A DNA stretch of 64,000 nucleotides from assembly GCA_030737835.1 (NCBI GenBank), contig CM060849.1, positions 19,948,074 through 20,012,073 on the forward strand. The letters run 5' to 3'. The notes under the pieces are model-generated. The model saw nothing but the letters and a program-made list of their open reading frames with translations. It had not been told where the DNA came from and did no database searches. The position numbers and the translations under genes are program-made. Source of the DNA: Acorus gramineus (Eukaryota; Streptophyta; Magnoliopsida; Acorales; Acoraceae). How positions within the stretch are numbered: the first letter of the stretch is position 1; each line of letters opens with the position of its first letter. Below are positions 1-64,000 of this stretch, piece by piece.

Positions 1-345
1 TGTAGAATTAGATAAGAATAAGCTGATATTTGTATTCCAAGTCCCTCATGGAATTGTGTTATTCCTCCATTGATATAAGGGGATCCACCTATCAAATCAC
101 ATGTCATCACCTCTTATACATCAATGAGACTCACACGTCAAATCAACTTTTTACATCTTATTCACATTTTATTCTTCATCAACCAAACACTCCAACATTT
201 ATTATTATATTTCCCAACGAGAATAGCTGAAACCACAACCAAACACAAAATCACTTATCCATTGATAAAGTCAACAATTCCTGGAATAGATATAAACCCT
301 AAAAATAGTTTATATCTCTATCCAAACAGACCTTTAGTATGACAT
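1..345. repeat. MITE-like AT-rich segment, family uncertain
   Basis: AT-rich DNA ending in a motif of the kind 'tatccaaacagacc', which resembles the terminal sequence of small plant DNA transposons (CCGTTTGGATA on the other strand). The left end lies at or beyond the window edge, so no target duplication can be checked. Short ORFs here have no recognisable domain and are probably chance. The MITE assignment is inference. Confidence 0.2.
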
Positions 346-3120
346 AATATGTAACAATCAGCGTCCCCCATTATTATTATTTAGAAGAAAAAAACTAAAC
401 TTATATGATTTGGTCTGCATCCAAAATTAGGCCTCACCAACTAATTTTTCAATCGGATTCTGCTTTTGTGTTTAGATAATATGTTTCAAATATATTTTTT
501 TTGTAAATTTCAGCATTTCGTTTCAGTTTTTATTTTTATGTTTCAAATGTTACAAAAAAAAAAAAACATTTTTATAAGATGCTAATTGAGAATAGATTTT
601 GAAGAATCGATAATTATAAGATGCTAATTGAGAATAGATTTTCAAGAATTGATAATTTATTTAGAGCATAAGTTGTTTTTGACAACGGGTGTTAAACATT
701 CCTTTCAACGACATGAAGAGGGGTCTATCTAGGATGGGCGTTGTTACACTAAAGTCGTGTTTTGGTGTAACGTTGAAATGTTAAGATTCTCATAATCTTG
801 TATTTTAAATTTAGCTTTTAAAAAAAGTTGTTCTATTATATTTTCAACCGCAAAATTTTTTAGCTTAAACAAGAAAGACGAGAGTTTGAACAGCTAAAAG
901 CTAAAAATGTGTTTGGATCTGATTTTGAGAATTTTAACTTTTTAAACACAGAATCTACATAAACTCATATCCAAAAGGAGACTAAGTCATTTTTACCATC
1001 TAAATTACAGTCCTATGTACATCGTTAAATATCTAGTGAAGTATATCCATCGTTAGCCGGGGTATATACATCATTAGACTTTTTTTTTCATTTTTCCTAA
1101 AAATGAGTTCATTCAAATCAAAATAGAGCAATATACTTTTTTCATCAAAACATATATATCATTAGATGATTTTTAATATTTTTAAAAAATTAAAAACATA
1201 TGTGATCTGTGTTTTAGATTGTCAAAAAGAGTGGAGTCTTAACATTTTCCATCTAAGATCCAACTCAGCCCAACTCATAGATCAAAGAGATCCAGCCCGG
1301 AAACAGCCCCTAGCAAGATTACATGGGCCCAATTAAAGAGCAGGCCTTTTATGGAACAAACGACTCGAGCCCAGTTTTTTAGGGGTTCTTTTTTTTTTAT
1401 TTGTTGTTGTTTTGTTCATAGCATAGCATGTATACTTCTGCATTTTTTTATTTTTTTTTAATAATAGTATTCTTATACTTCAATGAATTGTATGGACTAA
1501 TTCATAAAATGTGTAAAAAAATTATAATAAGATATGTACTTTGTTGGTATAATAAGTGCGAGTGGGTGGCTAACGAGTTATAAGAGAATTATTGAGAATA
1601 TATCATCTCATCACTTTTAGTTACGGTGATTACTTTCATTTTAAATGACCAAATCGTTTAACTATTCATATGTTTTACGAGGTTATTAACTATGTTTGTC
1701 ACACTTTAAAAAACAAAAAAACATCAATCAAGTTCCAATAAAATCCAGGTAGAGAAGCACACCTACTAAACAACAAAGCCTGACACTTGGTCCAAAAAAA
1801 AAAAGCCTGACAGTGGAATAGATGAGAAAGGTGAGGAGGATCTGCAGTCATTCTGTTTAGCTAGGTAAGTCAGATGACCTAATTAAAACTTGACAACTTG
1901 GAGAACTTGAAAAAAAGAAAGAGAGGAAAAGGAGGAAGAAGAAGAATAACACAAGAAGAAGATAAGCTCAACTGCTTAACACGTCTTATTATTCTATTAT
2001 ATGAGTGGTTGGTTGGTGTACACTTTCAGAAAGAAAGAGGGACAGATATATCACATTGTGTCTGCTTTGACAAAGTATATATGTAAAGAAAAGTTGGTTT
2101 GAACTTTGGAGAAGGTGAATTGTTCTTTCTGTCTGTCATATCCTTGGATGAATATGAGATTGATATTTGGGAGTCACTGAAGAAGAATGATATAAAGTTT
2201 TTCTTTTTTCTTCCTTTTTCAAATTAATTCACAAGATTGGAATCATGACTAGCTAGCTACTGTACAAATATTTGTATTGTTAAAGCAGTCAAAAGAAAAT
2301 TTGATCTTTGTAAGGTTCTGTCCTTGTATTGAAAGAAATAATGCTCCTCTCCTTTAGATGTTGCATTGACACTTGTGGTAGATATTTTTAAAGTTTAAAG
2401 AACAAAGGGAGCTTTCATGTGCCATGGAATTCTGTATCAGTAGGGGGAAATGGTTTGAAATGTGTCCATACATGTCCAGGCCAAGTGTTCTTTTTTTTTT
2501 TTTTTTTTTTTATCACCGCTAAACTTTAAACCGTTATGCTATGACTACTGGAAACTGTTCAAGCCAAATTGAAAGGCTGCTTTATGTATTATTCCTCTCT
2601 TAGGAGTTCCATATGCAATGTTTGGAAGGGCATGCACATATATATGCCGAATCATGGATGCACATATATATGCCGAATCATGGATGCTTTATGGTTTGAC
2701 AGGGGAATATGAATTATATTTATCATATTAGTCAATACAATTGTAGTATTTTTTTTCTTATAAAAATATTTGGCTCGGTCTTTCATGCAATCACTTTTGC
2801 ATTGCGCATACATCTTTTGAGGATTTTTGTTTTTGAGATGTATATTAATATGAGCCATGTATATTTGAATTCAATATATATTTTTGTACAATATTTCTAA
2901 TAGAGTATTTACTAAAATAATAAAAATAGGTGCTCTTTAGAGATTTTAAATGCTGAGTTGGTATATAGCATAGATGACTATAAAATAAGTGTAACGTACG
3001 TTTACAAAAGTATTCGAATAATGGAAAACATTTTGAATTAGTGCATAGTGTTTAATAGGGCGAATAGGAAAAAACGGCAGTAAAGTGAAGTAGTGAACAA
3101 TTTCTCTTATAATCACTATA
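346..3120. other. Gene-free AT-rich spacer
   Basis: I see no conserved coding sequence. It contains homopolymer runs (a long T run near 2490-2511), a purine-rich stretch near 1900-1960 and a 26-bp tandem duplication listed separately. A degenerate inverted repeat lies at about 690-780 (TTTCAACGACATG against TAACGTTGAAATG) and could be a small decayed MITE. Confidence 0.5.
2633..2684. repeat. Exact tandem duplication, 26 bp x 2
   Basis: A 26-bp unit beginning TGCACATATATATGCC occurs twice head to tail (2633-2658 and 2659-2684) without a mismatch, so it is recent. No gene is associated. Confidence 0.9.
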
Positions 3121-3129
3121 TTTAATTTA

Positions 3130-4245
3130 GGGCATGTCTATCTCCATACACCATTTGCGTAATAACACCAATCAAAAAATAAGAAAAAACACACATATAA
3201 ATTTAATTTGAACATTACTAATCCCACAAATTATTCGACGATCGACCTGTCAACATTCCTGTATAACAATCGACAGTTGGTCTGTCAACCTTTATTTAAT
3301 AAATTCGACAGTTACTTTGTCAACTTTACTTTATAACATTTGACAGTCTCCCTGTCAACCTTCCTTTACAAACTTCGACAGTACCTTTGTCAACCTTCAT
3401 TTACAACTTTTAACAGTTAGCCTGTCGACCTGGGAGGGATTGTTCGACCTTCACAATGTTGAATCGAATATTTTTTCAAAAAAAAAAAAAACTTAAGACA
3501 CATTCGACCACATTCAATGTACATTAAAATATCAACACATTCACATTACATTCAACACTCATATTACAATCACCACATGACTACTAATAAAAACACTTGA
3601 ACCAGAAGTAATAACTAATTCTTTCAGCCTCCTTGTATTTGCATACAAAGCTATTACAGAAAATCAAAACTAATTAATCCAATCCGCATATTCTAATCTA
3701 ACACCAAAATTCCACATTAAATAGATATTTTTTTTAAAACTCCATCTTTCTCAAAATCCGCACTCTCTGAGTTCTTTTAAAATCTTACAAATAAATAACT
3801 ATACCCATTAACCCAATCATCACAAAGCCATAAACAATTGATATTTTACTTTATATTTAATGTTGAATGTGGTCAAATGTGTTTTAGGTTTTCTTTTGGA
3901 AAAAATATTTAGTTCGATACTGTTAAGGTCGAAGGATGTAAAGAAATGTTGACAGAGATTCTGTCGAAGGTTGTAAAGGAATGTTGACAGAGCTTCTGTC
4001 GAAGTTTGTAAAGAAAGGTTAACACAGATACTGTCAAAGGTTGTAAAGGAATGTTGGTATAGTGATTGTCGAATTTATTAAATAAAAATTGACAGACCAA
4101 CTTTCGATTATTCCAAAAGAAGATTGATAAATTGACCGTCGAATGGTTGGTGGGATTAGTGATGCTCAAATTAAATTTATAAATATTTTTATTTTATTTT
4201 TTGTTGATGTTATTAGGCAAATTGTTGGTGAGAGTAGACACGCCC
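3130..4245. mobile_element. Non-autonomous Mutator-like element (MULE-type MITE) with about 395-bp terminal inverted repeats
   Basis: The ends read GGGCATGTCTA (left) and, on the other strand, GGGCGTGTCTA (right). They are flanked by a perfect 9-bp target duplication TTTAATTTA at 3121-3129 and 4246-4254, the size typical of Mutator-like elements. The two arms (about 3130-3525 and 3855-4245) are inverted copies of each other over almost their whole length. Each arm carries about five degenerate repeats of roughly 35 bp built around CTGTCAACCTT and TTCGACAGT. The middle (about 3525-3855) is AT-rich and non-coding, so the element has no transposase and would need one in trans. Arm divergence suggests it is not very young, although the target duplication is intact. 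Confidence 0.88.
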
Positions 4246-4254
4246 TTTAATTTA

Positions 4255-4822
4255 AAGCATGCATGTGTCCCATACACGTGCCTTCATTTGAAAGTTATAT
4301 AAAACTTGAAAAATGTTTAGCCTTAGTTGCAACCCAAATTGCAACCCCAATTTTGTTTTTTTTTTAAATCTTAAGCTCTCTCATTAAAATATATAATTTT
4401 ATATAAAATGAAATATATTACAAAATACAATAATGTTTCGCTTTAATAATATGATATTTTTTTGTTAATATTATTTTTTCAATTAGATGATGATTATTAT
4501 GAAAAATTTTAAATAAGATTAGACAAAGTTTAAAAATTATATAGAAGTATGTTAGTCTTTTTAATTTTTAAAATTATGAAATGAGTTTTTTTTTTATATA
4601 TAATTTAAAAAGGTAATATTTTTGAATATTTTTTTTAAAATAAAATATTTGTCTAACTCTTGACAAGAATCACAAGGTACTAAATAAATAAAATAAAAAA
4701 AGAAAAAACTATGAAAATATCTTTATAAAAAATCTCTATCCGATATCTCACAAAAATATCCATGCATACTTGAACTTATCTAAATTCATACACCTAGATC
4801 TGACAAGCCATTCACACCTCAT
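4255..4822. other. AT-rich spacer upstream of a small ORF
   Basis: Very AT-rich sequence with no coding signal. A CACGTG core lies at about 4276. No transposon ends were found. Confidence 0.4.
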
Positions 4823-4830
4823 TATATAAA
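4823..4830 (+). promoter_or_regulatory. TATA-box-like site before the 70-codon ORF
   Basis: TATATAAA lies 25 bp upstream of the ATG at 4856. A normal TSS about 30 bp downstream would fall almost at that ATG and leave essentially no leader. This makes the pairing weak, because TATA-like strings are common in this AT-rich DNA. Confidence 0.25.
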
Positions 4831-4855
4831 GACCACTAAGGACCACTAATTTTCG

Positions 4856-5068
4856 ATGGCTGAATCTTCGACACGTGTTTTTTATAATATTAAATTAAAT
4901 GATGTTGTTACACGTATTGGAACTTCCCAAATGACATTTGGAAGGAAAGACAGATCTCGTTATTCCAGCAGAAGACTCCAGTGTAAGATGTGCATGTTTC
5001 TTCCAACAAACTTCCACCTCAAAAGCAGACAGCATCTCATGACTCATGCAATGGAACAAGGCACTTAA
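4856..5068 (+). CDS. Hypothetical 70-aa protein with one zinc-finger-like Cys/His cluster
   Basis: An ATG-initiated ORF of 70 residues lies in otherwise gene-free DNA. The C-terminal half has C-K-M-C (residues about 43-46), then 13 residues, then H-L-M-T-H. This gives CX2CX13HX3H, one residue longer than the usual C2H2 spacing, and it ends shortly after. The N-terminal part is basic and Ser/Arg-rich with no recognised domain. I do not recognise the protein. It could be a chance ORF, a fragment of an old transposase or a small peptide gene. A TATA-like string precedes it, but with almost no room for a leader. Confidence 0.2.
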   Translation: MAESSTRVFYNIKLNDVVTRIGTSQMTFGRKDRSRYSSRRLQCKMCMFLPTNFHLKSRQHLMTHAMEQGT

Positions 5069-5418
5069 GTTACACATTAAATGCCTTGTTACAGGCAGGA
5101 AAATAATGATCATGTAGTATTATATTCCTGCCCCACCATACACCAACTTAGAAAAAATCTAGAGATGATTTTTTTTACTTAGATCCATTCACAATGGAAT
5201 AATATCTCACTCAAATCATCTTAGTTATGATGGATATATACATTCGTTTCTTGAAAATCATGATCTTTTTGCTGCTAATAAAATATATTTTAAACACATA
5301 GATTGATGTCATCCAGCAACCAATCAGCCCCTATGTTTGAAATGCAAATCCTTAGATACAAAGCACATAAATGATCTTTTTATTCTCTACGGCGTATATC
5401 ATGCTTGAAGAATTAATG

Positions 5419-5525
5419 TTTTTTTTTTTTTTTTTGGGTAAATGAAAGATTTTGTATTCCTAATTTACCATGGAATATACACATATACAAAAAGAGTTAT
5501 ATACAATATAGACAAAAAGTAGGAC
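5419..5525 (-). mobile_element. Extremely 5'-truncated LINE 3' end with poly(A) and 15-bp target duplication
   Basis: A T run beginning at 5419 (the poly(A) tail of a minus-strand insertion) is followed by GGGTAAATGAAAGATTTTG and about 70 bp more. The block is flanked by CTTGAAGAATTAATG at 5404-5418 and again at 5526-5540, a perfect 15-bp duplication. Tail plus long target duplication is the signature of target-primed reverse transcription. Only the last 90 or so bases of the parent LINE were copied. The perfect flanks suggest a fairly recent event. Confidence 0.82.
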
Positions 5526-5544
5526 CTTGAAGAATTAATGCTTA

Positions 5545-7080
5545 TGAAAGAATCGCGTAACATCGCCTGATAAATCAAAATCGTGTTCGCGCTCTTTTTT
5601 TACTTTTTTTTGTCAATGTAAATGAGGAATTAGGATCTTTTTATTGTGTTTATTTTTGTTTGTCTAAGTGGATAATGTGTGATGAATGAATACATTTTAT
5701 TGGGTAATTGATAAAAATAGCACTCAATAAATGAATATTAGTAGAAATAGTATAGAAAGACAATTTTTTTCTACACTGGAGGTGTCATATATATGGCGTC
5801 TTTTTTGTTTTTCTGTTTCAAAGAAGCGTTATACGGCGTCTTCATTTATGTACCAGAAAAATCTCTCTTTTACATGAAAAAATGATAAAAAAGAAAAAAT
5901 AATACTTCAACCCTTAAATAAAATCTTCTTATATTTCTTCACCAAATTAAAAGCCTCCTTCCTAAATATGTTTCATGATTTTCTTTTCTCTCAATCGAAT
6001 AGATTTTAAATCATAAATAAATCTTAGCCATTAAATTTAATTAGAGATGTGATAAATAGAAACAAATCTTGCATGATTAGAATATGTGTTTCTCCTTATC
6101 ACATCTCTGATTAAGTTTTAATGATTGAGATTTGTTTTTGGTTTAAAATATATTTGACTGAGATGAGAAAGTTGTAGGACTTCTAATTTGGTGGAGAAAT
6201 ATAATGAGAGTTTATTTAATGGTTGAGATATTTTTTAAAAAAAATTCAAAAGTAGAGATTCAATCATTTTTTTGTATAAAAAAAAGATTTTTTTGCTTGG
6301 TTTTGAAACGGAAAAAAAAAAGGCACCCTCCAGTGTAAATAATAATAATAATAATAATAAAACAACAATCATCTTTAACTGTGTTATTTTTTACAAATAT
6401 TCATCCTCCTGTGTATGCTATTTTTGTTAATATTTGTTTATGATGTGTTATTTTTCTCCATTGCCCTATTTTATTTGTTGAGGTTTGAATCGTTTCTAGG
6501 ACTTAGTTTCAGTCACTTCATTGATGTGATTCTCAAAAAAATAGGAAAAAAAAGCGCATCTTTGGTTTGCAAGCAATGTAGATATATATTAAAGTATGGA
6601 TACCAGAAGCAAGGGGTTATCCATCTTTTCATGTAACAAAGGCAAAATGGCAATTAAATAGAGACACATAAGACTTCCCTCCATTAACAATTTCAAATTT
6701 TTAGGATCCCGGTTCAAATCATATAGAAGAGGAGAACATAAACAAACATCAAAGGCCTTATATGCGTAGGACAAAAGATTGTCTATCTCATATTCTTTCT
6801 TTCATTTCATGGGGTGGTTATATATATACACACGCACACACTCTCTAGTGCCAATCATTTTTCTATAAAAAAAAATTATAATATAAATAATATATGCATT
6901 GTGATATTATTCTCACACATTACTATACTGCTCTCACATACATTATTATAATATTTGATATTGATCACGGTTTAAAATTATAAATAAATATCTTTTATCA
7001 TCACTGTTTAAAATCATAGAAATGACATTTAAAAACATGCATAAAAAGTTTGGAGAAAAGGCTCCCAAGGTAAGAGTGTT
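5545..7080. other. Gene-free spacer
   Basis: No conserved ORF. A trinucleotide run of AAT lies at about 6339-6361. Short GATCACGGTTT-like motifs near 6960-7010 resemble the subterminal repeats of the CACTA-like end at 63.2-63.8 kb and may be debris of a related element. Confidence 0.4.
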
Positions 7081-7084
7081 TTGG

Positions 7085-9000
7085 TGGTCCTTTGAAACAG
7101 CAGATCAGAAGGTACTCTCCTCCCAGAACTGTTGGGTACATTATTATTTCGGCTTAACTTGACTAACCAAAAAGTGACAGAGCTTTGTGGTCCAGAGTCA
7201 ATGATTTATTTTTTTTTAATTTTAAATAGAAGGATCAGAAAGTAAACCAACAAGTCTTGCTAAAAAACGTAACCAACTACCAAAGATTGTTTGGTTAATC
7301 ACCTGGTGCTATGAGAGATTCATAATATATATATATATTTTGGATGTTTTTATACGCATGTAGGTTGGTAGGTTGTTTTCAGCATAAATAAAGATAATGA
7401 AATTGAATGATAGGTATGCAAGGTTTCTTTCAACGTTTATTAATTAAACTCCGTACATAAGTACAGTACCGTTGAAAATCAATCGAATCACATTTTGTTA
7501 TTTTTAATCTTCGACTGTGGTCAACCGTCTTGACCAACAAAAGAGAGAGACAATTGAATGGTTACGATCATGGTCCGCGACAAATCACAACCACTTGTAT
7601 GGAAGACTAACTCTGTAATTCATAGCATGTTATAAGAGCATGAATTCATTAATAAATAAAAAAATGTTGTTATATCGAGTTTTTATTCTAGTCTTAATTT
7701 TAACCTTATATGCGTTAATAGAAAATCATCAGAGCATATATTCACTCCAATCCTCAATGAGATATATGCTTCAATAAATATCAAACAAGCGGTTCATTGG
7801 TTTTGAAGTTTTGATAACATGAAGATATAATTATTTGTGAATGTTAATTTTGTCATTTCTGGATTTGGATTATTTACTAATAATAATTTATAGAAGTATG
7901 TGCATCAGGTGAGATTTTGTGGTGCTTAAGTATATATTTATCTTGTATCAATGAATGTGTATTATTTATATATAATTAATTAATATGTTGACCATAGTCA
8001 GGGGAGCATGGACATCACTGAATGTGTATTATTTTGTGGTTTCTGGATTTGGATTATTTACTAATCATTCATGATAACATGCAGTTTGCGTTGGAAAAGA
8101 TGATCGAGACTTCAAGTGAATACTTCGAGTCGCGTTACGATGTTGTTCTTTTTAAGACAATATTTACCCCCTTATACAGTATGCACATGGTACTATCTGT
8201 CTGCAGAATAACTCAAAACAATTTCCACTAGCGTTGCACGGACGATGGTGAACAGAATACTGTTGATGAACCCAAATGAACCAAGACCCCAGTATAAGGT
8301 TCTGCAGAAACCCAATACTGGAACACACTTTAGGAAAAAGAGAAGCTTTGCAGAAACCCAATACTGAAACACACTTTAGGAAAAAGAGAAAGCTTTTCTG
8401 AGATGGTTTTCATGGTAGGAAATCATGTGTATTTATAGACATAGGAGCACCCTTTCAAGGCATCCCATGAGGCTTAATCACCTCCGATCTAGACCGTCAG
8501 ATCTTCAGTTACAAGATCGACAATCCAGATCGATCACCATCCAATGCACCCTTCCCAAATGCACCCCCCAAAAAGAAAAGGCTCCAGCTCCTAACGATGA
8601 TGTGCAAGTGCCAAGTTAGCCACAGTGCGCATGTGCGCAAGTACCATGTGTGCATAACACCTTACTATTTCTAAAGTAAACATTACTTTATACGCACCAT
8701 ATTTTATATAATGTCAAATGTCTTTCTTTTTAACCGATGTGGGACTAAAAATCCAACACACAAAGTTACAAATAAAGACCTAAACTTACAAGACACATAG
8801 ATTTATATTTTGAAAAATCATTAACAGTTTGTTATATAAGTAAGTTTTAAATGTTTATTTAAATCATGTTATCCTGCAAAGGTTACATTAAAAAAACTGT
8901 TCCCGGCAATATAAAATTACAGTTGCAACTTGTCGGTGACTTTACACATGTTCTTATTTTAAAAGATATGAGCATTCCATATTTTTAATGAGGGTTAAAT
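7085..9000 (+). repeat. Copy 1 of a duplicated non-coding block
   Basis: This block and 10690-12600 share an ordered series of similar segments. One is GATCAGAAAGTAAACCAACA (about 7231 here, 11026 there). Others are a CTCCGTACA/CTCTGTACA segment (7449/11220), a TTGAATGGT-to-TATGGAAGACT segment (7552/11936), a TTTTGATAACATG segment (7806/12085), a TGTTGACCAT segment (7985/12212) and a CTGCAAAGG segment (8873/12478). The order is colinear, so this is an old segmental duplication. Copy 1 carries an LTR insertion that copy 2 lacks. No coding sequence is evident in either copy. Confidence 0.7.
8085..8758 (-). mobile_element. Probable solo LTR, Copia-like, minus orientation
   Basis: On the minus strand the block opens TGTTGGATTTTTAGTCCC, followed by CACATCGG, a start seen in many plant Copia-type LTRs. 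It contains a TATA-like element (TATAAATACACATG, about 8429-8442) and runs to about 8085. The second copy of the surrounding duplication lacks this block, which supports an insertion. No internal region or partner LTR is visible, so a solo LTR is likely. A target duplication could not be confirmed, so the left edge is approximate. A 46-bp tandem duplication lies inside at about 8302-8396. Confidence 0.55.
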
Positions 9001-9269
9001 TAATATGGAAACAAAAGTATGTTTTATTAATAAAAAATTTCTTGCTCATCGTATTTTGAGGTATATTATCGTGGATCCAAAGTTCTCTCATTTTGAAAAA
9101 GTGTTTTATGGTTGCCTTCACACATTTTTTAACATTATATTTAAGAGAAGTTCACGGACAAATTATTTTTAATAAAAAAATTGTGAATGAGATTATTTTC
9201 ATCCATCATAGCTGAATGGGAGAGGTCAGAAGAGTTAAGATTCGTGGAGAAAGAAAAGTTATTTGACTT
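9001..9269. other. Short spacer, nothing recognised
   Basis: AT-rich non-coding sequence between the duplicated block and the next LTR fossil. Confidence 0.3.
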
Positions 9270-9770
9270 GAAGATCCGGCGGTTCAGGCTTTTGGAAGAA
9301 GAATAGTTCTTCTGTCAGGTAAAGTTTTGCAAAAAGAGGTGGAGACATCAACATCAATATTTAAGAGGTTCATGAAAGTCGGAGTTTATTGGATAACAAT
9401 CAAAGTGGAGATTATTGAAATTATGTCCCATGATAGACGGTGGGCATCTAATTGATAAATTAGTTAAGATTTGATTTTAATTAAGATATAAAGTGAATCT
9501 TCTAAAATTAAAAAAACATATTTGTTTGTTAGGAAATTACTTAGAGAGAGTTATTTATCTATATAAATATCCTCTAAGGTTGCAAGGAAAAAACTTGGCA
9601 TAGGCAGACAAAATGTAGAGATCCATAAAAAAGAGTTTGAGAAGGTTCAATAAAGAATAATTTTCTTAAAGAGTTTGTATTTTTATGTTCTTTGTGTGAT
9701 TGTGTTCTGTTCTTATATTTGATCTTATGTTTTATTGATGACTTTCGAGAATTGTTTTTCAATACAAAAT
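9270..9770 (+). mobile_element. Copia-like LTR fossil: polypurine tract and 3' LTR remnant
   Basis: AAAGTGGAGAT at about 9402-9412 resembles the polypurine tract next to Copia 3' LTRs. It is followed by sequence like an LTR start ending in ATGTCCC, then a TATA-like CTATATAAATATCC (about 9559-9572) within the presumed LTR. A short piece of internal region may lie upstream. It is a broken, old fragment with no partner LTR; ends are approximate and the family call is tentative. Confidence 0.38.
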
Positions 9771-10689
9771 AATTGATGGAATAATAAAAATTATATAATT
9801 CAACCCAAATACATCTTTATAGGACGTGTATAATATTTCCGTTTTTTTGAAAATGTTGGTCTTTAATTTACACTAAACTATAAAGTACAAACCAACCAAC
9901 CCCTGTATTTGCAATACAGTTCTGTTTTCATATATATAAAATCTTTATTAGATTCATTCTGTTTGCCTCAACGTCAAAGCTCTTATTGCGCCGGTCGACG
10001 CAACGCATAGTGAACTCTTAGGGTTTATTTGGGCATGTGTCCGCGGTGCCATGACATAGGGGGGAGGGCGTTGTGGGTAATCAATGTTTAGGGAGAGTTG
10101 GGAAATACGAGAAAACTGATCAAAATCAATAAAAAATAATGTTATTTGGTGTTATTCCATGGTTGTCCGTCGACTCCACCGCTCCTCTAACGCATACACA
10201 AACGGAACCTTAGCCAAACACTTTAACCTGCATTCGCGTTTGTTCACCCTTCCCCACGTTGAACGCCTATTTTCGGTGTCTGCGTCAACGCTCAAAAAAA
10301 TATGGTGCTTCAAGAATGTGTGTTATAAAAGACACTTTTTGAAGCCGCATTTTTTTTTTATAAATCAAAACTGTGTTTACATTGTCAACCACTAAATCTA
10401 CCTAAAAACTTTAGCATCTTCATTGAAAAAAAAAAAAAAAAAAAGCATTGCCTTCATTTGGAAGCAACTTATAAATTAATATATGGACAACTCATGTCGG
10501 TACGAAAAGCAGATAGAGACACACACGACCCATTTTGGTAGCGACATAAGTTATTTTAAGATAAATATCTATTTCATTGTGGATAAGGAAGCAATGTTTT
10601 TTTTTTGTTGTGTTTTAATTATTTTCATTAAAAAACATAATAATCATTTTTTTTTTTACCTCTCTCTCTCAATTGAAAAGGCAGAAAGT
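9771..10689. other. Gene-free spacer between the duplicated blocks
   Basis: No conserved protein. A 78-codon ORF at 10159-10395 has no recognisable domain and is probably chance. Confidence 0.4.
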
Positions 10690-12600
10690 GAAAGAGGTTA
10701 TGCGCATCCGAAGTGGTCCCTCCTCCCACTGTTCTTGTTGGATATCACTATTTCAGTTAAACAGTTTGACAAAGCTCTCTGTAAATTGGAAAATATTAAA
10801 AAGTATCTTTGAAAAAAAAAACATGAAAAATTTCGAACGAGAGGGATCGGATATAACTCGTTTGACAGTGATTGGGATGTGTATATATGAAACTACTACA
10901 TGTTGGGGTGTAAATTAAACAAGAGTAGTAAATCGTGTAAGTGTAACATCGCTCTTATATATGAATTATATAAATATAACTTTAATTATGGTCCATAATG
11001 ATTTTTTCTCATTACAATTTAAAGGATCAGAAAGTAAACCAACATGTCTTGCTATAAAGCCAACGCCGATTGTTAGGTTAAACACAGTGATTATCATATT
11101 TTGGAGTGTTAACAAAAATCTATACTGGTTGGTATCAGTACCACCAAGATGAAAGAAAGGAAAGAATGATAGAACACCAAGACTTGACTTATAGTTGGAA
11201 GATCGTTTCTGTCAACACAACTCTGTACAGAAGTATAGTACCATTGAAAGTCGAATTAAGTATTCATATGAAATTATTTTTTATAATTAAGCTCAGAATA
11301 ACATATGATAGCCTCAAAATTTTCACCTTGAGGTTATGCAATGTATATGACCTCAAACAAATAGAACATGATAGTTTTAGATGATTTTTGGACTACTTTT
11401 GGGCCGATATGTGTCATTTTTCATTACACATACATATCATATAATAGCAATATACTATACAAAATTATGTAATGATAGTTAGAAATTTTGATATTTATGC
11501 CACCATGGATCACATTATTAGACATAATGTTAATAAGAATCATCAAGTTGGGGATTTAATTATTTTAATAGTATGATGAGTTTCAATAACACATATATGC
11601 ATGTAAACATGTATGTGCATTAGGATACTTCATATGTAATTTATATGATGATGATGAAAGACATACCACTTAGATTCGCGTAGCAAAGACAACGACATGT
11701 TTATATGTATTAGTTTATATGAAATTTAGGGTTAGAGGGTTTTCTTTTCTTTTCTTTTAAAAATAAGGGAAATCTAGGATTGGAGTTTTATTGAAATCCC
11801 AATAATATGATATATATATATATATCTATCTTATCTAGCGGTATCTAAATTCTAAACATTCAAACTACTTCGGTTTTGTTATTTTTTCTCTTCTGATTAG
11901 GTCAATCATCTTTGTCGACAAAAAAAAAAAAAACAGTTGAATGGTCACAATCACCTATTATGGCAAATTTCAACTGCTGGTATAGTCGTATGGAAGACTT
12001 AGTGATAGCAATATTTATAATCTAAACTTACCATCATAGTTTATATATCTTCAACACTTGGAGGTCTTGTAAGAGATTCATCGATTTTGATAACATGGAG
12101 AAATAATTGTTTGTGAATATTGTTTATTGTGGTTCTTATTAATCTTGAATGAAAGACAAATAAGTGGGTATTTTATATAATTAATTAAACTTACGGTACG
12201 ATCTAATATATATGTTGACCATGTCAGGGTTGTATGTAGTCAAACAGTGGTCCTGTTTTTTTGGAACTGGCAAGTGGCAACCCACACAGCTCTGCTGATG
12301 AAGAAAAAAATATTTCCTTCAAATCCCAGACAAAAGAGGCACTGCATATATTTATTTATATATATATATAATAATCATTCATGGTAACATGGGTCATTAC
12401 TTGTTACATAATCTTTAATAGATGTTTATCATGCTATGCTTGTTACATAATCTTTCATAAATGTTTATCATGCTATGCTGCAAAGGTACATTAAAAGGTA
12501 CCCAGTCACTACAACTTGTCCGTGACTGTACTCGTGTTTTCTTTATTTCAAAAGGTGTAGGTACTCGACATTTTAATTATTTTCAGTAGGGGTTGATGGA
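10690..12600 (+). repeat. Copy 2 of the duplicated non-coding block
   Basis: Colinear with 7085-9000 (matching anchors are listed under copy 1). It lacks the LTR found in copy 1 and carries additional AT-rich sequence at about 11300-11870. An internal duplication of ACATAATCTTTNATA plus ATGTTTATCATGCTATGCT occurs near 12407-12479. ORFs in this block (for example 10483-10812) show no known domain. Confidence 0.7.
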
Positions 12601-15600
12601 ACACCCTTTTCATTTTAACAAAAAAATATTAAAACCATGTTAATATTTTTTTATTACTTTAAAACGATGGAATTAAGCTCGCACCACATTAAATAAGTTT
12701 ATTGATGTAATTATTTTATAAACAAAAAATTGTATGATAAAACTGATAACGAAATGAAAGGGACAATGTGACATGATAATGAAATGAATGTTGGTTAACT
12801 ATAAAAAAAAAAAAAACTAACATGCTCTAATAAATTAAAACAGTTCAAGCCAAAACTTGGATCTATCAAAAGTATTTCACGTGGTAGAGTACTTTACATG
12901 GTGAATGATGAAAGATTCTTATATTATTAATAGAAAAACTCTAATATACATGATAATAAAATTTTATGATACAAATAAAAAAGTAAATGGGGACCGAAGA
13001 AAGATTAAAATATCCAAACACACGATAATCGATAATCATGGTATGTGTTCATATTATGTGAAATTAATTTTCGTGCTACAATACAATTTTTTGAACATTT
13101 TTTAGGGGCTCAATTTCTCTTATATTTCATCAATTTATTTATAAAAAGTGATTTTGATAAACTAAAAATAACTTTTTAGGAAATAGGAGAAACCTAGAAA
13201 TACAACTTAGGTAAATATAACCTGGGTTTTTTAAATTTTAATTGTTGTTGAATCAATTTTAAGGTGGATTGATTTAGAAAATCTGGGTTAAGATTGGGGT
13301 TCAATTGAGGGTTTAGGGGTTGATGTCTTGTATTTTAATTTAACCCGATCATCAATAGAATTTTGGTTAAATAGACAGTTGGATGCTGTTTGAACTTTTT
13401 TTCTTTTGTAATTTAATCTTTATGTCGTACGAGTTTAAATTTGTTTAAGTTATAAAAAAATATTTGAATAGGTACGCTAATCCTATTTGATCCATAATCG
13501 ATCCAAATTCAATTTGGAAATTCGAGTTATTTGGAAATTGATTTTACAGAAAACTGACCAAGGTTTTAAACTTTTTTTTATAAGAATCTGTCTGCAGTTT
13601 TTTACCCCAATCTTTTTATTTAGAAATATGTTTGAAAAAATTAACTTTCTACGAATCTAAAAGTGGCCTAAATTCGTTTCAAGACATCAGACTGTGAGTT
13701 TCTAGACAAACTATTTGGACTGCAATATATTATTGATTGGGGTGCTATTACACTTAGATCCGTTTTCAACCTCAATTCTGGTCCTATATATATTGATAGA
13801 AAACTAACGACGCATATATTCACGTTAATAAGACATATGCTTTAAAAGAATTTTTTTACATTTTCTATAAATGCATCCATGCAATTCATTGGAGTATATA
13901 CTTCACTTTTTTATAAAAACATGTACCTTATTAAATGAGGTATGTTATTTTAAAAAAATTCAAAACAAATGTAGACTGAAATTAAAGCTGAAAATAAGGC
14001 TGGATGCACAATTATCCTATTGATAAATAGATGACTCATATGCATAGTTGCAATAACGTAAAATAGGATTATCAGATTTTGGACCACAATCGTGTTATCA
14101 TTATGTCCCCAGTGACCCATAGCACAACGGTTCATGATTTATCTATGTTAAAGTTAGGCCTTGAATTTGAGTCTTGATGTCGTGTCATATCTCCTATGTT
14201 AGACGAAATTCAAAAAAAATTTAAAGTCAAGGTAGTTTTTTCAGTTTGATCGAAAAATGGAGAGTACATCCGATATAAAAAATAAAAATAAAAAAGTCGT
14301 GTCATCGTGAAACGGTAATAACCCACTCACGAGGTTGCTTGCGCAGCTGTCGAAATGTGGCTCACAGATAATCCAACACGTACAATCATTTATTTCCATT
14401 TCACGACACCTAACAAAATAAAACTCCGTTCAAATAAACATTCAAAATCTTTCATTTTATAATATAATAATAACTTCAGGAATAACAAAACAAATAAAAC
14501 AAGATTAGTTTCATTAATCTTTGCCGTCCAGTGAATCTCTCCCGTCCACGTGGATATCCTTTCTCTGTTCAGGTGCCACACGCACATCCTCCAACGCGCG
14601 AACTAGATTAAACGCATTCTAAATCTCAATATTTGGACCCTTATGCCCTGGTTATAAGATTGAGGCACATGGTGAATAAATTCGAAACATATTTGTTTAT
14701 TGTGAATAAATATAGCTAATAATCTGATATTAATATTTTAGATCTTTTAAAATTATATTATTCCATTAATATAAGAGGGCTCACTTAAATTATTTGTTAT
14801 TATTTTTTCATATCATATAAATCTTTATCCACATCTTATTCATATTATATAAAATAACTTATTTGTAGTTAACCAACCAACAAAATTTTATTTTTATGTT
14901 TTTAAATGAGAATAACTAGAAACACAATAAAAAAATAATAATTTATTTATTATCTTTATTAGATAGTTATTTATTATGAAATAGTTTATAGTTTATGTTA
15001 CTACCTACCAGGCTCAATTTGCTTATATTAACACTCACTCTGTGATATAAAATCCATTAGTTCAATATAGATAATAATTATACTGCCGTTTGGGAGGCAC
15101 AAACGAATGGGGCTTTGTTTTTTTAACTAATTCCTATACTTCATATCAACATGAATTTCTTAGGGGAGGCTCAAACTTCCTCCTATAGTGGAAATAGTAT
15201 ATTTTTTAATTATTTACATTTAAAAATATAACAATATTTTTTATTATTTTATTAATCATAAATAAATTGTAAATAAAAGTTAAATAATATATGAATAATG
15301 ATTTTTTTTATTTATAAAAAGTGCTGATAAATAATTTTATACGCGATCCTTGCATACATGTAAAATAGTTTTAATAGAATAATATTATTCTAAAGGACAC
15401 TTAAAATGCTAATATCATGTTATTTCAACAAATTCTAAATAGTTATCCTAGATTATTCCTAGGATACAAACTCTACTTTATGCTTTATTCCAATCTTGTT
15501 TGTGATCTTTTATACTGTAAAAAAAAGAAAAAAGATTATTATTATTATTATAAGAGTCCGTCTAGTAACACAATTGTGTGAGGTGATTGTATTTTTTAAT

Positions 15601-15660
15601 TAAACAGAAAATTTAAATGTGTTATCAAACAGTCCATATTTAAAAAAAAAACGTCTTTAA
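12601..15660. other. Gene-free spacer upstream of the Ca2+-ATPase gene
   Basis: AT-rich and non-coding. A CACGTG G-box core lies at about 14548-14553, about 1.5 kb before the ATPase start codon. The segment at about 14640-15010 resembles decayed MITE DNA but no ends or target duplication could be fixed. A degenerate tRNA-like pair of boxes near 14120-14180 is too weak to call a SINE. Confidence 0.35.
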
Positions 15661-16054
15661 AAACAGTCCGTTGTACGAAACAACCACGAAATTTCCTCAG
15701 GCACTCTCTCTCCTCCCGAGGTTCGGAGCGAACGAACGGACGAGCGAGCTTTCCAAGAAACTTCAAACGAACAAAAACCTACACTGCAATCACCGAAAAG
15801 GTTTCCGACGAACCGACTCGCCTCGGTAAGCTCGGTCTATAAATAGCCATCCATGCCTGTTCTTTCCGTTTTTTTTTTTTTTTTCTTCGTTTTCTTCGTT
15901 TTCTTTTGCCATTTCTGGCGAGAGAAAAAGAGGGGGAGGTGTTTGATCGGTGGTTTCGGTATCTCGTTCTGAGAGCGATCACTGTTACATTGCACGGTCC
16001 AGATTCTAATCCTGCTGCCGGTGTCATCTCTCCTGCGACAGAGACTCGCTCGCG
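15661..16054 (+). promoter_or_regulatory. Core promoter and 5' UTR of the ACA-type Ca2+-ATPase
   Basis: GC content rises sharply from about 15690. TATAAATA at 15838-15845 is a good TATA box, placing transcription start near 15870 and leaving about 185 bases of leader before the ATG at 16055. The leader contains a pyrimidine-rich stretch (T run and TTTTCTTCG repeats, about 15870-15905). CT-rich sequence further upstream could mark an alternative start. Confidence 0.45.
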
Positions 16055-19000
16055 ATGAGTAGCGACGGCAGCGTTCCGCGGACGTCGTCCAATCAGTACC
16101 ACCAGGGGAACGATGTGGAGTTCGGCAAGGATGGCTATGGTAGCGATGAGGATGAGGTCAGGACGCTCAGCCTGTTTGAAATCCCCTCGAAGAACGCGCC
16201 GATCGAGCGGCTCAGACGGTGGAGGGTATGTGTTTTCTCTGTCGGTGAAATGATTGATGTGTGAATATATATGGAGGCGTTGTTTATCATCTGCATTGTC
16301 GTGTTTTGTTGATTTTTCTGGATTGGAGATCATAGCGGATCTGATTTGTTCAATTGTTTTTTTTCTCGATCTCAGCTTGAGATGGATTTTAAAGGCATTA
16401 TTTGTTTAAAAACCGTGCTGTCATGTTTGGTTTCATGGATTGATATTTTGGATGATTGAATAATCTATTTTTTTATTGGGTGCAATCGTTTAAAAAAGTG
16501 TGAATACAAATCCAATCATCATTTGATCATGGTGGCATGGGGTATATGTTGTTTTGCTTAACTTGATGTCAGGGTAACAATACTTAATGTATTTATTTCA
16601 AATTTTTACAATTGAAAACTAATGAATTTTGATGCATCTGTGTATATATCCTCCATTTTTCACAAGTGCGTGTCATATTTTTTAAAATTTTGTTTGGAAC
16701 TAATTAAAATCTAATATTAGTTGAAAGCCATGTGTAGCTAAGATGGTCATTTATGTTGTTGCAGCAAGCAGCACTTGTGCTAAATGCTTCCCGTCGTTTT
16801 CGATATACTTTGAATTTGAAGAAGGAGGAGGAGAAGGAGAAAGTGAGGAGGAAGATTAGAGCTCATGCACAAGTTATACGGGTAATTGGGTAGTCTATTC
16901 CAAAGGCATAACATTGGATTTTTTTTTTCCTAATTCCAAGCTGATTTTTGTGATCTTAAAAATATTGGGACTGTTTTGTTTTTTTTTTTATCAGGCTGCC
17001 TTTCTTTTTAAAGAGGCTGGGGAAAAAGAGTCTCTTCCAGGTACTTTACTCTTGCTGAATTTCCGCCTATACTTGGTTATGGACTTTTAGTTTATATATT
17101 ACTTAAAGAGTGTGTTATATTTAATAATGTTAATCTTCACCTTCTAATTCAATGCTAGTATTAAGTTTTGGGCAGTAATTCAGTTCTCTGAAATTTAATT
17201 GTGCCTTTTTGATATGTGTACATGTTATAACTCATTTTGCTTGATTGAAATATTCCATCCATGTCAACATATACAGTCTGACTATAATTCCTTCTTTAAA
17301 AAAATATATCTATTCTGACATGTTATCCTGTTAAAAAGGGCAACATGTGGAGTTAAAAGTGCCTTCAGCTGGCGATTATGGGATTGGACAAGAGCAGCTT
17401 ACCACAATGACCAGGGATCATAATTTCTCCATGCTACAAGATTACGGAGGGGCAAGTTCACTTCATATATATGACCTATGTATTTATATTCTAACTCTTT
17501 TATACATGGCTAAATGGATCATATGCATTGTATTAACACATCAGGTTAAAGGGCTCTCAAATCTGGTAAAAACAAATCTGGAGAAGGGAATAAACGGAGA
17601 CGATACTGATATATTAGGTAGGAGAAATGCGTTTGGAGCAAATCAGTATCCCCGGAAAAAAGGGAGGAGTTTTTGGGTATTCTTTTTGTCCACACTTTCA
17701 TTTTTTCCCTTTTCTTTTGTTTAACATGCTTATCATGATCTTTGACAAGAAATTCCAATGTCATTAGATTGGACTTATTCATACGTGCTTTGTGTTTGTA
17801 GCGGTTCCTTTGGGAAGCCTGGCAAGATTTAACGCTTATCATATTGATGGTGGCAGCTGCAGTATCACTGGTTCTGGGCATAAAGACAGAGGTGAGCATG
17901 GCCCTAAGATGATATACTTTCAACCAATTTCCTAATGTCTTCATAATCTTCAATCAGTTTATACCATGTTATAGTTTGCAAATGCACTGTTGACCAAGAT
18001 TTTTTGAAGAGTCGTCAACTAGAATGTATCAAGAACTTAATAGAGCTTTTATTAAAGCTCAAATCATAGTAAAGTTACTGCTAGAAGATAAATAATAGTC
18101 ATGAAATCTACCCAGAATCATTGTTTTACTAGAAAATAATAGTCAGGAAATCAACCAAAATAATAGTGATGAGTAATATGCATATGGACAACATGTCAAT
18201 ATGTAGTGCAAAATTTTCATTTAATTGTAGTTTCTTGACAATGTGGATTTCTTGACCCCTTTTGTTTATCTGATATAACAATGAGGAAAACCACCTTTTG
18301 TATTGCTACAAAGGTAACTGGTGATAAGAAGCATGACATGTTGTTTTAGAAGTCCTCTTTTGTTTTTGTTTTTGTTTTGTTGGGATAAAAAACTGCTAAT
18401 TTCCCATAAGTTTCTATTTGCCATCAAACGCTAAAGTAGTTCAATTAGGCCGGGTTTCATTTGAACTCCTCTTCTCATTTTAAACTTGTGCATGTTGATT
18501 TTCTATTAAATGTCTCAATTTGTGGGACATGGAATTTTATTCATAAATTCTATTCATTATGCTACAACTTGCCTTTGTGCTTTTACGTGATGAAATTCTT
18601 TCCCTCTTAAAATTGTTCTAGGGTATTAAAGAAGGGTGGTATGATGGTGGAAGCATTGCCTTTGCAGTGGCTCTTGTCATACTGGTAACAGGTACAAACA
18701 TCAACAATTTATAAGTTCTCACATCTTCATGTTTAATGTCATGCAGGGACTTCATTTTAATACAAGAGGTTGCGTAGGATATTCATATTTGTGGAAATTT
18801 GTTCAATTCCTAAACATTTATGCATTTTGTTGTATGCTAGCTTTCACGTGAATGACTTAGATGTGTGGGATGACGACTTCTTAGCCATATGACAATTAAA
18901 TATGCAAGGTTAAATACACAAGAACGGACTCCACAAATTGTTGTGCTTTCTGGAGCATGTTGATGAATAAGTCTTATTGTTATTGCAATATCTAAAGGCC

Positions 19001-22000
19001 AATATCAGATTGTTCCATGCACCTGATGTATCATCACTAGGAAAATGGAAATATACATGATTTTTTTTTGTGGGTAAAAATATGTTTGATATGCTGGAAT
19101 GTGCAGATTATTTCTGTATCTCAACTCTTTGTTTTGAATCTTTTTATTGAAATATAAAGTTCTTGCATTTCGTAAGTACTATTTGAAAAGAACAATCTAG
19201 TGAAATCATACCAGTGGACTATGTCATTCTTCATTTCAATAATTTTCTTGTTTGGTGTATGCCAAAAAGATGTCACTTCCATTGGAAGCATTGACTCAAA
19301 ATATACAGCTGTACTGACATGTCATTAATTTTTTTATGCTCTTTTTTTTACTAGCTGTGAGCGATTACAGACAGTCTCTTCAGTTTCAAAATTTAAATGA
19401 CGAGAAGCGTAATATTCACATTGAGGTGTGTGCTAAGATAGCATGAAAATGCTTTCTTTATTATTATTCTTCTTTTAGATTACTAGACATTTTTAATCAG
19501 TTAAGTTATATTGGTGTTTAGGTCATTAGAGGTGGTAGAAGAACTGAAATTTCAATATTTGATCTCGTGGTTGGTGATATTGTACCCCTCAAAATTGGCG
19601 ATCAGGTGGGCAAAAATGTTTATTTATTTATTTTGGGAGAAACTCTTATTTCATTTATGTATTCAGGTGGAATTACTGATGTAGATTTCATGCAGGTTCC
19701 TGCTGATGGAATCTTTATCTCTGGTCACTCTCTGTCTATTGATGAATCCAGTATGACTGGCGAGAGCAAAATTGTAGGAGTACCTTTCTTTCTTTACTGC
19801 ATAGAGTGAGATTGATAAGTCTTCTAATGTACATGCTGAAATTCTTACAGGTTCACAAGGATCATAAAGCACCATTTTTTATGTCAGGATGCAAGGTGGC
19901 TGATGGTTATGGGACTATGCTGGTAAGTGTAATCATGGTTGTTCTTTTCTGAAACGTTTTCAATTTCTCTCTTGATGATAGATGATGGGTGGGCAATTGA
20001 TACTACTGAAAGAACGACATAATAGCTTAAACATACATCAACGAATATTTATATGTGGTTTGAAGTATTGAAACAGTTGATAGATTAGTGGTTATCTGTC
20101 TGCCTGCTTTAACAGGTAGCAGGTTCATGTAACTATGAACTTAGGCTGAGCTTAGGCTGGGAGATATTGTTGTTTTGGTGATGATATTGATTGATTGATA
20201 GAATATCTAATGAAATTTCCTCACCCCTTCACATTCTTAATTTTCTTAATTGTGTTTTTTTCCCGTGTCTGATTTGCTCATTCTCTGGGACCTCCTGTTA
20301 TATAAAATTGATGTTCTATGTTTTTCCTTGTGATTTCTCTTCTCCAAACATTTTTCTGTTGTTTGCATTGGCATCGCTGCGCAGGCATTTGGGTTTAGCA
20401 GGTCGATTCATTCACTTCTGCCTAGTGTAATTTAAATGATGTTTTGATAGTCTGAGCACCCCTATTATGTACAATTTTCTAGTCTGTTGGCTGTTACTTA
20501 CTGAAATATATTCAGGTAACTGGTGTGGGAATTAATACAGAGTGGGGGTTACTGATGGCTAGTATTTCGGATGATTCCGGAGAAGAAACGCCTCTGCAGG
20601 CATGTAATCTGGGCATCATATTTTCAACTTGATTTTCTGCTACAAGTTGCCTCCATTTTTTCTTGTCATTGATATATTTTTTTTTGGGTAAAGGTGCGCT
20701 TGAATGGGGTTGCCACTTTTATTGGCATTGTTGGTCTCTCTGTTGCTTTCCTTGTTCTGCTTGTTCTTATTGCCAGGTAAGGTGGAATGCATTCACATTT
20801 TATCCAACACTCTTCAGTTCTCCTCTAATTTTAATTTGCACAGATATTTCACTGGGCATACCAAAAACCCAGATGGCACTGTTCAGTTTGTCAAAGGAAA
20901 AACAGGCTTGAAAGATGCAGCAAATGGGGTGGTTAAAATAATTACTATTGCGGTATGTCTTACAATGTTTCCCCAACCTCTGGTTTATAGTCTATCAATT
21001 TTTTCTTTGTTAAATAACCAATTGGCTGAACTCAGGTCACTATTGTGGTTGTTGCGGTGCCTGAAGGGTTGCCTTTGGCAGTGACTTTGACGTAAGTTTA
21101 TTTCAATTTTTCTGATGCGTTTAGTATTGTGTGGGTGGTGCCTACTCATTTGATATTTATATACATATAGGCTAAACTTGTTCTCTTTTATTTTGACGCA
21201 GACTTGCGTACTCAATGCGTAAAATGATGGCTGACAAGGCTCTGGCAAGAATTCTTTCTCCTTTGAATTATGACTTGACTAGTGTAGGCTAATACCATTT
21301 AATATATCTCTCCTATGGTTGAGTCACAGGTTCGGAGGCTTTCAGCATGTGAAACTATGGGATCTGCCACAACGATTTGTAGTGACAAGACTGGAACTCT
21401 TACTTTGAATCAGGTTATGCATGTTGCATTTCTTTTATTCTTTTTCACCTTCTACATTTATTTATTTATATATGATAGATGATCTTTACAAGATAGATGA
21501 CTTGTGGTGTCTCCACGTAATTTGGACTTTTTATGAATTCAGTTCATATTGTTTCAGATGACTGTAGTTGAAGCATTTGTTGGCGGAGAACGCATGCGTT
21601 CACCAAATAGTTTGGAAGGTGTATCTTCAGCTGCATCATCTTATTTAATTGAAGGCATCGCACAAAATACAACCGGAAGTGTTTTCATGCCAGAGGTAAA
21701 ATCTGCTTTTCTTTTCTTCGCTTGCATAAATTTGTTTAGAGGTATGACTATAGTACCAAATAGTTTTTTTAAGGTAGAGTTGCTTGTAAGAACCCTTGAT
21801 GAATGATTTTGTTAATAAATTAATGATATTGAAAGTGCTTAATTTTCTGTAATGAAATTTAAAGTTGAAGAGAACTGGTCATTTTAGTTTATTTGTATGG
21901 CTTCTTACTTTAAATAAACTCTGTACTAAAGTATTAAAGTAAGGAGGGAAAAATGGACCAATGATGGAAATGTGATGCGTGAAGAAAAAATATCACATCT

Positions 22001-25000
22001 TTTCTGCAGTTTCACACTTAGCAAAATGATTTAGGATAAAATGGGGATTGTTATGGGGATCCCTTGTTATTTCCAAGGGGCGATACAAATGTGGAGATGG
22101 TTCAAAAATTAAAGAATGGATGGGGATAGAAATCCAAAATCAAAGTTGATAAAATTAAATTTATTCCTCAGAAAGTTTGTCGGATCTTATGGCTCACACG
22201 AAATGATATGATGTTTCAAAGTAGAAACCTAATTGGGAGAATGTTTGGTTTAGTACTGTAATTTTTTTGCAAGAGTGGGGCAAGCATATTTTGGAGGTAA
22301 ACACAGTGCTAGAGGAAGTGGGGAAGGGGAGGTTCCTATTGTAATCATGTGTGGGCATCTTAGAGGCTTATTTTGACCATTCAATTTGTTTTCTTTGTGT
22401 CTTTTTTTTTTCTTCGTATTTTCTTCTCTAATTGTAAGAGGGAGATCCCTCATTTCCATTCTTATGGATGTCCTATTTGGTCCTATTTGGAACTGGAATT
22501 AGTTGTATATTTGGAATTTGTTAATCTTGATAAGTAGTTTTGTCTGATTGTGTGGCACTGATGTACACAAAAACATAGTAATTAGTTTTTGAATAAGTTA
22601 GTGGTGCCTTTTGGCCATGTTTTCTCTAGAGCGTTGTTATTTTCGGTTGACCAATGTACTGGCGAGGGAATGGTCTATCAGTGCAGTACTGCAGTACCTT
22701 GCCATACATGTTCTTTGTGGATGTTTTTATGATATTTTTGCATTGCCTATTGGATTAAGCGATAATCTTATAATGATTTCTGTTATTGTGGAGTATCATC
22801 TTTTGTTTTGATTGAGTGATAACTTATAATATGCAGGATGGTAAAGCTGTTGAGGTTGCAGGCTCACCAACTGAAAAGGCTATTCTTTCTTGGGGTGTTG
22901 AGGTATAATCATAAGGATTCATTCTTTTGTGATTTTATTCTACTATTTTCTCACTAATCCTGAAAATTTCCTTACTATCACAGCTGGGAATGAAATTTGA
23001 TGATGTGAGATCCAGATCCAGAGTTCTTCATGTTTTTCCATTCAACTCTGAGAAAAAGCGCGGAGGTGTTGCACTGCAGCTGGTACACTGATTTCAACAT
23101 CCATTATAAAATGAGTAGCCAATCTTAGATTTGACAATTTCATGTTATTCATTCTTGTTCTTGCTCATAAACTGCACTAATGAGATTTTGTACGGCATGT
23201 CTTCTAAATTATGTTTTTTGCCCTTTTTTCTTCTAAAAGGTGTCTTGATGACTTCCAGAATTGCTTTTCCTATTTTATTTTGTACGGCTTTAATATGTAG
23301 TTTTAGCCTGCTACTTTATTTGCTCGTGTAGTTTATTTTTTTCTTTTATTGTTTTTTATGCTCATATGTATGAACAAAACTATTGATTACAACTTGCTTG
23401 TATGTCCATGTTAGTGTAAAAAAATTTCTGGCGGACCAGTTGGGATATGGATTTTCTGATTTTGAGTTGCATTTCGCGTGCTTTGATAATTCCAACTGAT
23501 CTTTAATTATTGACTGCCTTGCTAGGTTTTTGGTTGAAATTATTTAGCTTGCAATGCCAATGATTAGTCCAAAAGTTTAACTTCCTAATAGAAATTTGTG
23601 GAACACTTTGAATATTTATGCTGTTTGACTTCCTAATAAAAATTTGAGGAACACTTCAAATTTTTATGGTAAATTTACAAAATCTGTACTTGAAATGCTG
23701 ATCACATTAATTTTTCAAATGTATGTTATGTGCACATATTTACAGGAAGACTCTGAGGTTCACATACACTGGAAAGGGGCTGCTGAGATAGTTCTATCCT
23801 CTTGTAAATACTGGCTTGCCACGGATGGTACTGTGAAGTCAATGGATAATAAGGTAACATTGTCCTGTTTTATCTTTTATGTTTGCGTTATATCTATCTG
23901 TTTATTTTTATTTATTGTGTATTTCCAGATAGATGAATTCAAAAAGATGATTGATGACATGGCTGCAAAGAGCTTGAGATGTGTTGCCTTTGCGTATAGA
24001 TTGTATAGCATAGAAAATATCCCAAATGAAGAGCAACGAGACCAGTGGGCTTTGCCTGAGGACGAACTAATATTTCTTGCTATCGCGGGATTAAAGGTAT
24101 GGGTGAAAAACTTGGAGATGATATTATTAAATTGGGTGTTAACTGAATATAATGTTGTGTTTACTATTGTGAACTATGTTTAACTGACGTTATCATTCTC
24201 AAGATTTCTGATGGTTTGGTGGATTCTCTCAATTGAATTTGTAGGATCCATGCCGACCTGGGGTTAAAAATGCTGTACAATTGTGCACCCATGCTGGTGT
24301 TAAGGTACACTTAACTTTTGTTCTCCAGATTTGATGATTTTTATTCTGCTTGCCAACATATTCAGATAAGTATTTCCCCTTATTTTTTGGTGATATGAAC
24401 TCAATGTTAGTTGGGATTTGGGAAAAGCGAATCACCTGCAGATCCTGTGCATCATTATTTCCTCTTACTAATACAAAAGGAATTGATATGTAGGCTTCCT
24501 AGAAAGTCTACCACATTGTTGGATTTTCCCCCCAAATGCTGCATTTAATAGAAGTTTGTTGCAGTTGAACTTTTTCATGGAATATTCAAGGGTTTGATGT
24601 AGATTTTCATGGAGACATGTAAAACATTTGTTCTTGGTATTTTTTTTAATATTGTTAGAATCACATTTGGCAGAGGCATGGGAAGGAGATGTTTAGATTG
24701 GTTGGAGACTAATGAAAATAATGAATGATTTTAGCATTTTACAGGTTTGATATGTTGCTAGACTTTATTTGAAAATATAGAATTAGAAGAAATAAATGGA
24801 ATAATGTCTATTACGTAATGGAGACCGAAAGGTCCCTTATATAGTTACAAGATGTACAAACCCTAAAACAGAAAAAGACCAAAATATCCATGACAAAAAT
24901 TTGAGTCGGGGGCGTTGCCCCTGAACCCCCGTATGCCCACAATCGGCGATTTCCCACATGGGCCTGTTGTTGAGCCTATTCCCTCCCGCCCGGGAGGGGG

Positions 25001-28000
25001 CCTGTGGCCCATGGGGAGTGTTGCCCCCAACCCCCGGGCCTCCGGGAATAAGCCGAACAACAGGCCTATCCAATAACTCCAATAGAATTCACCTCTGGAA
25101 AACAACATTCTAGAAAATCATCTTGCTCTGAATTCAACACACGGGGCTTGATCCGTGCGCTATGAGTATTTATGTCGAATATTAAAGGTTTCGGTAATTT
25201 ATAATTTATACCTGAAGAGTGCTTGTGAAATGAACTCATTCCCAGAATACATATGAGTCTCTGTGACAGTGATGTAGAAATTCTCAGATAACTTCAAAAT
25301 TATGGGTTCAATAGTTAGAGCATTCAAACTAACATGTAAGTATTAAGATTTGAATTTCACATGTGCTAGATGTGCAAATTACCATGTGGGCACCAAAGGC
25401 ATGCTCCATGTATGGCATGATGTGATATCACATTAGCCAGTTACAGAGCTAGGACCTTAAGAAAGAATAGCCTTAAAACATTGGCTAACTAAATGCAGAG
25501 ACCACAGAGTGGGCTCATTCTAAAGTACCCTAGCTTTGAAGGCAAGGTCTCCGAGACAATGCAACAATAAAAGATTTCTGTAGGTGACAAGGTTGTTCAT
25601 TTTATAGCTGTTGGATCTCATAGCATTTTGTACATGTTGGAAAATAAATTATAACTCCTGAAGGATATGTTTTAGAAACAATAAATGTAGAACCATCACT
25701 ATCTGCGTTGAAATTTCTAGAAACACGGTTAATTTCTCACTATCCTTGCTAACTCTTGCTGTTTCTCCCAATATATGAAAAATTACAATGGAAGCCATCA
25801 ATCTGCCACTTATTTAAATTTGTTTATTTCGTGATTTCAGATGATAATTCAGGTAACTTTAATGAGGAGATTTTATGTGGCATTTGCTCATCATCAAAAT
25901 ATATTTTTTTACATGTAGAAAATCACATTATCTGTTGCATTTGGATCTTACTTTTATAAATGTTACATATGATGTGGTTATTGATGAATAGAGAATATCA
26001 ATTATTCAATTTTCTATTCATTCGGAGGATGTGGTGATATAATTTATCATTCATTAATCTTTGTTCATTCAATTGGGATCTACATCATGCTTGTTTATGT
26101 TTATCTTCGTGTTGTTGAAATTCAGTCTTGGCTGTTGTGTTTTAACAGGTTCGAATGGTGACTGGAGACAATGTTCAGACAGCTAAAGCAATAGCTTTGG
26201 AGTGTGGCATACTGGATTCGGAAGCGTCAGCTACAGAGCCGACTCTTATTGAAGGAAGATCATTCCGTGCATTGTCTGAGAAGCAAAGAGAAGAAATTGC
26301 TGAAAAAATATCTGTATGAACATTCTGGTTTAACTCTTTCATATGCTTTTGAAATAACAGGGGGGTAAACTCTAGGGTTGTCAGGATTGGGACCCTTAAG
26401 GTATCTATACAATAGTGGAAAGAGAAGAATGGATAGTCCTGGGAGTTGCGTATTAGTTTCTTTGTGAGCACAAAATAAGCAAATTACACATATGGGGCCT
26501 GGGAACCATTCATATTATTAAAAATATGAAATTTCCCTGTAAAACAGGAAATCTTTGGTAAAAGACGTTTCTTCTTGCATTTATTTGTTTAGCACTTGTA
26601 CGCAACAACATGGTCATTTGATTTGACTTCTTGTTAACTCTCGATGTCATTCAGACCCAGGAATTGTTACTTAATGTTTTGTTGTTTGTATGTCTAATGT
26701 ACAGGTGATGGGAAGATCATCTCCAAATGACAAGCTTTTACTTGTGCAAGCACTGCGGAAAAGGGGTCATGTTGTAGCTGTTACTGGTGATGGCACTAAT
26801 GATGCTCCTGCGTTGCATGAGGTTAGATATTATACATTCATTTTATCTTTTGGTCATTTGTCCATATAGATCACTTCTGCATTCTGTAATTTTGGATTTT
26901 AGGCTGATATAGGTCTTGCAATGGGAATTCAAGGAACCGAGGTTGCAAAAGAAAGTTCAGATATCATTATCCTTGATGATAATTTTTCCTCTGTCGTAAA
27001 GGTTTGATTTTTTTTTTATATATTTATTTGTAAAGTTAGTTTTTATGTTGTAAAGAAATGAAGATGATGCTGATTGAAATATTCTATTCATTCTGTATAG
27101 GTTGTTCGCTGGGGGCGTTCAGTATATGCCAACATTCAGAAGTTTATTCAGTTTCAACTTACGGTTAATGTTGCAGCTCTTGTGATAAATGTTGTTGCCG
27201 CAATATCTTCGGGCAATGTTCCATTAAATGCTGTACAGGTTAGGAAATATTCGATTGTTTCCCCTGCACTGGAATTGAAGTCGTTTATCTATGTCATGCT
27301 GATACAGATCTTTCTCAATTCAATTGCTAAATTTATCTGTGTATTCTGTATCAATCAGACTGTTGTAGAATTATTCTATTATGAGTGCAGATTCTGTTGG
27401 AGATTCCCTTTGTGCTGATCAGTGAATTGGTTAAAAATAGAATTTGTCCTCCGAGAATAATTATTTTGTTTTCTTCACTTATTTTGATGTCTTTGTAATC
27501 TGTCCAGCTTCTTTGGGTCAATCTCATCATGGATACTCTTGGAGCACTTGCCCTGGCAACAGAACCACCGACTGATCACCTTATGGACAGGCCTCCTGTT
27601 GGTCGAAGGTTAGAAATTCAATTTGCATTTCAGATTAGCCTAGTTACTTCGGCTGGTGGTCAGTATTCTGTGTTGGAGCTGATATGGTGATATTTAATGA
27701 TTTGTCTCTCCTTATTTTTCTTGCTGTCTCCAGAGAGCCTCTTGTTACAAATATCATGTGGAGGAACTTGATTGTACAGGTGGGCATGCTTCATCAATTT
27801 TACTACATCGTGTGGCCTCATCTTTCTGTTCTAATCCTAAAAATTTTGTGATTGCAGGCTGCGTACCAAGTGACAGTTCTCCTGATACTCAATTTTGGGG
27901 GCCGGAGCATTCTTCATTTAAAGCATGAGAGTCACGCTCACGCTGATAAAGTGAAGAACTCTTTTATATTCAATACATTTGTCCTGTGCCAAGTAAGTCT

Positions 28001-28813
28001 AACCATTGACTAGTTCATAACTGTCATCTTTTTTTGTTTGGATTTATGTTGGAAGGTAATAATATCTCAAAATATTAGGGAGATTCCACTGTATAATTTT
28101 CTTATTGTTTGGAATTATTGCCATCTGTTGATACATAGGTTTTCAATGAATTCAACGCCCGAAAACCAGATGAATTCAATGTGTTTCGTGGTGTGACCAA
28201 GAACCGTCTCTTCATTGGAATAATTGGATTGACTATCTTGCTTCAGGTGAAGTTAGTTTTCACCCTGCCTTTTCTTTCTAGCTTGTTGAATTCCTTGCAT
28301 GAAATCAGAAGGTAATTTTATAATGCAGGTCTTGATCATTGAGTTTCTTGGGAAGTTTGCATCAACTGTCAAGCTAAATTGGAAGCTGTGGCTGGTATCA
28401 ATTGCTATTGCAATTTTAAGGTAGAAAGTCTTATGTTTATTTCGTTTCGTTATATACTCAGAGCCAAAGTACACTTAAGAGAGATATCTTTGGCAAATTT
28501 TTTCATTTATTCGGCCATCTAACCAAATCCGTCATATGCTTTTCCACTTCCTAGTTGGCCATTGGCTTTGCTCGGCAAACTATTACCAGTGCCCGAAACT
28601 CCCTATGGCGATCTAATTAAGAAGCGAAGACCCAGGTCAAGATCTAAGTCAAGATCTTGGCAGAGTAAGTCCACCAGTACCCCCGTTCCTTCCCCAAATG
28701 CTAAGCCTTTCTCATATAAACTATCCATATGTTCAATCTCAAAATTTGCTGATATATATCATTTTTTTTAAAAAATTTCAGGAGAATCAAGTGAGAAGCA
28801 CGACGCTAACTGA
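16055..28813 (+). CDS. Autoinhibited plasma-membrane-type Ca2+-ATPase (P-type IIB, ACA8/9/10 group), 34 coding exons
   Basis: Pumps Ca2+ out of the cytosol using ATP; calmodulin relieves inhibition by its N-terminus. The spliced product is 1094 residues, close to ACA8/ACA10 (about 1070). Visible features: [19 protein letters not shown] (from about residue 54), the calmodulin-binding and autoinhibitory segment; TGES 319-322; PEGLP 449-453 in TM4; DKTGTLT with the phosphorylated Asp at 492 (21384-21386); KGAAE for nucleotide binding; TGDGTNDAP 796-804; NLIMD in TM6. Ten membrane segments fit. Exons: 16055-16225, 16765-16881, 16995-17040, 17339-17451, 17545-17676, 17802-17891, 18622-18691, 19355-19425, 19522-19605, 19696-19773, 19851-19922, 20516-20599, 20694-20776, 20844-20952, 21036-21091, 21202-21244, 21330-21413, 21558-21695, 22837-22902, 22984-23082, 23746-23853, 23929-24096, 24245-24304, 26149-26313, 26705-26821, 26903-27001, 27101-27238, 27508-27608, 27734-27779, 27858-27992, 28139-28246, 28329-28420, 28555-28664, 28782-28813. 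All joins keep frame; no internal stop. Which of ACA8, 9 or 10 it matches is undecided. Confidence 0.95.
17452..17544 (+). other. GC-AG intron (ATPase intron 4)
   Basis: The conserved junction YGG|VKGL requires a donor at GG|GCAAGT. No GT donor nearby keeps the frame. GCAAGT is the usual context of a GC donor, and the acceptor is TCAG at 17541-17544. Confidence 0.85.
20600..20693 (+). other. GC-AG intron (ATPase intron 12)
   Basis: The conserved junction [13 protein letters not shown] needs the donor CTGCAG|GCATGT. The nearest GT, four bases on, would break the reading frame. The acceptor is GTAAAG at the intron end, after a T run. Confidence 0.82.
21245..21329 (+). other. GC-AG intron (ATPase intron 16) with an alternative in-frame GT donor
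   Basis: The family sequence [15 protein letters not shown] fits the donor GCTCTG|GCAAGA at 21245. A GT donor 39 bases downstream (21284, AGT|GTAGGC) would instead add 13 codons without changing frame. The acceptor is GTCACAG ending at 21329. Confidence 0.8.
21950..22480 (+). mobile_element. LINE 3'-region remnant inside ATPase intron 18
   Basis: One frame near 22140-22230 reads [20 protein letters not shown]. This resembles the W-x-x-RN-x-x-x-F segment that follows the zinc-binding reverse-transcriptase-associated domain of plant L1-type LINEs. The rest is decayed with several stops. Boundaries are approximate, and no tail or target duplication was identified. Confidence 0.4.
24753..25142 (-). 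mobile_element. Probable solo LTR (Copia-like) in ATPase intron 23
   Basis: Read on the minus strand, the block begins near TGTTGAATTCAGAG and contains a GC-rich stretch (about 24905-25060) quite unlike the host intron. A TATA-like CTATATAAGGG (about 24834-24844) follows, and the block ends near GTCTAGCAACA. TG...CA ends, a TATA box and the absence of any coding interior fit a solo LTR. No clean 5-bp target duplication was found, so the ends are approximate. It accounts for about a fifth of this unusually long 1.84-kb intron. Confidence 0.5.
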
Positions 28814-30072
28814 GTAACAAATCATAAGAGACTTGTATCATATGTGGATTGGGATATCTAGCGTTCATGGAGGATTTACTTTTGTGTTTTGTGGGTGGTT
28901 TGTCTCATCCTGTTTTGTGTGTTCCTCATTGCCTCCACTTGTGACAGCTTGGGTGTGACAGCATGGGTTTTGTTTGAATTTTCTTTGATTTAACACAGAA
29001 GGTTTATGCTTACGACGTTTCTCTTCTATGAGGAACACGTTATATAATATACTTTTCACTGTGCAGACTGAACTACTACTCTATTCTGCTGCTGGAACAG
29101 TAGTTCCAGTTTTCAAAGAAATACTATGTAGAGATATGTGATTCACATTCATACAATGGGTTCTTTAGCTGCATCTCCCGGGCATGTGATCATATCTGTT
29201 GGACTGTGTATAGTAAATGATTGACGAATTGAATCAACCGGTTTTACAGTTGCTTTGTTCCTTGGCTTTTCAGATTGGCTTAGTAGTAGAATTGTTGTTT
29301 ATATTGTGTTGCATTACTATAAAAGCAAATTTTTGAGATCCAACTGAATCGTATTATTATGAAACAATAGCTGCAACAAAGTCACTCCAATTCATCTTAT
29401 TTGGTGGGGGTGCTAGCGGTCCGGTTGGCATCCCGTTTACATGTGACCATCGTCACTCTTTGGTGTTTGCTTGCTTTATATTTTCAAGTCAATCTATTAT
29501 CTCTCACCACCTATTCAAAGTTGTAACCACTCGTTTAGTGATAGAAGTGATTTTAACAATTTCTATCTTGTTTTAAAAAATAAATAACTGCAACAAAGAA
29601 TCTCTTTAAGTTTTGTGGCTCTTATTTCTATGGTTGCCTTCTTGTTTAATAACTAGAGAAAAAATTAGGTACCTCTTGATAAAAATCTAAGAAAACGATT
29701 CATGTGACAAGTGTTCTTACTGTTGGTGATGGACATTGAACAATGCAGCCTCTGCTGTTTGGATCAGTTCTGTCTGTTGAGTTTTGTAGATGGTGAGCTG
29801 TGCCTGGGTCCTGTAGAGCTCGCACTCCATCTTACAATATGTTCCATCTTGAAGTCATTTAGGTGTGTTTGGTTCGGCTTAATATTGCAATTCAAAATAA
29901 GTAAATAAAACTTTTTTGGGATTTTTATTTTTAAGTCCTCAGAAAGCATCATATTTAGTGATCGATCCCTCCCTTCTTCATATTTAGGTTTTAGTCTTCA
30001 AATTTAAATGATAGTTTCTTTTTAGTCCTTGAGAGTGACCTATCTATAAATTATTTAATTTACTTTTTAGTC
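28814..30072 (+). other. 3' UTR of the ATPase gene and following spacer
   Basis: The TGA ends at 28813. The next few hundred bases (to perhaps 29150) are the likely 3' UTR, T-rich with GTTTTGTGTG-type elements. No clear polyadenylation signal position can be fixed. The remaining sequence to 30072 has no recognisable gene. Confidence 0.4.
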
Positions 30073-30080
30073 TCTGTGAG

Positions 30081-30425
30081 TAGGGGTGGTAAACCGGCTC
30101 GTTTGTTAAACAAGCCAAGCTGAAGCTCGAATCAAGGCTCGGCTCGGGCTCGTTTAGCTAAAAAAAATCTTGTTTAGCATTTAAAAAGTCACATTTCATA
30201 AATCACAACACCTTATACATGTGAAAGTAACATAAGTTCGGGCTCGGGCTCGGCTCGTTAACCTTTTTTCAGTTAAGTAAACGAGCTCGTCTCGGCTCGG
30301 GCTCGGCTCGTTTACAAACCGAGCTTTAAAAATTGTTCAAGCTCGGCTCGTTTGTCTAATCGAACGAGCCTGAGCGAGCTTTAACCGAGCCGAGCCCGAG
30401 CTGCTCGGCTCGTTTACCAGCCCTA
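30081..30425. mobile_element. hAT-type MITE, 345 bp, with internal GCTCGGCTCG repeats
   Basis: The left end TAGGGGTGGTAAAC and the right end (other strand) TAGGGCTGGTAAAC form the terminal inverted repeats. They are flanked by 8-bp duplications TCTGTGAG (30073-30080) and CCTGTGAG (30426-30433), one mismatch. The 8-bp size points to hAT. The interior is built from repeats of GGCTCGGGCTCG in both orientations and has no ORF. It lies about 300 bp upstream of the promoter-like site at 30712. Confidence 0.85.
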
Positions 30426-30711
30426 CCTGTGAGGGACCTATTCATGAATTATCATTTAAATCGGAGGACTAAAATCGAAGAAGAGAGGAATCAATCACTA
30501 AATGTGATGGTTTGTGGGGACTTAAAAATAAAAATCCCAAGTTTTTAATTAACGGACAAAAAGAAGAAAAAAAAACATTACTTGGTCTCCAAGAAATCGC
30601 TCTCATTTAACAGACTGGCTAATTATGATGGACGGTCCCGATTTACTCACACGAAAATCTTAGAATATCCATCACAACGGCTCTATTTTATTTTGCTGTT
30701 CCAATCAAATC

Positions 30712-30724
30712 TATATAAACCCTA
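30712..30724 (+). promoter_or_regulatory. TATA box overlapping a telo-box
   Basis: TATATAAA (30712-30719) overlaps AAACCCTA (30717-30724), the plant telo-box often found in promoters of ribosomal-protein and snoRNA genes. A CT-rich leader-like stretch follows from about 30750. A nine-codon reading frame (ATG at 30792 to TGA) lies in the putative leader. No protein gene is recognised downstream, so this may drive a non-coding transcript running into the tandem array. That link is inference. Confidence 0.45.
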
Positions 30725-30998
30725 GATACAAGAATTAGTTTCCATTGTTAAGTCTCTCTCACATCTCATACGAGTCCGCCGTTCGCGGCCGATGTCGTCG
30801 TCGATGCGTCTTTTCTGACAGCTCTCTCTCTGCTGGTCCTTTTCGAGGTCTTCCTCCTCCGATGAGTGCTCTTTGTTTTTCTGATTTAATCTGTTTTTGC
30901 AGTTGTTGAATTCCTGTGTTTTTTTTTTTTCTTGTGGGAATTGAAGGGCTTCGTTGGATGGAGAGATTGAGGTCGGTAATGATCACAATGAGAATTTT

Positions 30999-31260
30999 GA
31001 GGTTTGATTTGCTGATTTTTTTAATTTGATTTTGGGATTTCAGATCTAGGTCTACTTCGGGTTGATTCTACTGCTATTTGTTCCTTATTTGAATCCTGTT
31101 TTTTAGGTTCGATTTCCTGATTTTTTAATTTAATTTTGGGATTTCAGACCTGTATTTCATTTGGATCTTGTTATTTGGTTGGTTTTTTCTTCTTCTGATG
31201 GGTTAGTTCTTCTGCGATTTGTTCCTCACTTAGGTCTTGTTTTTAGGTTAGATTTCTTCC
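30999..31260 (+). repeat. Degenerate tandem repeat, about 107 bp, 2-3 copies
   Basis: Blocks starting GAGGTTTGATTTGCTGATTT (about 31000) and TAGGTTCGATTTCCTGATTT (about 31106) share TTTTGGGATTTCAGA and TGTTCCTNACTT further on. A third partial copy starts near 31245. The setting looks like an intron after a leader exon. Confidence 0.6.
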
Positions 31261-31959
31261 TTGACCTATTGAAGCATTTTTAAGTTTTTATCATATGAGA
31301 CGCAAGTTGATGATGACACCTTGTAATAATTATTGACAGGCTCAGTAATATGACAACAACCAACTCCAATTAAGCATATTTCCTGAGATGTATTGTATAG
31401 TCGATAGAACAATCAGCCAGAAGCATTAGAGTTATGACTTATATGTATATTGCATGCATTAGAGTAAGAATATACATTTTGTATGTTGGGTTAAAAACTC
31501 AAGTAATTATTGAAGGAAGTCATATTGTGCACGTTATAAGTAGAAAAAGAGCATTTTGTGTTCTGACTTGCTAATTTACTTAGATTGATGATATCTCTGT
31601 TCTTTGAGATTTTACGATGAAGTTCATAAAGTGTAACAACTGGTGAATGGATTGGATATTGGTATATGGTTTGAATTGAAAGAGAGATTCCTTGTTAATG
31701 ATTTTCAAATCCACTTGATAATGTTACTTCTCATTGAAATCTCCAATTGACCATTAAATTGCAGAAGATATTGAGAAATCAAGTTTATTACAGAGCTAGA
31801 CCAACAGAAAATTCAATATCAAATGTTGTATTTACCAAAAGATCTATAATTTACCTGGAGAGAAAACTATGGATTTGACATATACTTTAAAATTTTAATA
31901 CAAGCATGCATTATATTTTATTTTCTTTTTCATTTCTCATTATAAATAGCATTGATTTG

Positions 31960-34900
31960 TAGGGCATCTTTTAAGTTTTTGGCTTGAATCCCGAATGTGG
32001 TGACGTAGTAGGGTAGGAAAAGTTGGTGGATACCCGATTATGGCCATCGACTTTTCTCCTCGATTGCGTCATTGAGGGTGATGGCTGTATATCGTGTTTA
32101 TGTATTGTAATCCTAATGATTTAAACTTCTTTTTTTTGTAGTTTAGCGCACTTGATTTTTAAATTATGTCATTTTCTTTTTCATTTCTCATTATAAATAG
32201 CATTGATTTTTAAGGCATCTTTTAAGTTTTTGGCTTGAATCCCGAATGTGGCGACGTAGGGTAGGAAAAGTTGGTGGAAACTAGACTATTGCCATTGACT
32301 TTCCTCCTCGATTGCATCATTGAGGGCGATGGCCATAGATTGTGTTATTTACTGCAGTCCTAGTGATTTAAACTTTTTTTTTGCAGCTTAACACTTTTGA
32401 TTTTTAAATTATGTCATTTTCATTTCCATTTCTCATTATAAATTACATTAATTTCAAAGGCATCTTTTAAGTTTTTGGCTTGAATACTGAATGTGGCGGC
32501 GTAGGGTAGGAAAAGTTGGTGGAAACCAGACCATGGCCATCGACTTTTCTCTTTGATTGCGTTGTTGAAGGTGATGGCCGTAGATCGTGTTTGTCTATTG
32601 TAGTCTTAGTGATTTAAACTTTTTTTTTTTTTGGAGTTTAAAACTTTTGATTTTTAAATTATGTTATTTTCTTTTTCATTCTCATTATAAATAACATTAA
32701 ATTTCAAAGGCATCTTTTAAGTTTTTGGCTTGAATCCTGAGTGTGGCGGCGTAGGGTAGGAAAAGTTGGTGGAAACTAGACCATGGCCATTGACTTTCCT
32801 CCTTGATTGCGTCGTTGAAGGTGATGGCCATAGATTGTGTTTGTTAACTGCAGTCCTAGCGAATTAAACTTTTTTTGTTTTTTTTTTATAGTTTAACACT
32901 TTTGATTTTTAAATTGTCATTTTCTTTTCCATTTCTCTTTATAAATAACATTAAATTTCGAAGGCGTCTTTTAAGTTTTTGGCTTGAATCCTGAATGTGG
33001 CGGCGTAGGGTAGGAAATGTTGGTGGAAACCAGACCATGGCCATCGACTTTTCTCCTTGATTGCGTCGTTGAAGGTGATGGCCGTAGATCGTGTTTGTTT
33101 ACTGCAGTCCTAGTGATTTAAATTTTTTTTTTTTTTTTGGAGTTTAACACTTTTGATTTTTAAATTATGTTATTTTCTTTTTCATTCCTCATTATAAATA
33201 ACATTAAATTTCTAAGGCATCTTTTAAGTTTTTGGCTTGAATCCTGAATTTGGCGGCGTAGGGTTGGAAAAGTTGGTGGAAACCAGACCATGGCCATTGA
33301 CTTTCCTCCTTGATTGCGTCGTTGAAGGTGATGGCCATAGATTGTGTTTGTTAACGGCAGTCCTATCGAATTAAACTTTTTTTTTTTTTTTTTTATAGTT
33401 TAACACTTTTGATTTTTAAATAATGTCATTTTCTTTTCCATTTGTCATTATAAATAACATTAATTTCTAAAGCATCTTTTAAGTTTTTGGCTTGAATCCT
33501 GAATGTGGCGGCGTAGGGTAGGAAAAGTTGGTGGAAACCAGACCATGGCCATCGACTTTTCTCCTTGATTGCGTCGTTGAAGGTGATGGCCGTAGATCGT
33601 GTTTGTTTACTGCAGTCCTAGTGATTTAAATTTTTTTTTTTTTTTGGAGTTTAACACTTTTGATTTTTAAATTATGTTATTTTCTTTTTCATTCCTCATT
33701 ATAAATAACTTTAAATTTTAAGGCATCTTTTAAGTTTTTGGCTTGAATCCTGAATTTGGCGGCGTAGGGTTGGAAAAGTTGGTGGAAACCAGACCATGGC
33801 CATTGACTTTCCTCCTTGATTGCGTCGTTGAAGGTGATGGCCATAGATTGTGTTTGTTAACTGCAGTCCTAGCGAATTAAACTTTTTTTTTTTTTTTTTT
33901 ATAGTTTTAACACTTTTGATTTTTAAATTATGTCATTTTCTTTTCCATTTCTCTTTATAAATAACATTAATTTCTAAGGCATCTTTTAAGTTTTTGGCTT
34001 GAATCCTGAATGTGGCGGCGTAGGGTAGGAAAAGTTGGTGGAAACCAGACCATGGCCATCGACTTTTCTCCTTGATTGCGTCGTTGAAGGTGATGGCCGT
34101 AGATCGTGTTTGTTTACTGCAGTCCTAGTGATTTAAATTTTTTTTTTTTTTTTGGAGTTTAACACTTTTGATTTTTAAATTATGTTATTTTCTTTTTCAT
34201 TCCTCATTATAAATAACATTAAATTTCTAAGGCATCTTTTAAGTTTTTGGCTTGAATCCTGAATTTGGCGGCGTAGGGTAGGAAAAGTTGGTGGAAACCA
34301 GACCATGGCCATTGACTTTCCTCCTTGATTGCGTCGTTGAAGGTGATGGCCATAGATTGTGTTTGTTAACTGCAGTCCTAGCGAATTAAACTTTTTTTTT
34401 TTTTTATAGTTTTAAGACTTTTGATTTTTAAATAAATTATGTCATTTTCTTTTCATTCTCATTATAAATAACATTAAATTTCTAAGGCGTCTTTTAAGTT
34501 TTTGGCTTGAATCCTGAATGTGGCGGCGTAGGGTAGGAAAAGTTGGTGGAAACCAGACCATGGCCATTGACTTTCCTCCTTGATTGCGTCGTTGAAGGTG
34601 ATGGCCGTAGATCGTGTTTGTTTACTGCAGTCCTAGTGATTTAAATTTTTTTTTTTTTTTTTATAGTTTTAACACTTTTGATTTTTAAATAATGTCATTT
34701 TCTTTTCATTTCTCATTATAAATAACATTAATTTCTAAGGCATCTTTTAAGTGTTTGGCTTGAATCCTGAATGTGGCGGCGTAGGGTAGGAAAAGTTGGT
34801 GGAAACCAGACCATGGCTATCGACTTTTCTCCTTGATTGCGTCGTTGAAGGTGATGGCCGTAGATCGTGTTTGTCTACTGCAGTCCTAGTGATTTAAACT

Positions 34901-35510
34901 TTTTTTTTTTTTTTGGAGTTTAACACTTTTGATTTTTAAATTATGTCATATTCTTTTTTATTTCTCATTATAAATACCATTAATTTCTAAGGCATCTTTT
35001 AAGTTTTTGGCTTGAATCCCGAATGTGGCGACGTAGGGTAGGAAAAGTTGATGGAACTGGCCATCGACTTTCCTCCTCAATTGCGTCGCTGAGGGTGATG
35101 GCCGTATATTGTTGGGTTGTACTCAAGTCCTAGTGATTTAAACCTTTTTTTTAGAGCACTCTTGGTTTTTTAATAACATCATTTTCTTCTAATTTTTTCA
35201 TTATAAATAGCATTGATTTCTTTAAGTCATTCGCTTGAATCCCGAATGTGGCGCGTAGGGTAGGAAAAATTGGTGGAAACCAAATTGTTACTGTCGACTT
35301 TCCTCCTCAATTGTGTCGCTGAGGGTGATGGCCGTAGATTGTGTTTGTGTACTCCAATCCTAGTGATTTAAACCTTTTTTTTTGCTATTTAACATTTTTT
35401 ATTTTATTTTTAAATTACATCATTTTCTTTTAATTTTCTCATTATAATAGCATTGATTTCTAAAACACCTTTTTAAGTCATTTGCTTGAATCCTGAATGT
35501 GGCGGCGTAG
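31960..35510 (+). repeat. Tandem array of about 14 units of roughly 250 bp, alternating A and B subtypes
   Basis: Each unit contains GGCATCTTTTAAGTTTTTGG, then CTTGAATCCTGAATGTGGC, TAGGGTAGGAAAAGTTGGTGG, GACCATGGCCAT, GGTGATGGCC, CTGCAGTCCTAG and a T run of about 9-18. Type A has CCATCGACTTTTC, GCCGTAGATCGTG and TTTGGAG after the T run. Type B has CCATTGACTTTCC, GCCATAGATTGTG and TTTATAG. The units near 32459, 32962, 33470 and 33977 are A; those near 32708, 33217, 33720 and 34230 are B. The real repeat is therefore a dimer of about 505 bp. The unit near 34486 is a B-front/A-back hybrid and the next (34738) is A. Edge units are more diverged than central ones, as expected when unequal exchange homogenises the middle. 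No ORF spans units. I do not recognise the family. Confidence 0.92.
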
Positions 35511-36720
35511 GGTAGCAATATTTGATGGATATTTTAATTTTAAGGTCTGAACTACTACTAGATCTAAGAGTGGGCCGCGGAGGATGAGGATTGTGAATAT
35601 GTTTGTTTGCTGCGATTCTAAATTGAAATAAAACATTTTTTTCGTTGCTCATAAACTTTGGGTTCCAAAGTAGCTTTGGTTTTCTACTTATCTTATTGAA
35701 TATTGTTTATTGTTATTCTTTTTTCTTGTGTCTTTCAGATCTTAGTTTCAATCTATCTCACTATTATGTTGATTTTATGTTGTAATATCTCCTTATATTT
35801 TACTATGATGATCCTAAATGATATCTTTACCTATCCAAGTGATTTATTTTTTACTTATATTTTTGCTTATCTATTATCTTTAGTGATATATTTTTTTTAC
35901 TTATCTACTTATATTTTTACTTTGATGATTCTAATTTCTAAGTGATATTTTACATATAGTTTTTAACTTGCATACTTAGTTTTTTGGCAATATTTGATGG
36001 GTATTTTACTTTTAAGATCTAAACAACTACTAGATCTAAGAGTGAGTTGCTGAGGATGATGGTTTTGAATATGTTTGTTTGCTGCAATTCTAAATGAAAT
36101 TAAACATTTTTTCACCGCGCATCAACTTAGGGTTTCAAAGTAGCTTTGGTTTTCTAATTATCTTATTGAATGTTGTTTATTTTGTTATTTTTTTCTTTTG
36201 TCTTTCAGATCTTGGTTTCATTTAGCTTTCTATTATGTTGATTCTAAGTGATAAAAAATATATTTTTTTTACTTATCTACTTATATTTATGGACAATGTT
36301 TGATAGACATTTAACATTTAGGATCAAAGCAGGGACTACTCATAGGGGACAACATGGGAAGGGAAACTAGGTAGAATCCAGAATATAAGCCATTCAACTT
36401 CTTGCGGGAGTGGGCCACCGAGGATGATGATTGTCCAGCAAAATATTTTTTTACTATTCTAAGTGATATAAAGCTTTGTTTTTTGCTGGTCATCAAAGTT
36501 GGGTTTTGAGTAGCATTGACTTCCTGCCTATGCTATTGAATATTGCTTATTTGTGTTTGTTATTCTTAGGGTTTTTCCAATCTTGGTTTTATGACTTTTA
36601 TCTATCTTGTTATTACGATGATTTTATGTGATAAAAAAATATATTTTTTAATGTATCTACTTTAGTTTTGTGGGCAATATTTGGTAGGCATTAACATTTA
36701 GGATGAAAAGCATTTGGTAG
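35511..36720 (+). repeat. Older, strongly diverged copies of the same tandem repeat
   Basis: Units beginning GGTAGCAATATTTGATGG or similar (about 35513, 35989, 36292, 36668) repeat every 300-480 bp. They share AGATCTAAGAGTG, GAGGATGATGG and TGTTTGTTTGCTGCAATTCTA. The last two blocks match GAGGGTGATGG and TGTTTGTGTACTCCAATCCTAG of the neighbouring array in the same order and spacing, so this looks like an older extension of it. One ORF here (35703-35945) is low-complexity and hydrophobic and probably chance. Confidence 0.6.
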
Positions 36721-38811
36721 TTATTTGACTTTTAGGATCAACTTGGTCATTTTAAAATTAGATTTCAAATTATTAGGCTTATGAATTTCCTTCCCCTTCA
36801 TCAGAAAAAAAGATGGTATCATCCACGCATTGAATGTGGGTGATGCACCAAATTTTATATTATTTGCTGTTTAGATGTTGAAACTAATTGTCTCTATATT
36901 TTGTTCTTGTAAGTTGCTGTTCTTGTGATGCGTTTTTAATTTTGTGGGCTAATCATAAAACCAGGAGTTGTATAAGGTTCCCGTTCCCTTACCAGCACTT
37001 GGATAAAAAGCATGATTCTCTTTATTTATCAGCGTTGTTTTAGCTTTTAATTGGCAACAACTTACTGAATTTCATAATGTTCTATTCTATATCAAGTTAC
37101 TAATGGCATTGCTTGCAGCAGGGCCCTTTTGGGTATCATTGGTAAAGGTTAGATATTCCCTTGTTGATGGATGATTTACAGGGCTGATTTATATATATGT
37201 TCTTCTGGTTACATGATAACTTTTTCCAGTATGCATGATTAAAATTGGTCTCCAATGTTTAGCTCTTGTTGTGCTTGCGGGTCAAGCCATTCTCAAAACC
37301 TACATCATATTTGATGATGGAGGAGTTTCATATTTTTGGTCAGTTGTTTACCTGTATATAATCTCTGTTATATCACCACTCAAATTGTCGATTTTGGTAA
37401 GGAAAGATATTTGGTTAATTTGATTAAATTTAATGTTTAAATGCTTCTATCATGACAATATAGCCTAATGTAAATAGCTAGAAACTACTAAATTGGAGGT
37501 TCGACATTGTTAAACAAGGCACACAATACTGAACAAAAGCTCTTTTTTGAAGTAGAGTTTCGATTGGTAACTCTTTCTTATTCATGTTTCATTTGTTTTT
37601 GGATGTAAAGATCTTAGGTGCTAAAAAAGCTTCGATTTTGTTAAGAAATTGTTTGATTTGCTAGATGTCTTATTTCCAAACCATCCTAAAAAAAGGAACA
37701 ACACAATCAAAATTGGTAGAGCAGAGAGCGATTTGTCATTTCTGCATGTGTTCAAACACACATGTTTGGCCCCAGATCGGTTCAGCATCTGTGGAACACA
37801 TGCTCTCTTGTAAGCTTGAATTCTCGTCTCTGCCCTTTGGTCCTGGTGGCACATGTCAAAGGTGAGGATCGTCCTTGAGATGGTTTGTATTCTCGTAGAT
37901 CCTATTACAAACTCATTGACATAAGTTATACTTTTATAATGTTTTTTGGGGAATTGCAAGTGGCATGTGAGTGAGTCCGTTTACTTTTTACTCTTCAAAG
38001 TTTTGGGTTTTGGGTTCTACTGAGTTCCACTGATTTCATTTACAGTTTTCTCTTCTAATTTTTGGGTTCTAATAAGTTTCATTGATTGATTATAGCTTGA
38101 AGGTTTATGAATTTTTTTGGGGGTAAATACTTCTTATTTAATGGTTAAAATCGCCAGTGAGTGTTTTTTGCCTTCTCCTGTGAGCCAGGAAGGTAAACAT
38201 TTCATTTTGATTGTGTTTTTTAATTGTTGAAATATAGGGTTTCACTTACATGATGTTTATGTTCATTGCAACCTCTCTTTCTGTGGAGCTGAGCCCAAGT
38301 ATTTTTGACAACATTTTTTTGTTGGATTTATGTTTGATATAGATCTTTGTTTGCGCTAATAATTTGTTGATAAATATATAGCATGGTAATTCAAGCGTAA
38401 AAACTTGGGTAATTTTTTACTCTGTATTATTAATATTCACAATTTTCTTATTGAAGGACAATTTGGTTTTGCATTTCAATTCTGAAACAGCTAATTTATC
38501 TTTAACCATCACATATTTTAGTGAGTTTTTTTGACAGGTCCTTAGTATTTCCTGCAACGTGTTCTTCATATTATGAATATATACTAAAAAATAATACATT
38601 GAAATTCTCGTTGGACAGAAGCACTGCCTAAAATTCTGACTAACAGGTAAATTGTCTTATATTGCACCACTTCCTTCCAAAACATATTATGAATTTATAC
38701 TAATAATAAATTTCCTCCAATGAACTCTCTAATGTCTTTTTTAGCTATCTCTCAATTCATGATTTATGTTCTTCTTTAGTTTTATATGTTTCATATTCTA
38801 TGCTCGCTAGT
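36721..38811. other. No recognised gene; possible continuation of a non-coding locus
   Basis: Several splice-site-like strings occur, such as GCTTGCAG before CAGGGCCCTTTTGG and ATTGGTAAAG|GTTAG near 37120-37150, and TTTTCCAG near 37230. A 62-codon ORF at 37235-37423 is hydrophobic and unrecognised. A short hairpin lies at 36814-36850 (TGGTATCATCCAC against GTGGGTGATGCACCA). I cannot support any protein product here. Confidence 0.35.
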
Positions 38812-38819
38812 TCTGTAAC

Positions 38820-39286
38820 CGGGGCCGGCCATGAGAATTGATTTTTTTAATGGGCCCTAGGTGAATTTTTAAAGTAGGCCCATCTTATATATCATTTTAT
38901 TTTAAGTCATAATAATATTATAAAATAGATACACAATATTTTATAATAATTTAAAAGCTTAAAAGCAACAAAATAGATTAAATTTTAATAGAATGAAAAA
39001 TTTATAAAATCATAAAAATACCTAGCACTATTTACCGGAGGGACTAGGGAGGAGAGATAGAGAGAGAGATAATTGTTATTGTGGTTGGAGAGATTTAAGG
39101 AGGGGAGAAATTTTTAAACTTGATTTTGGGAAAAATTGTGTGGTGAGAGAAACCAATTAATAAAGAAAAGTAGCACATCTCACCGTTCATTTATTTTATT
39201 CTATCGATCATGTTGTTATTGGGGCCCCTCCCTGGGTGAAGGCTCTAAGCAATTGAGTTGGTGGCCTTTGCCCAGGGCCTGCTCTG
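38820..39286. mobile_element. hAT-type MITE, 467 bp
   Basis: Flanked by a perfect 8-bp duplication TCTGTAAC (38812-38819 and 39287-39294). The ends are CGGGGCCGGCC (left) and CAGAGCAGGCC (right, other strand), decayed forms of the CAGGGCCGGCC-like termini common in plant hAT elements. The AT-rich interior has a GAGAGA run near 39055-39071 and no ORF. Confidence 0.85.
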
Positions 39287-39294
39287 TCTGTAAC

Positions 39295-41930
39295 TTTTCG
39301 AAATAGTATGAAATGCCAACAGATAATGCCTATCCAGCTTTTTTGTTGCCCGTTTAACCATGTCTTATGAATGTGTTGGTATAGTGAAATGCCTCGGTGA
39401 GCCAGACCAAACTAGAAGCGTAATGCTTGTTGGGGTTCTTGTAGTTTTTGTATATGTGGATGTTTCTTTTAATTGGGATTTACATCTGGATGTTTGTGCA
39501 GGGAATTTTTGATGATGAATACTACATCATGTGCAACCTCACGTGAGCTTAATTACTAAGGTGTCTAATCATTTCCTTTAGTTAAGGAGAACATGTGCAT
39601 CTACTCTACATTGCGTATGCATAATCATTTCTTTTAGTTAAGGAGAACATGTGCATCTACTCTGCACAGGATAGATGTAAATGATTTAATTTTGGATGGT
39701 TACAACAATTTGAGCATTTTATGAACTGAGGGAGAGCTCATTTCTATTAATTGAAGTATTAACCATGAATATTATATTGATGTTGATTTATTGTTTGGTT
39801 AGGGACGCCTATTGATAACACTTTATTTGGGGTTTGTGAGCAATTCTACCTCTTCAGTACATCAACATTTGCAAAACAGCCCATGCCAGTCTTTCCTTTT
39901 TGCTTTTAACATGGATAATACTTGACCATCAACATCTTCTTATGTTTAAGATAAGATTGTATCTGTGATACAGGGTTCCACTTAGAGACTCTTTGGAAGT
40001 AGTTGCCTTGGTGTCGGTACTTCATTTCCAAAGGTAAATGAGTACATTCCTTTTCTTTTTAGGGTTTTATATATAGAATTTGAAATGATTTTGCATTCTA
40101 AAATTTCATTTAAAACTTCTGACTTTATTTGGCTGCTTGTGAATTGACTCGCGTATTATCAAATTTTGGGTGTGTGGTTGAAGGAATGAAAGCCTTGAGA
40201 AATTTTTTTGAATAATTATTTCTGTTCATCTTAGGGGTTAACTCACATGCCTTTAATTTTCATTTATGACTTATTTGAAATTCAGACATACGATGTTGAT
40301 TGCGGATTTCTATGATGTTATCAAAAGCCTTGTATGAAATAAGTAGTGTCACCTTTTGCTTCTTACGTAAGGATTGCATTGAAATATTGCTATTTGATAA
40401 TATCTTTTGTAATGCTTAGGTCAAATCATCTTCTTCTTTTTCTTCTTCTTTTTTTTTTAATCACATGGTTGCCATATTGAAAATATATCACATGAGTAGT
40501 TTTTTTGTGGATAGTGAAGTATATTTTCTTTTCTGTTATTTGACTTTTATTATTGCTTTCTATATACTTTTATCTTAAGTTTATTTCATTTCTGTTACTT
40601 AAATTTACTTAATTTCTCTTTTTATTTTTAATCTGTTTTATGATTGTCATATTCTTGGTCACAGGTCACACACAATTGTTCATAGTACCAACATATTATC
40701 TCTTTACAATTGGTTGACCTCTCCCCTAGTAGATCCCTTAATTTCATACAACTCCCTCATTCATTTCAAATACTAAAGAACATTATTTATGAAAATATTA
40801 TATGTTAGATACTTAGATGGAGTTTAAATTTTTTAAAATAACTCCAAATAAAATATAACCTAAAATTTCTGTAATATTTGAATTTGTACTAATATTTCCA
40901 TAATTTTTGGAGACTCTTTTCCATTGATAATAACCTAATCAAATGGTTTGACCAACAGCTAGGAAACAATGACATTCCTTGCGAGCATTAATAAATTAAT
41001 ATCAACACAATGAACCAACCTAGACTTCACATTGTATTTCTGAATGTAGCCCCCCTACAGTGAAATGGCTCTGTTTGGTGCAAATGATTGAGTTTTTTCA
41101 ATCCTCCAAAGAAATGGCTCTGTTTGGTGCAAATGATTGAGTTTTTTCAATCCTCCAAAGATAAACCATGGAAACCATTTAAGTTTCTTCGTAAATGAGA
41201 ATATATTGTATGCATCCACATTTTATATAATTCTATTCTGATACTTTGTGATTGTTGTTATTTTACTAAATTTTTGCCGAAGACATCTGAATGATAGTAT
41301 GCATATTATATTAACAAACTTATTTCGAGCTACCTTGACATTGGTTGAGAGATATTTACTATTAGTTATTTCCCTATTTGCCATTAGTTGGTACCAGTCA
41401 TTTTGTATCTATTAACATGTTATTTGGAGTATGAAATTCTTGAATGTATTGCTCTATAAAAAAAACTTGCACAACTCACATGGCAATATCCATCTTCCAT
41501 TAGAATCTCATGGTTAAGATTGTCAAGAGCACTTTACAACTGATCCTTAAAATGTGTTCCTGCATTCTCTTTGCAAAAATAAAATAGTATTCTCAAAACT
41601 TGTATGAACATTTTTTTTTGTTGTTATTTTTATTCAATCATGATAAGAAGACCTACATTACCCACAAGATGTAGAAACACTTGACCACAAATTATTATGC
41701 ACTTTTAAACTTATAAGAAAATTATCAAATATCAAGGGATGCCACTATTAATCCTAATTTTAGTACCACCTTAAGTCAATTAAATCTAGTCCTAGAATGA
41801 CCTTGGAAGTTTTTACAATCAATTCAAACACTCCTCTCTTATCGAAAATTCTGTCCTTTTTATGTGTATACAACCACTAAGTTTGTCTAGGATATTTGGC
41901 ACTCTAGTGTATACAACCACTAATCTAGAT
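39295..41930. repeat. Spacer with two small duplications; no gene recognised
   Basis: A 45-bp segment beginning TAATCATTTCCTTTAG occurs at 39566-39610 and again at 39622-39666 with few differences. A 49-bp unit beginning GAAATGGCTCTGTTTGG is repeated exactly at 41062-41110 and 41111-41159. Exon-like boundaries such as TGTGCAG before GGAATTTTTGATGATG (about 39500) are seen, but the frame closes after about 15 codons. Confidence 0.45.
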
Positions 41931-43290
41931 GAAGTTTTCTTTGTTGGCAGACTGCTTTAAACAAGCTGCTCCCTACTTGTGATCGTCTATGGAAATGGAG
42001 ACTTATTCCATCTAGTCAATGTGTGTTATGCTCATCCAATGTGGAATCCTCCCCTCACCTATTTGTGCAATGTTCCTTCTCAACCTACCTTTGGACAACC
42101 ATTCTTAAATCACTGAAGCTCAAGAGAGAAAGGAAAGCTTGTTTGGGTGATTTCTTTATATAGTTCATGAAGGGGGCTATTAAGTAGGGCTGCAACTTGG
42201 CCTGGGTTGAACCTGATTTTTACAATGGTTGGGTTGACCAAATCGGGTTCGAGTTTGTCAATTCGAGTTGACTCACAAATCGGGTTGGGTTTGAGTTAGC
42301 TTACTTACAACCTGATCCAACCCAAACTCGTAAATTAATAGTTAAAAAAAAAATTCATTGTTGTTCATTATGTAGTTTCTAATTTGGGCATTCCAAATTT
42401 TAGGTAAACTTAACTAATCTTACGGGTTGGGTAAGGTTGGGTCGGGTTGGTTTATTTAATTTGCAAATCATTTTAGAAAATCGGGTTGAGTCGGGTTAGA
42501 GTTGAGCAGTTTAAAATTCGGGTTGGGTTCGGGTTGGGGTCAACCTGAACCTGACCCGCCTGAGTTGCAGCCCTACTATTAAGTGAAAGGATGATCCTTC
42601 AATTCATTTTGGCACTCACAATCTGGACATTTTGGTAAACTCGCAATGAAAATTTTTTCAAGCAATATGCTCTTTCAAAGTCAATGCTGGTGAAGAAGAT
42701 CATTCTAGCCACTTAAGTCTAGAATTTTTGGGGTGTCCATTGAGGATTCAGGCTCTCCACTATCTTTGGCTCTTTTGTCTCTCTTTGGCTTTGTCTTGGA
42801 ACCAAAGTCCACTATTTCTACTTAGTGGCTGAGTGACCACAGACTGCTTCTATTAATATCTTGGAGCTCAAATGCTTGCTGATTGGTCTGAGGCTCCAAA
42901 ATCTCTCAGGCAGTCTAATTTGGTTTGAATCAGACTCAAGTACGGCGGTTGCTTGGGGGCTAGGTAGGGGTCTCATCCTGTGGAATGCATTGAGAGATCT
43001 TTGCGAAATTCAGCACATTTCCCCTAGATTTGTAGATTGGAAGATCTCTCATGTCTATCAAGAAGGTAACTGGGTGGCAAATGCCCTTGCGGCATGGCAA
43101 TCTGAATTTGGTAGCACCTTATTCAGGCCTTCTCAACTGAATAGTGAAATTCGGGCTTTAATTGGGGAAGGCAAAGCTGGTCGTATCCTCATCAGAAAGG
43201 CTTAATGTCACAAACAATGGGGGCTGTTTAATCCTTTGAACTATGGTTCCCAAGTACTCCTTTTCCTGTGCATCAAAGTATCTGGCATTG
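41930..43290 (+). mobile_element. LINE (L1-type) 3' fragment with zinc-binding and RNase H-like regions, interrupted by a hAT MITE
   Basis: From about 41955 a frame reads LNKLLPTCDRLWKWRLIPSS, then a C-x2-C ... H-x4-C cluster typical of the zinc-binding domain after LINE reverse transcriptases. After the MITE comes a W-x-x-W...RNENFF segment. Then ORF 42861-43205 (114 codons) follows, resembling the plant RVT_3 RNase H-like domain: FESDSSTAVAW near its start and WKISHVYQEGNWVANALA near its end. Frames are broken between blocks and the 5' part (endonuclease and reverse transcriptase) is missing. The 3' end shares a terminal motif with the opposed LINE that follows. Confidence 0.72.
42185..42575. 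mobile_element. hAT-type MITE, 391 bp, inserted in the LINE fragment
   Basis: Perfect 12-bp terminal inverted repeats TAGGGCTGCAAC are flanked by a perfect 8-bp duplication CTATTAAG (42177-42184 and 42576-42583). The interior is rich in GGGTTGGGTT-type repeats on both strands and has no ORF. It splits the LINE between its zinc-binding and RNase H-like regions, so it is younger than the LINE insertion. Confidence 0.93.
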
Positions 43291-43322
43291 GTTTTTTTTT
43301 TTTAAAGGGGTACTTGGGAACC
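43245..43322. repeat. 19-bp inverted repeat at the junction of two LINE tails
   Basis: GGTTCCCAAGTACTCCTTT (43245-43263) is the inverted match, with one mismatch, of AAAGGGGTACTTGGGAACC (43304-43322). The left arm ends the plus-strand LINE fragment; the right arm ends the minus-strand LINE just before its poly(A). The simplest reading is one LINE 3'-terminal motif present twice in opposite orientation. Confidence 0.85.
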
Positions 43323-43580
43323 TCTTGCTACCCGATTTCATTTCTGATCTTGAATTACACATTCTGAAAAGGGGAGAAAAGATTATACTACAAAATAAGA
43401 CATGAGAGTAAAAAGGAACTCTTCTCCGGGTTAGAAGAGGCATCTAACCGCGAGAAGAGCCCCGCTCGCATGTTCACCCCGCGACTCGCAAGTCCCATCG
43501 CGAAAGTGGACGTCCTCCGCCTTCGTTATATGGCGGCCCCAATCCCACATACACCCACGAAACATGTCCCACATGTTTTC

Positions 43581-46500
43581 TTAGTACACGTTCGTTCCGT
43601 TGAAGACGACCTCATTTCTCGTCTTCCAGATCGTCCAAGCTCCGGCCGGGACTATGGCTTGCGAGACCACCGCATCCATGTTGTCGTCATTAGACCTCTT
43701 CATCGCTTTCCCCGCCGCCCACATGTCCTCCAATGTATGAAACGTACACTGCATTCCCGTTTGCCTCCCCACCATTGCCCAGAAATCCCGAGCCACTCTA
43801 CACGTACAAAAGAGATATACGACGGTCTCCAATTCCCCCGAGCATAAGGCACACTCGGTTGAGTCCGTGGGAGCCCATCTTGCCTAATACGCCTTCGTCA
43901 TTAGGCGTTCTAAGTATAGCAACCACATAAATACCTTGATCTTTAGTGGAACCTTTGGCCTCTAGGTTTGAACATACTTCACGTTCGACACCGCGCCCCT
44001 TGTTTGATCCGTCCTCCACCGAACATATGCACTCTTGACCGAGTGAACCCCCGAGGACTTAAACCTCCAAGACCATTGGTCCTCCTGCGTTGCCTGTAGC
44101 CTTTGTGCCTTGAGACGCTCTAACATTGTCATAAGCTGAGTGGTCTCTTCCACGCCTAGTCTTGCTCGCGAGAGCTCGATCCTCCATGACCCCTCTTCCG
44201 GTTGGTAGAATTCTGCCACCGTCCCTTCCTTCCTGTTCGCCAACCTATAAATATCAAGTGCCATGTCACAAAGTGTCTCCGCCCCGCTCCACCTATCCTT
44301 CCAAAAGTGCATCGATGCTCTGTTGCTGATCTTCCATTCTATTGCATGGTCCATGTCCTGTCAATCAGCAAACAACCCCTTACAAATTTGCGATGTGCGC
44401 GCACTCATCGCTGGCCAGCGAAGTTCGCCCATGCCCCCTCCTCCGTATCGGTCTCTCATAATTATGCTCCACAACGACACACACCCATTGAACCATCTCC
44501 ACGTCCACTTAGAAAGCAATGCCCAATTCATCAATCGAAGGTCCAACACCCCCAAGCCACCCTCCTTTTTATCGCGGCATACAGTACCCTAGTCCACCAA
44601 GTGTGTGGCCCAACGCACCTCGTCACCTCCTCTCCACAGAAACCGCCTCCTAATACGGTCCATGTGCTCGACCACCCCTACCGGTATTCTAAATACTGAA
44701 AGGTAGAAGGTGGGGAGGTTCGACAACACCGCTTGAAGAAGCGTCAGCCATCCTCCCCAGCTTAGGAGCTTCCCACGCCATCCTGCCAGTCTTCGCTCAA
44801 ACCGATCGATGAGGGGGTCCCAATGTTCCTTCTTCATGCGACCCGTGACCAGAGGTAAGCCCAGATGCTTGGTAGGGAACGCTCCTGGTGAGCAGCCCAT
44901 CCATGTCGCAAACTTGGTTTCCTCCTCCATCGTGATATGAATCCCATGCATGGTACTCTTTTGCTTGTTCAACTTGAGGCCCGAAATTAGTCCAAAACAG
45001 AAGACGATGAAGCGCAAGCCCCTAACGCTCCCACCCGATGCTTCGCTGAGCAATATAGTATCATTAGCATATTGTAACACCGTCACCTTCCTACCCGAAG
45101 GGTTGTTGGCAACGCCTGTAATCCAACCCGCCTCCTCCGCCTTCTCGCACAATCTCCTCAAGACGTTGGCCACCATCACGAACAGAATGGGTGAGGGGGT
45201 CGCCCTGCTGCAACCCCCTGTTGAGGGGAAAGAAACCTGTGACCTCCCCATTGACCACCACTGATGCGTGCACGGTGTTGATACACTGTTGGATCATCCG
45301 AATCCACCGAGCTTGGAACCCCTGTTGTGCCAGCAACTCTAGTAGAAACCCCCGAACCACGCCGTCGTATGCCTTTGCAAAATCCAATTTGAACAGCAGC
45401 CCCTTCCTTTTATCTTTGTGCAAGGACGTCACCAATTCCTAAGCCGCCATGAAGCCGTCTTGCAATAACCTCCCTGGGAGGAATGCTGATTGCGAGTCTG
45501 CCACTTGATCCCCGCACACCTCCTTTAATCAGTTAGCCATGACTTTAGCCACCATCATGTACGCCCCATTCACCAAGCAAATCGGTCTGAACTCCTCAAC
45601 ACGCATGGCGCCCTCCTTCTTTGGAATTAAGATGAAGTGCGATGCGTTCAGACATCCCACGCTTTGTGACCCTGCGTGGAATTCAGCGAACATTGCAATC
45701 ACATCCTCCTTGACAATGCTCCAATATCTTTGAAAGAAAACCAAGTCGAACCTGTCTGGACCTGGGGCCTTGTCCCCCTTTGCCTTTGCCAGCACCCTAT
45801 GAATCTCCAACTCATTAAACGGCGCCTCCAGGTAAGCACACTGCTCCTCGGTCAGCTTTGGTAGGTCCTGGTCCTCCCAAGTAGGTTTCCACCCCCTCCT
45901 TGTCTTGAATGCATTTTTAAAATGCTCCACCAATTTAGAGCTGATGTCATGTGGATCATCCCATGTCCAGCCCTCTATTTCGATTTGCACATGTGGTTCG
46001 CGCGTCTCCTTTGGCTCGCCGCTCGATGGAAAAACTTTGTGTTGTTGTTGCCCGCGCAGAGCCTTAAAGCCTTTGACTTTTGGCGCCATTCGATCTCCTC
46101 CATCTTTAGAATATCAGCAAGGTCGCCCTTGGCTCTACTCCTTGCGGCCCGTTCCTCCTCGTCAAACGTTGCCCCCTCCTCGGCCTGATCCAGGTCTTGA
46201 ATAACTCGAAGGAGTTCCCGTTTCTTCTCCGCCCTTACTGCCCCGACAGTCCTACTCCACTGCCTCAAGACTCTTTTCAACCTACGTAGCTTGAACGCCA
46301 CACGCCGAGCCCCCCGCAACCCGCTTGCGCTTGCAGTCCACGAGTTCTTGATCAACCCCTCGATCCCTTCCACTTCGCACCACCGCGACGCAAAGCGAAA
46401 GGGACCCGGCGTTGTCCTTGTCGATTTTGAGGTCAGCAAGAGAGGAATATAGTCTGAAACCACCTTCGGGAGACCCTGCAGCACATTGTTCGGATATGCA

Positions 46501-47129
46501 CTCTCCCACTCGTCATCCACAAGGACTCGGTCCAACCTCGTGAGGGAAGGCTCCTTGCGCATGTTGCTCCACGTAAATGAGTTGTTTGAGATCGGCAAGT
46601 CGATGAGCCCCTCCTCTTCGATCCATTTAGAAAAGTTAGTCATGGCCGGAGACATCCCCCCCCCCCCCCCCCGTTCCTCTCCTCTGCCCTCCTAAGCACG
46701 TTAAAATCTCCCAAGAACGCCACAGGGACATTCCATTGAGATCGAATGGCAGATAGGTCTTCCCACAACGCGCACGCTCCAAGTCCTTGTGCGGCCTGTA
46801 TACACCCGAGCATCCCCACTTCCTCCCTGTTTGCTTATCTTCCAACAAAATGGACAGGGCGTGTCGCCCCACTGATCTATCCACAACCCGCCAAAAGCTC
46901 AAGTTTTAGCAGAACAGAATCCCTCCCGTTGCCCCCCTCGCTTCCTTATTCGCCCATTCGTCCAAAAGACTCGCCCCCAGTTCTTGAATAATCCTCTTAT
47001 CCACCACCTCCATCTTAGTTTCCTAGATGCAGCACATCTGTGCCCTGTGCACCGCCACCAAGTCGTGAATTGCCCTCTTTTTTGCGGGTCGTTAAGCCCC
47101 ATGATATTCCATATGATGCACTTAAACAT
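43581..47129 (-). pseudogene. LINE ORF2 remnant: endonuclease, reverse transcriptase, zinc-binding region
   Basis: The start at 47129 reads MFKCIIWNIMGLNDPQKR, the first motif of L1 endonucleases. Later blocks read SNNSFTWSN and LTRLDRVLVDDEW (endonuclease C-terminus, about 46500-46610) and EFRPICLVNGAYMMVAKVMA (reverse transcriptase). LLFKLDFAKAYDGV and GLQQGDP follow. The catalytic box reads [10 protein letters not shown] (about 45074-45045): the first Asp of the usual YADD is Asn, which would disable it. The C-terminal part has ECALCSGELETVVYLFCTC and WTIWKTRNEVVF. The blocks lie in different frames with stops between them. A run of about 16 C at 46656-46672 accompanies one frame change. 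No RNase H-like domain was seen, unlike the neighbouring LINE. Confidence 0.85.
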
Positions 47130-48026
47130 AAGAACTTTGAATAACCCTCGTGCCACTCGGCCCACGGCACGCTCCTTCTGCACCCACTTCCTCGCCGCCT
47201 GTTCCATATAGTGAGTATGCGCGGCCACCTCCGAGTCATTGATGTCCACCTCCCCACCCATCGCCCGCAATTCCTCCGTACTCTCGTGAATGCTGGTCCC
47301 ACCGGACGCTTCCACGTCCTCATGCACAAACGGCCCACAGGGCCCAAACTCCCCACGGAGGTTGTTCACAAAGCCAGACTGGAATTTCTAGTTTTGAACC
47401 TTGAATCCCATGAGATGTGCGCGGTCTTGAGCCACTTGAACCCCGATGGGCAACTGAGTGCTAGACTTGACGCCTTGGCGGGTTTGGATTGTGCGCCGAC
47501 TCCTCGCCCCTCGGCACCCTTGGCACCCTTGACTTGTTTAAAATACCCGCCCTTTCCACGACAGGCTCTTGGACTGAACCCATGAAAGAACCGAAGAAAA
47601 TGGGCTGACTAACCTCCTCACATGACATTTCCCGTCGGATCCAATTCCACTGTTGGATCCGGCCCATGGGCCTTGGCCCATCACTTCCCAAACCCGACCT
47701 TGTAACATGCCCACTCAACAGCCCATCACCATCTGGTTCTTCTGCTTCGACAGGCCCACTTGACAGCCCATCACCACCTGGTTCTTCTGCTTCTTCAAAA
47801 CTCCTCACCCCACCTTCGGCCGTTTGGCAGAGGAACCTTCCTTCACAATTCTCTGACCAACTTCTGACCTCTACATCCTCCCAGCCTCGCTGTCGATAGG
47901 CGAGACGCTTCGTCGCTTCTCAGCCGATGTGGCAGGGTGGATTTCAGACAGCAGCGTGGGTCTCAAGACAGGTGGCACCCTTTGTGTGTTGCCCACACTA
48001 TCGCAGCAAAACGGATCCCTGCCATT

Positions 48027-49046
48027 TCATACGTTAATTGTTTCCATTGACTGTGGGTCTCGACGGCTTGGCTCACGCCGAGTCTCCAAAGAGGATTGGC
48101 TCCACCTCCTTCTCCTCCGTGAATGCTCACACCCCCTGTTCGTCCTCTCTGGTGTGCGACGCCTGGCCTCCAGAGGCCTTTCCCTAACTAAGTCAGCCCA
48201 CGCCATCGTCGACGCCATGAAAGTCCTTCTGGCCTCCACCTGTATGCGGTAAGCCTCCCTCCCATACGCCGCCACTATCGTCCTCGGCCATTTCCACCAT
48301 ATCCTGGACACCAACGTGAGCTCGGAGAATGACTTTCCCCTTTGGTCTATCCCCTGACGCCTGAACTCGGTGACCGTACCAAAACCTTGCAAGAGTGTCC
48401 GAAGACACTCCCCGTGTTGCCAATGGAGAGGCACTCCTTCCATCCTTGGGTGCCACCTGAATGTTTCGGAAGGCGAAGCTCCGAACTCCGGCGCCCAGGC
48501 AGAGATTTGAAGGTCCCCCCTTCTGCCCTGGAGACCTCCACGCCTCACCATTCTGCCTCAGAGTAGTGGATTCATCACCTTCACCATGAATGTACCACCT
48601 CCCAGAACCCTCTCTATGGACCAGAATTCCTCCCCCCAGGCTTCCTCCATCTCCATGGACACCTCCTCTTCGGATGGAGACCACCAGCCAACCGCCACGA
48701 CTACCACGCAGCATCGCAATGCCCTCTCCTCCTCCCAGGGGTTAAAACCTTCCCCCAACTGAATCTCGACCACCTCCTCGTGTTGCCCAGTCAAAACCCC
48801 CCTATCACGCCCCAGTCCAGCCTTACAGGCGAACGACATGTGACCCAAACCCCCGCACCACCGGCAAGTCAGGGCCTCCCTACACACATTGCTCCAATGT
48901 CCCGAGCCTAGGCACCTGAAACAGCGGGACCTGTGTAGCCGAGGGCCCCCCGATCCTCTCGAGCCTTCCCCGTTCGAGCTTTGCTTCCTCCCCAACCCCC
49001 GTCGAGTGTCATCCCTGCTCCCGTTCGCCCTTCGCCTTCGCTTCAT
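48027..49046 (-). pseudogene. LINE ORF1 remnant with CCHC zinc knuckles
   Basis: The first part (49046-48558) is strongly basic and then has CFRCLGSGHWSNVC and CRWCGGLGHMSFAC, two tandem CX2CX4HX4C knuckles as in plant LINE ORF1 nucleic-acid-binding proteins. An acidic segment (EEEVSMEMEEAWGEEFW) follows. The frame then changes, and further ORF1-like sequence (for example WKWPRTIVAAYGREAY) continues to about 48030. It binds RNA in intact relatives; here it is broken. Confidence 0.75.
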
Positions 49047-49090
49047 CCGTACTCTCTACCCCTCCTCTCGCCTGTCGTTATATGTATTTT

Positions 49091-49453
49091 AAATGTGAAA
49101 TTTGTCTATTTGATTTGAAACTTATAAAAATGTGAATTTATTCTCTCTTACTTTAGCTCGCCGGGCCTTCGGGCGACCACACTTCAACACCATCACCAGA
49201 AGGAATGTCGACCTGGGTTGGTACACTCGTCGGAACCTCTAACGACCATCATTCACCACCGTCGCCAGAGGGAATGCAGACCTCGGGGTGGATTTCCGTT
49301 TACTGCTACAGTACATAAAAAAAAATAATTTAAAAAGGGTGGGTTTCTTGTAACTCGGGGTGCGGATATCGGCACCCTTTTATGTACATGTAATATCTCA
49401 AAAATGATAATGAAAACTAAACACTAACCAAAACGGGAGTAGCTTCATTAGAA
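49091..49453. repeat. Spacer or LINE 5' leader with a two-copy repeat of about 74 bp
   Basis: CACCATCACCAGAAGGAATG (about 49188) and CACCGTCGCCAGAGGGAATG (about 49257) begin two related segments that continue with GACCTGGGTTGG and GACCTCGGGGTGG. GC-rich to about 49300, then AT-rich. It may be the 5' UTR of the minus-strand LINE; no coding sequence. Confidence 0.4.
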
Positions 49454-51388
49454 GAGCAAAGCTATTTCCGTCTCTTAATTTTCTCACATCCTAAAATTAC
49501 TAAAATGCCATTATTTATTTTATTTTTTGTTCAGTCGAAATCTTTTTTACTGGGACGACAGAGGTCTGTCGATCTGTCTGAATAAGTGTGGATAGGGGCT
49601 CAGTCGAAGTCTGTTTCACTGGGACGACAGAGGTCCGTCGATCTGAGCAAGTGTCACATAGATGTGTCGAACCCTTCAAAATAGCAACTCTCTTCTAAGA
49701 ATCAATCACTTATACAATCATTTAGTCCTTACGAAGAACAAAAATGTCATTTAAGTCTTTCTGAAAATTATTCATCTATATAATTATTTAAGTATAAGAA
49801 ACAAAAATATCAAACAAAGAGTTATTTAAACCAAATAAATAGTAAATATTTCATATAGACAATAAACATTATTTTCTTTTCTAAACAAGTGGAGTCTCAT
49901 GTCGGAAGCATATGGAATGTTCTTGAAACTCCACTTGTGTATATGGAATGCTTAATATTTATTTCATTTATATGACTTTGTTTTTTTATTTTTACACCTT
50001 GTATTTAAATGAAAAAATAAGTTAATGATTTCCAGAATAGCTTAAATGATTTAAATGGAATTTTTATTTTTTATAAAGACTTAAATGACTATAAATAATT
50101 GATTTTTAGAAGATATGTGTTGTTTTAAATGGTTCGACACGTCTTTGTCGACACTTTCTTATACAGCTCGACGAACCTCTGTCATCCCTGTGAAACAGAC
50201 TTCGACTGGGTCCCTGTTAACACTTGTTTAGATAGTTCGACGAACTCTGTCATCTCTGTGAAACAGACTTTGACTGAACACTGTTGAATTGGGTAGTGGG
50301 AATAAATAATGGGCCAAATAAATAAAGGGTTAAAGACATCTAAGTCGCTACAAACATGGGAAAACCCATATAACTCCCTATTAAAATTAGGACAGACGTA
50401 CGAGTTGAAAACTCAGAAAAACTCAATTATCATCCCTGAGTTAAATTTTCATCCAAATGTAACGGAATATTCCTAGAATATTCCTAAAATATTCCATCAC
50501 ATATAATTGTGTAGACATTGAAGTCCTTATAAACAGTCATAAAGACAAATTAGTCCATGCAAAAGATAAAATTACCCCTGAAAGACTTTTATATTAAATT
50601 GTGTACACATTGCAGTCCCTGTAAACAATCATAAAGACAAATTAGTCCTTGCAAAAGATAATTGCCCCTGAAAGATTTTTACATTTGATTGGATAAACAT
50701 TATAGTTCTTATAAATAATCGTAAAGATAAATTGGTCCATGTAAAAGATAAAAATGCTCCTAAATGATTTTTACATTTAATTGTGCAGACATTGCAGTAT
50801 TTTAGAGGGTATTTAATTTCTAAAATACTGCAATTTTTACACAATTAAATGTAAAAATTCTTCAGGGGCATTTTTATCTTTTACATGTACCAATTTGTCT
50901 TTACGATTATTTATAAGGACTGTAATGTCTATCCAATTAAATGTAAAAATCTTTCAGGGGCAATTTTATCTTTTGCAAGGACTAATTTGTCTTTATGATT
51001 GTTTACAGGGATTGCAATGTGTACACAATTTAATGTAAAAGTCTTTCAGGGGTAATTTTGTCTTTTGCAGGGACTAATTTGTCTTTTGCAGGGACTAATT
51101 TATCTTTATGACTGTTTATAAAGACTTCAATGTCAACACAATTATATGTGACAGAATATTTTAGAAATATTTTGTTAAGCTTGAATGGAAATTTAACTCG
51201 GAGATGATAATTGGATTTTTCTGAGTTTTTAGAGATTCGTACGTCTTTCCTAATTTTAATAGGGACTTATATGAGTTTTTCCATGTTTACAGGGACTTAG
51301 ATGTCTTTAACCTATAAATAAATAATGGCATTTCAGTAATTTTAGGATGTGGGAAAATTAAGTGGGAGAGGTGGGAATAGTTTTGCCC
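49454..51388. mobile_element. Mutator-type non-autonomous element with a second element nested in its right arm
   Basis: The ends read GAGCAAAGCTATTTCC (left) and, on the other strand, GGGCAAAACTATTCCC (right). They are flanked by 9-bp TCATTAGAA (49445-49453) and TAATTAGAA (51389-51397), one mismatch. Inward, CACATCCTAAAATTACT and ATGCCATTATTTATTT are shared by both arms. Repeats of about 64 bp containing CAGTCGAAGTCTGTTTCACT and GACAGAGGTC occur at about 49535-49660 and, inverted, at about 50130-50285. The nested element (50326-51313) splits the right arm. No ORF of transposase type. Confidence 0.8.
50326..51313. mobile_element. Fold-back element: two arms of about 485 bp, each with three tandem subrepeats of about 92 bp
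   Basis: The arms start AGGGTTAAAGACATCTAAGT on the left and, inverted, AGGTTAAAGACATCTAAGT on the right. They match almost base for base to a central palindrome GCAGTATTTTAG...CTAAAATACTGC (about 50792-50832). Each arm contains about three tandem copies of a unit with GACATTGCAGTCC, AAAGACAAATTAGTCC and CCCCTGAAAGA. The flanks are runs of AATAAATAA, so the target duplication (6-9 bp) is ambiguous. It sits in the right arm of the Mutator-type element and is therefore younger. A transcript would fold into a long hairpin. Confidence 0.85.
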
Positions 51389-51510
51389 TAATTAGAAACA
51401 AAAAAATAAACAAGAGATAGCCTATTTTGAGCATAAATCACCATCCCACACAGAAGCAAGCACTGAACACATGTAGCCAAGGCAAACATCTTTTTTTATT
51501 TTTTACAGAA
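51389..51510 (-). other. Likely 3' UTR side of the choline monooxygenase-like gene
   Basis: Short AT-rich stretch between the Mutator-type element and the stop codon of the minus-strand gene at 51511-51513. The element ends only about 120 bp past the stop, so it may lie within or just beyond the transcript 3' end. Confidence 0.4.
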
Positions 51511-54500
51511 TCATATAGATGTCAGATCCTCATGCAGAAGGCAGTGAAAATGGTGCATAGCCTTCTCAACGGTGGGCGCATATCTGCCACTGCAATAAGC
51601 CGGTGATTCAAGACCTTTCTGGACTCCTTCACAGAGTGCGATATCTTCCACCTACAGAAAAAAAACTCAGTCCATGTTAACTAGAACCTTGGATTTATAA
51701 ATGAACACAATGGATGAACTAAATACCTGCACTCTTTCACTTTCTTCTAGGCTTTTTTCAATGAAAATTTGGTCATCCTACACAACGATGTAATAACATC
51801 AACAAACAGCTCAAGATGTAAAAATAAACATACGGCATCATGCAATCTGCTCAACTTGGCGCCTTTTCATAATACACATACGGCGTCTCTAATTTGAAAT
51901 AACATTTAAAATGATAGATATAGTACTGACGAATCGTACAACCACCATATTTTGATTTTGCATGATGGTTCATGAAGTTGAAACATAAATTTGAAAATAA
52001 AAAAAAAGATGAAATACCTTTAATGTTGCACTATCAAGGAAGTAGTCAAATATGACTTGGCATTTACTTGCACCCAGTGGAAGAACTAGATTGGTGTCCA
52101 TCCAGGGTCCATACCTGTCGATCAGCATAATTGCAGAACATCAGTCATTATCAAATTACTGAAGAATGAATAAAATATCATTGAACAAACCACAATTTAC
52201 AAGATTCTTACCTATTGATCATAAAGTTGGGATAAATAAAGGCATATAAAGCTTTTGATCCAAGTCTATCAAAATCTCCTCCTTTTTCAACTGGCGTGCT
52301 TTCACAGCTTTGGATGCTGACCTTCTCGAAACACTGTCATAACACTTCAAGTTGGTCATTCTTGAAGTCGAAGATAAGAAGTATAAATGACCACCCCCAA
52401 ATTACCAAGAAGCAAGACCAATGAATCTTCTCTACGCGTGTAACGAAGAAAAGGAAAAGAATAGGCTCTAGTAGCGAAGGGAGGAGAGAGGCAATTAAAG
52501 AAAGAAAGATAAAATTTCTACAATAAAGGTAATAGACCACTACAAGAGACAGGGAATGAACATACTTCTGTAGAATAAGAGTTGAATCTAAGACCAGATG
52601 CAAGACCAGGATGTGCATATGGCACATGATAACCACCATCCAAGTAATTGTCACAGAAGACCTATGAGAGAAAGATGAACGCAGTATGAATTATGGAGAA
52701 GAAATCACGTAGCTGACAGTAAACATGAAAACTATTACATGAAAAGAGACAACAATGCACCGTGAAAGCATCATAGAAGGTCAAACCTTCCAATTACACT
52801 CAATAAAGTATTCACGCCTACAAACATGGTATAGAGAAGAATCAATCCCACTGGTACTTAAGATCTTTGAGGAGCTCCCAAGCCATTGTTCTTCCAATAG
52901 ATTGTCATCAACTTTTTGCTGAGGCAAGATACCTTCATCCATACTGATCAAAACAAATGGTCCCCAGGTTGCTACCTTTAATGGTACAAGGCCAAATTCC
53001 TGTGTCATCGGTTTGATCAAGATAGGATTGTCATTACACAAGGAAAACAGGGGAAAGAAAGCCAGAACATGAAATGGTTCAACAATGAATTCCAGCATAC
53101 ATTCATGTTGAAGTTCTGTATTCCTGTAATCCGAGTAGCCTTCAAGAGCAATCCATCTAACCCATAGGTCCACCCCTGAATAAATATGATCACTTAAGAA
53201 ACAAGGACTAATACATATAGTGAAATTCAGGTAGACAGTTTCTTACCCATTCAAAATTAACCATATATACAGAATAGTTTTAAGCACTGGACTTGTTAAA
53301 GCAGATACGATAGAAATAGGTAAGTACATACCATAAGATATTTTCTTACGTTGACAGCATAGACAACAGAGATTAAGGGGCTGATCATTGATGTCATATA
53401 ATTTACTCAATTCTAGTTATCTTTGCATCTAAAATAAAAATTCATAACATCAAAGGTCAAAAGATAAGGTGTAGCCAGGTAGAAATTAGTCATTTGTGAA
53501 TGGAGAAAGATGTATGGTGGCCTGGAACTTCTCTAGATAAGAGCCCCAATTCACATAAGTATGTGGTTCTCCTCTATTCCAAAGGTTCACAGATACAATC
53601 TCTTCTGTCATCAAGTATTGATATAAGAATCACTTAAGATTCCAGGTGATACAAAATCCATTCTATGTTATCAAGCATGTAAAACTAAATAAAAACAACC
53701 TTCCCCTTGTTGTGCTAGGTTAAATGATTATATGAAGAAGATGCCTCTATTAACTCGAGTTAATAAAAAATCTGCACTTTTCATAACTTACTTTCCCCTT
53801 CACCTGTAACTTTTATTTTAACATAGGCTGAAGTTGAACCATCTTCTAAATTCCACTGTTTTGTTAATTGGTTTTTCTACCCTAGCTCCCCGCCTCATTA
53901 ATGTAACCTATGTCTATATATGTTTCTTAGCAGTTTAAAGAGAAAAGTATAGCTATACATGAGATACAAAAAGAATTTTGGAGGATTGCACTCACAACAA
54001 AATACTTGCACTCGAAAATAAATAAGAAATGGAAAATATCTATACATTTTATTATGTGTTTTTCTATTTGCATCTAATAGTTCCCTGTAATCTATAAATG
54101 AAGGTGGTAGGGTTCCTACCAATTTCTCAAAAGATTATGTATTAAATAGTATTCTTCAAATTTCTTGAGAGTCCTCCACATTTACAAATGCTGAACATTC
54201 TGTGGATTCCGTCTCAGTCCAAACAATGTAACCATTCTGTCAAATAATAAACCACTTACTCTATGGTTTACCATACTGTTTATCTACACTGCATACAACA
54301 TATATGTCTGCAAAGTGGAAAACTCAGGTTTGTGCACCGCCATTTTTTGTCCCCAAACTTTCTCCCCTCAAAATTTCAAAGATGAAGCAAAAGAGGAGGT
54401 GTAAGAATTGAATATGTTCGTCAAATATCGACATTGTTTTAACTTTTTATAAAGAAACCTGTCCTTCTGAGGGATGAAATACCACAATGCCAAGAAACAA

Positions 54501-55748
54501 TTTTAGCTTTCAAAAGATAAACCCAGAATATAGCAAGAGAATCTAGTCAGATCATTCTAAATAAGTGAAATTACATGTGGCCTCATAAACCTAAATAGTC
54601 CCATAAAAATATTTTCTGTCAAGCATAGTAGAAACTCACATGATAAGGGCATACGAAACAAGATTTAGCACCACTGCCTGAGACAAGAAGAGAGGCATGA
54701 TGGCGACATACATTGTGAAAAGCATGAAGGTCCCCGTTAGAATCGCGACATACCACAAACTGTGAACTTCCCAATCTGTTGTTTCATCCAATCAGTTACA
54801 ATGAAATTGAAAATCTCCCATAAATTTTGTGATCTAGAATGCATAGATATCTCATTCTTTTACTGGCAAACCGTGATATATATGGGGTAACCAAGAATTG
54901 ATATGCAAATACATCATATAATTAAATCTACACAGGTTGAAAAAAGGTTTCAACAACTTATCTATTAATAACCAATGTATTAAACCTTGAACAGTTTCCT
55001 TCCATCTTTAAATTTTTTGGGAATAACATGAAGCAAAACACATATGATCCTAAAAATAGAATCACAATTGAGAACGATATGGAAAAAAATACCTTCCAGT
55101 GAAAAAATCATGAGGATTCTTGATTTGCTCCACGTAACCTGAACAACAGTAAACAAATACCAGTCATCTCCCAATATCTTAAACAAGTCCTGATCATATC
55201 AAGCTCATCAACCAGTAAAAAAAAAAAAAAAAAAATCCAACCAAGTAAACTAACTAATGCATCACCCCAATCAGATTTAAACTGCAAAAAACACACCCAA
55301 ACAGTCCCATCTCAAAATCAAACCCACCATATCAAGATAAAAAAATTTCACCACCAGAACAAACTGTTGAGTTCAATAGATATACAGTGAATCACGGTCA
55401 AATAAATTCAAGAAATCCATTACCCACGGCCTGCCAACCACGGAAGAAGACTCGATCAATTTCGAGCGAGAGGAAGCCAGGATCGGTGTACCACGAGCTC
55501 GGAGGAGTCCACGCCTCCTCCAATGGCACCATCGGATCAAAATCCCTAGCCAATTCCAGAGCTCCGTTGGATGCCGCGGCGGGGGGCGACGAAGACAAGG
55601 CGGAGGCGGCTCTCCATGGAGGAGGAGAAGAAGAAGAAGCACAACACAAAGACGACGACTTGCAGTTCCGGCCGTCGTGACTTGTCAAGAGAAGTGACAG
55701 AGACGAAGATTTGGGGCTCAGAACGGTCGATCCGAGGAGAGTCGCCAT
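51511..55748 (-). CDS. Choline monooxygenase-like Rieske [2Fe-2S] oxygenase, plastid-targeted, ten exons
   Basis: Family role: in spinach, ferredoxin-dependent oxidation of choline to betaine aldehyde in the chloroplast stroma, first step of glycine betaine synthesis. The spliced product is 433 residues (spinach about 439). A Ser/Ala-rich N-terminus of about 60 residues fits a transit peptide. Rieske ligands: C147-x-H149 and C166-x2-H169 (CRHH...CPYH). Mononuclear iron site: DNYLDGGYHVPYAH with H277 and H282. The C-terminus has GLESPAYCSGRYAPTVEKAM. Exons, in transcript order: 55748-55424, 55138-55093, 54775-54640, 53175-53101, 52999-52787, 52661-52566, 52333-52212, 52114-52018, 51777-51727, 51651-51511. 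All joins keep frame with GT-AG borders. An in-frame upstream ATG at 55826 would add 26 residues; I prefer 55748 because MATLLGS begins a typical transit peptide. Some family members in plants without betaine lack choline oxidation activity, so the substrate is unproven here. Confidence 0.93.
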
Positions 55749-55835
55749 TGCCGAACTGGTTTTTGTTAGGGTTTTAGTTTCAAAAGGGGACCTCTTCATG
55801 ATGGAATTATAGACGGAGACTATCATATCGACGGA
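55749..55835 (-). promoter_or_regulatory. Putative core promoter and leader of the choline monooxygenase-like gene
   Basis: On the minus strand TCTATAATTCC (TATAAT at 55811-55806) lies about 60 bp before the ATG at 55748, placing transcription start near 55780. This would exclude the upstream in-frame ATG at 55826. The site is a weak TATA match, so confidence is low. Confidence 0.3.
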
Positions 55836-57725
55836 CCTGATGAAATTTTTTCTTAGTGGACGGTCAGGATTTGTGGACCCGGGAGACTGTTATAACGGTC
55901 ACTGATAAGTTTTTACCTTATGTGAGAAAAATTTGAGAGGGCACAAATTTGAATTCATTTTCATTGGGGCATGAAGAAGATTTTTGTGTTCTTGCTTAAC
56001 AAATACAAAACACCTGTTTTGAGTGAAAGATCAATCCAATATGTTTATTGATAACAAAAGTCTTGGCATTCATTCACTTCAAACATGTGCTTAGGCTGGC
56101 TACCTATCCATCATGAAAAATGATACACAATTATAGTCTACATGAATTTTTTTTTTTATAAATAATCATACTCTTTCATTTGAATATCTATTGTTATATG
56201 AAATAAAATATATAAAATAATAAATTAATGTATTTTTTACGTTGAAAAAATGATAAATTTTTTTGTGTCATACAATATGATAGAACCTCGTGTACTATAA
56301 TAACCTAATAAAAGGCTGCAAAATGAAATGAGTGTATCTAACATTCAGTTTCCGTATAATTCTTTTTGCACTCACCATATCATTTATATACATGCTATAT
56401 GTAATGAACTATTATTATTATTATTTTAAATGAAATATGGATTGACATGAATTGGATGTACTTTTTTTTGTAAAAAATAATAATCACATATTTTACCTAA
56501 TTAATTATATACATAGCTAGATAAATGAGATTATATAAAAAAAATTATGTGTGATATTGTCCTTCAAATAAGCATAGGATGATGCTATATAATGTGCTAA
56601 TTGCAACCTAACGTGCGATACTCTTTGATTTTTTTTTTATGAAAGTGAATTTTTCATGAATGTATTTTCATAAAAATGAAATAAACACTCCAATAACTCT
56701 ATAGTGATCATGAACTATAATGACCAGGTGTAACATTATCTATGAAAAGAGTGCTGATACACGCAGTCCGTTTTACAGTCTGTTTTGCAAGTCCTATACG
56801 CTATGATAATATAGTATATACTGTATTATCATAGTGTACAATGCAATCCGTTTTTTTTATTTTTTTTATCATGAAAAAAAATACACTAATGTATCTTAGT
56901 ATATATTTCATTTCATATAATAGCATGCACTTCAAATGGTGAATGTATAATTTTATAAAAAAAAAATAGGATAAACTATAATTGAGGTTATAAAGCCTGC
57001 TATGAAGGCTACGTGTATCTTTTTCGCTATGAAAAATCAAGCAAAGGGCGATGGTTAGAGCCCACGCAGCACAAAAACTGCCTGCAATCCACAAGTCACT
57101 GCATGGGCTAATTCTTAAAGCCCAAGGTACCTATGATACTTTTATCTCTATTTTAATCTCTTTTAAGAGGGGCTAATTCACTGTAAACATTTTTCATTAA
57201 GGAGTAATGCGAACAATCCCGTTTACAGCTTCGGACATAGTCTCAGGTATGTCCAACAATGTATATGCCTGATCATCTAAATGCATAATTTTTCAATGGT
57301 ACAGTACACTCTTTCCTTTCAGTATATATTTTATTTTTATAATATTGTAATTTTTTAACATCAAAGATATATTTTTTAAAAATATTAAAATATGTGAGGA
57401 TTGTATGTAATCTATAACAAGAAATATAGATGTATCCTAAGCCCCCATTTAAATAAAGAATTAGACTATTATGAGGATTATGACTATTCTAGTATAAATA
57501 AGAATAAATGAATTTTTTATTTGGTTATATTTGAATTATTCTCTTTGAAAAATGTAATAATAATTTTTTTATTTATTTAGATTAATGTGAGTAAAGTGTG
57601 AATAAGAATTTTTAAAAGGTGTAAAAATGATGACAGCTGAGTTATAAGAAATGATGATAGTTGATTTGACAATGTGTTAACATATTCTTCTGGGTTGAAT
57701 AACTTGGAATAACTTAATTCTAAGT
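55836..57725. other. Gene-free AT-rich spacer
   Basis: No conserved coding sequence. The ORF at 56801-57094 (minus) has no recognised domain. CCCATTTAAATAAAG near 57446 looks like decayed MITE sequence without clear ends. Confidence 0.4.
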
Positions 57726-57921
57726 CTCCGTTTGGATACAGAATAAAACTTATTTCAGAGTATACATTTATAAGGGTTGACTAAAATTCATATACCATTT
57801 TATAACAGTTAATTCTAACATACAAATTCTTATTTATTCCGGTCTTCCAAACACCCATTTTGAGGCTATTTCAATTAATTTTCATGTATTCCAGACTTTA
57901 TTATCGAACCAAACGGTGCCA
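57726..57921. mobile_element. Small MITE, about 196 bp, with CCGTTTGG termini
   Basis: Left end TCTCCGTTTGGATACAGAAT; right end, other strand, GGCACCGTTTGGTTCGATAAT. The imperfect inverted repeats extend about 25 bp. The target duplication is unclear (possibly a 3-bp AAG), so the superfamily is not assigned. No ORF. Confidence 0.5.
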
Positions 57922-57947
57922 AGATAAGAGAGTTTCCTAAGCAAGTT

Positions 57948-57973
57948 TTTTTTTTTTTTTGGTAAAGATTTTG
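57948..57973 (-). mobile_element. 26-bp retroposition scar: poly(A) tail plus about ten bases
   Basis: A T run followed by GGTAAAGATTTTG is flanked by perfect 11-bp copies of CTAAGCAAGTT (57937-57947 and 57974-57984). The non-T part resembles the end of the LINE tail at 5419-5525 (GGGTAAATGAAAGATTTTG). It is best read as a LINE copy aborted almost immediately, or a similar poly(A)-primed insertion. Confidence 0.6.
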
Positions 57974-58079
57974 CTAAGCAAGTTGATTTCCCCCACAAAC
58001 AGCTGTAGTCAACACCAGAGACAAAAAAACAACTTTTCTTTTAGAAAAGATTCGAAATTAATTTGATAATGATACTCTC

Positions 58080-58870
58080 ATGTGAACCTTAATCCACAAC
58101 TACTCAACTCACCATCAAATCCAACACCCAATTTCCCAAACCTAAATGTAGAGAGGTGTCCCTTTTTTTGTTCAAAAGCCATCCAACTTGACTTTTTTGG
58201 GTGATGAATGGATGGGTGATACATACATCCCCATTTGATTTGAAACAATTTGGTTTTTTAATCATGGTTTCTTTTTTCCAATCATAAACATCCTTATTGG
58301 AATACATTTGTGTCTAATTTGAATAAGGAAGAAATGTGTCATTGTTGAGCACATAATTAATCAAAATCTCTCGGATTCAGGAGGCTCCTAATTCATCCCT
58401 CCATCAAGCATAGGCATTACCATGAGTATCAAGTGTTAATCATAGTTTAAAATATGTTATGCAACAGATTGGATATTCATTAGATGTCTTAATATTTGGG
58501 ATGAATACAGGTATTAATATTCAAATACAATTGTTTTCGAATTCAAAATCGATATAATTAATAAAAATGTCTAGGTGGAAAAGAAATTAAGAAGATCATA
58601 AAACATAATTGGTATGTGAGATATGGTATAATAAAAAAAACATTGAGTATTGAAATATGAATTTCTCGCCCTTTTTAGATATCATAGAAAAATAATGTAA
58701 TGGATATTTAAATTTTGAGAACACTTATTTCTCATATATATAATATCAACACATATGATATATATATCCATGTGTGGATCCTTTTTTATCTCTCTTACAT
58801 GAGAAAACACAGTATGACCAGAAGCAAAAGCTCAAAACAGTTCTACACCATCTGACGCCACTCATTATGG
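58080..58870 (+). repeat. Copy 1 of a second non-coding duplication
   Basis: Colinear similarity to 62880-64000: CCCAAACCTAAATG, CCAACTTGACTTTT, GGTGATGAATGG, TCATGGTTTCT, TTTCCAATCATAA, GGAATACATTTGTGTC, CATAGGCATTACCATGAGTA, and GAAGCAAAAGCTCAAAACA. No ORF is shared, so the conserved blocks look non-coding. Confidence 0.75.
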
Positions 58871-61800
58871 TTGTGTTTGGATTTGCTATTGACAAGCAGT
58901 GTTTTTCAAAGTTTTTCAGTTGAAGTTTTTAACAAAGAAAAAATTGATGGGGATGAGCTTGGGAATCAAAAGAGAAAAATGTGTTTGTATCAACGTTTGA
59001 AATTTTTTATCTTTTCAAACATCGAATCCATCCAAATATGGTTACAATCGGGACAGCAACAAACAGTTACTACTCAACCTTGAAGATCTTCTTCATGGAA
59101 AAAAAAAACAATATAAACTGCAGTAATGTAGACCTCATATAGGGCCTAAATCATGCACCTTTCAGTACAGTGAAATAATAAAAGAAAAGGCAGAGACAAA
59201 ATGGCTGTATCAGTTGACTTTTAATTGAAATTGATAACGATAAAGCTAGGGTTAGGGAACAATAAGACAATTTAAGCCGTTTATAATAATTGAATTTTTC
59301 TTTTATAAATATTGTATTGCCGGTGGGCGGGGTATTATTATATTGTTAGTTGGTCTGTCAGACAAAATTTAATGCAAATTTTTTGTACAATATTAACAAG
59401 TTGCTTTTGGCTAATATTGAAGTATATTCACTACAGGTTCCTCTCAAAGATCAGGGCCACTTGGACTGAATTTCATTATTATTTTTTGGAAAATATTTTT
59501 CAAGTACTTTAAATTATAATTTAGATAATTTAAAATAAAAAATGAAGAAATTTAAAAGCATAATTAACCGTAAAGAAAAATTGATAGAATGAAATAATTT
59601 ATTATTATTTAATCAATTTTTACGTTGTTTGTATATGTGATGAAGAGTAAAATGAAATGATTATGTTAAAATTTATCAACAAAAGAGAGAAAATAAATGA
59701 AAATATTTTATCTTCATTTGTTTGACATAAAAACCATGTTTTTAGTGGAGAAAAGAAAAAAAAAATTATTCTCCTTCATTTTTCTTTTAAGTCCCCATCT
59801 ATAATATGTAGAAATTTTCACAAAATTGTGAAATCCATTTTACTAGAAAATTAGTGGTTAATAAGGAAATTAATTATTACCTAGATCATCCTGAGTTAAT
59901 CCATGGTATTTAATTCCACCACCTCACAAATGAGAGCACATAATATATCTAAATCTAAGCCGGCGTTTGGTTGTACGATTAGACAGTTTTTAGGTTTACA
60001 AGAAACTGTTTCTACAATCGTATAATGAAACAGTTTTATTTGTAACAGTTTTCTGTAAACATATTTTTAAAAAAAAGTACAAAAAAATTACGATTTTCAA
60101 AAAGGGGGTGGGGGTCAGCTTTCTGTATAATCAGTTTTGCGATCGTGCAATCATACACACTCTAGGTCTAAATCTCGGATAATGCCAACTATATATATAT
60201 ATCATGTTAGTCTTTTCATCAATACCAAGTAAAACGTGGATTTTGGTACGCATGTTCCATGAAAACAAAATCAGGCGCCCACACTTGTTGACGAGGTAGT
60301 TTAAATGAGTCTGAACAAGTACATGAAATCAATATGTCATCAGCTTAATTACAAGGCATAGCTCATATACTGATATCATGATCAGATGAACATTATATAT
60401 CATAATCACATTCTCTGCAAAATCTTGGTGAAAAATGCTTGTAGACATCGTGGCACCTAGCATTTGACCAAAGATGAAGAGTGATTAATTGAAAGATGAT
60501 ATAGTAGTTATTTTGAATTGAAATTGCATGATTATTCAACATTATGACTTCTGCAAAATCATTATAGATCGTGTTATCGATCCAAACGTTTTGTGAAGAA
60601 AAACCATATATACCATATGTAAAATATGTTAATGCATGTGAAGAGCTAATTATTCAACAAACATAGAAATGCAGAACAAATTTCAGTACATGGACTGATA
60701 TTGGACCACATGCACCCCCCAAATTTTTTTTAATTATACATGCGAGTCAGACCAATTTTTATGTCTTTCAGAAGCACATGTATGTTCAACAAAATTCACC
60801 AGCATCAAAGATTAATTACAATAGTTTCTAATTGAAGTTTGTTAACAGTAGTTGATACTAATCATTCCACCGAATCAAAACGTGGAAGTAACAAGAAAAC
60901 ATATACAAAAAGACAGCATGGCATTGACAGGAATCTTACATAACATGGTCTAACAAAACATTTCACTGAGTCATTCAAACATAGCAATTATTCAGATTGC
61001 ACATGCATGATTACTTGGTGTGTGTGTATTATTACACATATTGGAACATGCCTTATATCAAATTAACCATTCCATTTCACTTTTTTTTTTAGTCTTACTC
61101 TAAAAAAGCTCAAACCACAGTCTGAAAACTTGCTGATTTGAAAGGGAAAATCACTTCATTTAGATACTATAAGATAAAAAACCATGATATAATAGTTGAG
61201 AAAATGAGTGTTCAAGATGAGACAAATATAAAACCTATCATCACTGCTGAAATTTCGAGGAAGCACACAAAGTTTGATATCTTAAATCATTTAATATATA
61301 TAACAATAATATAAATAAAATTTACCTGTCAAAACCACACGAGATTGGCGTCTGCATTGCATGGTATTTTTTTGACTTTGGAATTACATTACATTATATT
61401 ACATTGCATGGTATTACATTGCATAACATTACATTATATTACATTACGAGAACTTTGACTTTGGAATCCACAGCTTTTGTTATACGAAACTCTTCATGTT
61501 ATTTGGTCGTTTAAATATTTTTTTTTTTTGTTGGAGTATCTTTGTTCAGGTTCGATGAAAAGATGATAATATTAGTTTTTTTTAGAGGACAACTTATGTA
61601 CGAAACCGTACATAAATTAAATGAATGAATACGTATATATATATGTATTATATTATATTATATTGATGGGAGATATAGAGGAGGCCGTCCTTTCAGTATA
61701 CGTGAAGTCGGTAACACTTCATTTTCAAGTGCCCGACTTATGGTTGATAATTAATTATGGACTGTTATTGATAAATTAAAAAAAAAAAATGTTACGAGGA

Positions 61801-62879
61801 GTATTAGGTGAATTGTTTATTTTAAATGTTAATTTATAGGTGTAGATAATATAAGTGTTGATATTTTAAATAAAAAACTGTTTAGTTAAATTAAAAAAAA
61901 ATTATAATTTGTGGTGTTTATAGAAGGGTATTTATGTTTATTTTGTGAAATATTTTTTTATTAATATTTGATTTATCATTTTTTATAAAATAAAAAGATT
62001 GGGAGCAAAATAATCTTTCAACAATAAGTAAAATATTTTTGAAATAAGTGTTAAACTATTTACTGATTAAAAAAGTACTTGTTTGTCCATTAGTACTTAT
62101 AATAAGCACTTAAAACAAACACTCAAATAAGAAATAAGTGTTTATTTAATTTTAAGCGATAAGTCAAAATAATTGTTTATTTTTCACCGAATCAAATGCC
62201 CGTTAAGGTGTATTTTTTAAGAGGGTTGTTACACACTGTCTTTTTAGAGTTTAGATTACAGTCCCTTACACCTTTACTATTATTATCTAACAAGGTATAT
62301 CTCTTGTTAAAAAAATTTATATTTTTTAAAATAGATTTATATGATTAGTTGGAGTAGTATATATCCCATCATTTATAAAAATCTTGACTGCGTGCAGTTT
62401 AATAAATCTTACATTATCTGTCCAACAAGAAAAAAAATCATTCAAACTTCAATACAAAAGTCTAGCAATGTTGGAGTGAGGCCAAAATGATTACCCTGAC
62501 CGTCACAAGAAAAAATGTATATAATATCAGGAACCAAATATAAAAGATTATGGCCTTTTGAGGAGCCAACCTAGTAGATTTTTTCAGCTGAGACAAATCT
62601 CTTACTTTAGGATTAAATTCTTGTGTGTTCTATTTAAAAATATGAAGCATTTAAATAGATGACTCATTTTTACAACTAATTACCTAAAATTTAGAAAACA
62701 AATTAATCGAATAACAATCTAATAACAAAATAACTATCTTAAAAATATAAATAGATCCAGAGAAACTTGAGGTGGATCTCTATCATGGTATCTATCAAGA
62801 TCTCTAAATAAGTATATGCACAGTTAATGTGACATACAGTAGAAGTGGGACTGTGTACACAGTACTACAAGTTTGCAAG
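58871..62879. other. Gene-free AT-rich spacer with an ATTAC-type microsatellite
   Basis: No recognisable gene. A pentamer-type repeat of ATTAC/ATTAT/ATTGC runs at about 61383-61447. At 59965-60170 an inverted pair (TACGATT...AATCGTA and copies of ACAGTTTT) beginning CCGGCGTTTGGTTGTACG suggests a decayed MITE. Another MITE-like segment ends near 62210 with CCGAATCAAATGCCCGTTAA. Confidence 0.4.
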
Positions 62880-64000
62880 TGAACTCTAATCATCAGTAAT
62901 CAGCCACTTCACTCACTCTCAACTCCAATATGGTGCCCCCCTCCCAAACCTAAATGAAGAGTATAATTGCCCTTTTTTATATAAAAAAAAACTTCCAACT
63001 TGACTTTTAGGTGATGAATGGGTGGGTCATTGCTTTCACTTCTAAAAAGCAATCCCATTTTTTGGTCATGGTTTCTCTTTTTCAATCATAATCATCATTC
63101 TTGTTTCAAAAAACATAAAAAATAATCATCATTCTTGGAATGCATTTGTATCTGCAAATTTCACAGCATTGCGAGGTGAAGGCGAAGTGCTTTTTTTCTG
63201 TCGTGATAGGAAGAACAAGTTTCACTTAATTATAAATTGAGTTAGTTAGTTTTTTTTTTTTTTACTTATTTATAAAACAATTGTATATGTGAAACAGTTG
63301 TTGAAATTTGATCCATATTAGAGGAATGAAAGTTATTTTTAATGAGCATTTTTTTTTTATTGTGCGAATTGAAATGTAAGAGCAGATACAATCAATATCT
63401 AAAATTTTATAGTAATTCAATAAATTGTGATTTTTTAATAATTTAAAGATTATATATTGTTTATAAAACGTGTTCTTAAATAATGTAAAGATCACTGATT
63501 ATTTATAAAATGTGATCTTATATAATATAAAGATCACGGTTCTTATTAAAACAGTGGTCTTTTGGATATCAAATATCACGTTTTATAATATAAGCGTGAT
63601 CGATTTCTATACAATAATCACGGTTTATTTAAAAACCATGATCATTTATTACTTTTGATCACGCTCCCAAAACATGATAAAAATAAGATATAAACAATCA
63701 CACCCTCGTAGATCACGGTTCAAAACCGTGATCAAAAGTCTTTAATCATGGTTTTAAACCGTGATCAATGTCAAAAATTGTAGTAGTGACATGTCATTAT
63801 TGATCATATAATCAAAATGTTTGAAATTCATGAGCTAGGCTCCTAGCTCAGCACTTAACAGTGCACAGCAACATAGGCATTACCATGAGTATAGACCACT
63901 GAAAGTTTTCCATTGAGAAAGAGTAAGCACAACATGACTTTTGAAATAGAAGCAAAGCTCAAAATAATTCTACAACATTTAAGGTCACTCACTGATACAA
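62880..64000 (+). repeat. Copy 2 of the second non-coding duplication, cut by the window end
   Basis: Matches 58080-58870 in order (anchors listed there), for example CCCAAACCTAAATGAAGAG near 62945, CATAGGCATTACCATGAGTA near 63871 and GAAGCAAAGCTCAAAATAA near 63951. The CACTA-like sequence at about 63200-63788 interrupts this copy and is absent from the other. The duplication may continue past the window. Confidence 0.75.
63200..63788. mobile_element. CACTA-like (En/Spm) element, at least the right end
   Basis: The block ends at TTGTAGTAGTG (63778-63788), which on the other strand is CACTACTACAA, a CACTA-type terminus. Inside it, the motif GATCACGGTTT and its reverse occur many times in both orientations from about 63525, the clustered subterminal repeats expected of CACTA transposase binding. 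The sequence is missing from the other copy of the surrounding duplication, supporting an insertion. The left terminus was not found, so it may be a small deleted element or one whose left end has decayed. Confidence 0.6.

Follow-up and report, generated by a model that had tools for sequence, protein, structure and literature searches.

In plant snoRNA promoters, Site II motifs are the usual partner of telo boxes. Plant non-coding RNA genes described with Telo-box/Site II promoters include snoRNA clusters and snoRNA-miRNA dicistrons (PMC4660826, PMC3022908). No precedent for a plant hairpin-array family, or for a hairpin-array architectural RNA, was met in the literature searched, which consisted mostly of titles and the openings of abstracts. 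The tandem array described here lies in a 64,000-nucleotide stretch of the Acorus gramineus genome, the whole of which is referred to as the window. Judged from DNA sequence, this array and its relatives have the appearance of non-coding RNA genes of a kind not yet described.

A TATA box directly adjoining a telo box, TATATAAACCCTA, was located at 30712-30724 (+), an exact match without a second instance on the window's + strand. The telo box itself, AAACCCTA, starts at 30717, upstream of the array as in the Telo-box/Site II genes. TATATAAACCCTA was identical at the C6:12.97 Mb paralogue, and AAACCCTA was likewise retained by the diverged leaders of C6:12.97, C6:10.54, C6:12.03 and C9:6.84 Mb. 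By itself a telo box carries little weight: AAACCCTA occurs 3 times on the + strand and 6 times on the − strand of the window. The site is preceded by a promoter block (30562-30711, +) containing ATGGACGGTC and TCACAACGGCTCTA, which was kept in paralogues; TCACAACGGCTCTA was also found at C6:10.54, C6:12.03 and C9:6.84 Mb and ATGGACGGTC at C6:10.54 and C6:12.03 Mb. It is followed by a putatively transcribed leader (30725-31186, +) conserved together with the promoter, and 30562-31186 aligned with the C6:12.97 Mb paralogue at 72.5% identity. Inspection of the leader by eye suggested a candidate 5' splice site close to 30976 and candidate 3' splice sites among the recurrent GGGATTTCAG motifs. 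The Site II motif TGGGCY was absent from both strands of 29717-30900 in the window locus. The original prediction had placed the array directly downstream of the TATA plus telo-box site; the site is exact at 30712, but the array begins 1.2 kb further downstream. The proposal of a non-coding unit behind such a promoter was otherwise supported, although Site II is absent and no snoRNA was found by Rfam.

A 3' flank at 36847-37349 (+), which may be part of the gene body or its 3' end, was conserved in some paralogues. Positions 36847-37052 matched what follows the array at C7:20.28 Mb (66%, E 6e-10), with a colinear next match at 37085-37157 (74%, E 0.025), and 36984-37201 and 37200-37349 matched C5:20.67 Mb at 83% and 76%. 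At C5:20.67 Mb the adjacent matches raised the suspicion of a processed retrocopy, which after a 1-kb stretch was read there stands as a candidate only.

The array of the window (31912-35360, +) contains 14 well-kept units of ∼253 bp each, mostly of two alternating subtypes that form a ∼505-bp dimer, with near-identical copies spaced ∼506-509 bp apart. TRF reported a single array at 31920-35529 (period 253, 14.4 copies, 87% matches). A profile built from the window's own units gave 15 matches across 31912-35531, and covariance model R1, whose training set included 4 of the 14 window cores, gave 14 full units and 3 weaker ones. The predicted tandem-repeat locus and its dimer were therefore confirmed; of the 'about 18 units (14 well conserved)' first counted, the 14 were recovered and the covariance model brings the total to 17. 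The 14 hairpin cores, all on the + strand and identified by R1 (96.7-121.5 bits) and by folding, lie at 31977-32094, 32228-32342, 32473-32587, 32723-32837, 32977-33091, 33230-33344, 33485-33599, 33736-33850, 33992-34106, 34245-34359, 34500-34614, 34753-34867, 35005-35111 and 35228-35341. Older, decayed hairpin units follow on the same strand at 35482-35600 (55.4 bits), 35961-36072 (20.6 bits, E 0.0081) and 36332-36440 (27.3 bits, E 0.00012). A 19-base core pattern (≤2 mismatches) matched 11 times in the window, always inside the array, with 0 matches expected from 100 shuffles. On either strand of 31920-36720 the longest stop-free stretch was 81 codons, and no open frame of ≥110 aa overlapped the array. 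A protein-coding repeat was dropped on these grounds, in agreement with the earlier statement that the locus has no protein product.

Over the window and 14 further stretches from the same genome, 274 matches to the unit profile were obtained. Arrays or units are carried by at least 18 loci, and 8 of them have the 30562-31186 promoter/leader, complete or in part, ahead of the repeats in matching orientation: the window, C3:18.5, C1:2.9, C6:12.97, C6:10.54, C9:6.84, C6:12.03 and C6:9.77 Mb, the last with an incomplete leader 5 kb ahead of its array. Three of these (C6:10.54, C9:6.84 and C6:12.03 Mb) were recovered utilizing the leader alone as query. Profile matches numbered 15 at C3:18.5, 18 at C1:2.9, 25 at C6:12.97 and 19 at C6:9.77 Mb; C6:10.54 Mb contained 15 unit matches and the window 17 by the covariance model. 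No match to a leader of the window type was detectable in 10 of the 18 loci, some of which have another leader. Many units across the family are decayed. The view of a single locus was thus replaced by that of a dispersed family. Of the pattern that the original prediction had named as evidence against itself, a repeat scattered genome-wide as an ordinary satellite, the scatter is present but the ordinary-satellite form is not. Like a satellite, the repeat is tandem and homogenised within loci. It differs from one in its short arrays and in the gene-like context provided by the promoter/leader, whole or in part, at eight of the loci.

Each unit contains a core of ∼115 nt predicted to fold as one long, GU-rich hairpin on the sense strand of the promoter. 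This hairpin was missed in the original prediction, which had described the core as three short words. RNAalifold of 45 units gave −54.9 on the + strand against −22.1 (sd 4.4) in 30 column shuffles, and −26.7 on the − strand against −14.2 (sd 4.0). When two clades of units were folded apart the same hairpin was obtained, with 27 identical pairs of 44 and 43, and the fold of one clade predicted 83-86% standard pairs in the other, compared with a mean of 42-44% and a maximum of 57-62% for permuted partners. A further set of 56 of the 244 units was picked as mutually divergent, leaving out units <112 nt and over-sampling decayed ones. In this set 88.0% of pair cells were standard, against 41-53% with slid partners, and the covariation score was 0.246, against 0.063-0.099 slid and reached in 0 of 500 shuffles. 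Plain RNAalifold on these deliberately divergent 56 units gave only −1.7 kcal/mol and 7 pairs, a poor result which the over-sampling of decayed units may explain. Eight of nine matches from three loci outside the R1 training set scored 60-107 bits. Single units (≤5 per locus, 60 shuffles each) had average + strand z-scores of −1.5 to −3.6 in 13 of 15 loci and of −0.1 and −0.7 in the other two; the − strand was better in three loci (C7:18.9, C7:20.28 and C4:29.88 Mb). G-U pairs exceeded A-C mismatches in the +-derived register (23.7% against 3.9%) and in the 13 pairs common to the folds of both strands (13.4% against 5.9%), with the reverse in the −-derived register (8.3% against 17.1%). Since the excess depends on register, G-U excess alone is no proof of strand.

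The three words named earlier occur in the order first reported. Scored in ten-column blocks across 10 locus consensuses, conservation holds for TAGTGATTTA (0.93) and for GTGTTTGTTT (0.88) and does not extend to ACTGCAGTCC (0.61). Mean conservation was 0.85 in the hairpin core against 0.78 and 0.77 in the preceding and following blocks, and conservation was clustered within the unit (p 0.0015, variance of 12-column windows). Among the 10 consensuses the loop block GAAACCAGAC reached a mean pairwise identity of 0.98, compared with 0.81-0.88 for the arm blocks. One of the best kept segments is the apical loop, which reads GGUGGAAACCAGACYAURG in the majority of locus consensuses. The claim that some sub-blocks are more conserved than the rest is supported. 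A recurrent promoter/leader and uneven conservation within the unit between loci are not what homogenisation within a single array would yield.

Pair-breaking changes were observed 342 times against 482 expected from unpaired sites. The ratio of preserving to breaking changes, relative to expectation, rose from 1.39 on terminal branches to 2.06 on deep branches and was reached by 9 of 200 permuted-partner runs. With permuted partners as the null, the excess of pair-preserving changes was weak: on deep branches the fraction was 0.61 against 0.515, with 25 of 300 permutations as high (38 of 300 for internal branches, 55 of 300 for all branches). Pairs changed on both sides numbered 17 of 38, no higher than the 12-18 obtained with slid partners, and this was reached by 25 of 500 shuffles. 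With no more than about four deep lineages of the unit, independent evidence is limited. Selection on pairing has support, though not of a decisive kind.

Taken as a member of a dispersed plant family of telo-box-driven non-coding RNA genes, the window locus would yield a multivalent hairpin RNA; this reading is given a substantial probability, somewhat short of even. It has to be weighed against an old non-coding or dead gene family of no function, judged somewhat unlikely, in which intron or body sequence grew by unequal exchange from a founding unit that was hairpin-like by chance, and promoter and array travelled together through segmental duplication. The window, C3:18.5 and C1:2.9 Mb are indeed near-identical segmental copies, flanks included (leader of C1:2.9 Mb 98% identical to that of the window), and the homogenisation within loci, the many decayed units, the 10 of 18 loci without this leader and the only marginal permuted-partner test fit the same account. 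It is opposed by the old paralogue at C6:12.97 Mb, where the leader (72.5%) and hairpins (0.78) were kept and the ∼0.7-1 kb between them had no significant match, by the clustering of conservation within the unit, and by the depletion of breaking changes relative to unpaired sites, most of it on deep branches. A polycistronic precursor processed by Dicer-like enzymes, so that each unit releases a miRNA-like or siRNA duplex, is rather unlikely; it would make the loci a large, unrecognised family of hairpin clusters. A foldback with a 21-22-nt duplex was found in 224 of 244 units by a loose and uncontrolled test (≤5 unpaired, asymmetry ≤3). Conservation is, however, not concentrated in two arm blocks around a free loop, the apical loop being among the best kept segments, and no Rfam miRNA family reached threshold in the window or 11 other stretches.

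Rfam at the gathering threshold gave 0 matches of any kind in the window and 11 stretches of related loci, and at low threshold the matches over units were at chance level (E above 1). One low-threshold match to MIR2619 (E 6.4e-5, 35.6 bits against the 113 needed) lay not in the units but within an inverted-repeat element of L046. These searches also bear on an unrecognised snoRNA or scaRNA-type cluster under the telo-box promoter, which is very improbable. Telo boxes do mark plant snoRNA clusters in the genes described (PMC3022908, PMC4660826). In one clade of units the hairpin is followed by a CCACATT tail similar to an ACA box, and GGATGAYGG is similar to a C box. The ACA-like tail was not kept in the clade of the window, the unit is a single hairpin with no hinge, and neither C and D boxes paired with a closing stem nor C+D or H+ACA boxes conserved in all units were seen by eye in the locus consensuses; the lack of Site II in 29717-30900 points the same way. 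A transposable element or SINE-like Pol III unit, tandemly amplified, is hardly credible, even with dispersed copies, a T-run after each window unit, GGCTTGAATCC resembling a B box in 9 of 11 places and the TATA-like ATTATAAATA ahead of most window hairpins. T runs also occur inside the unit, the TATA-like motif was lost in most other locus consensuses, ARAGORN found no tRNA gene or tmRNA in the window, and an unsystematic look noticed no shared element ends. What is homologous between loci is the promoter and leader, the array and a portion of the 3' flank, with recent copies alike in their flanks too. Tandem small Pol III genes with one TATA box per unit were rejected on the same loss of the motif. 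Units as exons were rejected by eye because the T-run and AG of the window units were not kept in the other clade. A word likeness to the TPP riboswitch was dropped, Rfam giving no match, and a viral origin was dropped because viral contigs contained no exact copy of the 19-base loop pattern.

The hairpin-RNA reading can be stated as a mechanism. RNA polymerase II would transcribe the array from the telo-box promoter into a single long RNA, which would carry the hairpin many times over, with about 15 to 25 copies where a leader-bearing locus is best preserved. Repeated docking sites for an RNA-binding protein would be provided by these hairpins, chiefly by their apical loops. The transcript would then work through multivalency, as a scaffold or decoy, like the repeat-rich architectural RNAs of animals, with a dose determined by the length of the array. 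The presence of a telo box suggests that expression would accompany that of translation genes in cells that are growing and dividing. In its full form, a new plant family of architectural RNAs with a telo-box promoter, ∼15-25 hairpins of ∼115 nt, a near-invariant loop and multivalent protein binding, the proposal is considered unlikely as it stands. The apical loop would offer a concrete bait for a protein partner. If the loci are transcribed and protein-bound, copy number would vary the dose naturally, and a single genome would supply several old paralogues as well as recent copies for comparison. Such loci would easily be masked as repeats by ordinary annotation.

Compared with known systems, the array shares with satellite DNA its tandem, homogenised organization and higher-order dimer, and differs in occurring as short arrays in many places, 8 of at least 18 behind a whole or partial promoter/leader, with clustered conservation between loci. 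Like plant MIRNA clusters, it would place several similar foldbacks on one transcript, but its loop is conserved as well as the arms or better, its units are more numerous and no known miRNA is present. With the Telo-box/Site II genes, as far as these are described in PMC4660826 and PMC3022908, it shares a telo box AAACCCTA close to a TATA box, followed by a body that is non-coding and looks polycistronic; it differs in having no Site II motif or Rfam snoRNA and in a body made of many copies of a long hairpin. The repeats of PNCTR are described as short protein-binding motifs (PMC6224606), in contrast to the long hairpins of the array, and both PNCTR and Drosophila hsr-omega (PMC9865238) are animal RNAs, whereas the array is from a plant. 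What these tandem-repeat architectural lncRNAs would have in common with the array is one non-coding transcript with many protein-binding units, the binding being predicted in the present case. If transcribed and protein-bound, the array loci would form a plant gene family built like animal architectural RNAs, with long structured modules.

The tandem array on the forward strand of the window (31912-36440), proposed in the original prediction, was recovered by three methods. TRF placed it at 31920-35529 with 14.4 copies of 253 bp, a profile of the window's own units gave 15 matches and a covariance model built from 56 units gave 17, of which 3 were decayed. Two unit subtypes mostly alternate, giving a dimer of ∼505 bp.

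This unit array is a member of a dispersed family and not a single locus. The genome (398.6 Mb, 137 contigs) was searched with one 161-nt unit, giving at least 136 matches, with arrays on C1, C3, C4, C6, C7, C9 and C10 (loci are named by contig and position in Mb). A unit profile applied to the window and 14 other stretches gave 274 matches, 4-29 per stretch, 244 of them near full length. Subsequent searches located an additional array with at least 15 matches at C6:10.54 Mb and additional units at C9:6.84-6.85 Mb and C6:12.03 Mb. The total is at least 18 loci with arrays or units, counting three C10 stretches separately and excluding lone unit matches at C1:0.16, C10:12.67 and C51:0.02 Mb; unit and locus counts are lower bounds because the genome search scores best candidates only. 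Recent copies of the window locus, flanks included, lie at C3:18.5 and C1:2.9 Mb; their identity outside the array is mostly 95-100% in 150-base steps and 83-94% in a few. The segmental duplication spans 29900-43646 and is interrupted by insertions; the C3:18.5 Mb copy, 1.47 Mb distant, reaches at least window position 43646 and the C1:2.93 Mb copy at least 38927.

Three units from each locus, 45 in all, were aligned and folded with RNAalifold, using 30 column shuffles as control. The promoter strand gave -54.9 kcal/mol against a shuffle mean of -22.1 (sd 4.4), and the opposite strand -26.7 against -14.2 (sd 4.0). As outlined from consensuses and folds, the hairpin has a base of UGGCU-UGA-AUCC / GGAU-GAY-GGCCA with an internal loop, GUGGU/ACCGC above it, and a long stem capped by the loop GGUGGAAACCAGACYAURGCC. 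In a 56-unit alignment from 15 loci, built without regard to structure, standard pairs occupied 88.0% of 2100 pair cells (41-53% with slid partners). The covariation score was 0.246 (slid 0.063-0.099; 0 of 500 shuffles as high), and 17 of 38 pairs had changed on both sides (slid range 12-18; 25 of 500 shuffles as high). Folding the six window-like loci separately from the remaining nine produced the same hairpin in both groups, with 27 identical pairs (of 44 and 43). Each clade's fold predicted 83-86% standard pairs in the other against a mean of 42-44% with permuted partners, an agreement that is partly shared sequence because the clades are about 80% identical.

On three unseen loci the covariance model scored 60-107 bits in 8 of 9 matches and 26 in the ninth. 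Eight units from unseen loci were folded singly and inspected by eye; five retain the long hairpin, which is partial or absent in L046:2437, L034:2740 and L045:2588 (further stretches of this genome). The first C6:10.54 Mb unit folded at -48.3 kcal/mol. Plain RNAalifold on the divergent 56-unit set gave just 7 pairs. Mean single-unit z for the six window-like loci was -1.5 to -2.5 on the sense strand versus -0.03 to -0.7 on the other; most non-window-like loci fold on both strands, the other strand scoring better in three.

Evidence on selection for the fold is mixed. In a 244-unit tree, 342 pair-breaking changes were observed against 482 predicted from unpaired sites, and pair-preserving changes were not depleted (385 against 372); a repeat tally gave similar totals. 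The preserve/break ratio relative to expectation rose with branch depth (terminal 1.39, internal 1.58, deep 2.06), and the overall ratio was reached by 9 of 200 permuted structures. Scored against permuted partners, pair-preserving changes were in slight excess: 0.545 versus 0.516 for all branches together (reached in 55 of 300 permutations), 0.571 versus 0.520 for internal branches (38 of 300) and 0.611 versus 0.515 for deep branches (25 of 300). These tests have limited power, as the unit resolves into some four deep lineages. Between-locus conservation is clustered inside the unit (variance test, p 0.0015), at 0.85 in the hairpin, 0.78 in the upstream block and 0.77 in the downstream block. 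It is highest in the apical loop and in GGCTTGAATCC, 0.97 over 12 columns, although a peak of that height is unremarkable in column shuffles (p 0.24).

The promoter and leader (30562-31186, forward strand) are 72.5% identical to the C6:12.97 Mb locus, where an array also lies downstream; the ∼0.7-1 kb separating leader from array gave no significant match between the two. Used by itself as a genome query, the leader matched at least 37 times, with several matches to a locus, and the loci it found at C6:10.54, C9:6.84 and C6:12.03 Mb carry same-orientation units downstream. Leader and units thus occur in constant order and orientation in eight loci: the window, C3:18.5, C1:2.9, C6:12.97, C6:10.54, C9:6.84, C6:12.03 and C6:9.77 Mb, the last with an incomplete leader that lies 5 kb ahead of its array. 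TATATAAACCCTA is identical in the window and C6:12.97 Mb. The telo box is retained next to a TATA-like word at C6:12.03 and C9:6.84 Mb and without one at C6:10.54 Mb; TCACAACGGCTCTA is common to all five. Near the arrays of ten of the 18 loci, no leader of window type was detected by the leader search. A different leader, likewise containing an ATATAAG word and a telo box, precedes the first unit by about 3 kb at both C6:12.18 and C3:23.5 Mb. At C7:18.9 Mb a telo box and a leader of a third type lie about 0.7 kb upstream, and C10 has two short promoter matches in a direction incompatible with its arrays. Eleven further leader-matching loci (L035-L044, L048), with no unit within ∼3 kb, resemble the leader's inner part only, some also a piece near 30.85 kb. 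The putative leader-intron sequence at 30995-31212, with a repeated GGGATTTCAG motif, recurs at about 13 other places on contigs C2, C3, C4, C5, C7, C8, C32 and C77, and the 11 examined carry no hairpin units in ∼3 kb; it is a wider repeat or gene family.

The 3' flank is in part conserved: 36847-37052 is 66% identical to sequence past the C7:20.28 Mb array and is followed by a weak colinear match, and 36984-37349 is 76-83% identical to C5:20.67 Mb. At C5:20.67 Mb (L049:1-1001) a stretch like 35692-35781 abuts one like 36984-37349, skipping 1.2 kb; this may be a deletion or a spliced copy. By search coordinates the same junction occurs at C5:20.63 Mb and two C108 places.

Just upstream of the promoter lies a MITE-like element (29916-30540) with inverted arms of 72 and 33 nt, 86% and 82% complementary; by eye, a GGCTCG-rich element is nested in it at about 30063-30425. 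A separate inverted-repeat element (L046:793-977) gave a MIR2619 match under threshold. LINE-type retroelement remains with long frames on both strands occupy 42837-49055, with RVT_3 at 42837-43202 (+) and a weak RVT_1 match below cutoff at 44592-45293 (-). The predicted P-type Ca-ATPase gene was confirmed by Cation_ATPase_N at 17335-17721, within forward-strand exons spanning 17335-24183 that also hold a below-cutoff Cation_ATPase match (23629-24180). For the gene called CMO-like in the original prediction (52784-55889), frame-by-frame search gave no Pfam match in the minus frames 52784-53242 and 55401-55889 and did not confirm that name.

The order of promoter, leader, array and partial 3' flank, retained across paralogues in which intervening similarity is lost, reads as that of a gene. 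No protein product is apparent at the array locus, which would instead yield a long RNA carrying many copies of one hairpin, whose loop would be read by a protein or RNA. We tentatively prefer an array RNA acting as a multivalent scaffold or decoy, each step from transcription onward being conjectural. Processing of the array RNA into Dicer products, as a small-RNA precursor, is improbable: the loop is conserved at least as well as the arms, which makes a loop-reading partner likelier. Non-functional expansion of the array is somewhat unlikely, the scaffold or decoy being preferred over it too because of loop conservation.

Telo-box plus Site II promoters are described as marking plant ribosomal-protein and snoRNA genes, and as having led to novel Arabidopsis ncRNAs, 16 without relatives (PMC4660826, PMC3022908). 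The window locus has the telo box and TATA in common with such genes but differs in having no Site II motif in its promoter, and Rfam gave no snoRNA identity there. A narrow check of the literature at title and abstract level found no description of a hairpin-array family. Among animal repeat RNAs, PNCTR is described as binding one protein in many copies (PMC6224606); the hairpin array would be a structural analogue of such RNAs, not a relative.
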